Shown one piece after another: positions 1-36,701 of a stretch of DNA of 36,701 bases; within the stretch, counting starts at the first letter, position 1; each line of letters starts with the position of its first letter. A program made the position numbers and the translations under genes. The notes under the pieces are model-generated. The model ran no database searches. It saw nothing but the letters and a program-made list of their open reading frames with translations, and was not told where the DNA came from. Origin of the DNA: Kalymmatonema hyalinum WJT4-NPBG1 (GTDB lineage Bacteria; Cyanobacteriota; Cyanobacteriia; Cyanobacteriales; Nostocaceae). Location of the stretch: NCBI GenBank assembly GCA_019359075.1, contig JAHHIB010000088.1, positions 1-36,701 of the forward strand. Reading direction: 5' to 3'.

Positions 1-127
1 GGGAGTACAGAGCATCCGAACGACTCTTTTACCCAGTGGAGTCATCGGGAGCTATGTAGCTCTGCTGTTTTCCTCTACTTAATTACTTTGAGTTGCTTCT
101 GAGCTAGCCTGGGTTAATTGCTGAATC
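1..127. repeat. Terminal redundancy marking a circular molecule (copy 1)
   Basis: These 127 bases are identical to 36575-36701. An exact overlap of this size at the two ends of a contig is what assemblers leave when a circular replicon is cut open. 127 is also a common largest k-mer, so this is an assembly overlap and not a biological terminal repeat. The true circle is therefore about 36,574 bp. The first 59 bases are the 3' end of the ORF beginning at 36196. Confidence 0.93.
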
Positions 128-295
128 AGCTTCTGGCAATTTCTTAAAGCTTCTACTGCTTTTTTCATTAAGGCTTTACCTCGAGCAAAGTTCAATGCAG
201 CTATTGCAGCCAGCGCTTCTTGGCTCAATCGCGCTGCTTGATGAGATTCAAATTGGATTTGGGCTTAATGGTCGCTCCGCCAGGTCATTTCTCAT
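79..295 (-). pseudogene. Small frameshifted gene downstream of the RHH partition gene
   Basis: On the minus strand an ATG at 295 opens a short frame (MRNDLAERPLSPNPI, then stop). A second frame from about 250 down to the TAA at 79-81 reads as convincing protein, including ALNFARGKALMKKAVEALRN and ending with EATQSN. Neither frame alone makes a good gene, but joined by one frameshift near 245-260 they give a helical protein of about 70 residues. It lies directly after the RHH gene on the same strand. No family was recognised. It could instead be an intact gene using a non-ATG start in the second frame. Confidence 0.4.
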
Positions 296-317
296 CACAA
301 CGCCCGCCGAACTCGGT

Positions 318-360
318 AAAACAGTTTATATAGTTTTAATAGTATATAAAATTTATACTT
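318..360. repeat. AT-rich partition repeat cluster I
   Basis: Contains AGTTTATATAGTTTT (323-337), then AGTATATAAAATTTATAC, variants of the TATATAGTTT / AAACTATATA motif that also clusters at 801-945 and 1653-1747. It lies just beyond the 3' end of the RHH gene. Repeats of this kind around a ParA locus usually serve as centromere or operator sites. That role is inferred. Confidence 0.55.
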
Positions 361-361
361 T

Positions 362-760
362 TTATACCTTTGCTGACGGTCTGCCTGTTTTCACCTTTTC
401 AAGGCTCGAAATCGCTTGTACCAATTCTTCGTCAGATAACGACTGGAGTATATGCAGTCCAGCTCGAATGACCTCGCTTTTTGTTGCGTTGACAGCCAAC
501 CCCAAACATCGCTGCCTAATTGCTGCGATTAATTCATAATCTTTAGACGGCAGCGTGAAACTATCACGAATTACCTTCTCCTTATGGGCTGGTTGCAGTG
601 CGTCCAGTGACTGCTGCTGCGGCTCCTCTGTTGGCAAGCTAGACGCTTGCTGCGTCTTACTTTCCAATAAGCTTTCTGCTTTTTCAAAACGGTTGCGAAC
701 AGCTTCATCCTCAGCTCTGAGCGAACTTGCCAAAGCTGATTTCATACTCTTCTTCGTCAT
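362..760 (-). CDS. Ribbon-helix-helix-type partition partner/regulator (ParB/ParG analogue)
   Basis: A 132-residue protein. The N-terminal half is charged and glutamine-rich and probably disordered. The C-terminal half (about residues 66-132) reads SFTLPSKDYELIAAIRQRCL then a helical stretch with KSEVIRAGLHILQSLSDEEL, the beta-strand/helix/helix pattern of ribbon-helix-helix DNA-binding proteins (SEVIRAGL is typical). It is divergent from the ParA gene and flanked on both sides by AT-rich repeats, so the likely role is binding those repeats as the centromere-binding partner of ParA and repressing its own promoter. Known ParG proteins also have a disordered N-terminus and RHH C-terminus, though they are usually shorter and encoded downstream of parA. 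The pairing is inferred from position. Confidence 0.75.
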   Translation of the reverse strand: MTKKSMKSALASSLRAEDEAVRNRFEKAESLLESKTQQASSLPTEEPQQQSLDALQPAHKEKVIRDSFTLPSKDYELIAAIRQRCLGLAVNATKSEVIRAGLHILQSLSDEELVQAISSLEKVKTGRPSAKV

Positions 761-800
761 AGCACCTCTAATGTATTCAGAAAAAATTCCAAGCGGCTAA

Positions 801-945
801 TAACTATATAAACTATTATAACGATAATAACCATTTTAACTGTATATATACTTTTTTTAGCTTTCTTACCCCTGTTTTTGTGCAACAATAGCAACCATCA
901 GACAAAGCATATAAAAACTATAAACAGTTTGTACTGTTTATACGG
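801..945. promoter_or_regulatory. Divergent partition operator/centromere region with a perfect palindrome
   Basis: Between the RHH and parA genes. It holds TAACTATATAAACTATTATA (801-820) and a perfect inverted repeat TATAAACAGT (919-928) / ACTGTTTATA (933-942) separated by four bases and ending only 8 bp before the first possible parA ATG. The placement suits an autorepression operator and possibly part of the partition site. Binding is inferred. Confidence 0.6.
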
Positions 946-950
946 TTTAA

Positions 951-1652
951 ATGATTAATACGGTTAATACTATGACAGCCAAAATCATTGCTGTTGTCAA
1001 CCAGAAGGGTGGGTCAGGAAAGACAACTGTTAGTATGCAGCTTGCCGGGGCAATTGCACGGCGTGGCAACAAAGTTTTAGTAGTTGATGCAGACCCCCAA
1101 GGGACAGCGACACGCTGGGCAGCTTCCGCTCTTGATGAAACTCCTTTTCCTGCTTCCGTTGTCGGGTTAAGCGCAGCCAGCAACAAAGTTCACCGCGAAG
1201 TCAAAAAATTTATTGATGATTATGACTGCATCATCATCGACTGTCCTCCAGCAGCAGATTCCCCTGTTCCGCAAAGTGCGTTGTTAATTGCAGACCTTGC
1301 TTTGGTGCCTATCATCCCTTCTCCATTGGATATGTGGGCTGCGGTTGGTATTCGGCAGGTTATTCAAAATGTTAGCGACTTCAATGATGCCTTGCAGTCC
1401 AGGCTGGTATTAAACCAGTGCCAGCCGAAAACAACTTTGACACAGGAAAGTCTGGAAGTCTTGCCAGAGTTTGGGATTCCTCTACTCAAGACACAGATAC
1501 AGCATCGGCAGGTTTACCGTCAATCTGCTGTGTTCGGTCAGACAGTCCATAATTTCGGCAACAAGGCATCAGCCGCTATTTCGGAAATCGAAAGCCTAAC
1601 TGACGAAATGCTTGAGATACTGGGTGTTAAGCGCCAGAAAAGAAAAAGTTAA
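951..1652 (+). CDS. parA: ParA-family plasmid partition ATPase
   Basis: A 233-residue ATPase (226 if the second ATG at 972 is used, which would drop MINTVNT and begin at MTAKIIAVVN). It has the deviant Walker A motif KGGSGKTT near the N-terminus, the A' motif VVDADPQGTATRWA, and Walker B CIIIDCPPAADSP. This is the compact ParA type without an N-terminal DNA-binding domain, so regulation is left to the RHH partner. The protein would use ATP-dependent nucleoid binding to segregate plasmid copies. It is divergent from the RHH gene, with AT-rich repeats on both sides including a palindrome just upstream of the start. The start choice between 951 and 972 is unresolved: the operator palindrome crowds the 951 start, slightly favouring 972. 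Confidence 0.93.
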   Translation: MINTVNTMTAKIIAVVNQKGGSGKTTVSMQLAGAIARRGNKVLVVDADPQGTATRWAASALDETPFPASVVGLSAASNKVHREVKKFIDDYDCIIIDCPPAADSPVPQSALLIADLALVPIIPSPLDMWAAVGIRQVIQNVSDFNDALQSRLVLNQCQPKTTLTQESLEVLPEFGIPLLKTQIQHRQVYRQSAVFGQTVHNFGNKASAAISEIESLTDEMLEILGVKRQKRKS

Positions 1653-1750
1653 AACTATTTATATAGTTTATTTCGTTTAATGACAATAACTTTTTTCGGA
1701 TAAAACTATATAAAAAAATAATATAGTTATAACTATATATATAGTTACAA
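1653..1750. repeat. AT-rich partition repeat cluster III (putative centromere)
   Basis: Directly after the parA stop. It contains AAACTATTTATATAGTTT, AAAACTATATAA, and an 18-bp perfect palindrome ATATAGTTATAACTATAT (1721-1738) continuing into ATATAGTTA. The motif matches those at 323-337 and 801-820. Such arrays are what a ParA/RHH system needs as a centromere. Confidence 0.6.
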
Positions 1751-1883
1751 TGATTAACCTTCATCTTAGGGAGAACCAGTGGTGACCCATCAGTGCCCTC
1801 AGTTCTTCAATACCCATCAATCCCACTCGCTCTATGGCAACCGTATGGCGCAAACCATAAATTCACAATAGAGATGCTTCTAG

Positions 1884-2468
1884 AGTGTTCAATACGTAAG
1901 TCCCAAGGGTGGCAAAGCTCCTATGATTGGGGTTGACCTAAATGACCCGCTCAACAAAGCCTTCCTCGACAATCCAGAAAAAGTTGCACAAGTGGAAAAC
2001 ACACTGCGCCCCGAGCAAATCAATCCAGCTGAGTACAATGCCATCTTCTATGCAGGTGGACACGGTACCATGTGGGATTTCGCCGATAACGCAGAACTTG
2101 CCCGCATTGCGACAGCGATTTACGAGCAAGGCGGCGTGGTTGGAGCAGTGTGTCACGGTCTGGCGGGACTTGTGAACATCAAACTCTCTAATGGTCAGTA
2201 TTTGGTTGCAGATAGAATCGTTTCCAGCTTCACCAACGAAGAAGAAGCCGCAGTGGGATTAACTGAAGTTGTACCGTTCCTATTGGAGTCGAAGCTGATT
2301 GAACGCGGTGCAACTGTGGAGAAAGCACCTAATTTTCAAGCGAAGGTAGTTGTGAGTGATCGGCTCGTGACTGGACAAAATCCTGCATCAGCAATGGGTG
2401 TCGCCCAGCGCATGGTAGAACTGCTCGCGCAAAGTACGAGCGTTGTTTCCTCAACTGTTTCTGCGTAA
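1884..2468 (+). pseudogene. 5'-truncated DJ-1/PfpI-family (Hsp31-like) gene
   Basis: The 181-residue frame from the ATG at 1923 matches the later two thirds of class I amidotransferase-like DJ-1/PfpI proteins. It has YAGGHGTMWDF (the glycine-rich loop) and GAVCHGLAGL with the family's nucleophilic cysteine and following histidine. The codons before that ATG, back to a stop at 1881-1883, read VQYVSPKGGKAP, which is exactly what precedes this point in full-length relatives. The real gene therefore began further upstream and about 40 N-terminal codons are missing. Full-length members are roughly 220-230 residues and act as chaperones, deglycases or glyoxalases. The fragment is probably non-functional, although translation from 1923 cannot be excluded. 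Confidence 0.8.
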
Positions 2469-2725
2469 ACCCTTGCTGGCTCACTGTATCTGAAGATATG
2501 CACTTCAACAAGTGCGTCTCAAAAGCTTTCACTGACGAACACTCTCAGGTTGTCTCATCCTGTCCTCTAGAAAGTCCTGCGTGTGGCATGAGCAGGATGG
2601 ACAACCCGCAGTAGCGAAGAGAGCCAAGATTGAAGGACTGCAAAGAGCTATAAATACTTTATTACACGGTGAGAGCGGATTTGATAGAAGAAGCTGAAAA
2701 ATATAAACAAGACTAATCATCATCT
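2469..2725 (+). other. Gene-poor stretch with short coding-like remnants
   Basis: No intact gene is seen. One plus-strand frame ends with EGLQRAINTLLHGESGFDRRS and a stop near 2696, and another ends with ADLIEEAEKYKQD just before the terminator at 2726. These look like scraps of a decayed gene. No family could be assigned. Confidence 0.3.
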
Positions 2726-2760
2726 GAGGTCGCGTGTAATATACGCGACCTCTGTTTTTT
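2726..2760 (+). terminator. Rho-independent terminator
   Basis: A perfect 10-bp stem GAGGTCGCGT (2726-2735) / ACGCGACCTC (2743-2752) with a 7-base loop, followed by TGTTTTTT. The arrangement is typical of an intrinsic terminator on the plus strand. It closes the decayed region and separates it from what follows. Confidence 0.85.
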
Positions 2761-2777
2761 GTCCAAAGTCCAATTAA

Positions 2778-2987
2778 TCAGGGCAAGTGGAACATCAGAA
2801 TAGCAGCTGCAACCCCTGCGATCGCAAACCCAGTCGGTAGTAGCTAACTGCGCCCCCAACGATCTGCAGCACGCCCAATCGCAGGACCGAGTAAAAAACC
2901 AGGGACACCGTAGCCAAGAAGTGCTAAACCGATGCCAACTTCCCCCAAACTATATTGCTGTTGGAAGTACAAACCGAGCCAGGTGTG
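2778..2987 (-). pseudogene. Remnant of an MFS transporter gene
   Basis: Reading the minus strand gives TWLGLYFQQQYSLGEVGIGL, then ALLGYGVPGFLLGPAIGRAA, DRWGRS, an in-frame TAG, and FAIAGVAAAILMF before a stop. The GxxxGRxADRxGRR-like segment is the conserved MFS motif A between transmembrane helices 2 and 3. Only about 70 codons remain, with stop codons at both ends and one inside, so it is a dead fragment. It is unrelated to the intact exporter at 8007-9272 in position and strand. Confidence 0.7.
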
Positions 2988-3433
2988 TTACTAAAAAGCA
3001 GATTTAGAGAGGGTTTTGGGCTTAGCGTACAAAAAAACAGGATGGGCATGGTGACCCCAGATACATTTTCCTGGGTTGACCTCCTTATTTTTTCTTATTT
3101 TTAAGTTTATGTTAGTCAACGCCTTCTATTTTTTCTTCTTCTTAAGTAAGAAAAAATGGTCTATTAGCAGTAAATAAATCCTAAGGTTTTCGTATTGTTA
3201 TATCTAAATAATCAGGCTTAATATAGGCTCAGGTAGCAATCAATTTTAAATTATTACTCAACGAATCAATGAATAAACATTAGTCTATTAGGTAAACAGG
3301 AGAGAAATAATTTATTGAATGAAATGTGTATTGTCGTGTAAAGCAGCATAAAAAAACAGCAGTAAACAACAGAATCTATCTGTTGAACTGTCACTATTTA
3401 TCAGCAAAGTAATGTTCAGGAGTTAATGCGAAA
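2988..3433. other. AT-rich leader region upstream of the biosynthetic cluster
   Basis: No gene seen. It holds an inverted repeat ATTTTTTCTT / AAGAAAAAAT around 3127-3158 and very AT-rich sequence that probably contains the promoter for the cluster. AGGAG at about 3418-3422 is a plausible ribosome-binding site for the ATG at 3434. No promoter boxes could be assigned with confidence. Confidence 0.35.
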
Positions 3434-4444
3434 ATGCAAATATCTAGGGTTGAAAATCATAATAGCACTAGCGGGGATAACTTAGAATTTTTCGTGAATC
3501 CAAATTCTACGCGTGCGGAATCTGTAGGTGTACTTCACTCCGTGAGTTGGCAATCACTTATCCCACGCTGGCACTTTGCTATGCTTAATGATGTCGAACG
3601 TAATAAAGCATTTGAAACTGCCATAAAACACGTCGTGCGTCCAAATTGCACAGTGCTAGACATAGGAGCGGGTTCGGGATTACTAGCGATGATGGCTGCT
3701 CGTCATGGAGCTAGTTATGTAACATCCTGTGAAATGATGCAACCAATCGCACAGATAGCTAAGAAAATCATTGCTATCAATGGATTTAAAGACCAGATTA
3801 AAATTGTCCCGAAAAAGTCAGACGATCTTGTCGTTGGTCTAGATTTAGCTCAACGAGCCGATGTTTTAATCACCGAAACCGTTGATTGTGGGCTTGTGGG
3901 TGAAGGTATATTGCCAATCATTCGTCATGCTCGGCAAGCATTGTTGACTCCAGATGCGACGATCGTTCCAGCTAAAGCAGTAGTTAAGTTTAGCTTGTTA
4001 GAGAGCCATTTAGTACACAATCTGAATTTTGCATCCGACGCAAATAGCTTTGACGTTTCGCCGTTCAATATCTTCTCTACAGTCGGGTATTTTCCAGTTC
4101 GGCTGTGGATTTGGCCACATCGCTTGTTAAGTAAACCCACCACAGCATTTGAATTCGATTTCCGAGTCGATTCACTGAAACCACGCCAGAAGGAAATATC
4201 TGTACAAGTCGAACACAACGGGACTCTTCATGGTGTTGTTTTTTGGTTTGAGTTGGATTTAGGTAACGGAGTTGTTTTAAGCAATGCAGTAGATAACGAA
4301 AAATCACACTGGATGCAAGCAGTGCAATGCTTTGAAAAACCCATGATTGTTCAAAAGGACGATCTGTTGAATTTAACGGTTCGGCAAAGCGATACCAATA
4401 TCGATTTTCAGATTACCAAAGCACTTGGAAATGAGAGGATGTAA
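3434..4444 (+). CDS. PRMT7-like arginine N-methyltransferase (SznE-type), nitroso cluster
   Basis: A 336-residue class I SAM methyltransferase of the protein arginine methyltransferase type. Motif I is VLDIGAGSG (74-82), with acidic E100 after it. The PRMT double-E loop is present as ITETVDCGLVGEGILP (E148 and E157, nine residues apart as in PRMTs), closest in wording to PRMT7. A beta-barrel-like domain follows from about residue 178. PRMT7 enzymes make only monomethyl-arginine. In streptozotocin biosynthesis a PRMT-like enzyme methylates free L-arginine to N-omega-methyl-L-arginine, the substrate of SznF. The next gene here is a SznF homologue, so the same reaction is inferred. Free arginine rather than a protein substrate is a prediction from context. 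AGGAG about 11 bp upstream supports the start. Confidence 0.85.
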   Translation: MQISRVENHNSTSGDNLEFFVNPNSTRAESVGVLHSVSWQSLIPRWHFAMLNDVERNKAFETAIKHVVRPNCTVLDIGAGSGLLAMMAARHGASYVTSCEMMQPIAQIAKKIIAINGFKDQIKIVPKKSDDLVVGLDLAQRADVLITETVDCGLVGEGILPIIRHARQALLTPDATIVPAKAVVKFSLLESHLVHNLNFASDANSFDVSPFNIFSTVGYFPVRLWIWPHRLLSKPTTAFEFDFRVDSLKPRQKEISVQVEHNGTLHGVVFWFELDLGNGVVLSNAVDNEKSHWMQAVQCFEKPMIVQKDDLLNLTVRQSDTNIDFQITKALGNERM

Positions 4445-4660
4445 AAAATGTTGGCTGAAGCTGAAATTTAAGATACCAGCTTCTTGCGCTCGCACGACCT
4501 CAGAAGCTTTTCTCTATATAGCGATGATTCGGATCGCGCTCGAACGACTTGCATCATTTTTGACTCACTTTGACTTTCAAAATATCCTTTGAGTCGTTTG
4601 TCTGTCAAATCAATAAAACTGTTAGCCATTTTTATTTAGGTTAAGTAGGTAAGGTATACC
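4445..4660 (+). promoter_or_regulatory. 216-bp spacer with paired direct repeats upstream of the sznF-like gene
   Basis: No gene seen. Two near-identical 15-mers, GCGCTCGCACGACCT (4486-4500) and GCGCTCGAACGACTT (4536-4550), lie exactly 50 bp apart, about five helical turns, so both face the same side of the DNA. A GCTTCT/AGAAGC inverted repeat overlaps the first. TAAGG before the ATG at 4661 is the likely ribosome-binding site. The long gap inside an otherwise tight cluster suggests a second promoter or operator. This is inference. Confidence 0.35.
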
Positions 4661-6100
4661 ATGCAAACAAAAACTCGATTGTCACAAGAAACCTCTGCTG
4701 CTCTGAACATTACTGACTATGATTTTTTCAAGTCATGTTTAGTTGAATATGGCAAATGCAACCTATTTAAGGATACAGAGGAATGGTTGCTTGAAGACAA
4801 TCCTTATCGTCGAACTTTGCGACCGCACATTTTCCATTATTTGGACTTTTCAAAACCTCTAAACCGAAATAATTTACTGACTTACAATAGTCTGACTGCT
4901 AATCGAACATTGCTGACTGTGTATGAAAGCAATTTTGTATTCCTGCCAAAACACGATTTTGTTCATAAACGCCAAGATTTTGAAAAGTTTTATGACTCAA
5001 AACTTCTGACTTTGGGGAATATTATCCGACCTTGGTTGGAACACTATATTTTCTCATTCCTTGATACTGAAATATCTGTGACTGGTAATTGGAGTGCTGC
5101 TGCTGTTGAGGAGTATTTCCAAGAATATATCGAAACCGTCAAGAAGACAGAAAATAGTCAGGTAATGGAAACCATCGAAGGTTCGACAGATCCAGTCCAC
5201 GCTGCCAAAACCTTTTTGATCCAATTAGCTGGTGATTTTCTAGTTGAATCTTCAGCAATGTCTAGGAATATTTTGGGTTACTATGGCTCTCTCCAATCAG
5301 AGCTATTTAAGATTGTTATTGACGAATACGGCTACGGTGTTCATCAGACAAAACACAGCAAGTTATTTGAAGAAACACTCGAAAGTGTTGGCTTAGAATC
5401 AACGCCACACAGTTATTGGCAATTCTATTTAACATCTTCGCTGATGTTAAATAATTACTTCAATTACATTTGCGCCGACCACTCGAAATTCTTCCGCTAT
5501 TTAGGAGCCATTTTTTACGCAGAAACGACCTTCATCAAATTCTGCGAACTTACTGCTAAAACTCTGAAGAGAATCTTTGGTTCAACCATTAACAACTGCT
5601 ATTTTAGCGAACATGTCCATATCGATTATCATCACAGTCGAATGGTGCTGGAAAAGCTGATTATACCAGCGATCTCCACTTATGGTGAAGGAATAATTCC
5701 TGATATTGTGCGGGGTTTTGAGGAAGCCAAGCTCATATCCGAAATTGCCGATCGAGATTTCATTGACCAGGTGCATTGGGCTGACAACGGACTTAAGTAC
5801 AAAGCCTTAGGATTATCGGTCTATGCGAAAATTCAAGATGGTAGCATCAATCCGAAGATGCAGCAGTTTATTGAGCCTCGCGGTGAATTGTCAGTTACTC
5901 ACGTTCATGACGGTGATGAGCTTTGTTATATTCAGTCTGGTGTGATGAAGTTCGTTACTGGTCACGAGCGCTACACAATACTCAATGCTGGAGAAGGCAC
6001 GGTCATTCAGCATAATCGACTGCACGGAGCCATCATTGAATCCGAAGAATGCGTGTACAACATCTATTCAATCGGAGACTATCAAAAATGCCTGTTGTAA
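4661..6100 (+). CDS. sznF: SznF-like N-nitrosourea synthase: diiron oxygenase plus cupin
   Basis: A 479-residue protein with an N-terminal helical region, a central heme-oxygenase-like diiron oxygenase (HDO) domain and a C-terminal cupin. SznF of streptozotocin biosynthesis has this same three-part architecture and a similar length (about 471). From memory its diiron ligands are E189, E215, H225, E281, H311, D315 and H318, and its cupin iron ligands H407, H409 and H448. This protein has E196, E222, H232, E288, H318, D322, H325, H414, H416 and H455: every ligand is present at a constant +7 offset, implying near gap-free alignment. SznF hydroxylates N-omega-methyl-L-arginine twice, and its cupin rearranges the product to an N-nitrosourea. 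The same chemistry is predicted here. It follows the PRMT-like gene and overlaps the Rieske gene by 13 bp. Confidence 0.92.
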   Translation: MQTKTRLSQETSAALNITDYDFFKSCLVEYGKCNLFKDTEEWLLEDNPYRRTLRPHIFHYLDFSKPLNRNNLLTYNSLTANRTLLTVYESNFVFLPKHDFVHKRQDFEKFYDSKLLTLGNIIRPWLEHYIFSFLDTEISVTGNWSAAAVEEYFQEYIETVKKTENSQVMETIEGSTDPVHAAKTFLIQLAGDFLVESSAMSRNILGYYGSLQSELFKIVIDEYGYGVHQTKHSKLFEETLESVGLESTPHSYWQFYLTSSLMLNNYFNYICADHSKFFRYLGAIFYAETTFIKFCELTAKTLKRIFGSTINNCYFSEHVHIDYHHSRMVLEKLIIPAISTYGEGIIPDIVRGFEEAKLISEIADRDFIDQVHWADNGLKYKALGLSVYAKIQDGSINPKMQQFIEPRGELSVTHVHDGDELCYIQSGVMKFVTGHERYTILNAGEGTVIQHNRLHGAIIESEECVYNIYSIGDYQKCLL

Positions 6101-6450
6101 AATTCGATCCGCATCTATCAAACTTTCTGATTCATGATGATAGGCGTTTCTTCCTCATATCCTTGGACAACGGCATATTCTTAGTGACAGATAATTGTCC
6201 TCATCGAGGTGGACCGCTTCATCTAGGCTACTTTGATTGTCAAAAAAGCACTATCATCTGTCCTTGGCATGAGTTGGTTGTTTCTATGAATCATCTACAA
6301 CAACATGCTATGCCTTTAGTCTGGCGTAACGATATTGCAGTAGCTGTTTTACCTGAGATAAAGTCGAAGTCAATTGCGTTCAAGCATCGTCATATATTAG
6401 CTACTTCAGAAGTTTCAATTAAGGGGACAAGTTCTGTAATTGTCGAGTAG
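6088..6450 (+). CDS. Rieske-type [2Fe-2S] protein, translationally coupled to the sznF-like gene
   Basis: The preferred start is the ATG at 6088 (120 residues), inside the end of the sznF-like gene with GGAG a few bases upstream. A longer frame from 6049 would add 13 residues and overlap more. The cluster-binding motifs are complete: CPHRGGPLHLG (C37, H39) and CPWHE (C58, H61). The length is that of a stand-alone Rieske ferredoxin or small Rieske subunit. The 13-bp overlap suggests translational coupling and matched amounts. Diiron oxygenases need two electrons per O2 activation, so the natural role would be electron donor to the HDO domain. This is inferred and no dedicated reductase gene is visible on the plasmid. 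Alternatively it could serve an oxygenase encoded elsewhere. Confidence 0.85.
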   Translation: MPVVKFDPHLSNFLIHDDRRFFLISLDNGIFLVTDNCPHRGGPLHLGYFDCQKSTIICPWHELVVSMNHLQQHAMPLVWRNDIAVAVLPEIKSKSIAFKHRHILATSEVSIKGTSSVIVE

Positions 6451-6513
6451 CAAATAATTTTCTGCGAGAGCCAAGTTTTGACTTTACTGCTGGTAATGGA
6501 CTATTTCCCTTGA

Positions 6514-6574
6514 CCTGGAAAACAGTAGTTTGCCCGATTTATCCAAAGCAAACTATTTGAGCCTGTTTTCCAGG
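6514..6574 (+). promoter_or_regulatory. Long nested stem-loop between the Rieske and first ATP-grasp genes
   Basis: A perfect 12-bp inverted repeat CCTGGAAAACAG (6514-6525) / CTGTTTTCCAGG (6563-6574) encloses a second perfect 8-bp pair TAGTTTGC (6526-6533) / GCAAACTA (6548-6555). Without a T-run after it, it is not a classical terminator. It may be an attenuator, an mRNA-stabilising structure or a small palindromic insertion. It divides the cluster into a nitroso-forming half and a coupling/export half. Confidence 0.6.
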
Positions 6575-6622
6575 CTGTTATACCAAACCCAGTTCAATCT
6601 ACCCATTCCACGATGAGAAAAA

Positions 6623-6721
6623 ATGATGGAAGAACTGCAATGCTTACGGGTCAATGAGATGAGAACGGTGTTTGAAAGAACGCGGTTACACAACATGTTA
6701 TTGAATACGAAGTACTTATAA
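6623..6721 (+). CDS. Candidate 32-residue leader ORF before the ATP-grasp gene
   Basis: ATG-ATG at 6623/6626 opens a frame encoding MMEELQCLRVNEMRTVFERT then RLHNMLLNTKYL, ending at TAA 6719-6721. The stop overlaps the AAGGA ribosome-binding site of the ATP-grasp gene, the position of a leader peptide or translationally coupled small protein. Nothing identifies a function and no homologue was recognised. It may be chance. Confidence 0.25.
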   Translation: MMEELQCLRVNEMRTVFERTRLHNMLLNTKYL

Positions 6722-6733
6722 GGAACAAAAATA

Positions 6734-8005
6734 GTGGCTTTACAATACAAAAAGACTCATTCTCCCCACCTCCCTACCATTCTGTTGGTAACCAGTGGCT
6801 ACCATCTTTATCGTGAATATCTGCTAAAAATGGTTGCGGAACATTCAAATGTTTGGTTATTTCTCGATTCTGAACCGAGCTGGCAGATACCCTACATTGT
6901 CGGTCACACGGTGGTCAATACACTTGATGCCCAAATGATGATTGAGGTGGCACGTAATTTACCTGACGGCGTCAAAATTGACGGGGTGCTTTGCTGGGAT
7001 GAAATACGAATGGTGCAAACTGCCAAACTCGCTCAAGCCCTTGGTCTCCCAGGCACAGACCCTGAGAATGTCAGTCGGTGTCGTGACAAACACCTAACGC
7101 GCACCTTTTTGGCGGCATCAGGAGTCCCACAGGCTACCTCAATACTTGTCTCATCTCTTGAAGAAGCAGTCAAAGCCGCAGAGACTATTGGTTATCCTGT
7201 CATCATCAAACCGCGTGCATTGGGTGCAAGTTATGGGGTTAGCCTAGTGAACGGACCAGAACAGCTAAATACAGCGTTTGAACACGCTAAGGCTGCAACT
7301 GAGGAGGGCGTACCTGTTTACGATAAAGGTGTACTCGTTGAAGAGTATATGCAAGGACCAGAGGTCAGCATTGATGTTGCATGGGTTAACGGAATCATGT
7401 ATCCCCTGTTCGTTGGACGCAAGGTCACTGGCTTTTTTCCTCATTTTGAAGAAATTGGACACGTGGTGCATTCCAAAGACCCGTTATTTGAGTATCCACC
7501 ATTTCTCTCTGTTCTAGAGCAAGCACACCAAGCTGTGGGATTTCGCAACGGAATCACCCATACCGAGCTGCGTCTGACGCAGTCTGGTCCAAAGATAGTA
7601 GAAATCAATGCTCGACTTGGTGGCGATATGATTCCCTACGTTGGTTGGTTTGCTTCCGGAATAAACCCCGGGCAAGTAGCTGTTGCGGTTGCCTGTGGAC
7701 ACAAACCAGACGTGGAAACGAGACATGAAAGTGTCGCCGCCATTCAGTTTTTGTATCCTGAATATGATGCGGTTGTAGATAGTCTCCACATTGACCATGC
7801 TGCGCTCCCAGCTTCGGTTGTTGCTGCCGCCCCACTTGTTTCGCCAGGACAAAAATTGTTGCTGCCCCCAACCGACCACGTCTCTTGTCGGTATGGCTAT
7901 GCGATCGCCCGTGGAGACACCATTGAAGATTGTAAAGCAGCTACCGAACTAGCAGTCAAGGCGTTTAACCTAAAAGCTAGACATCTCTCTAAGGTGGGGG
8001 TGTGA
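6734..8005 (+). CDS. ATP-grasp carboxylate-amine ligase (amino acid ligase type), copy 1
   Basis: A 423-residue ATP-grasp enzyme starting at GTG 6734, with AAGGA nine bases upstream. It has an N-terminal Rossmann-like preATP-grasp region, the nucleotide-binding lysine in YPVIIKPRALGASYGV (K159), the hinge VLVEEYMQGPE (E203/E204), and the metal-binding segment TELRL...KIVEINARLGGD (E278, E290, N292). This layout is that of the BacD/carnosine-synthase-like L-amino acid ligases, which activate a carboxylate as acyl phosphate and couple it to an amine. In this cluster the substrate could be the nitroso-citrulline-like amino acid made by the SznF homologue, as acyl donor or amine acceptor. It is followed after one base by the exporter gene, an arrangement also seen with bacilysin-type ligases. 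Confidence 0.88.
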   Translation: MALQYKKTHSPHLPTILLVTSGYHLYREYLLKMVAEHSNVWLFLDSEPSWQIPYIVGHTVVNTLDAQMMIEVARNLPDGVKIDGVLCWDEIRMVQTAKLAQALGLPGTDPENVSRCRDKHLTRTFLAASGVPQATSILVSSLEEAVKAAETIGYPVIIKPRALGASYGVSLVNGPEQLNTAFEHAKAATEEGVPVYDKGVLVEEYMQGPEVSIDVAWVNGIMYPLFVGRKVTGFFPHFEEIGHVVHSKDPLFEYPPFLSVLEQAHQAVGFRNGITHTELRLTQSGPKIVEINARLGGDMIPYVGWFASGINPGQVAVAVACGHKPDVETRHESVAAIQFLYPEYDAVVDSLHIDHAALPASVVAAAPLVSPGQKLLLPPTDHVSCRYGYAIARGDTIEDCKAATELAVKAFNLKARHLSKVGV

Positions 8006-8006
8006 G

Positions 8007-9272
8007 ATGAGTAGCGCAAAACGCGATTTTAGAATACTGTGGGCTGGGCAGTCGTTAAATTTATTAGGAGATCAAATTCTGGTAGTCGCCCTGCCCTTAC
8101 TAGCCGTGCAAGTCATGGGAGTCTCTGCTTCCCAAGCCGTACTGCTCCCGTTTTTCCTTTTCGTACCATTCCTTATATTTGGATTACCTGCGGGTGCTAT
8201 TGTTGACCGGCTGTCACGACGACTCACAATGATTGTTTGCGATACCATACAAGCTGTGGTCTTCGTGCTTGTTACCGCCCTCGCGTTAAACGGCACCCTG
8301 ACGTTTCCAATGCTAGTACTGCTGGTTGCCATTGCCGGCACAGCTGTGGTGTTTTTTCAGATTGCCTATACTTCTTATATCCCAGAACTTTTTTCTGAAG
8401 CACAGGACTTGCAGCGTTCTAATTCGCGACTATTTTTCTCTGAGTCAATAACCAAGACGCTTGGTCCAATGCTTGCTGGGTCAATCATTGCGTGGCTGGG
8501 GATTGCTGCAGTTATCGCAGTGAACGCAGGGACGTTTGTCTTGTCCATGCTGTCGTTATTAGTCATTAAGCACAGGCAGCCGAAGACTACGAAGCATCAG
8601 GTAAAAAAGCAGGCTAGAGGCTGGATATACCGTGATATCCGTGAGGGTTTGCATTTCGTATTCCGCCACCGACGGCTAGAACCAGTTATTATGTGCGGGG
8701 TCGTATACGTCACGTTTTCCATTATGGTTGATTCTACTCTTGTGCTGTACTGCTTGAACGTACTTAGTCTGAGTTCGGTAATCATTGGCTTTGTTGTGGG
8801 CGCAGCTGCCGCTGGTTTTCCGATTGGTAATCTCTTTTGTACTCAGCTCGTTAATCGTTTTGGTGTTGCCCGCACTCTTGTTGTCAGCGCAATAGTGTCA
8901 GTAACAGGTTTAATTCTTATACCATTAGCTGGCTCGCTTGGCTCAGTCACTGGACTTATTGCTGCTAGCGTATTACATGGTATCGGAGAGGGTATTTTTG
9001 GACCCACAGCATTAACCTTGCGACAAACCGACACGCCCGACCACTTGCTAGGTAGAATCAACTCGATACAGCGATTTTTAGTGTGGGGTGCAGTTTCAAT
9101 CGGTAACCTCATCGCTGCTTTGACTATCAAATTGTTTGGTTTGAGCGGTACCTTATGGATTGGTGGTCTTGGAACCATTCTCTGTCTACCTCTACTAATA
9201 CGCAGAGATATCCTTAACGAATTGTTAAATTACCCGGCTGAGATTCCAGCTCAACGCAGACCAAAAGTATAG
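8007..9272 (+). CDS. Major facilitator superfamily exporter
   Basis: A 421-residue integral membrane protein with about 12 predicted hydrophobic helices in two six-helix halves and a charged cytoplasmic loop (about 190-215). The MFS motif A is seen as GAIVDRLSRRLTM, and DLQRSNSRLFFSESITKTLG is typical of the EntS/MFS_3-like drug and siderophore exporters. The start ATG lies one base after the ATP-grasp stop, so the two are almost certainly cotranscribed. The likely role is export of the finished compound, giving the producer self-protection against an alkylating or NO-releasing product. Substrate specificity cannot be read from the sequence. Confidence 0.9.
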   Translation: MSSAKRDFRILWAGQSLNLLGDQILVVALPLLAVQVMGVSASQAVLLPFFLFVPFLIFGLPAGAIVDRLSRRLTMIVCDTIQAVVFVLVTALALNGTLTFPMLVLLVAIAGTAVVFFQIAYTSYIPELFSEAQDLQRSNSRLFFSESITKTLGPMLAGSIIAWLGIAAVIAVNAGTFVLSMLSLLVIKHRQPKTTKHQVKKQARGWIYRDIREGLHFVFRHRRLEPVIMCGVVYVTFSIMVDSTLVLYCLNVLSLSSVIIGFVVGAAAAGFPIGNLFCTQLVNRFGVARTLVVSAIVSVTGLILIPLAGSLGSVTGLIAASVLHGIGEGIFGPTALTLRQTDTPDHLLGRINSIQRFLVWGAVSIGNLIAALTIKLFGLSGTLWIGGLGTILCLPLLIRRDILNELLNYPAEIPAQRRPKV

Positions 9273-9345
9273 CGGTTTTCAAATCAGTGTAATACACAAT
9301 ACAGTGGCACGGCAGTGCTGTGCTTCACCTAATTGAGAACCGCTA
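9270..9345. repeat. 76-bp palindromic element overlapping the exporter stop codon
   Basis: Perfect 8-bp ends TAGCGGTT (9270-9277) and AACCGCTA (9338-9345), with an internal hairpin GCACGGCAGTGCTGTGC. The first three bases are the TAG stop of the MFS gene. It resembles the small palindromic repeats scattered in cyanobacterial genomes. It may have landed at the 3' end of the exporter gene and now supplies its stop, or may act as a transcript-processing hairpin. Confidence 0.5.
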
Positions 9346-9385
9346 CATAAGATTTACACAAAACCGTCATTCTTTGGAGAATCAA

Positions 9386-10333
9386 ATGAAATACGCAGAA
9401 GGCATAAATGAATTTGTAGACCGATGCAACAAAGCCATGCCACCTAATTTTTACACTTTGCCTATCGAGCAGCAGCGGGAAATGTACCTTGGCCTCACTA
9501 AAGAATTTCCCTATCAAATGCCGCCTGATGTATTGGTGACTGACGACACAGTTTCATATGAAGGGCGAAAGCTGCCGATTAGGGTATATCGTCCAAAACA
9601 GACAAAAGGTAGAGGACTGGTAATTTATATTCGTGGCGGTGGATTCGTCGTCGGCTCGTTAGAGACACATAATACAGTTGTTGCAGAGTTAAGCGAAAAA
9701 TCGGGATTAGTTACCATCGCCCCAGACTTTAGGATGTCACCGGAACACCCTTTTCCAGCGGCTCTTGAGGACTGTTATGGTGTGCTGTGCGGTGTTGTCA
9801 ATGATGCCCAACGATTAGATATCGATCCGAATAGAATTGTGATTTCAGGCGACAGTTCTGGAGCAAACATGGCTGTTGCCGTCAGTATGATGAGTCGTGA
9901 CCGAAGCGGTCCTAAGTTGCGGGGTCAAGCGTTGATAAGTCCTGTTCTCGATTTTACTCGCTGGTGTAAAGGAGGTGTCGATGCTCCCTTGCTAACTGGT
10001 GGTGAAATGGAATACTACACAGCCTGCTATGTACCTGAGCCAGAAAAGGTGAAACATCCTTACGTCTCTCCACTGGTAAACGGAACATTTCACGATCTGC
10101 CACCAGCATATATCATGGCGGCAGAAATGGACTCACTTTTAGTTGACTCTCAGGAATACACTCGTCTTCTTCGTGAAGAAGGAACCCAAGTTGAATTAGT
10201 CGTTGAGCCCGGTTTAGTGCATTCTGCTGTAAGAGCGCGGGGCTTAAGTCCCCAGGTGGCTGACGCTTGGGAAAGGTTCATACACCACGCAGCTTTACTC
10301 GCTTGTAAGGAGGATTTGACCAATGACAATTAG
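9386..10333 (+). CDS. Hormone-sensitive-lipase-type alpha/beta hydrolase
   Basis: A 315-residue hydrolase. The start at 9386 is preferred over an upstream ATG at 9320 because TTGGAGA lies just before it and the extra residues would come from the palindromic element. The family's oxyanion motif HGGG is replaced by RGGG (IYIRGGGFVVGS, R83). The nucleophile elbow is ISGDSSGAN (S157), the acid is D249 in AEMDSLLVDS, and H279 in LVHSAV completes the triad. HSL-family enzymes hydrolyse esters or, more rarely, amides or carbamates. In this cluster a deprotection, ester-forming or peptide-trimming step is possible. Its stop overlaps the next gene by 11 bp. Confidence 0.85.
   Translation: MKYAEGINEFVDRCNKAMPPNFYTLPIEQQREMYLGLTKEFPYQMPPDVLVTDDTVSYEGRKLPIRVYRPKQTKGRGLVIYIRGGGFVVGSLETHNTVVAELSEKSGLVTIAPDFRMSPEHPFPAALEDCYGVLCGVVNDAQRLDIDPNRIVISGDSSGANMAVAVSMMSRDRSGPKLRGQALISPVLDFTRWCKGGVDAPLLTGGEMEYYTACYVPEPEKVKHPYVSPLVNGTFHDLPPAYIMAAEMDSLLVDSQEYTRLLREEGTQVELVVEPGLVHSAVRARGLSPQVADAWERFIHHAALLACKEDLTNDN
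10307..10313 (+). promoter_or_regulatory. Strong Shine-Dalgarno for the second ATP-grasp gene
   Basis: AAGGAGG, a full anti-16S complement, sits nine bases before the ATG at 10323, inside the end of the preceding hydrolase gene. It fixes the start and predicts strong, possibly independent translation. Confidence 0.75.
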
Positions 10334-11603
10334 TAATCCAGAGGGTCTTGCGGTGATTGTTGACCCATATTCTTCTGGTGCTTTCTTTGCGCCAGCGTTC
10401 GCGGAGGCAGGTGTGCCGGTTGTGGCAGTTGTATCCAGCCCTGCTCCTCCAGAAGTGTACGCATCATCCTATCGACCTCAAGACTTTTCACAGATTATTA
10501 TCGCAACTGAGGATCTCTCAGAGGTTGTGAACAAACTAAGGGAATTGCGTCCGCGATGTATACTGCCGGGATGTGAATCAGGAGTCGAGCTCGCGGACGC
10601 GATCGCCCCCCTGGTAGTCGAGGACTTAGCCAATGTTCCGGAGAAGGCCAGCGCTCGTCGGCATAAGGGTGACATGGCCGCTGCAGTGGCACAAGCCGGA
10701 CTACCAATCATTGCCCAGATATGTACTAATGACGCTGACGAAGTAGAAAAATGGTTATATCAAGCAGACCTTATTGGGCGCGATCTTGTAATCAAACCAC
10801 CCAAGAGTGCTAGTACTGATGGGGTAACCAAAGTGCCATCATGTGAAGATTGGCGCAAGATTTTCAATGAAATGCTGGGCAAACATAATCGTCTAGGGAT
10901 ACTCAACGACAAGCTACTTGTACAAGAATATACCGCAGGTGTTGAATACGTCATCGATACTATTAGCTATGAAGGTAAGCACTCAATCAGTGATATATGT
11001 AGATATCACAAAATCGATAACGGTCAATACATGGCGATTTACGATAGCATGGAATGGCTTCCTCCGACGATTCCAGTCTACGACCAAATCGTGGATTATG
11101 CGTGCGGTGTACTTGACGCAGTCGGTATGCGGTTCGGCACGTCCCACCTCGAAGTCATGCTTACAGAACGCGGACCGAGACTAATTGAGATTGGTACTCG
11201 ACCGCATGGAGGTGGTCACCCGCGCTTCTGTCGCGTCGCTACTGGGGATAGTCAAGTGGATCGAGCGGTTCGGTACTTTACCCGCAAAGGCTCTATTCCT
11301 GACAGCTTTAAACTAATTACTCACGTTTTAGTAGTGTTTTTAATCTGTCGGGCTGAAGGCACAGTGAGTAACGCCGAAATATTCGACGGGGTACGGGAAC
11401 TGCACAGTCATCATTTTTCGGTGATAAACATCCGAAATAACGATTGGTTGGAACCGACAAAGGATCTTTTCGCCAGTCTCAAACTAGGCTTCGTTGTCTT
11501 GGCTCATGAAGATCGATCCCAAATTATGGCCGATTACAAGCTGATCCGCACCTTAGAGCAGCAACTTAAACTCAATACCAAAAAAACAAATATCAAAGCG
11601 TAA
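10323..11603 (+). CDS. ATP-grasp carboxylate-amine ligase, copy 2
   Basis: A 426-residue ATP-grasp protein, clearly diverged from the first copy. It has an N-terminal Rossmann-like region (IVDPYSSGAFFAPAFAEAGV), the lysine motif RDLVIKPPKSASTDGV, the hinge LLVQEYTAGVEYVID, and the metal-binding segment TSHLEVMLTERGPRLIEIGT followed by RPHGGGHP. A C-terminal domain of about 110 residues follows. Proteins of this type join amino acids or amino acids to amines. Two non-identical ligases suggest two successive couplings, so the product may be a small modified peptide with the nitrosourea amino acid as one residue. It overlaps the upstream hydrolase by 11 bp and directly abuts the next gene, so it is part of one operon. 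Confidence 0.88.
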   Translation: MTISNPEGLAVIVDPYSSGAFFAPAFAEAGVPVVAVVSSPAPPEVYASSYRPQDFSQIIIATEDLSEVVNKLRELRPRCILPGCESGVELADAIAPLVVEDLANVPEKASARRHKGDMAAAVAQAGLPIIAQICTNDADEVEKWLYQADLIGRDLVIKPPKSASTDGVTKVPSCEDWRKIFNEMLGKHNRLGILNDKLLVQEYTAGVEYVIDTISYEGKHSISDICRYHKIDNGQYMAIYDSMEWLPPTIPVYDQIVDYACGVLDAVGMRFGTSHLEVMLTERGPRLIEIGTRPHGGGHPRFCRVATGDSQVDRAVRYFTRKGSIPDSFKLITHVLVVFLICRAEGTVSNAEIFDGVRELHSHHFSVINIRNNDWLEPTKDLFASLKLGFVVLAHEDRSQIMADYKLIRTLEQQLKLNTKKTNIKA

Positions 11604-12377
11604 ATGTCTACGAACAATCCTCAAGCAAAAATTAACTTCACACACCCACCAGGGCAGTATTACAATGTTCGAGGTCGAAGACTTTGGGTAGAGCAAGAGG
11701 GAATTGGCGAGCCTGTAATTTTATTGTCTGGCCTTGGTCCAGCTGGGTCTCACGTTATTTTTCACCCCCATTTCGACACGCTAGCTACTGATTACCGAAT
11801 AGTTTACGTAGACCTGTATGGACGCGGTCGCTCTGAAGCGCCCGACGATCTCAACGAAATTACATTTGAGAGTGATGTTGCTGATGTAGCTGCGCTTCTA
11901 TCAGAACTAAATCTTGGACCAGTTCATTTGTATGGATTTTCGTATGGGGGTCTTCTTGCACAGGCAATAGCACTCGACCATCCTCATCTCGTGCGTAGTT
12001 TGGTATTAGCAAACAGTCTGCACAGCCCAGAAATGTGGCAACTCAACCACGTCAACATCAACCGCGAAATCGCTAACCAATGCCCTGAGGTTTGGGCAAA
12101 AATTCAGGCATTGCGTGCTGATGGCGTTCCCTCCACCGATCCGAAGATGCAAGAACAATTTGCCTGCGCCGCTAAGCTTGTACGCTTCTACAATCCGGAA
12201 AACGCTCGACTGCTAGCCACCGAACCAGGGGCACGTAATTTAGATCTCTACCCGCTATTTTGTGGTGAGGATGTGGACTTTAACATCGGCAATCAGGTTG
12301 CTAAAATACCGGATTTTCGACCTCTGCTGAAAAATGTGACTGCCCCTATAGGCGTAATGCTAGAGAGTCTATCATGA
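11604..12377 (+). pseudogene. Alpha/beta hydrolase (proline iminopeptidase-like), C-terminally truncated
   Basis: The ATG follows the ATP-grasp stop with no gap. The 257-residue frame has the alpha/beta hydrolase core: LLSGLGPAGSH oxyanion region, VDLYGRGRS, and nucleophile elbow YGFSYGGLLAQ (S113). It stops soon after NVTAPIGVMLE, just where relatives of about 290-300 residues continue with the strand carrying the catalytic aspartate and then the histidine. Both are missing, so it is unlikely to be catalytically competent. The break is near 12358, about 210 bp before a transposon insertion at 12571, consistent with loss of the cluster's 3' end by rearrangement. Homologues might act as peptidases or esterases on the coupled product. 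Listed as a pseudogene, though the operon structure before the break is intact. Confidence 0.75.
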
Positions 12378-12565
12378 AGTGCCACGCAGAGATACTCTCG
12401 TTCCGATTTTATTTTTGGTTTTGGAACTTATCCAAGTCTCTCCTGATTTTGATGCCAAAAATTCATCAATTTCTCGCGCCTTGTGGGAGAAATGTTCCGA
12501 CACTGATTGAAACCGGAACTGTGTAAACTTTTGTGTGCTTTGAAAGAGAATAGCTAAAAGCCAAT
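12378..12565. other. Unassigned stretch between the truncated hydrolase and the transposon
   Basis: No confident gene. A minus-strand frame here contains FRFQSVSEHFSHKAREIDEF and LASKSGETWISSKTKNKIG, which reads somewhat like protein, but it is short, has no clear start and is cut by the insertion at 12571. It is probably the scar of another gene. Confidence 0.3.
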
Positions 12566-12943
12566 CATATTGTCGGTGGGACGATAATCTTGCCGCGACT
12601 GGAACCATAATCTTGCCGTTGCCGAGGCTGTAATGTTCATTCTTTCGTTAAGCGTACGCAACCCTAATTGAGAAATTGGAATCATAATCTTGCCGTCAAC
12701 CAAAAATGGAATCATAAGCTTGCCAAAAAAAGGTAATCTTAAGATTTGATTTTTAGGTTGGTGCATCTAGAGTCAAACACGTCTGCCCTGAGCGTTCTAG
12801 TTTTTTGGAGACTTCAAGCCTGAATTTTTACGAATTGTGCGTTCTCAGTCGGTTTGTAGTCAAATGTATAGCCTACAAGGATTAGAGGCATTGGAAGCAT
12901 AAGCTTGCCATTCCGGCAATATTATCGTTCCACCGACACATAT
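12566..12943. mobile_element. 368-bp non-autonomous Tn7-like element (MITE) with 5-bp target duplication
   Basis: The element runs 12571-12938. Both ends carry the same 24-bp terminal sequence in inverted orientation (12571-12594 and 12915-12938, two mismatches), starting TGTCGGTGG and ending ACCGACA, the TGT...ACA form of Tn7-like transposons. It is flanked by a perfect 5-bp direct duplication CATAT (12566-12570 and 12939-12943), the usual Tn7 length. Internal copies of GGAATCATAATCTTGCCG recur at 12601, 12678, 12708 and 12893, the multi-site pattern expected for TnsB-type transposase binding. No transposase or cargo gene fits inside, so it must have been moved by an element elsewhere. Confidence 0.85.
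12578..12931. repeat. Six copies of an 18-bp transposase-site-like repeat
   Basis: Consensus GGAATCATAATCTTGCCG. Copies lie at 12578-12595, 12601-12618, 12678-12695, 12708-12724 and 12893-12909 on the plus strand and at 12915-12931 inverted. The four left copies point inward and the last one is the mirrored right end. The asymmetry (four left, one or two right) resembles the unequal ends of Tn7-type elements. Confidence 0.75.
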
Positions 12944-13462
12944 CAGTATTTTCAACCACTTAGCACCTGGTGACACTTTCTCTAGCTTTACGCCTAACAG
13001 GAGCCAAGTGCGTAACCTGTCGTAGCACAAACTGCGGTTGCTCCGCCCCCAAAGCAAAGCGCATAGTACTGCCATGCTTGTTCAAGGAATCTTGCGGTCC
13101 GTCACATCATCAAGAGTGCTAATTGCTACCGCACTATGTTGGCACAGCTACACCACACTTCGCCTCGCAAAATCTACGTATTTTGCACCACTTGGCGTAC
13201 TAACTCTGCCTAATTGTAGATACGGTAGCCCACACAAATTGTGCTCCGTTTGCACCTCCGTTGTGCTGAGTCTGCACCCAGTGCTACCCCACGAGTGGTT
13301 TTCGGGTAGCGCTGTCCTTTTTTTGTGGTGTATGTACCGACTGGCGCGATGCACAGCCTCTGGTAAAAGCGTACGCCAGGAGCATCCAAACTGACTCAAA
13401 CTCTTTTGAGAGAGCTATCGCGCTCTGGGGGGTTTTCATAATTAAAGAGTCGATGCCCTTTA
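12944..13462. other. Gene-free stretch
   Basis: About 520 bp in which open frames on either strand lack protein-like composition or convincing starts. A weak hairpin AGAGAGC...GCGCTCT lies near 13412-13428. It is placed past the 3' end of the minus-strand gene at 13463 and could help end that transcript. Nothing else was recognised. Confidence 0.35.
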
Positions 13463-13978
13463 CTACAATCGAAATCCCGCATCCACTTCTATCTCTGCCT
13501 TAGCAATGAGGTCATCCTCCGAGTCCCAAAAACCATCATCATCCTCATCTTCCTCATCCCCCTCATCCTCCTCATCCCCCTTATCAGGAGCAACGGAAGC
13601 AACGGGAGCCTTGGCGACAGGTGGTACAGCCTCCGGGGTCGTCGGTACGCCAATACTCGCTTGCATTAATGCTATATCAACCGTCGGTGAGACTAATACC
13701 GATTGTGCCATCCCTTCCAAAGAACAGACCCGCTTAATCGTATTAATCTGATTCTCCAAATGTCCAATTGCCCAAAGTGCAATCGAGCGCAATTCAACTT
13801 CATTTGCCCCATTCTCTTTCATTGCCAGTGGCAACCAAAATGCCTTGAGCGTAAATACTACCATCTCCACTATCCCCATGTCAGAGGGATGCTCGCTCAA
13901 ATAGCGAAATAGCTTCCCCGTTTGGGTAGCAGCACTGCGCTTAATCTGTGGAATCACCTCAAACTTATGAAGCCCCAT
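13463..13978 (-). CDS. Hypothetical plasmid protein with acidic C-terminal tail
   Basis: A 171-residue protein. Residues 1-95 look helical and globular (QIKRSAATQTGKLFRYLSEH, IALWAIGHLENQINTIKRVC). An alanine/proline-rich linker follows, then a very acidic run DEEDEGDEEDEDDDGFWDSE. No family was recognised. It lies opposite the MobV relaxase with about 730 bp between their starts, so it may be an accessory to mobilisation or replication. Acidic tails are common in proteins that bind basic partners or mimic DNA, but nothing here proves that. Composition and frame length make it a probable real gene. Confidence 0.6.
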   Translation of the reverse strand: MGLHKFEVIPQIKRSAATQTGKLFRYLSEHPSDMGIVEMVVFTLKAFWLPLAMKENGANEVELRSIALWAIGHLENQINTIKRVCSLEGMAQSVLVSPTVDIALMQASIGVPTTPEAVPPVAKAPVASVAPDKGDEEDEGDEEDEDDDGFWDSEDDLIAKAEIEVDAGFRL

Positions 13979-14712
13979 TCCCTACATCCCCCGCACTCAG
14001 TACATACCAACCCACTGTCATTATCAAAAGCGCTCGCACTCGCACGCGTACCTCTCGGCACCAGCACATACCAAGCTTCTCTTGACCATAACTACACATT
14101 TCCTATCGACTTACTATACTTTATAAGTGAAGAAATGTATTTAATTCAACTATACTACTACTGGGCAAGTAAAGTCATGTTATTTCACCTACAGCTATGC
14201 TCAAGTAATGTAAAAGCAACTTAAGTATAGTTAGAATCGCCCCCACCCAATCGACCGCACCTTCCACACCTTCACCTAAAGTCAAGTTAAGTCAACTTAT
14301 AGCAGTGTTAAGTCAAGTTATGACAACTTGGGACTTCACCCAACAATTTTACTCTACTAAAGGGGTCAAACCCATGTATAGTAAGGATTTCGGTCATTTT
14401 AGCCCCTGATATGGGACTACCGCAAAGGGGTTTTCGGGTAGTGCAGATTAAAATAATCGTACTCACTACGGCTTTTTGCCCCAGGGGGTGGGCTATGCCC
14501 ATGTCTCGCTGTCGCTCGTCACAAAAAGCCTGCGTTCGCCCCTGCGGGGGCATTGTTGGAAGTTGTCTGGTGTGGTGGGTGTGTTGTTATGGGTTGGCTG
14601 ACGCCTTCATTATCTATAAGAATATAGTGCGCGAGTTATTTACAAGCCAACGTAAAAGATATCTACGTAATTGGGAATACTTCAAGAGTAGGCAGTTGAC
14701 TCTTACTGAACA
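13979..14712. other. Non-coding region between divergent genes with clustered repeats
   Basis: No convincing gene in 730 bp. Two direct copies of AAGTCAAGTTA (14279-14289, 14310-14320) lie within overlapping inverted repeats AAGTT...AACTT. A hairpin ACTACC...GGGTAGT lies near 14412-14442 and a GC-rich one GCCCCTGCGGGGGC near 14538. This upstream placement relative to the relaxase and helicase genes makes it the best candidate on the plasmid for origin functions. Confidence 0.4.
14611..14648 (+). other. Candidate MobV-type origin of transfer
   Basis: About 65-100 bp before the relaxase start. A small inverted repeat CTATA (14614-14618) / TATAG (14623-14627) runs into TATAGTGCGCGAGTTATTTA. From memory the pMV158 oriT has a similar order: an inverted repeat ending TATAGTGTG, the nick, then TTATACTTTA. 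MobV origins characteristically lie directly upstream of the relaxase gene. The match is partial and the nick position is not assignable. Confidence 0.35.
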
Positions 14713-16419
14713 ATGGCTTATGCGATCGCGCGGCTGGCTAAACTCAAAAAAGGTAATCTTTCAGGCAGTGCTGCACATACTGCCAGAACTCGACCTACAC
14801 CCAACGCCGACGCCGCAAAACAAAATCTCAGATTTATTGGCAGTACCGACTCTGAGGAGAAACTAGAAGACCTGGTACAAGCCAAGATTGACTCCTACAA
14901 ACAAAAGCGGAAGATACGTACCGATGCCGTGTACTGCGTTGAACTTCTCCTCACCGCATCCCCCAGCTATTTCAGACCAGATGACCCAACCAATGGTGGG
15001 TATTATGAAGAAGATAAGCTTAAAGCATGGTTTGATGCCGCCCAAAATTGGCTCACTCTACAGTACGGTTCACGCATTGTTCGCGCTGAGCTGCATTTGG
15101 ACGAAGTGACGCCCCATATCCACGCTTACTTTGTGCCGCTGGATGAGTTTGGTCAGCTCAGGTGCAACCACTTCTTTGACGGTCGGCAGAAGATGCGGGC
15201 TTTTCAGGACAGCCACTATGCCGCCATGCAGCACCTGGGGTTAGAGCGCGGTATCAAAGGGAGTGTTGCCAAACATCAGGATATCAAAGACTTTTACAGG
15301 ATTGTTGAGGAAGGTCGTGACCTCGACACAGGTGAACTATCACCAGAACAGCTACAAGCCAAAGCCGCTGACAGGGATAGGGCAGTGAAGAAGAAAGCCG
15401 AAATGGAGGAGACTACCCTTCGGTTGGTGAAGGATCAGGAATTGTTGCAACAACGGATTCAGCAACTAGAAGCAGAAAACCAACAACTGCGGAATCAGCT
15501 TGACCAACTACGTGACCTCCCCCTAGAAGATGTGGCTTGGCAGTTGGGACTGACCAAAACCAAAGATGGCAAGTGGAAAGGAGGGGGACATATCATTAGT
15601 ATTGATGAACCCAAGTGGTATGACTTTGCCCCTGGTTCCCAAAAGGGTGGTGGTGGTGCAATTGACTTGGTGATGTATGTCAACAGTTGTAGCTTCCAAA
15701 AGGCTCTAGCTTGGTTGAGTGACAGATTTGGGTCTGGGGGTATGCTCAAAGCGGCAACTCACCATGCCAGGGGACAAGCCCAAGAGATTGCCCAAACAGA
15801 ACCAATACCACAGTTCACACCACCCGCTGCTGATTCGAGTCAGTGGTCAGCAGTACAGCAATACCTCATCCAACAAAGGGGACTACCAGCAAACATGGTG
15901 CAAGCCCTCCACTCGCGACGTTTTGTTTATGCCGACTCCAACCAAAATGCCGTATTCGGAATGAGGTCGCTCACGGGAGAAACCACCGGAGCATTCTTGC
16001 GAGGAACCAGGGGCGAAGACAACTCTTTTATGGGATATGCCCGTGGCACCAAACGAGCAGATGGTTGGTTCTATCTCAGATTGGGTGGCAAACCGGATGA
16101 TGATATCACTAGAGTAGTCATCACCAAATCCCCCATCGATGCCCTGTCGCTGGCAGCTATTGAAGGAATGCCCCAACAAAAGACCATGTATCTGGTTGCT
16201 GACAGTACCAAGAGCTTGCCAGTGGAGTTCCTCCAGTCAATCCCAACAGTGATAGCGGCTTATGATAGTGATGCAGCTGGGGATGAATTGGCTCAAGCGA
16301 TTCAGGATCTGCTGCCACAAACTGAAAGAATGCGTCCAATAGCCAAAGATTGGAACTCCGAGTTGCTAGCAAGATTGCGACAGCAACAAAAGCAGAAGAA
16401 TCGGGGAATTGAGCGATAA
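14713..16419 (+). CDS. MobV relaxase fused to a DUF3991/TOPRIM-like module
   Basis: A 568-residue protein. Residues 1-200 form a MobV (Mob/Pre) relaxase: MAYAIARLAKLKKGNLSGSA at the N-terminus, then H22 and R25 (AHTAR), the positions of the catalytic histidine and arginine of MobM from pMV158, and the metal motif ELHLDEVTPHIHAYFVP (H128, H135, H137). A coiled coil follows (about 215-275). The C-terminal half resembles the DUF3991 and TOPRIM modules of plasmid mobilisation proteins, with DSDAAGDELA as the DxD motif. The usual TOPRIM glutamate (ITESPIDALS in relatives) is lysine here, ITKSPIDALS. It would nick oriT and lead strand transfer. With no full secretion system visible, the plasmid is predicted to be mobilisable, not self-transmissible. 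Confidence 0.9.
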   Translation: MAYAIARLAKLKKGNLSGSAAHTARTRPTPNADAAKQNLRFIGSTDSEEKLEDLVQAKIDSYKQKRKIRTDAVYCVELLLTASPSYFRPDDPTNGGYYEEDKLKAWFDAAQNWLTLQYGSRIVRAELHLDEVTPHIHAYFVPLDEFGQLRCNHFFDGRQKMRAFQDSHYAAMQHLGLERGIKGSVAKHQDIKDFYRIVEEGRDLDTGELSPEQLQAKAADRDRAVKKKAEMEETTLRLVKDQELLQQRIQQLEAENQQLRNQLDQLRDLPLEDVAWQLGLTKTKDGKWKGGGHIISIDEPKWYDFAPGSQKGGGGAIDLVMYVNSCSFQKALAWLSDRFGSGGMLKAATHHARGQAQEIAQTEPIPQFTPPAADSSQWSAVQQYLIQQRGLPANMVQALHSRRFVYADSNQNAVFGMRSLTGETTGAFLRGTRGEDNSFMGYARGTKRADGWFYLRLGGKPDDDITRVVITKSPIDALSLAAIEGMPQQKTMYLVADSTKSLPVEFLQSIPTVIAAYDSDAAGDELAQAIQDLLPQTERMRPIAKDWNSELLARLRQQQKQKNRGIER

Positions 16420-16463
16420 GTCCGCAATTTCGGAAGCCAAAAACCTAAAAGGCTGCAAACATA

Positions 16464-19400
16464 CTAGCCAGTCGGTGGTTTCAAACAACCGCGCTTGACG
16501 TACCGAGTCGTCAAAGATGCAAATTGGACTTGGAATTCCCGCCCTCTAGAGCGAAAGCCAACCACTTGCACGAGTTCGTTACCGTACATCGCCGACTTAT
16601 TTACCTGAGGTTGCCATTCCTTGGGTGCAGTTAGGGCAGTCGCAGTAGATGCAGGCGCGGCAGTCCTGGGACTGGGTGCAGCTGGCACAGCAGATGCAGT
16701 ATCGGTAGAAGATTGGGCATTATTCTTGAGCATTTTTACTGATTTTCTCTCCTCTAGAGAGAGTTGCTGCCATACTGCTTTTTTGAATTTTAAAGTCCAC
16801 TCCTCAGTGAGGGACGAAATCATCTCCCAGTTCATCTCGTTCAGGGCAATCCGAATATTCTCGGCATTAGCCTTTACTATTGCAGGCTCGTCAGCTAATG
16901 GGGAGTCAGCTTTTGGACAATCCGCTGTCTGTCCACTGTCCAGCCTGTCCACCCTCTGTCCGCCCACTTCATTGGGGGTTAAAGAAAAACCACTACCAAC
17001 AATTTCTTCACTTTGGTTTTGTGTCTCTACTATACCAAAACTTTCACCCTGGACAATTGGACAGGACGGACACCCTTGGTTTTGCGCCCTTTCAGCCTGT
17101 CCAAGGGAATTTTGACCATTTTCTGGTGCTTGGACAGGGCGGACACCGTTGATGTGACTGGGTTCTAGAGTTTCAACACCCTCAACCGCCACTCCACCTC
17201 CCGTGGTTGGGGATGGTTGGTTGGGTTGGTTGCCCCCTCCACCACCATCATCCTGAGGGGGGTCGGGTGGATTCCAAAAATCTTCAAATTCCATCAACCC
17301 CCCTTCCTGACAGCTGGCTTTCAGGCAAACCCAAGTGGGATTTTGGGGAGGCAGTAGATTTTCACCGCTGTTTCTGGCATCGGGTTCCCACTTGACAAAC
17401 GCACCGGGTACGCTTTCAAGATATTCCCAATGAGCTTGTATACGCTCTCGCTTGCCGTTCACCATTGGCGACCAGTGACGGTCAACAAAGTTTCGGGACA
17501 AGACTGTCCTCAAGTGAGAAATGAACTTGCTCATTCCCAAGGGTGAGTAGCCATGCTCTTTACAGTAGGCAACATACCAGCTGTGGAGCAGGTGACTGGG
17601 GACAAATTCGGGTTTGGATGATGGACGCAGGCACAAGTCAACAAAGGATTTGGTCGAATCGCCGTACAGTGCCGCATCCAGTGCCAGGTTGATAGCTCGC
17701 GGGCTTTCTGGAGGGGATAGCAAAATGAGATCGCGCTCGTCACGGGGCATCGCCAACGCCCAAGAGATAACATCTGCTTTGACAGCTTCCAGTTGCAGCG
17801 CCAGGAATGGGTCTGGTTTTACAGTCCGAGACTTAACAGGGATTGGGTAAGCCCGACGCGCCCAGCCATCACCCGCATTCTCGACTTGGAGGTGGTCAAC
17901 CGACGCAACCCAAAAGCGCATATACCACTTCAATGAATACGCCACCGGGTTAAACAGCGCCCGTCCGGTCATTGGACCATTGTCCACCAGTTCGTAAAAT
18001 GCTCTGATTCCTTCCGCGTAGCCCCCAACATCGGGAAATCCAAAAATCCGTTTGCCAGTTAGGTATTGATGGCGACCTTCTGGAGTGGAAATATCCGAAA
18101 AGTGAGATGAGCTTCCAGAACCATCCTCACCAAACAAACTACTCCAAAACCGTCCTAGGGTTCCCTTACCACCACCAGATTGCCCAATCAAATGGGGAAA
18201 CCTGCCATAAGGGGCAGTTGGGTCTAAAAACATACTAGTGAACGCCCGAATCACCTCAAGCATATCCTCACCAAAAGAATCGACGACAAATTGCCGAAAT
18301 ACCTCAGGACAGGGTTTATTTGGTGAGTAGTCGTGAGGAATGATGTTGGTGAGAAACAAATCCTTACTTAGGGGCATCGTTTCGCCAGTTCTCAAATCGA
18401 CCGCGCAGTTGTGAAATGCCAGAAGGTGAGTATTGATGGGTAGGGGTTCTGGGCGTTCCAGGCGAGTGCGGACGTATTTAAAAGCTGATTCTTTGTGGCT
18501 ATTGGATTCGTAGGGTTTTTTCACCAACCAGCCAAAAGTTTTGGTATAATGCAGCCTAAAAGCATTCTCGCCAGCATCAGCAATTAGGGTCATGACGCGG
18601 TTATCCGGTTGGTGCTTCCAAACCTGAGTGCCTTTGTCCAATTGGTAGAAAGCAGAATTGATCACCCGCCAGTCCCCTTTGCCACCACCAAACTTTTGGC
18701 GATAAACCCATCCATCAAATGTTTGAGATGTAACGCAGTGTTCTATTGGCAGCTTGAGCGCTTGGCACACTGGCTTATAAAATGCTTCTGGATGGTCTGA
18801 AGCAACAAACCATTTATCCGAATCTAACGAAGCTGACTGCACATCCTCATAAAGCGAATCTTCCTGCAATGGAATATTTTGCCCATCCACCGCAGCGTGA
18901 ATCTGCTCTTCCAGCCTGCGAATAAACTCGGGTACGTCCATGTGCGCTAAAATCTGCTCCAGGTCGTCGGTATCATTTTCTAATTCTGGGCAGATTTGGT
19001 GTGGATTGACCAGCAGGCAAGCCAACCCCAACTTGTGACAACATTCCTTAACAGTGTCGGCTTTCTTTAACCCAGCGCTGTCACCATCGTGTAGGAAGAT
19101 AATCAGCGTATCGGAACGAGCGTCTTTAATTTGATGTAGCGACGGCTCAATGCTTGCAGGCGACCAACTGCTTCCTTGAAAGGTGAAACTGACCAAACCC
19201 TCTGCACGGGCGATTTCGACAACTTTCTCTCCCTCTTGCAGTAGCACAGCTGGCACAGAGGAGGCTGATTTGATTGCCTCTATCACTTCCAATAGCCTGT
19301 ACGCCAGCCAAGGTTTATCCCCCTTCTTCATAATAGGCGTGCCGTCTTCTTTTCTGTGCCACTGACGGCAAGTTTTATTTCGTCCTTTGGGGTGGTTTGG

Positions 19401-19895
19401 ATCTTCCCAGTCGTAGCGGGTCACCCATTGGTTTTGTGAATAATTGTAAACAATCTCGGTAGCATGACCGGGGACACCTTTCACCGAATGCCGTAGCGCT
19501 GTAGGCTGTGGGCAGTCAGTAGCAGGATCAGCTAATTGTACCAGTGTTGCGTCAGATGGGATAGGAACTGACTTGAATTTGGGTAATTGTAACTTTGGCG
19601 CAGCGTGGGGTGACTTGTAGTAAGTCCGGTTGGCTGCGACTTCACTCCTGGGGCAAATCGCTGAGCGAATATCTCGACACTCACACCCATTCCAGCACTT
19701 GTACTTCCCTGTTTTCGGGTCGATGCTCAGATTGTCATGGGAACAAACTGGGCAAATGTACTTATTCTTCTCCAAAGCGGGTGTCAGGCGATCGCTAAAG
19801 TTGCGAATGTCGAAGGTTCTTGAACTGTCCGCTCTATTGTTATGCGGTTGACTGTTCTGCGAAGGGTTGGAATGTGAGTCAAAATTGAAAACCAC
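16464..19895 (-). CDS. Plasmid replication primase-helicase (zinc finger, TOPRIM, D5/SF3-like helicase)
   Basis: An 1143-residue protein, the largest on the plasmid and its likely replication protein. In order: a zinc-ribbon-like CxxC-CxxxC (C48, C51, C67, C71); a TOPRIM domain with LLQEGEKVVEIA (E221) and HDGDSAGL (D270, D272); a D5_N-type region (about 485-530); and a P-loop helicase core with Walker A GQSGGGKGT (571-579) and DVGGYAEGIRAF downstream, as in poxvirus D5/VapE-like helicases. The last 300 residues are low-complexity, rich in proline, glutamine and glycine, with a small basic C-terminal domain ending GCLKPPTG. It would unwind DNA and prime synthesis at the origin. It converges on the relaxase gene with about 45 bp between their stops. 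Confidence 0.88.
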   Translation of the reverse strand: MVFNFDSHSNPSQNSQPHNNRADSSRTFDIRNFSDRLTPALEKNKYICPVCSHDNLSIDPKTGKYKCWNGCECRDIRSAICPRSEVAANRTYYKSPHAAPKLQLPKFKSVPIPSDATLVQLADPATDCPQPTALRHSVKGVPGHATEIVYNYSQNQWVTRYDWEDPNHPKGRNKTCRQWHRKEDGTPIMKKGDKPWLAYRLLEVIEAIKSASSVPAVLLQEGEKVVEIARAEGLVSFTFQGSSWSPASIEPSLHQIKDARSDTLIIFLHDGDSAGLKKADTVKECCHKLGLACLLVNPHQICPELENDTDDLEQILAHMDVPEFIRRLEEQIHAAVDGQNIPLQEDSLYEDVQSASLDSDKWFVASDHPEAFYKPVCQALKLPIEHCVTSQTFDGWVYRQKFGGGKGDWRVINSAFYQLDKGTQVWKHQPDNRVMTLIADAGENAFRLHYTKTFGWLVKKPYESNSHKESAFKYVRTRLERPEPLPINTHLLAFHNCAVDLRTGETMPLSKDLFLTNIIPHDYSPNKPCPEVFRQFVVDSFGEDMLEVIRAFTSMFLDPTAPYGRFPHLIGQSGGGKGTLGRFWSSLFGEDGSGSSSHFSDISTPEGRHQYLTGKRIFGFPDVGGYAEGIRAFYELVDNGPMTGRALFNPVAYSLKWYMRFWVASVDHLQVENAGDGWARRAYPIPVKSRTVKPDPFLALQLEAVKADVISWALAMPRDERDLILLSPPESPRAINLALDAALYGDSTKSFVDLCLRPSSKPEFVPSHLLHSWYVAYCKEHGYSPLGMSKFISHLRTVLSRNFVDRHWSPMVNGKRERIQAHWEYLESVPGAFVKWEPDARNSGENLLPPQNPTWVCLKASCQEGGLMEFEDFWNPPDPPQDDGGGGGNQPNQPSPTTGGGVAVEGVETLEPSHINGVRPVQAPENGQNSLGQAERAQNQGCPSCPIVQGESFGIVETQNQSEEIVGSGFSLTPNEVGGQRVDRLDSGQTADCPKADSPLADEPAIVKANAENIRIALNEMNWEMISSLTEEWTLKFKKAVWQQLSLEERKSVKMLKNNAQSSTDTASAVPAAPSPRTAAPASTATALTAPKEWQPQVNKSAMYGNELVQVVGFRSRGREFQVQFASLTTRYVKRGCLKPPTG

Positions 19896-20390
19896 AGCGC
19901 TTGCTCCAAAACTACGTTCTTTACAGTCTTTTGGAGCGGGTTATGTGCCTTGATCTCTAGTTATCTAGTGCAAGGGTGCCTTTGTCTCTGATTTCTTCCA
20001 ATTTTTGCGATATTTTAAGTCGTTTGAAAAAATCAAACGATGTGCGAAGAAACCTATCCCTTTCTCTCCCAAAAAAATGGCAGCAGAAAGGGACAAGATT
20101 GACAGAACCTTGTAAGATAGTTTTAAGAGTATAAACGCGGTTAACCCGCTGTAAGGCGGTTAACCCGCTCAGAGTAGAAACCCGCGCCTTCCCGCAAGGA
20201 AGTCTCAAGGGCTAATCAACCCTCAAAGGGAAACACCCCCACTCCGAAGGGCACCCGCCCCTATAATACGGGATTCAGCTTACTTCATGGAAAACCTTAA
20301 CAGTAGTAGTTTCCTAGGCCACCGACTGATTGGGTAACAGAAGAAGATTGAAAGCCCGGTTCTTGATTTGGTTGTAAAAAATATGATATC
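19896..20390. other. Leader region upstream of the replication gene
   Basis: No gene seen. It contains short repeated GC motifs such as GGTTAACCCGCTGTAAGGCGGTTAACCCGC (near 20141-20170, the pieces GGTTAACCCGC recurring 19 bp apart), which could be replication-control or iteron-like elements. Open frames here have no protein-like composition. Confidence 0.35.
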
Positions 20391-20443
20391 AGCCAAAGAG
20401 CCGCCTTTTGTAAAAGGCGGCTGTTTTGGCTGGAATTTTTTTT
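20391..20443. terminator. Long bidirectional-type terminator hairpin
   Basis: The perfect inner stem AGCCGCCTTTT (20399-20409) / AAAAGGCGGCT (20412-20422) has a two-base loop and is extended by outer pairing of GCCAAA with TTTTGGC. A run of eight T follows shortly after (about 20435-20442). The symmetry suggests termination from either side. It isolates the replication gene's upstream region from what lies beyond. Confidence 0.75.
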
Positions 20444-20729
20444 GGCTTGCGGTATTTCATGGCACTGACCTCCTGATTCAAGTTCGCTTCTACTTTTTGG
20501 TCGATCAATTTTATGCCTTTGGTCTAGAAAATGACATCTAGCAGAAAACGGATTTTTTCTGGCAAAAAATCAACACCAAATGACTGAGAAATAATAGGTT
20601 GTTCGATTGACAGAAATCTGCTTGTCTGCATATAAACTTTTCTCTGATTTTGGTGTGGCGAAAAAGTCATTGCTCATCCACATCTTTTGGTTTTGCGATA
20701 TCTGGAAAATTTTCCGGCTCTACGTAGTC

Positions 20730-21342
20730 ATGGCGCATCACCTCTCACCGCTCCCATTACCGGATTGCCCAAGCAGGTATTCCCAGAGCCAACGGATTTC
20801 AGCCGGGAATATTTGTCGCAAGGAATTAACTTCCTCGCCGTAAGTCCCCCACTGAAACGGTACCCCGTGAGCGTGGCGGGATATAAGGCGGGAGACGACG
20901 AAGACACCCCCGATCGATAATGACCAAGGGTTATTGAGGGAGTGGGGTGGCTCGACGTTTCGCTCTCTCCAGGAACACTCAACAAGCAAACGTTGTCTAT
21001 ACTAGTAATGCCACGGCAATAAATGCCCAAGGGTAGGCGATTCTTGGTGCCGACCATCCACTTGACACAAACGGACTGGTAAAACAGGTGAACAGTGCAA
21101 ACGTTGGGAAACGGAATTAGACATAGAATTCGTTAGTAATTCGCTACATATATAGACTCCGTGGGGCGTCAGGAGTCTCGCTCACTGCCTGTGGAGGTAT
21201 CGGAACGTGGATGTTGCTGTATGGCTTGTCCTTGGGGCATCTGGAGTAACGACCAATGAAGCAGGAAATTTCTTCAAAGCGATTTGGAGAAGCCCCCACG
21301 CTCATTCGGTACTCCGAAGAGCGTGGTGGGAGAACGTCACTA
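20730..21342 (+). pseudogene. Degenerate tnpB-like (IS200/IS605) 3' end and structured RNA remnant
   Basis: The region carries many stops but no intact gene. One plus-strand frame near 21150-21230 reads RLRGASGVSLTACGG, reminiscent of cyanobacterial TnpB C-termini. It ends in a hairpin CCCCCACGCTC (21293-21303) / GAGCGTGGTGGG (21319-21330) followed by GTCAC (21336-21340), the usual look of the right end of tnpB elements, where the guide RNA is made. The upstream 400 bp are GC-richer than their surroundings and look structured. The identification rests on pattern memory. A HEARO/IscB-type RNA remnant is an alternative. Confidence 0.3.
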
Positions 21343-21579
21343 AGCTACATCCTTTACTGTAAAACCTTTGCTGCATTTTTGAATTAGCAACCAACGGTCA
21401 GAGTCTTTGTCCAGCGCTGGTTTTAGTCGAAAATTAAAAACATCTTCCCACACCTCTACACCGTGAGTAGAAGCAAAATCAATCTCAAGTTCCTTAAAGC
21501 GTGGGTAGTCCCGCACGCTGATAGCTGTCAGCATGGGAAGGAGCGCGGTTAACGGTATTTGGGTTGCTGTTTCAGTCAT
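21340..21579 (-). CDS. Small hypothetical protein, second gene of a pair
   Basis: A 79-residue protein if the ATG at 21579 (MTETATQIP) is used. An in-frame ATG at 21594 would give 84. The 21579 start overlaps the end of the upstream gene by eight bases, a normal coupling arrangement. The protein reads LTALLPMLTAISVRDYPRFK then ELEIDFASTHGVEVWEDVFN and ends KGFTVKDVA. No family was recognised. Its stop abuts the tnpB-like remnant. Confidence 0.55.
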   Translation of the reverse strand: MTETATQIPLTALLPMLTAISVRDYPRFKELEIDFASTHGVEVWEDVFNFRLKPALDKDSDRWLLIQKCSKGFTVKDVA

Positions 21580-21856
21580 TTGGGTAGTCCTCAAAAATGC
21601 AAATAATTGGTAGGGGTTCGTCTTCCGTGTCGATTATTTCGACCAATCGTCTTCCAGTGTTCCTGGCTATTCTTTTACAACGTTCCTCAGATGCTGCAGC
21701 TGACCATTGCCTAGTTTCTTGGAAAGGGTCAAACTTGCCCTTGGAGCGCTTTATTCCGTCGCTTGGCTGATTGTCTGTGGTCAAATTACCTCCAGGTACG
21801 CAATCTACTCCTAAAAGCGCTACTTCTACACCCAAGTCGGTGAAAAACCTCTTCAT
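21572..21856 (-). CDS. Small hypothetical protein, first gene of a pair
   Basis: A 94-residue protein beginning MKRFFTDLGVEVALLGVD. The middle region includes GKFDPFQETRQWSAAASEER and it ends PIICIFEDYPND. It overlaps the next minus-strand gene. No domain was recognised. Composition and coupling suggest a real gene, possibly a plasmid-specific accessory. Confidence 0.5.
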   Translation of the reverse strand: MKRFFTDLGVEVALLGVDCVPGGNLTTDNQPSDGIKRSKGKFDPFQETRQWSAAASEERCKRIARNTGRRLVEIIDTEDEPLPIICIFEDYPND

Positions 21857-22144
21857 GGCTCACAGCTCCCAAAAGCTAGCTAGAAAGCAGGGGGAAACAG
21901 CAGATTTTCACTATGAAATATGACATGAGGTTGTCTGCTATTAGCTTCTACCCGATTGGGCAAGAGAACTGTACCATCAAAGTATTTCATGCACATAAAA
22001 ATTACTGAATGCGAAATACTTCCTAAAAATTTTTCATCTACTGAAATACTTGCGACTAAAAACAGAATTTTCATAGCGTGAAAAGTATTACAACCGATAG
22101 GATTTTTTTATATCTGTAGAATTCTTGAGAGTTTGTAATACATA
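21857..22144. other. Spacer with a doubtful minus-strand ORF
   Basis: A 64-residue minus-strand frame (22074 down to 21880, starting MKILFLVASISVDEKFLG) is present but lacks a clear ribosome-binding site or recognisable family. The sequence is AT-rich with several copies of a GAAATACTT/AAGTATTTC-like motif. I leave it unassigned. Confidence 0.25.
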
Positions 22145-22333
22145 TTACTCGTCTTGGTTACGTTCATCCTTAGTTTTTTTAACATACGATTTCATAAACT
22201 CTTCCACCACTTCACTCATGGTTTTGCGGTTCAAAGCACAAGCCGCTTTAAATTCATCACGTACTGATTCGTCAATCTTAAGTCTGACCTCAGTTTTGGG
22301 CATCTCATCCATTATGTTTACTGTGTTCTGCAT
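22145..22333 (-). CDS. Ribbon-helix-helix (CopG/Arc-like) DNA-binding protein
   Basis: A 62-residue protein. KTEVRLKIDESVRDEFKAAC gives the antiparallel strand and first helix, and NRKTMSEVVEEFMKSYVKK the second helix, the complete RHH fold. Proteins of this size act as plasmid copy-number, partition or antitoxin regulators. It is divergent from the operon at 22421-26525, with a tandem GCTATAGCC repeat in the gap, so it may control that operon. No toxin gene is adjacent. Confidence 0.75.
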   Translation of the reverse strand: MQNTVNIMDEMPKTEVRLKIDESVRDEFKAACALNRKTMSEVVEEFMKSYVKKTKDERNQDE

Positions 22334-22358
22334 ATTTTCTCCAAAAATTTAGACGTTT

Positions 22359-22376
22359 GCTATAGCCGCTATAGCC
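22359..22376. promoter_or_regulatory. Tandem palindromic operator candidate
   Basis: GCTATAGCCGCTATAGCC: two copies in tandem of GCTATAGCC, each containing the palindrome GCTATAGC. It lies between the RHH gene and the divergent operon. Tandem short palindromes spaced nine bases apart are typical of RHH-protein operators. Confidence 0.45.
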
Positions 22377-22420
22377 ACTAATGGATATGATGTGAATTGT
22401 AAGCTACATTCTTACGGCAA

Positions 22421-22861
22421 ATGAAACATATTGAAGCCCGATTGTTTTACGAATCGGCGCTGGGCAAACGAATATCAGACGTACAGTGGTGGAGGCTTCG
22501 GACTGCTTTAAACAAACAGGGAATCGCGTTAACTCAATCCAATCTCAAATGGATTGCTGAGATGAAAAAGGTGTTACCCCATGCTTCTTTAGAAAGTGGT
22601 CTGCTAATCGCTTTCAGCAATGCCGAAAAGCTACTAGGGGACACCAAGGAAGTGCAAGGGGAATTCTTCTTACAGCAACTCCAGAAAGCAGGAATATATA
22701 TCCATCCAAGTACGCTATCTCGCTGGTTCAAGCCACTGGGGGGGTTTAGAAAAAAGAGATTCTACCCTACTGAAAAGCTTCACTCTATCTCAATATCGGC
22801 ATATATCCATAAAGTGAAGTTGGCTCAAAACCAAGCTTCTAAGCAAATTCAGAAAGTATAG
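22421..22861 (+). CDS. Hypothetical protein, likely DNA-binding; first gene of an unknown operon
   Basis: A 146-residue basic protein. It begins MKHIEARLFYESALGKRISD and contains a central helical segment. Near the C-terminus IYIHPSTLSRWFKPLGGFRK reads like a helix-turn-helix recognition segment followed by a basic tail. No family was assigned. It is followed after four bases by the repeat-containing gene, so it is probably the first gene of the run to 26525. Confidence 0.6.
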   Translation: MKHIEARLFYESALGKRISDVQWWRLRTALNKQGIALTQSNLKWIAEMKKVLPHASLESGLLIAFSNAEKLLGDTKEVQGEFFLQQLQKAGIYIHPSTLSRWFKPLGGFRKKRFYPTEKLHSISISAYIHKVKLAQNQASKQIQKV

Positions 22862-22865
22862 GACA

Positions 22866-23606
22866 ATGATCAAATACGTTAAACAAATCCAATCCAACCT
22901 CAAGTACAAGGGCGTTAAGGTTAGCCAAACCGACATTAAGCCAATTTATACTCAGTTGGTTTCTGACATTGACAACCCAACCAAAGAAGAATTGGACTCT
23001 GTAATGCAGCATTTTTTAGCAACCACTACTGCAATACAAGTTACCAGTCAAGAGAGTGCCAAGGCAGAGGATAGCTCAGAACTTGCTGGTCAAGAGAATG
23101 CGAATGCAATTGTAACAGAGGATAGCTCAGAACTTGCTGGTCAAGAGAATGCAATTGTAACAGAGGATAACTCAGAACTTGCTGGTCAAGAGAATGCAAT
23201 TGTAACAGAAGATAACTCAGAACTTGCTGGTCAGGAGTCCAGTAACCAACAAGAAAACAACCTCCCAGTAAAGGCTGATTCACACCAACTGGACGAATAC
23301 CAACGGAACCAATCAATCATCATCAGTACCATCAACACCGCACCAACTGAAATCAGGGATAATCTCTTACAGCGATATGCTCAGCAACAGTTTAACCAAG
23401 TAGCTGATTTACTAGCTTTCAAACAAACTATTGACGACGAAATCAATTCCTACTTCACTCGCAAGCTGGCGGAACAGAATGCAGCCAATACCCAGAAGTG
23501 GAGAGCAATAGAGGAAGAATTCAAAGTAGAAAGTGACCGGGAGGTTACAAGACGGCTTGAGTCGTTTCGTAGCTTCCTTGAAGACTTCCGATCCAAGCTT
23601 GTCTAA
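22866..23606 (+). CDS. Repeat-containing helical protein of unknown function
   Basis: A 246-residue protein. The N-terminal part (1-60) is helical (MIKYVKQIQSNLKYKGVKVS). Residues about 68-124 consist of four near-identical tandem units around EDSSELAGQENAIVT (45-51 bp in DNA, 23067-23237). The C-terminal half is a charged, probably coiled-coil segment (QTIDDEINSYFTRKLAEQNA). The repeats share almost all bases, so they arose recently and may vary in number between strains. It lies second in an operon of unknown genes. Confidence 0.65.
   Translation: MIKYVKQIQSNLKYKGVKVSQTDIKPIYTQLVSDIDNPTKEELDSVMQHFLATTTAIQVTSQESAKAEDSSELAGQENANAIVTEDSSELAGQENAIVTEDNSELAGQENAIVTEDNSELAGQESSNQQENNLPVKADSHQLDEYQRNQSIIISTINTAPTEIRDNLLQRYAQQQFNQVADLLAFKQTIDDEINSYFTRKLAEQNAANTQKWRAIEEEFKVESDREVTRRLESFRSFLEDFRSKLV
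23067..23237 (+). repeat. In-frame minisatellite, four units
   Basis: Units start at 23067 (51 bp), 23118 (45 bp), 23163 (45 bp) and 23208 (partial). Each encodes EDxSELAGQEN plus AIVT. The first unit has six extra bases (an additional AN/NA). Differences between units are single substitutions, pointing to recent slippage or unequal exchange. Confidence 0.85.
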
Positions 23607-23769
23607 GTTGTCCCAATATGTAGTTATTGTTACAACTTTAATCTTTATGTTCCCGCTGTTGCACCAAATCTCTTCTAGTATCTGGTATCGACTGACTGAA
23701 ACTCCCAGACAGAGGGAACAGAGATTAATCAAGGAAGGATGGATTTGTGATTACCCCTGCCCCGATTGA
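23533..23769 (+). CDS. Small single-pass membrane protein
   Basis: A frame of 78 residues from GTG 23533, overlapping the upstream gene by 74 bp. It has one clear hydrophobic helix (SQYVVIVTTLIFMFPLLHQI) and a basic, cysteine-containing tail ending DYPCPD. A later alternative start could leave just the membrane helix and tail. It sits 15 bp before the next gene and belongs to the same run. The overlap lowers confidence in the exact start, but the hydrophobic helix outside the overlap supports a gene. Confidence 0.5.
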   Translation: MTGRLQDGLSRFVASLKTSDPSLSKLSQYVVIVTTLIFMFPLLHQISSSIWYRLTETPRQREQRLIKEGWICDYPCPD

Positions 23770-23784
23770 ATAGGAGTATTAAGC

Positions 23785-24438
23785 ATGAATGGTAAATATG
23801 TGCGCGATCGCGTCTCAGGTTATGGAAAGGCTCTAGACAAAGCTACTCAAAAGCACTTTGGTATTAGTAAGACACTCATTGTCAAGGCTGCACTGGGCGA
23901 TGAGAAAGCACTTACTCAAATAGGCGACATGGGTAAGACAGGTGAGCGCCTAAAAATGGCTATGCCATTGATAAGAGAAAACCTCAAAAACTATATTGAA
24001 GGCACCACAGAGTACAACACGTCATTAGCAGATATCCTCAGAACTGGTGGTAAAGGTGCGTTGAGTATTGATAAGGCTGCAAGTGACCTTACCCTGGACA
24101 ATGTGCGTTACCAAAACCAGATTGAAGAGTACAAGACCCGGTTGTTCGCCCAACTGGAAGCGGAGAACCAACGCCATGACGATGCAATGGACGTGATAGA
24201 GTTGCAAGCTTGGGTCGATGCTCAGATGGCAACAGTTAACGCTCAAGCCAATCTGGAATCAATTTCTAATAAGCCCTTTGTCGCTCAAATGAAAGAAGAT
24301 AGGGCATATGAAGAGAAGAAAATCCAGCACTTACTAGAGAATGGTTCCGATAGCGATTTAAGTCTAATTCCTAGAAAGCATTACTCAACTAATCCGATTG
24401 TGGAACTGTGGAACAATATACGTTCAATCTTTAGCTAA
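23785..24438 (+). CDS. Hypothetical coiled-coil protein in the unknown operon
   Basis: A 217-residue protein, start preceded by AGGAG (TAGGAGTATTAAGC ATG). It begins MNGKYVRDRVSGYGKALDKA and has a long helical stretch, about 100-165 (NQIEEYKTRLFAQLEAENQR and on), then a hydrophilic tail ending NPIVELWNNIRSIFS, a possible amphipathic helix. No transmembrane segment and no known family. It sits between two membrane-protein genes and may be a structural partner of the ATPase downstream. Confidence 0.65.
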   Translation: MNGKYVRDRVSGYGKALDKATQKHFGISKTLIVKAALGDEKALTQIGDMGKTGERLKMAMPLIRENLKNYIEGTTEYNTSLADILRTGGKGALSIDKAASDLTLDNVRYQNQIEEYKTRLFAQLEAENQRHDDAMDVIELQAWVDAQMATVNAQANLESISNKPFVAQMKEDRAYEEKKIQHLLENGSDSDLSLIPRKHYSTNPIVELWNNIRSIFS

Positions 24439-24450
24439 TTGTTAAAAAAT

Positions 24451-24476
24451 CCCTCTAGTAAAACGCTAGGGGGATT
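24451..24476. terminator. Stem-loop in the unknown operon, terminator-like on the minus strand
   Basis: ATCCCTCTAG and CTAGGGGGAT pair with one G-T wobble around an 8-base loop. On the minus strand it is followed by TTTTTT, giving terminator form in the opposite direction to the genes. On the plus strand it would be a hairpin before the ATG at 24498 and could tune expression. Confidence 0.45.
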
Positions 24477-24497
24477 ACCAAGACTGAGTGTAACACC

Positions 24498-25085
24498 ATG
24501 CTACCTGAGCTATCTGATTTAGAAGAAAAATCTTATCAAGAAAACTATCCAGTTGAAACGGATAACGCTTTTACTCCAGATGAGATAGAAGCCCTGACGG
24601 AATTTAAAGCTAATCAATTAAAAAAGATAAGTAAAAACAACTCAGTTAGAAAGGGGCTTGAAGTCAGTTTTTGGGGCATTCTCAGCTACTCTATTGCCCG
24701 GTTTTTAGTACTAACTAGTGGGACTAGTGGTGTCGGACTAGCAGTCGCTGCGGCATTTTTTATTAACAACATTGCTAATAGGAATTGCTTAGATTCATTT
24801 AAGATTGAGCGAAAAGAAGGACAGTTTGAAATTACAGGTATGGGTCAACTCTTGAAATTTGCATTAAGTACTTTAGTTACTGCGATTGTCATTTGGAATG
24901 CTACTGGCGATTTACTACATATGATGAATACTTCTGAATCTAATTTCAAAGCACTGGAGCAGAAAGTAGAAGAGTTTAACCGACTGCCGTCAGAAAACCA
25001 AAACAAAATACTAATAATTGGCGGAATTATCATAATAGCGGGTTTATGGGTAATTGTTGATTCAGTCTCTACCAGAAGAAAGTAG
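24498..25085 (+). CDS. Multi-pass membrane protein of unknown function
   Basis: A 195-residue protein. It has an acidic soluble N-terminus (1-55), a hydrophobic segment GLEVSFWGILSYSIARFLVL with a second close behind (GVGLAVAAAFFINNIA), a third (LLKFALSTLVTAIVIW) and a last one near the C-terminus (ILIIGGIIIIAGLWVIVDSV), with a helical loop of about 40 residues before it. No family was recognised. The next gene, three bases on, encodes a membrane-anchored ATPase, so the two probably form a complex. Confidence 0.65.
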   Translation: MLPELSDLEEKSYQENYPVETDNAFTPDEIEALTEFKANQLKKISKNNSVRKGLEVSFWGILSYSIARFLVLTSGTSGVGLAVAAAFFINNIANRNCLDSFKIERKEGQFEITGMGQLLKFALSTLVTAIVIWNATGDLLHMMNTSESNFKALEQKVEEFNRLPSENQNKILIIGGIIIIAGLWVIVDSVSTRRK

Positions 25086-25088
25086 TTT

Positions 25089-26525
25089 ATGAAATCTTCA
25101 GTGACTTTAACGTTTTTAGGAGTTGCTCTCAGTTTGTCCAGTGCGTTCTATCTTGGACAAACTGACAGACCATTTGAAATAGTGGGAGTTAGATTTTGTC
25201 CTGAGACAGCGAATAGAGGACAAAAGTATGTGGATTCTCAAGAAGAATCACAATACGCATTAGATAAGAGATTTTGTAGGCACGAAGTAAAGATGCTTAA
25301 GAGGGTATGGGAACAGAAACAGCTTGAATCTTCTTATCCCTTGCCAATGGAATCATTGAAAATCCGTGTTATTCCTCCAACCAATTACAGTGCTATTTGG
25401 TTTTTAGTTGCACCTGTTTCGATGGGGATTTCTTACCTAGCTTGGGCTAAAAAGTGTGAGGAGGATGAAATGAATGCTCATCTAGAGCTAGAGGGATTTA
25501 AAACCCAAATCAAACTAGTAGGAGTATCCGCACGTAACGAGCGTGATTTTAAGTCTCAAACCATTAATACCAACTGGGATAAGCAACGTGTCAAAGCTGG
25601 ATTCATCAGTGTGGAAGCAATACAGGATAGGTTACGGCGTCAAACTGAAATTACCAACAAACAACATGAAGCAGCATTAAATGATTATTCAGCTATGATT
25701 GCCGAACTACAGAAGAAAAGAGATGAATCATTAAGAGATGCTGCTAAGGCAAGGAAAGAAACTAAGAAATATTCAGACACCTCTGATACTACAACCGCTG
25801 CCACACAAGTATCTTCTGACAAAGAACTGGTTAACCAACTAGTAGAAGCACTAAAAAGTCATGAGTCCGGTTGGTTGTGGACTGTTATCAAAGCTGTGAA
25901 ACCCCTGTGGATTATAGGAGAGCAAGGCACGGGTAAGACAAATACAGCAGTAGCGATCGCACTAATCAGAAAGCATTGTCTAGATGTTCCCATTTACCGA
26001 ATCGCTGATAGACACATGAACGGAGCTAACAGCAAAGCTTGGAAGCTATTGGATGCTCAAGTAAAGGCTGACAACGATTCAGTAATTATAGAAGCACTGC
26101 AAGATACTTATGAACGCAGGTTAGAGCGGATCGGACAAGACTTACCAGATAACCAGTCCGAGCAATTCCTACTGGATGAATTCACCCATCTCAAAGATAT
26201 TGATTCGGAGACAGTTAAGCGATTCATCAAGTCTACTTTCAGCGATACCAGGAAAGCCAAGGAAAGGTTTGTCGGTGTAACTCACCTGGGGACTAATGAG
26301 GCATTCGGAGATGGCACGGCGGCAATGCGTAAAGCAGGCAGCATTCTAATCGAGAAATTCACAGTGGATGGAGAGCGACCATTACCACGTGTGGTCGTTA
26401 GGCACGGGCTAGTAGATGACCTGGGTAACAAGCTTGAGGACGTTGAAAAATCCCTTCCTGGTTGGTTTGAAGCCAATAAGATTTACAACCACTTCAACGG
26501 AAAGCCGATTGACTTTGAAACCTAA
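25089..26525 (+). CDS. Membrane-anchored P-loop ATPase, coupling-protein-like topology
   Basis: A 478-residue protein. TM1 spans about residues 6-22 and TM2 about 101-119, with an intervening loop of about 75 residues carrying C37 and C63. A long helical linker (125-230) follows. The ATPase core has Walker A IIGEQGTGKT (275-284) and Walker B QFLLDEF (359-365), then GVTHLGTNEAFGDGT, where a sensor would fall. Two N-terminal helices followed by a cytosolic P-loop domain is the topology of VirD4/TraD-type coupling proteins, but the sequence is too different to assign. It is last in a six-gene run beginning at 22421. It could dock the relaxosome to a host secretion system or power an unrelated membrane machine. 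Confidence 0.7.
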   Translation: MKSSVTLTFLGVALSLSSAFYLGQTDRPFEIVGVRFCPETANRGQKYVDSQEESQYALDKRFCRHEVKMLKRVWEQKQLESSYPLPMESLKIRVIPPTNYSAIWFLVAPVSMGISYLAWAKKCEEDEMNAHLELEGFKTQIKLVGVSARNERDFKSQTINTNWDKQRVKAGFISVEAIQDRLRRQTEITNKQHEAALNDYSAMIAELQKKRDESLRDAAKARKETKKYSDTSDTTTAATQVSSDKELVNQLVEALKSHESGWLWTVIKAVKPLWIIGEQGTGKTNTAVAIALIRKHCLDVPIYRIADRHMNGANSKAWKLLDAQVKADNDSVIIEALQDTYERRLERIGQDLPDNQSEQFLLDEFTHLKDIDSETVKRFIKSTFSDTRKAKERFVGVTHLGTNEAFGDGTAAMRKAGSILIEKFTVDGERPLPRVVVRHGLVDDLGNKLEDVEKSLPGWFEANKIYNHFNGKPIDFET

Positions 26526-26538
26526 GTTTTTAGATTTA

Positions 26539-26881
26539 ATGACAGGAGTACGCGAACGCATCTTGGAGGTAGCCGATGAATTGTTCTATCGGGAAGGGAT
26601 ACGCGCTATTGGAGTGGATACGATAATTGCCAAATCCAGTGTTGCCAAAACAACGCTTTACCGTTATTTTCCATCGAAAGACGACCTGGTGGTGGCATAT
26701 CTTGAGGAGCGCAACCGTCGCTTCTGGGCATTGTTCGATTCGGCGGTTAATAAGCATCCTTCAGACCCAAAGGCGCAACTGCGATTATAACAAAACTGCA
26801 AACCGCGATGGAAGAGATGGAGGCGCTAACGGCGTTACTTGAGGGTGAGGCGGAAGCGGATGAAGTTTCACGAATAGAATA
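26539..26881 (+). pseudogene. Truncated TetR-family regulator
   Basis: The ATG at 26539 opens a clear TetR N-terminal helix-turn-helix domain: RERILEVADELFYREGIRAI, then SSVAKTTLYRYFPSKDDLVV. The frame ends at 26790 after only 83 residues, where TetR proteins (about 190) continue into the ligand-binding domain. Sequence to 26881 in another frame (ALTALLEGEAEADEVSRIE) has no link to TetR and looks like the tail of a different gene. It therefore lacks a dimerisation domain and is probably inactive. Confidence 0.75.
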
Positions 26882-26917
26882 AAAGCAAACCCAAACCCAA
26901 ACAAGAATATAAATTTT

Positions 26918-27559
26918 ATGACGCAAGCCTTACCAAAAATAGTTACCTTTGACGAATTCATTGCTTGGTATCCCGAAAACTCTGGGGTACGCTACGAACT
27001 GCATAATGGGGAAATTGTCGAAATGTCACAGCCTACAGGGAAACATGAAAGGATAAAAGGATTTTCAGCTGCTGAATTAACTTTAGAGTTTAGACGATTA
27101 AATCTCCCCTACTTTATCCCTAATCAAGCAATAGTAAAACCACCGGAAAGAGAATCAGGTTATTTCCCAGATGTATTAATACTAAATGACGCTGCTTTGG
27201 CTGACGAACCGCTTTGGGAAAAATCTTCCACTGTGACTAAGGGTACATCAATTCCTTTAGTTATTGAGGTTGTCAGTACCAATTGGCGCGATGATTACTA
27301 TCTAAAACTCGCTGACTATGTTGGGCGAAGCCCTTCCCAAAGGGTAGAGATGGGCATTCCTGAATATTGGATTATTGACTATGCAGCCTTGGGAGCTAGG
27401 AAGTTTATTGGTAATCCCAAACAACCCACAATCTCAGTCTATCAACTCATTGATGAGGAATACCAAGTCATTCAGTTTCGGGGTAGCGATAAAATTATCT
27501 CTCCTTCTTTCCCTGAGTTAAAGTTGACAGCAGAACAAGTTTTTAATGCTGGTCAATAA
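26918..27559 (+). CDS. Uma2-family (DUF820) putative restriction-type endonuclease
   Basis: A 213-residue protein of the PD-(D/E)XK-like Uma2 family that is hugely expanded in cyanobacteria. Typical segments: RYELHNGEIVEMSQPTGKHE, GYFPDVLILN (catalytic aspartate), PLVIEVVSTNWRDDYYLKLA (E..S.., K) and IPEYWIIDY. Between LADY and MGIPEYW there are about nine extra residues, VGRSPSQRVE, encoded by a short palindromic repeat, in the conserved helix. Cellular roles of Uma2 proteins are unclear, and many are thought to derive from transposon nucleases. Confidence 0.9.
   Translation: MTQALPKIVTFDEFIAWYPENSGVRYELHNGEIVEMSQPTGKHERIKGFSAAELTLEFRRLNLPYFIPNQAIVKPPERESGYFPDVLILNDAALADEPLWEKSSTVTKGTSIPLVIEVVSTNWRDDYYLKLADYVGRSPSQRVEMGIPEYWIIDYAALGARKFIGNPKQPTISVYQLIDEEYQVIQFRGSDKIISPSFPELKLTAEQVFNAGQ
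27321..27349 (+). repeat. Short palindromic repeat inserted in frame in the Uma2 gene
   Basis: GGGCGAAGCCC followed by TTCCCAAAGGG, the form of short dispersed repeats common in Nostoc-type genomes. It adds about 27 bp to the gene without breaking the frame. Confidence 0.6.
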
Positions 27560-27598
27560 GTATTGATTTTACTAAATTATCAGAGGTAGGTAGTAAAG

Positions 27599-27841
27599 AT
27601 GAGTGCAGAACAAGAATTATTAACAAAATGGCGTTCCCTTCCACAAGACAAACAAGAGGAAGTTTTAGATTTTGTTGAATTTCTTTACGTTAAAAACTCT
27701 GTTAATAAAGCCTCGTTGGGAGAACGTTTACGCCAAATCCGCTCTAGAATTGTTGCTGATGGTGAACCTTTATTAAGTCGAGATGAAATAGAAAAAGAAA
27801 TTGCTAGTCGTCGTGGAGGATTACAGGAAACTGACGGATGA
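27599..27841 (+). CDS. DUF2281-type antitoxin of a PIN toxin pair
   Basis: An 80-residue protein. ELLTKWRSLPQDKQEEVLDF followed by VEFLY is the DUF2281 pattern found in cyanobacterial VapB-like antitoxins. The charged C-terminus (LLSRDEIEKEIASRRGGLQE) would contact the toxin. Its stop overlaps the toxin start (ATGA at 27838-27841), so the two are coupled. It is expected to neutralise the PIN protein and repress the operon. Confidence 0.8.
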   Translation: MSAEQELLTKWRSLPQDKQEEVLDFVEFLYVKNSVNKASLGERLRQIRSRIVADGEPLLSRDEIEKEIASRRGGLQETDG

Positions 27842-28242
27842 AGATAACTTTTATTGATTCTGGAGTGCTAGTAACTGCGGCGCGTGGTGTGGGAGAAGAT
27901 TCAGAGAAAGCTTTGGAAATTTTAGCAGATTCAAGCCGCGAATTTGCTTCAAGCGAATTTATCAAAATGGAGGTAATACCTAAAGCAATTTACAATCGAA
28001 AAACGGCAGAAGCTGAATTTTACGAATTATTCTTTGGTGCTGTTACTTACTGGGCTAACGATATAGAAAAAGTAATACAAGATGCTTACCAAATTGCTGC
28101 TCAGTATGGTTTAGCTGCTATGGACGCGCTTCATGTAGCTGCGGCGTTGTCAGTTGGTGCAGAGGAATTTGTGACAACTGAGAAAAAAACAAAGCCTATG
28201 TTTAGAGTATCTAGTATTAAAATAATTTCTATTTTTGATTAA
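27838..28242 (+). CDS. PIN-domain toxin (VapC-like)
   Basis: A 134-residue PIN protein. Acidic residues expected for metal binding are present: D7 (TFIDSGVL), E46 region (FIKMEVIPK) and D97 (AAMDALHVAAAL). It ends with strands typical of the family (FVTTEKKTKPMFRV). PIN toxins cleave RNA, often tRNA. It is translationally coupled to the antitoxin and would help maintain the plasmid by post-segregational killing. Confidence 0.85.
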   Translation: MKITFIDSGVLVTAARGVGEDSEKALEILADSSREFASSEFIKMEVIPKAIYNRKTAEAEFYELFFGAVTYWANDIEKVIQDAYQIAAQYGLAAMDALHVAAALSVGAEEFVTTEKKTKPMFRVSSIKIISIFD

Positions 28243-28290
28243 TGTTTGATTGTCGATATTAAGCGAGCAATGTCTAAAGGATAAACAGTA

Positions 28291-28548
28291 ATGCAGAGTA
28301 TTAAATTAAAAAAACGTGTAGGTGCAGATGGGATTTTACATTTAGATATCCCAGTCGGAATAACAGATAAAGAAGTAGAAATCATGGTAATTTATCAACC
28401 GCTAGAAACACCAACACAGCCAAAAACACCAGAAGAATTGGGCTGGAGTCCTGGTTTTTTTGAGCAGACTGCTGGTTGTTTAGCAGATGACCCAATTCAA
28501 AGATATCCCCAAGGTGAATACGAAGAACGAGAGCCGTTATTTGAATGA
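28291..28548 (+). CDS. AbrB/VapB-like antitoxin of the second pair
   Basis: An 85-residue protein. QSIKLKKRVGADGILHLDIP resembles the swapped-hairpin N-terminus of cyanobacterial antitoxins next to VapC. The C-terminal half (EELGWSPGFFEQTAGCLADD) contains the FFEQTAG segment regularly seen in these antitoxins. Its stop overlaps the VapC start by four bases (ATGA). It should bind and silence the toxin and its own promoter. Confidence 0.8.
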   Translation: MQSIKLKKRVGADGILHLDIPVGITDKEVEIMVIYQPLETPTQPKTPEELGWSPGFFEQTAGCLADDPIQRYPQGEYEEREPLFE

Positions 28549-28952
28549 TTTATTTGTTAGATACTAACGCTTGTATTGTTTATTTAAATCGCCCCATGTC
28601 TGGCGTGCGGCAAAAGTTACAATCGCTGTCACCACAAGATATTGCTGTATGTTCGGTGGTGAAAGCTGAACTATTTTATGGTGCAATGCGAAGCAACAAT
28701 ACTACACGCACCCTAGCTTTACAAGAAGCATTTCTAAATAATTTTGTATCGTTGCCTTTTGATGATGCCGCCGCCACTATTTACGGTAGAATTCGGGCTG
28801 AGTTAGCTGCAAGTGGTACGCCGATTGGTCCTTATGATTTGCAGATTGCTGCTATTGCAATGGCGAATAATTTAATATTGGTGACACACAATACAGGTGA
28901 ATTTAGTCGGGTGAATGGGTTACAAATTGAGGATTGGGAGGAAGTAATTTGA
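28545..28952 (+). CDS. vapC: VapC PIN-domain ribonuclease toxin
   Basis: A 135-residue protein with the classic VapC layout: MIYLLDTNACIVYLNRP (first aspartate in the LLDTN motif), VVKAELFYGA (glutamate), GPYDLQIAAIAM (third aspartate) and LVTHNTGEFSRVNGLQIEDW at the C-terminus, which is very typical. VapC enzymes cut tRNA or rRNA. Together with the preceding antitoxin it forms a complete module adding to plasmid stability. The HsdS fragment follows at once. Confidence 0.92.
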   Translation: MIYLLDTNACIVYLNRPMSGVRQKLQSLSPQDIAVCSVVKAELFYGAMRSNNTTRTLALQEAFLNNFVSLPFDDAAATIYGRIRAELAASGTPIGPYDLQIAAIAMANNLILVTHNTGEFSRVNGLQIEDWEEVI

Positions 28953-29330
28953 GTTGGATTCCAAAACCTTTTCCAAATGGTTGGATAATAACTAAAATAG
29001 GAGATATTACAGAAGTTCTTCGTGGTGCTTCACCTCGTCCAAAAGGCGATCCAAAATATTTTGGGGGAAATATTCCCTGGATTATGATTGCAGATGTAAG
29101 TAAGTCCCCAGGTCGCTATATATCTGAAACCCGTGATACGGTGACTGAAGCTGGAGCGCTTAAAAGTAGATATTTAAAGGCTGGAACTCTAATACTTTCC
29201 AACAGTGGAACTGTTTGCGTACCAAAAATATTAGCTGTTGATGGTTGTATTCATAACGGCTTTGTCGCACAATCCGTTGTTGAAGCTGCTACTGCGTTCG
29301 CCACTAGGAGCAACTGCTTTTTATTATTCG
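28949..29330 (+). pseudogene. Truncated type I restriction specificity subunit (HsdS)
   Basis: Starting at TTG 28949 inside the VapC stop region, the frame reads SWIPKPFPNGWIITKIGDIT, EVLRGASPRPKGDPKYFGGN and IPWIMIADVSKS, the standard start of the first target-recognition domain of HsdS. After LAVDGCIHNGFVA (about 29265) the similarity ends and the frame runs into the tail of the recombinase gene on the other strand. HsdS proteins are about 400 residues and only about 105 remain. No hsdM or hsdR is on the plasmid. The break next to a tyrosine recombinase gene points to a recombination event. Confidence 0.8.
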
Positions 29331-30343
29331 GAAATCTTCAACATACCAGTCAATAAATCAGACATCTCCCATTGGTCCTTATTCCTATTATCATCATAAA
29401 TCATCAACGTCCGTGGGTCAGCGTGCCGACTCAACTTCTGCACCTTTCTAATATTACCATCCGTCGCATCCAACGCCGCCGTAATCGCGCTGTGCCTTAC
29501 CCTATGCGGTGACATCGGCTTCTTCACACCCGCCGCCTTAAACGCACGCGCCACAATTTTATGTATAGCATCCCCACTCAATCTATGCCCCGAATTATAA
29601 AAATCCAAAGCCGTAAAAATCGGCAAATCCGGATTATAATCCCCCCTAGCCATTAACCAAATTGCAATCGCATTCGCCACATCCTTCGACATATCAATAT
29701 ATTCTTCATTAGTCCCCTGACCCTTCCCCAAAATTCTTAACTTGCGCCCATAAAAATCAAAATCAGAAACATTTAATTGACACACCTCATTCCTTCGTAA
29801 AGCCAACCCCCATAGCACCAGAAAAATTGCATAGTTGCGTTTACCCAACTTAGTCTCCCTATCAAACTGTCCAATCACCAAGGCTATAGTCTTAGAATCA
29901 ACACCCCGCGTATCCCGATACGCTTTAACTCGCTCAGACTCCACATCTTCCAAAGAATAGTTACAAACTCCCAACTTTCTCCCCATCTTCGCCAGGGATT
30001 TAATAGCCGCCAACCGGCGGTTGACAGTTGCTTCGCGCACCCCACTTTGGATGAGCAGCGCCTTATATTTCAACACCACCATCACAGCCTGCTCCCGTTC
30101 CAGGTGTAAAAACTCCAACACGCTATCCCGGTTCGGTGGTACATCCGTCATCTTCAAAAAAAAGTCCTTAATATCTTTCTCATACGCCCGCCGGGTATTG
30201 GGATTGCGCTTATCAGCCAACAACTGCTCCAACACATCTGGTGAATTATGCAACGGTTGGGAAAAATACCTAACCACCGGCGCATCCAAACACGCCTCCA
30301 ACGCCGACTTGACAATTTCACCCGATTGTGATTCATTTTGCAT
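29324..30343 (-). CDS. Tyrosine recombinase (XerC/D-like integrase), copy 1
   Basis: A 339-residue recombinase. An N-terminal SAM-like core-binding domain (NPNTRRAYEKDIKDFF) is followed by the catalytic domain with the full set of residues: first arginine in LWGLALRRNEVCQL, lysine in ILGKGQGTNEEY, HxxR in SPHRVRHSAITA, histidine in LSRHADPRTL, and tyrosine in MIYDD just after. Such enzymes resolve plasmid multimers or excise integrated elements. It is not closely alike in sequence to the second recombinase at 34886. Its 3' end overlaps the broken HsdS. Confidence 0.92.
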   Translation of the reverse strand: MQNESQSGEIVKSALEACLDAPVVRYFSQPLHNSPDVLEQLLADKRNPNTRRAYEKDIKDFFLKMTDVPPNRDSVLEFLHLEREQAVMVVLKYKALLIQSGVREATVNRRLAAIKSLAKMGRKLGVCNYSLEDVESERVKAYRDTRGVDSKTIALVIGQFDRETKLGKRNYAIFLVLWGLALRRNEVCQLNVSDFDFYGRKLRILGKGQGTNEEYIDMSKDVANAIAIWLMARGDYNPDLPIFTALDFYNSGHRLSGDAIHKIVARAFKAAGVKKPMSPHRVRHSAITAALDATDGNIRKVQKLSRHADPRTLMIYDDNRNKDQWEMSDLLTGMLKISE

Positions 30344-30676
30344 AATGCCCGACGCTGACGTTAGCGATAATGTACGTTTCCACTAACGAATATCACGAGT
30401 AGCAGAGTTTTCGCCTTAACGTTTACATTCAGTAATTAATTACATTTAGACTGCGGAAGTTATTGAGTGCCAGTTAACGGTGTCCCCTATGTGAAATCGC
30501 TGAAGAGATATCAGGATTGATATCAAAAAGGAAAGCGATTCGCTGAGTCCTTACACGCTACGCTTCCGCTTGCTTCTCACCTCTGAGTACGCGCCATCGC
30601 TTGAGTGTAGAAAGCCGTATAGAAGCTTGTCTATACTTTTTTGGGGAAATCGCCCAACAACAGAGAATTAGATGGG
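30344..30676. other. Gene-free spacer upstream of the recombinase
   Basis: No gene. An inverted repeat CGTTAG...CTAACG spans about 30357-30389 near the recombinase start and may be its core site or operator. The rest is degenerate sequence. Confidence 0.35.
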
Positions 30677-30750
30677 TGTACGTTCACAGACAAAGTGAAA
30701 ATTGTCGCGGACTATGTGAAAATTTGTCGCAGACAAGTTGAAAACGGTTG
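30677..30750 (+). mobile_element. Isolated Tn7/CAST-like transposon end
   Basis: It begins TGTACGTTCACAGACAAAG and contains about three repeats at roughly 21-bp intervals around GTGAAAATTTGTCGCAGAC (30690-30708, 30710-30731, 30732 onward, degrading). TGTAC plus repeats carrying TTGTCGC is the general form of the ends of cyanobacterial Tn7-like elements, including type V-K CRISPR-associated transposons (from memory). No matching opposite end or transposase is on the plasmid, so this is a remnant. It is different from the ends of the element at 12571. Confidence 0.5.
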
Positions 30751-30864
30751 GCTGTAAATTAAACTACAGAAGTTCACCAAATCTTTTTAGGTTGGACAAA
30801 CTTTGGCAGTCAAGGCTGGAACCATCACGAAACTAGTTGTGCTTTGAGACAGCGCTTATGTTGC
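30751..30864. other. Short spacer before the kinase gene
   Basis: Nothing recognised beyond continuation of the transposon-end-like sequence. Confidence 0.3.
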
Positions 30865-33651
30865 CTATGATTCACGATTACTAAACTGGCTATTAGCACG
30901 CTGTCCTAACTGCCTGACTAAAGCAATGAGTTCAGTCGTAGGTACATCTTTTTTGCAAAAAGCATCCAAGCTACCTATTTCCCTCATCTGTTGAAACGTA
31001 GGGTCTTCCACTGAGGAGTAAGCAATAATCTGAGTATTTGGAGCAATACTTTTAATATGAGATGCAGCGCTCCAACCGTCCATCTCGGGCATATGTAAAT
31101 CGAGAATAACCATGTCTGGGCGGTAGCGTTCAACCATTTCTATTGCTTCTCGACCATTGCTGGCTAAACCGACAACTTGAAGATTTTTCTGGCTAGAAAA
31201 GGCTAACTTTAGGGTTAAACGAGTCAGTTCGTGATCGTCAACTACTAGAACTCTAATGGTGCTACTTGTTGGGAGCGATTGTTCTCTACTGCTTTCATTC
31301 TGATATAGTGGCAACTGTACTGTAAACGTTGCTCCTTGTCCTTCGCCAGGACTTTCTGCAGTGACTGTCCCACCATGCAGTTCCACTAGGTGACGCACTA
31401 GCGCCAGTCCTAGCCCTAGTCCGCCAAATCTGCGTGTAGCGCTACTCTTTGGTTGGCGAAAGCTGTCAAATACATAGGGCAGAAAGTTTGAACTGATTCC
31501 CTCCCCTGTGTCAATCACTTGGATTTGGGCTAGGGAGTTAACTTGCGCTAGCCGAACTTCTACTCGACCGCCAGAGGGAGTAAACTTAACAGCATTGCTA
31601 AGTAAATTCCAAACGACTTGCTGTAAGCGAGTTGCATCGCCCGCAACTTGCCCCACATTCGGTTCAAACACTGTCTGAAATTGGATTGACTTGGCTTGAG
31701 CTACTAAACGAACCGAATCTAGCGCTGTCGAAATTATAGAGACTAGATTGACGGAGGACGCATTCAAGCTCAGTTTGCCTTGCTGAATTCGGGATAGATC
31801 AAGCAGATCGTTAATCAGTTGAGACAGTGACTCAGCATTACGCTCAATATATGTTAAGGCTTGAGCTGTCTTTGCTGAGTCAAACTTGCGACTTTGGAGT
31901 AGTTTAGCCCAACCAAGCACTGTGTTCAGAGGTGTGCGGAGTTCGTGGGAGATGGTCGCTAGAAACTCGTCTTTAAAGCGGTTCGTCGCGCTCTCTGCTT
32001 CAGCCCGTGCCTCTTGCTCAAGTTGCAACAGGCGATCGCGCTCGGCTTCGGCTTGCTTGCGTTCGCTGATATCTTCCATCAAACCATCAATTACGGTTTC
32101 ACCATCAATGCTGCTCAGGGTCTGTTTCAACAAAACCCATACTGAGCTTCCATCTGCTCGGCGTAACAAAACCTCTTGCTCCCATTGTGTCAGTTCAGGG
32201 GGATGTTGTGCTTGCAAGTAGAGTTGCTGTATGTTTGTGCTTTGAACTTCTGACAATGAGTTCAAACCCAGTAAGCTCAAAAATGCTGCATTACCCTCAA
32301 GCAGCCGTCCATCAACAGTTAACCGAAATACACCAATGTTCACCCGATGTAACAATGATTGCAAGCGGGTATCTAAACGAGCGGCTTTTCGTTTGGCTTT
32401 GGCTCGTTCCAAAATATTACGCACAGCAACTGTCAACCGGAAGTTGTCTGTGGACGACTTCATGACGTAGTCGTCCAACCCTACCTTTAGGGCTTCTGCA
32501 ATAATCTGCTCATTGCCGCTACTAATAAACATGACCACCGGATGGTCCGGAGAAATCTCCTTAACGGCACGCAAAACGTTCAGCCCATTGCTCCAGCGCA
32601 GTTGATCGTCTATCAACACCAAATCGAAACTACCTACTGAAAGTGCCTGGAATAAGGCTTCTGCCTCTGTAATTTCCTCTACCTCAATATTAGGAAAAGT
32701 TTGCTGCAACTGCTGGAACATTAAAAAGCGCTCATCGGGGTTGTCATCAATCAAAAGGATGCGTATTATACTTCGAGTGAGAATTTCAGACGAACTAGTT
32801 GACTCTGAATCTGCATTCCGCACATCCTGAACGGGGATACCCACTATTTCATTAAGTAGCCCCGCTTTAAACAGAGCCTCAATGTGCTTCAACCCGTCTT
32901 GAGAACCTTCCAAAAATAGCTTTACGCTACCTGCTTCAATCTTTTTGAGTGTTAAGGATAGATCACCCGAAATTTGACGCAAATGGGCAACTATAGCTTC
33001 TGCACGTGCTCTGTCGATTTCATCAATAGTGGCACTTAATACAAGCATCCATTTAGCCTCGCAAGGCTTTTCCTTCAGGTCTTTTTTTACATGAAGAACA
33101 GGGATTGAATGCTCCGGTATGCTATGCAGTTGAATCTCTGCACGACCAAACTTGTATGCCATATCAATTGAGCGATTTGCCCCCAACGCCTTATAAAAAC
33201 CAACAGAGAAAGCAATCGCAGCGCGATCGCCGATTGCTTGGTTCATGCCAATTACGAACTGGATGTGCTTGGCAATAGCCTCCGCTTGGGGCTGTGAATA
33301 ACAAGCATTCAGCACCACACAGTTGACTTGCTCGGCAAACAATTCAAATATTACAGCCAGAGCATCAGGTTCAATAGGTTGAGCTTGAGCCAATTGATTT
33401 TCAAAGCACAAAGCGCCAGTACTTGTGCCATGTCCAGAAAAATGCACAATTTGTGGCTCAACATTCAATATTGCCTGAGTGATATCTTCGACACGCACCG
33501 CTAGTTGTGGCTTTAACAAAAATCTTTCCCTATGCTTAGCTAGTTGCAGCCTCTCTTCAATATCTCGATACTCCTGCTGCAAACGTAGACGGGAAGTATC
33601 ACTAGGGTCAGACGCTAGAAACAGGATTTTAATAAGATTATCGCTGTTCAT
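30865..33651 (-). CDS. CHAT protease - receiver - PAS - histidine kinase - receiver fusion
   Basis: A 928-residue protein. In order: a CHAT caspase-like domain (about 1-190) with VHFSGHGTS (H74) and VVLNACYS (C117); a domain of about 75 residues (WMLVLSATIDEIDRARAEAI to LFKAGLL, 201-265) that recurs in cyanobacterial effector proteins; a receiver (296-400, phosphoacceptor around D348); a PAS domain (about 428-530); a HisKA dimerisation domain (FLATISHELRTPLN, H569); a HATPase (N686, DTGEG, GGLGLGLA); and a second receiver (D851 in VILDLHMPEMDG). Dyad and phosphotransfer residues are present throughout. It could couple a phosphorelay to proteolysis. No output partner gene is adjacent. Confidence 0.9.
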   Translation of the reverse strand: MNSDNLIKILFLASDPSDTSRLRLQQEYRDIEERLQLAKHRERFLLKPQLAVRVEDITQAILNVEPQIVHFSGHGTSTGALCFENQLAQAQPIEPDALAVIFELFAEQVNCVVLNACYSQPQAEAIAKHIQFVIGMNQAIGDRAAIAFSVGFYKALGANRSIDMAYKFGRAEIQLHSIPEHSIPVLHVKKDLKEKPCEAKWMLVLSATIDEIDRARAEAIVAHLRQISGDLSLTLKKIEAGSVKLFLEGSQDGLKHIEALFKAGLLNEIVGIPVQDVRNADSESTSSSEILTRSIIRILLIDDNPDERFLMFQQLQQTFPNIEVEEITEAEALFQALSVGSFDLVLIDDQLRWSNGLNVLRAVKEISPDHPVVMFISSGNEQIIAEALKVGLDDYVMKSSTDNFRLTVAVRNILERAKAKRKAARLDTRLQSLLHRVNIGVFRLTVDGRLLEGNAAFLSLLGLNSLSEVQSTNIQQLYLQAQHPPELTQWEQEVLLRRADGSSVWVLLKQTLSSIDGETVIDGLMEDISERKQAEAERDRLLQLEQEARAEAESATNRFKDEFLATISHELRTPLNTVLGWAKLLQSRKFDSAKTAQALTYIERNAESLSQLINDLLDLSRIQQGKLSLNASSVNLVSIISTALDSVRLVAQAKSIQFQTVFEPNVGQVAGDATRLQQVVWNLLSNAVKFTPSGGRVEVRLAQVNSLAQIQVIDTGEGISSNFLPYVFDSFRQPKSSATRRFGGLGLGLALVRHLVELHGGTVTAESPGEGQGATFTVQLPLYQNESSREQSLPTSSTIRVLVVDDHELTRLTLKLAFSSQKNLQVVGLASNGREAIEMVERYRPDMVILDLHMPEMDGWSAASHIKSIAPNTQIIAYSSVEDPTFQQMREIGSLDAFCKKDVPTTELIALVRQLGQRANSQFSNRES

Positions 33652-33905
33652 TCAGAGTTGCCACACAAACCTAGTTGTTCATTAGTATAACTTCTGTCAA
33701 GCCAACGCTATCTGCTACGATTGAACTGCTGAGTGCAGAAATTTTCAATTAGTCCGCTAATTATGAAATAAGGGATGGCACACAAGCAGGCGATCGCTTT
33801 CAGCAACCCTTGTCCCAGGAAAAAATGTTGTGTGTGATGTAACACTTTGATGGTAAGTGTGAGGAATGGCACATTTACCCCAAAAAATAATCGAGAGAAC
33901 GAATA
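33652..33905. other. Spacer between the kinase gene and the IS remnant
   Basis: No gene. It contains a HIP1 site GCGATCGC (near 33790) and short repeats of TGTGTGATGTAACAC/GTGTGAGGAATGGCAC near 33828-33872 that may be the left end of the IS that follows. Confidence 0.35.
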
Positions 33906-33908
33906 GAC

Positions 33909-34605
33909 GATGTTGTTCTGCTATTAGAGGTGATGCAAAAAATGGAACTGCCGCAAACCCTCAACCAATATTTACCACGTCACTGGAAACAGGAAGGACT
34001 TGACTGGGGGTGGGTAGCTTGTATCTGGTTATCTTACACGTAACTACAGGGAGACCACCGTAAAGTGCGTGTTCGGCAATGGGTAGAACAGCGACGTTAC
34101 ACCATAGAGCAAGTTTGCAGAATCAACATTAGAGAAACTGAGTTTACCGATGACCGTTTAGCCATTCTCTTGAAGCGGTTAAGCAACCCCAAAACCTGGG
34201 AGCAAATAGAACGCTTCCTCACCCAAAATACCATCCGAGCCTATGACTTATCAGTGGAGCAAGCACGTTTAGATGCAACAACAATAAGTGGACACCATCT
34301 AATTAGTGAGAGTGGTTTATTCCAGTTTGGTCACAGCAAAGATGACCCCAGCCTACCGCAGGTAAAATTAATGATGGGGATGATAGACCCATTAGGGATG
34401 CCCCTTGTTACCCAAGTTGTATCTGGAGAACAAGCAGACGATGGATTGTACATTCCAGCCTATCAACAAATCGCAGCAACGCTGAACAAAAAAGGGTTGT
34501 TGTTTGTAGGTGACTGTAAGATGAGTTCGGTATCAACACGTTACCGGATACATATTCAGGAAGATTACTACCTATGCCCATTATCCTTCTTGAAATTATC
34601 TAGAG
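33909..34605 (+). pseudogene. Broken IS1634/IS4-type transposase gene
   Basis: Reading from about 33909 gives DDVVLLLEVMQKMELPQTLN, then QYLPRHWKQEGLDWGWVACI and WLSYT, an in-frame TAA at 34041-34043, and onward LQGDHRK. From 34065 the frame VRQWVEQRRYTIEQVCRIN continues through TISGHHLISESGLFQFGHSK to LLFVGDCKMSSVSTRYRI. This matches the N-terminal and early catalytic part of IS1634-group DDE transposases (DATTISGHH carries the first aspartate, FVGDCKMSS the second). Similarity ends near 34600, so the C-terminal third is missing. One stop plus truncation: not functional. Confidence 0.8.
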
Positions 34606-34885
34606 GTATGATTACCTTAAAGCAGCTTCACGAGGTTTTTTGGCGATTTTCACAGAAAGAGCAAAAAATCGGAGTGTCTAACGATGTTCGACAGTCGTAA
34701 AACAAACTCGTTCTGCTGGACGTGGGTTCCGATGCCAATGTGGACGGGGACATAGTACAGGCTCCCCCCGGTACAGCAACAAATATAACCACTGTGTCTA
34801 TTCCACGTTTTGTGCAGTGCTGACGCCCTTTTCGGGGGATAATCAGACAGAAGAAACCTTTTGTCTTTCTACTCGCTTTTTGACA
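34606..34885. other. Stretch after the IS remnant, no clear gene
   Basis: No confident gene. A plus-strand frame contains KQTRSAGRGFRCQCGRGHST near 34700-34750, perhaps the tail of another transposase or zinc-finger protein, but it is not recognisable. Confidence 0.3.
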
Positions 34886-35773
34886 ATGGCTCCTCTTGCC
34901 CTGGTTCATTCCATACGCGATCGCAAACAGCTGCGACATCTAGCACCTGTTGACGCTCAGCAAAAACTAATTCAAATGTGGCTGCACGGCAAAGCGACTT
35001 TAACCCAAGAAGCTTACAGCCGCTACATCACCAAGTTTTTGGGCTTTGTGGGGAAATCTTTACCTTCAGTCACGCTTGAAGATTTGCACGACTATTGGAT
35101 GCAGTTGGCGGCAGAGGGAAATTCTCCAGTCACCCAAGAAAATCACCTGTCGGCTATCAAGTCGCTGTTTTCGTTCGCTGCCAAGATGGAGTACATCCCT
35201 TTCAATGTTGGTAGCGCCCTCAAAATCAAGAAATCAGACGACAATCTGACCGAGCGCTATTTGTCCAAAGAAGAGGTGGACCAGCTAATCAGTGGGGCTA
35301 CAAACACTCGCGATTACATCATCTTAACTTTACTTTATAAAGGAGGGTTGCGAGTGAGTGAACTGTGTGGATTGAAGTGGAAAGATTTGATGCCACGCGG
35401 CGACTCCGGGCAGATAACAGTGCTGGGCAAGGGGAACAAACGGCGTTCCATCCGACTGCCATTAGACCTTTGGCAGCTTCTTCTAAGCTTGAGAGGGAAC
35501 GCCCCACCGGATGCCCCAGTGTTTGTTAGCCGCAAAACCTTGGGACACTTGCACAGACAGAACATTCACCCGATTGTCAAAGCTGCTGCACTGCGTGCCG
35601 GAGTCAACGAAAAAGCTTCGTGCCACTGGTTGCGCCATGCTCATGCCACCCACAGCATTCAAAAGGGTACGAACCTTGCTTTAATTCAGAAGACTTTGGG
35701 ACACAGCAACATCGCGATTACCAGTAAATACTTGCACGCATTGCCCGATGATAGCAGCGCTTTGTATTTGTAG
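34886..35773 (+). CDS. Tyrosine recombinase (XerC/D-like), copy 2
   Basis: A 295-residue recombinase starting at MAPLALVHSIR. The open frame extends upstream to 34817, but the extra residues come from the unassigned stretch. It has a phage-integrase-like N-terminal domain (LTQEAYSRYITKFLGFVGKS), then the catalytic set: GGLRVSELCGLKW (arginine), LGKGNKRRSI (lysine), CHWLRHAHATHS (HxxR), LGHSNIAITSKYLH (histidine and tyrosine). Very probably active. Likely roles are dimer resolution of the plasmid or excision of an element. The small protein at 35880 follows on the same strand. Confidence 0.92.
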   Translation: MAPLALVHSIRDRKQLRHLAPVDAQQKLIQMWLHGKATLTQEAYSRYITKFLGFVGKSLPSVTLEDLHDYWMQLAAEGNSPVTQENHLSAIKSLFSFAAKMEYIPFNVGSALKIKKSDDNLTERYLSKEEVDQLISGATNTRDYIILTLLYKGGLRVSELCGLKWKDLMPRGDSGQITVLGKGNKRRSIRLPLDLWQLLLSLRGNAPPDAPVFVSRKTLGHLHRQNIHPIVKAAALRAGVNEKASCHWLRHAHATHSIQKGTNLALIQKTLGHSNIAITSKYLHALPDDSSALYL

Positions 35774-35879
35774 AGCAATGCCCTTGCCTCCGAGCAGAAA
35801 AAGCAGCACGAAGCGAGCGAAATCGATAGCTTACCAAGCACTTGAAGGTACACCCTAGTATGCTCCCAAGTAACTCACC

Positions 35880-36170
35880 ATGCCCACTGACAATCCCCGC
35901 GTTGCTGCTTATCTCCCACCACCAGTCTTCAAGCAATTGAAAGGCTTTTGCAAAGAAAACAGGTTATCCATAAGCGAAGGGGTTGGTCGCATTTTGGGCG
36001 AGTACTTCGGTATATTACCTGCTGACACACCCAGTAGCATTGATTGGGAGGCTCGGCTGACAACAGTGGAAGGGGAATTGTTGAAATTAACAGATGTGGG
36101 TGAAAGAATCGCAGCCGTAGAAAATGCAATCGCTACATTACAGCAGATGATTAGTGAGCTACAAAGTTAG
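35880..36170 (+). CDS. Small plasmid protein: RHH-like N-terminus plus coiled coil
   Basis: A 96-residue protein. RVAAYLPPPVFKQLKGFCKE and NRLSISEGVGRILGEYFG match the strand-helix-helix outline of RHH proteins, and residues about 55-96 (LTTVEGELLKLTDVGERIAA) form a likely coiled coil for oligomerisation. It sits after the recombinase and before the amber-interrupted ORF. Similar proteins are common next to recombinase genes on cyanobacterial plasmids and probably regulate or assist them. Function not proven. Confidence 0.65.
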   Translation: MPTDNPRVAAYLPPPVFKQLKGFCKENRLSISEGVGRILGEYFGILPADTPSSIDWEARLTTVEGELLKLTDVGERIAAVENAIATLQQMISELQS

Positions 36171-36195
36171 CTATACAGTAGCATAGTAAAACCAG

Positions 36196-36633
36196 ATGGT
36201 AAAACACGCGCGTGAATCACCATCAGTTACACAAGAAACAACATCCAGTACATCCAGTGAACTGCAAAGTACTCCAGAGCTAAGTAAGTTACTTAGTATC
36301 TTACTTAGTAACACACCAGAGACAGACAGCAAGACACCAAGTGAGTCACAAGATAGTACGCCTTAGGCTGACAGTAACTCACCGAGTAAGCCTTCGAGTA
36401 GCACACCTAAAGAACCAACGCAGAAGAAGAGAAAAACCAAGAAATTACCTCTGCCAATGATTCAAGAACAGCTGGCAGCACGATTGAAGGTAAACCCAAG
36501 AACAATCACTCTTAACAGGGATAAGGATAATTTCGGTGAATGGAGCAAGCAACACGACCCTAATGGTATCTCCTGGGAGTACAGAGCATCCGAACGACTC
36601 TTTTACCCAGTGGAGTCATCGGGAGCTATGTAG
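36196..36633 (+). pseudogene. Amber-interrupted ORF crossing the plasmid junction, C-terminal HTH-like domain
   Basis: ATG 36196 opens 145 codons in one frame, interrupted only by TAG at 36364-36366, and ending at TAG 36631-36633 (equivalent to 57-59 across the circle). The first part is serine/threonine-rich low complexity. After the amber comes a basic stretch (KKRKTKKLPLPMIQEQLAAR) and then LKVNPRTITLNRDKDNFGEW and DPNGISWEYR, a helix-turn-helix-plus-WxxxxDPxGIxW pattern that I associate with cyanobacterial plasmid proteins. Protein-like sequence continues on both sides, so this is one gene with a nonsense mutation or suppressed amber. Translation could also restart at the ATG in LPMIQEQ (58 residues). 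Confidence 0.55.
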
Positions 36634-36701
36634 CTCTGCTGTTTTCCTCTACTTAATTACTTTGAGTTGCTTCTGAGCTAGCCTGGGTTAATTGCTGAAT
36701 C
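36575..36701. repeat. Terminal redundancy marking a circular molecule (copy 2)
   Basis: Exact duplicate of bases 1-127. It contains the last codons and stop (36631-36633) of the ORF starting at 36196, then the start of the minus-strand small-gene remnant seen at 79-295. Read together the two copies close the circle. Confidence 0.93.

What the first reader, a model, noticed from the sequence alone, without database searches (positions are those of the whole stretch)
3434..12377. Plasmid-borne N-nitrosourea biosynthetic cluster in a cyanobacterium
Eight same-strand genes combine a PRMT7-like methyltransferase, a SznF-like N-nitrosating enzyme, a Rieske protein, two different ATP-grasp ligases, an MFS exporter and two hydrolases. 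The first two genes match the arginine-to-nitrosourea route of streptozotocin. The rest differ from a sugar-linked product: two ligases suggest the nitrosourea amino acid is built into a small peptide. Sequence shows the genes and motifs, family knowledge supplies the chemistry, and the peptide product is inference. I am not aware of a described cyanobacterial compound of this kind.
Basis: partly seen in the sequence, partly recalled or inferred. Interest (0 to 1): 0.95.

Follow-up and report, generated by a model that had tools for sequence, protein, structure and literature searches.

The report
Cyanobacterial plasmid nitrosourea gene cluster
A small circular plasmid of a Nostoc-family cyanobacterium carries genes very like those that make the DNA-methylating drug streptozotocin, and relatives in three bacterial phyla carry much the same gene set beside genes that repair methylated DNA.

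Summary
The eight genes are real, and the plasmid claim holds: the contig ends overlap by exactly 127 bases, and it carries ParA, relaxase and primase genes. The 479-residue protein is a full-length SznF homologue (E 8e-156) with all eleven checked positions conserved, on SznF's side of a supported split. A PRMT-type methyltransferase and a Rieske protein complete the core.

The two ATP-grasp ligases do not separate this cluster from streptozotocin: 7 of 7 loci in SznF's own clade (86.8-93.0% identical to SznF) carry the same ligases, esterase and an MFS gene, and L041 has the window's order. Best reading: a streptozotocin-type N-methyl-N-nitrosourea cluster of a distinct subtype (own D, E, F, H), shared by Nostocales, a Myxococcaceae MAG and actinomycetes.

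New support: O6-methylguanine transferase and/or PF09859 oxygenase genes lie within about 10 kb of 24 of 28 loci with methyltransferase and intact cupin, 0 of 9 other SznF-like loci, and 0 of 40 control stretches. The window itself lacks them, and its last hydrolase is cut by nested inverted-repeat insertions. No product was observed; whether it is streptozotocin, another ureido compound or a peptide is open.

The parts
3434..4444 (+). Gene A: PRMT7-like arginine N-methyltransferase (SznE-type)
   Evidence: PRMT_C E 1.4e-13; best solved match PRMT7 E 4.6e-43; motif TETVDCGLVGE, whose form [ST]ExxDCxxxGE is in 30 of 30 PRMT rows; SHWMQ in 26 of 30 and HWxQ in 30 of 30; dN/dS 0.17 vs L002
4661..6100 (+). 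Gene B: SznF homologue (N-terminal, heme-oxygenase-like diiron and cupin domains)
   Evidence: E 8.2e-156 to SznF PDB 6m9r, 48.8% identity over the aligned columns; all 11 checked positions (E189 E215 H225 E281 H311 D315 H318 H407 H409 H448 Y459) conserved
6049..6450 (+). Gene C: small Rieske [2Fe-2S] protein overlapping the end of gene B; a later ATG at 6088 is a possible start; proposed electron donor for the diiron site
   Evidence: Rieske E 9.2e-07; CPH...CPWH motif
6734..8005 (+). Gene D: ATP-grasp ligase 1
   Evidence: ATP-grasp_4 E 1.6e-18; nearest solved BL00235 L-amino acid ligase E 2.5e-23, then BacD; separated from the szn-type D by a 100/100 split
8007..9272 (+). Gene E: MFS exporter
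   Evidence: MFS_1 E 1.7e-35; homologues in L002, L004, L006, L043, L044, L050, L084
9320..10333 (+). Gene F: hormone-sensitive-lipase-type esterase with Arg in place of the oxyanion-hole His (IRGGGF) and GDSSG nucleophile motif
   Evidence: Abhydrolase_3 E 8.8e-58; RGGG in 17 of 17 homologues; that the usual residue is His is recalled
10323..11603 (+). Gene G: ATP-grasp ligase 2
   Evidence: NCBIfam NF005543 E 8e-146 (above its cut-off), dapdiamide A synthase DdaF E 7.7e-40 (below its cut-off); solved L-amino acid ligase 30vh E 8.7e-53
11604..12377 (+). Gene H: alpha/beta hydrolase, broken; conserved only to 12350 (249 codons); ORFs of relatives L002, L004, L006 and L050 have 302-312 aa
   Evidence: the L002 protein goes on with the region that by family knowledge holds the catalytic Asp and His
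12349..12996 (.). MITE-like insertion at the end of gene H: imperfect 34-nt terminal inverted repeats (12349-12382 / 12963-12996)
   Evidence: shorter copy elsewhere in the same genome at C27:42446-42711
12571..12938 (.). Second inverted-repeat element nested in the first (44-nt arms, 75% complementary)
   Evidence: absent from the C27 copy, pieces match C152:10168-10251
951..1652 (+). ParA-family partition ATPase (plasmid backbone)
   Evidence: NF041546 E 1.7e-65, above cut-off
14713..16419 (+). Mob_Pre relaxase fused to DUF3991/Toprim (plasmid mobilisation)
   Evidence: PF01076 E 2.3e-36
16464..19895 (-). D5_N/Pox_D5 primase-helicase (plasmid replication, inferred)
   Evidence: PF08706 E 2.3e-13

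Best explanation
A streptozotocin-type N-methyl-N-nitrosourea gene cluster on a mobilisable circular plasmid. Inferred from homology to characterised enzymes: A methylates a guanidine nitrogen of L-arginine, and B hydroxylates two guanidine nitrogens at its diiron site and rearranges the product in its cupin domain to an N-methyl-N-nitrosourea amino acid. Inferred: C feeds electrons to B; the ligases D and G and the unusual esterase F carry the nitrosourea unit from the amino acid onto or into the final product; E exports it. The product should methylate DNA. The D/E/F/H subtype is shared by Nostocales, a Myxococcaceae MAG and actinomycetes, so its final product probably differs from streptozotocin in the acceptor but belongs to the same pathway type. 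In this plasmid copy H is broken and the flanking DNA-repair genes of its relatives are missing, so finished product may not be made or may be tolerated by other means.
For: Full-length SznF match with all 11 checked positions conserved. Same side of a 98/98 split as PDB SznF; nearest clade Nostocales plus Myxococcaceae, 97/96. PRMT double-E-type motif in 30 of 30 PRMT rows. Seven loci with SznF 86.8-93.0% identical to PDB SznF (L040, L041, L042, L056, L057, L080, L081) all carry D, an MFS gene, F and G beside PRMT-SznF; L041 has exactly PRMT-SznF-Rieske-D-MFS-F-G. The full A-H set lies in order in L002, L004, L006, L043 and L044; L050 has it rearranged and without D. OGT/Ada and/or PF09859 lie within about 10 kb of 24 of 28 PRMT-plus loci with intact cupin, 0 of 9 others, and 0 of 40 control 20-kb stretches. 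PF09859 is in 2 of 192 same-family genomes, both sznF-cluster carriers, with the gene about 10 kb from sznF. dN/dS 0.11-0.24.
Against: No product or activity was seen. The authentic szn cluster was not available; close relatives stand in for it. The window's own genome has no PF09859 gene and no cluster-linked Ada; its one Ada (C103, 44% identity to the L002 Ada) looks like the genus's ordinary copy. H is broken. Four loci with PRMT and intact cupin lack OGT/PF09859 nearby: window, L003 (AlkA-like glycosylase only), L005, L007. The loci are related, so the Fisher p (5.7e-6) is not a true probability, and the split by cupin state was made after seeing the data (split by PRMT alone: 24 of 30 vs 0 of 7, p 1.7e-4). 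One PRMT-less locus, L052, has only about 4 kb on one side. L050 lacks D on its 22-kb contig, so D is not in every member of the subtype. Roles of C, D, F and G are inferred.
Confidence: 0.82

Rival explanations
1. One reading: the nitrosourea amino acid is joined by the two ATP-grasp ligases into a small peptide, unlike streptozotocin.
For: The nearest solved or curated relatives of D and G include amino-acid or dipeptide ligases (BL00235, BacD, 30vh, dapdiamide synthase). D of the window type is set apart by a 100/100 split, so its substrate may differ.
Against: The same two ligases and the esterase occur in 7 of 7 loci of SznF's own clade, so their presence does not point to a peptide. A review says SznH, SznJ and SznK likely lead to streptozotocin; by gene order these would be D, F and G (my mapping).
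Confidence: 0.25
2. The cluster makes streptozotocin itself.
For: Same seven gene classes in the same order as L041.
Against: D, F and the MFS gene fall outside the szn-type groups, and H has close homologues only in this subtype.
Confidence: 0.15
3. This plasmid copy is decaying and makes at most the early intermediates.
For: H is truncated by nested insertions; the repair genes that follow H in L002 and L004 are absent from the plasmid and PF09859 is absent from the genome.
Against: A-G are open and carry low dN/dS; H is absent from the szn-type loci, so it may be dispensable.
Confidence: 0.35
4. B makes a diazeniumdiolate (graminine-like) or another oxidised arginine, not a nitrosourea.
For: SznF homologues in metallophore clusters are implicated in diazeniumdiolate formation (PMC10849742, section 6).
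Against: No NRPS/PKS domain in the 28 window proteins scanned; the PRMT is present; the diiron ligands are intact, whereas all but one of the NRPS/PKS-linked homologues in that paper's third cluster lack many of them, as does Tistrella L085 here.
Confidence: 0.05

Closest known systems
Streptozotocin (szn/stz) cluster of Streptomyces achromogenes, seen here through SznF (PDB 6m9r/6m9s/6vzy) and its close relatives L040, L041, L042, L056, L057, L080, L081
   Same: PRMT, SznF with all checked residues, Rieske, ATP-grasp, MFS, Arg-type HSL esterase and second ATP-grasp; in L041 in the window's order
   Different: D and F in separate groups; a different MFS family; an extra hydrolase H (broken here); no adjacent OGT/PF09859 in the window
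   Same: The A-H gene set (L050 rearranged and without D)
   Different: They have a longer H (302-312 aa ORFs in L002, L004, L006, L050; 298-304 aligned residues in L043, L044) and OGT/Ada, with PF09859 in L002, L004, L043 and L044
Diazeniumdiolate (graminine) metallophore clusters such as, by the literature, that of Tistrella (L085)
   Same: An SznF-like protein
   Different: MbtH-type NRPS accessory gene nearby in L085, no PRMT, diiron ligands not kept in L085; 26.6% identity to the window protein
SznF-Rieske loci without PRMT, e.g. Gloeothece verrucosa PCC 7822 plasmid (L031) and Azospirillum plasmid (L032)
   Same: SznF with intact HDO and cupin residues plus Rieske, on plasmids
   Different: No PRMT and no DNA-methylation repair genes found nearby

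Membership tests
Streptozotocin-type (szn) N-nitrosourea cluster | SznF orthologue with intact diiron and cupin ligands | tested here: met
   11 of 11 positions; same side of a 98/98 split as PDB SznF
Streptozotocin-type (szn) N-nitrosourea cluster | Arginine guanidino-methyltransferase next to sznF | tested here: met
   PRMT7-like gene A, 216 bp upstream of B; its substrate is inferred
Streptozotocin-type (szn) N-nitrosourea cluster | Rieske, ATP-grasp, MFS, HSL and ATP-grasp genes following, as in SznF's close relatives | tested here: met
   the authentic S. achromogenes cluster itself was not available
Streptozotocin-type (szn) N-nitrosourea cluster | Tailoring genes of the same subfamilies as the szn-type loci | tested here: not met
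   D and F group apart from the szn-type rows and the MFS gene is of another family: a subtype, not an szn cluster proper
Streptozotocin-type (szn) N-nitrosourea cluster | Linked DNA-methylation repair genes (seen in 7 of 7 SznF-clade loci) | tested here: not met
   Absent from the window; present in same-subtype L002, L004, L006, L043, L044, L050
Streptozotocin-type (szn) N-nitrosourea cluster | Produces an N-methyl-N-nitrosourea; streptozotocin on a glucosamine scaffold | not testable with these tools
   Needs enzymology or mass spectrometry
Diazeniumdiolate (graminine) NRPS clusters | NRPS/PKS genes beside the SznF homologue | tested here: not met
   No NRPS or PKS domain in the 28 window proteins scanned, of 40 ORFs of 100 aa or more
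ATP-grasp dipeptide ligase pathway | L-amino acid ligase activity of D or G | not testable with these tools
   Sequence relatives only

The most novel reading that the evidence does not exclude
Cyanobacteria, myxobacteria and actinomycetes share an undescribed N-methyl-N-nitrosourea natural product. It is built on the common PRMT-SznF-Rieske core by its own D-E-F-H module, moves on a plasmid in at least one host, and usually travels with O6-methylguanine and PF09859 repair genes that mark producers of DNA-methylating compounds.
Probability: 0.5. Interest if true: 0.78.

Novelty: new variant of a known kind. Interest (0 to 1): 0.62.

Why it matters
If true, free-living cyanobacteria can carry the pathway for a DNA-methylating compound whose type is known to me from one Streptomyces drug, and a plasmid can move it. 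The linked repair genes give a sequence-only marker that separates SznF loci expected to make methylating nitrosoureas (methyltransferase and cupin intact) from those that are not. The comparison also points to the genes (two ligases and an Arg-type esterase) that probably finish the molecule, a step the review that I read describes only as likely.

Tried and rejected
Small peptide because of ATP-grasp genes: rejected as an argument, since SznF's own clade has the same ligases. Graminine-type pathway: rejected, no NRPS found, PRMT present. Chance ORFs: rejected (dN/dS). Self-resistance genes elsewhere in the window's genome: PF09859 absent; one Ada at C103, but Ada is in 57 of 192 same-family genomes, both same-genus genomes without sznF included. 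Finding the authentic szn cluster: not found among 394, 392 and 61 genomes; the best is L041, 93.0% identical to PDB SznF. Viral contigs and metagenome contigs were not searched, and no structure was predicted.

Rows left out of the 37-row table: G409 (near a contig edge), three Rhizobium plasmid hits covering 56-59% of the query, two matches of 25-26% identity, and L053, a duplicate of L005. In the F tree my script cut the L040 row to 39 residues and its place means nothing; tblastn finds a 305-residue F match there.
Full report
What is there. The window is contig C76 of an 8.4-Mb, 174-contig genome. Its first and last 127 bases are identical, as in a circular contig, so the plasmid is 36,574 bp. 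It carries ParA (951-1652), a Mob_Pre relaxase (14713-16419), a D5-type primase-helicase (16464-19895, minus) and two tyrosine recombinases. The host is a cyanobacterium: the Amazonocrinis, Calothrix and Desmonostoc genomes reappear by identical match places as G078, G096 and G001, 'same family'.

The eight genes. A 3434-4444 PRMT; B 4661-6100 SznF-like; C 6049-6450 Rieske; D 6734-8005 ATP-grasp; E 8007-9272 MFS; F 9320-10333 HSL-type esterase; G 10323-11603 ATP-grasp; H 11604-12377 alpha/beta hydrolase. B matches SznF along its length at E 8.2e-156. All eleven positions checked are the same as in SznF. The review PMC11705231 (section 20 read) reports that alanine changes at E215, H225, E281, H311, D315 or H318 abolish activity and that changes at H407, H409 and H448 stop the rearrangement; it also names Y459. 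E189 is from recall. A keeps the motif [ST]ExxDCxxxGE, found in 30 of 30 PRMT rows, and SHWMQ, found in 26 of 30 (HWxQ in 30 of 30); that these correspond to PRMT double-E and THW signatures is recalled. F has Arg where this family usually has the oxyanion His (recalled): RGGG in 17 of 17 homologues.

H is broken. DNA homology with L002 stops at 12350, at an inverted-repeat element 12349-12996 with a second element 12571-12938 nested inside it. The genome holds a copy of about 266 bp of the outer element without the inner one (C27) and pieces of the inner one (C152). H ORFs in L002, L004, L006 and L050 have 302-312 residues; the window ORF has 257, the last eight codons outside the conserved part.

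Relatives. The search for related loci gave seven loci; the genome search gave 5 of 192 same-family genomes, 2 of 386 in a draw from the phylum, 16 of 394 in the family of Kitasatospora L008 and 9 of 392 in one genus of it (two shared); plasmids gave 8 records, 5 covering at least 80% of the query. I tabulated 37 loci including the window; what was left out is told under Tried and rejected. Thirty have a PRMT: seven of the window subtype (window, L002, L004, L006, L043, L044, L050; D is in six, not on the 22-kb contig of L050), nine with D, a different MFS family, F and G (L007, L040, L041, L042, L047, L056, L057, L080, L081), eight with only G among D, F and G (L008, L045, L046, L048, L049, L076, L077, L079), two plasmid mixtures (L030, L084) and four with an amino-acid permease (L003, L005, L055, L078). 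Seven have no PRMT.

In the SznF tree the PDB protein groups with L040, L041, L042, L056, L057, L080 and L081 (100/100; identities 86.8-93.0%). All seven carry D, an MFS gene, F and G, and L041 has the order PRMT-SznF-Rieske-D-MFS-F-G. The review says SznH, SznJ and SznK likely mediate the conversion to streptozotocin. Counting genes from SznE and SznF, these fall on D, F and G; that mapping is my inference, because the authentic cluster was not available. So two ligases and an esterase appear to be part of the streptozotocin type and say nothing for a peptide.

Why a distinct subtype. In the D tree the window subtype (window, L002, L004, L006, L043, L044) and the szn type are parted by a 100/100 split, although L043 and L044 have SznF of the actinobacterial clade. 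F of the szn type is likewise set apart (100/100; L040 aside); within the remaining F rows the order is open. E and H occur with this subtype, apart from an E homologue in Pantoea plasmid L084, a weak MFS match in L054 and weak H-like matches in L003 and L005. G does not follow the subtype. A module D-E-F-H thus appears to have moved between phyla separately from SznF (inference).

DNA-methylation repair genes. Downstream of H in L002 lie an M24 peptidase, Ada (PF02805 plus PF01035) and PF09859, described in Pfam as an oxygenase acting on damaged DNA; L004 has homologues of all three. Methylobacterium plasmid L030 has Ada, AlkA and a 2OG oxygenase as annotated, Pantoea plasmid L084 an Ada, and L041 OGT and PF09859 just upstream of PRMT. 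By tblastn (E<=1e-7), OGT/Ada and/or PF09859 lie within about 10 kb of sznF in 24 of 30 PRMT-plus loci and 0 of 7 PRMT-less loci (p 1.7e-4). Two PRMT-plus misses (L055, L078) have lost the cupin ligands. Splitting by PRMT and intact cupin gives 24 of 28 against 0 of 9 (p 5.7e-6). The remaining misses are the window, L003 (an AlkA-like glycosylase only), L005 and L007. This second split was made after seeing the data, the loci are related, and PRMT-less L052 has a short flank. As control, 40 other 20-kb stretches that I picked by position from 23 genomes of the set gave 0 hits. PF09859 is in 2 of 192 same-family genomes, both sznF-cluster carriers; the other three sznF carriers (the window's genome, G001, G105) lack it. 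This is what a DNA-methylating product would predict; it remains an association.

Against the reading. The window's genome lacks PF09859. A DNA search with L002's H-to-PF09859 stretch found only the H part on the plasmid, plus three matches of 28-37 bases. The genome's one Ada is on another contig, and such an Ada is in 57 of 192 same-family genomes, including the two same-genus genomes without sznF. So this strain may not finish the compound, or may tolerate it by other means. No product has been seen.

Prior art. The chalkophomycin paper (PMC10849742; passages, section 6 read) counts 426 SznF homologues, with SznF and 135 others in szn-type clusters, so cyanobacterial members may already be in its network; its only use of the word cyanobacteria is in a reference title. 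My searches (listings seen) showed no description of a cyanobacterial nitrosourea cluster. The library is partial and the primary streptozotocin papers that I asked for are not held.

Verdict. A real, plasmid-borne, streptozotocin-type nitrosourea cluster of a distinct subtype; the peptide inference is unsupported; the product is unknown.

Noticed in passing
window 12349-12996: Nested inverted-repeat (MITE-like) elements cut the end of gene H; a copy of the outer one and pieces of the inner one occur elsewhere in the same genome.
   Followed up: partly
window 30865-33651 (minus): 928-aa hybrid signalling protein: CHAT domain, TRADD-like N-terminal domain, PAS, histidine kinase and response-regulator domains in one chain.
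   Followed up: no
L003:11835-16103 and L005:11879-15168: Nostoc and Desmonostoc loci with SznF 86-93% identical to the window's have quite different following genes (hydrolase, amino-acid permease, M24 peptidase), so the core swaps its tailoring cassette within one family.
   Followed up: partly
L055, L078: PRMT-plus loci whose SznF-like proteins have lost the cupin metal ligands, with an amino-acid permease and no DNA-repair genes found nearby: perhaps hydroxylated methylarginine only.
   Followed up: partly
L006, L054, L082 (genome G194): One Myxococcaceae MAG holds three SznF-like genes; two of them lack PRMT neighbours and cupin ligands.
   Followed up: partly
L031:9953-14102: Gloeothece verrucosa PCC 7822 plasmid: SznF with intact checked residues, Rieske and an ATP-grasp but no PRMT and no methyl-repair gene nearby; perhaps a non-methylated nitrosourea.
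   Followed up: partly
window 9320-10333 and homologues: HSL-type esterase with Arg instead of the usual oxyanion-hole His in 17 of 17 homologues, which hints at a reaction other than ordinary ester hydrolysis.
   Followed up: partly
window 1923-2468: DJ-1/PfpI family protein upstream of the cluster; not part of the conserved set.
   Followed up: no
window 26918-28952: Uma2 nuclease and two PIN-domain genes; similar stretches with Uma2 and VapC genes lie on other Nostoc plasmids.
   Followed up: no
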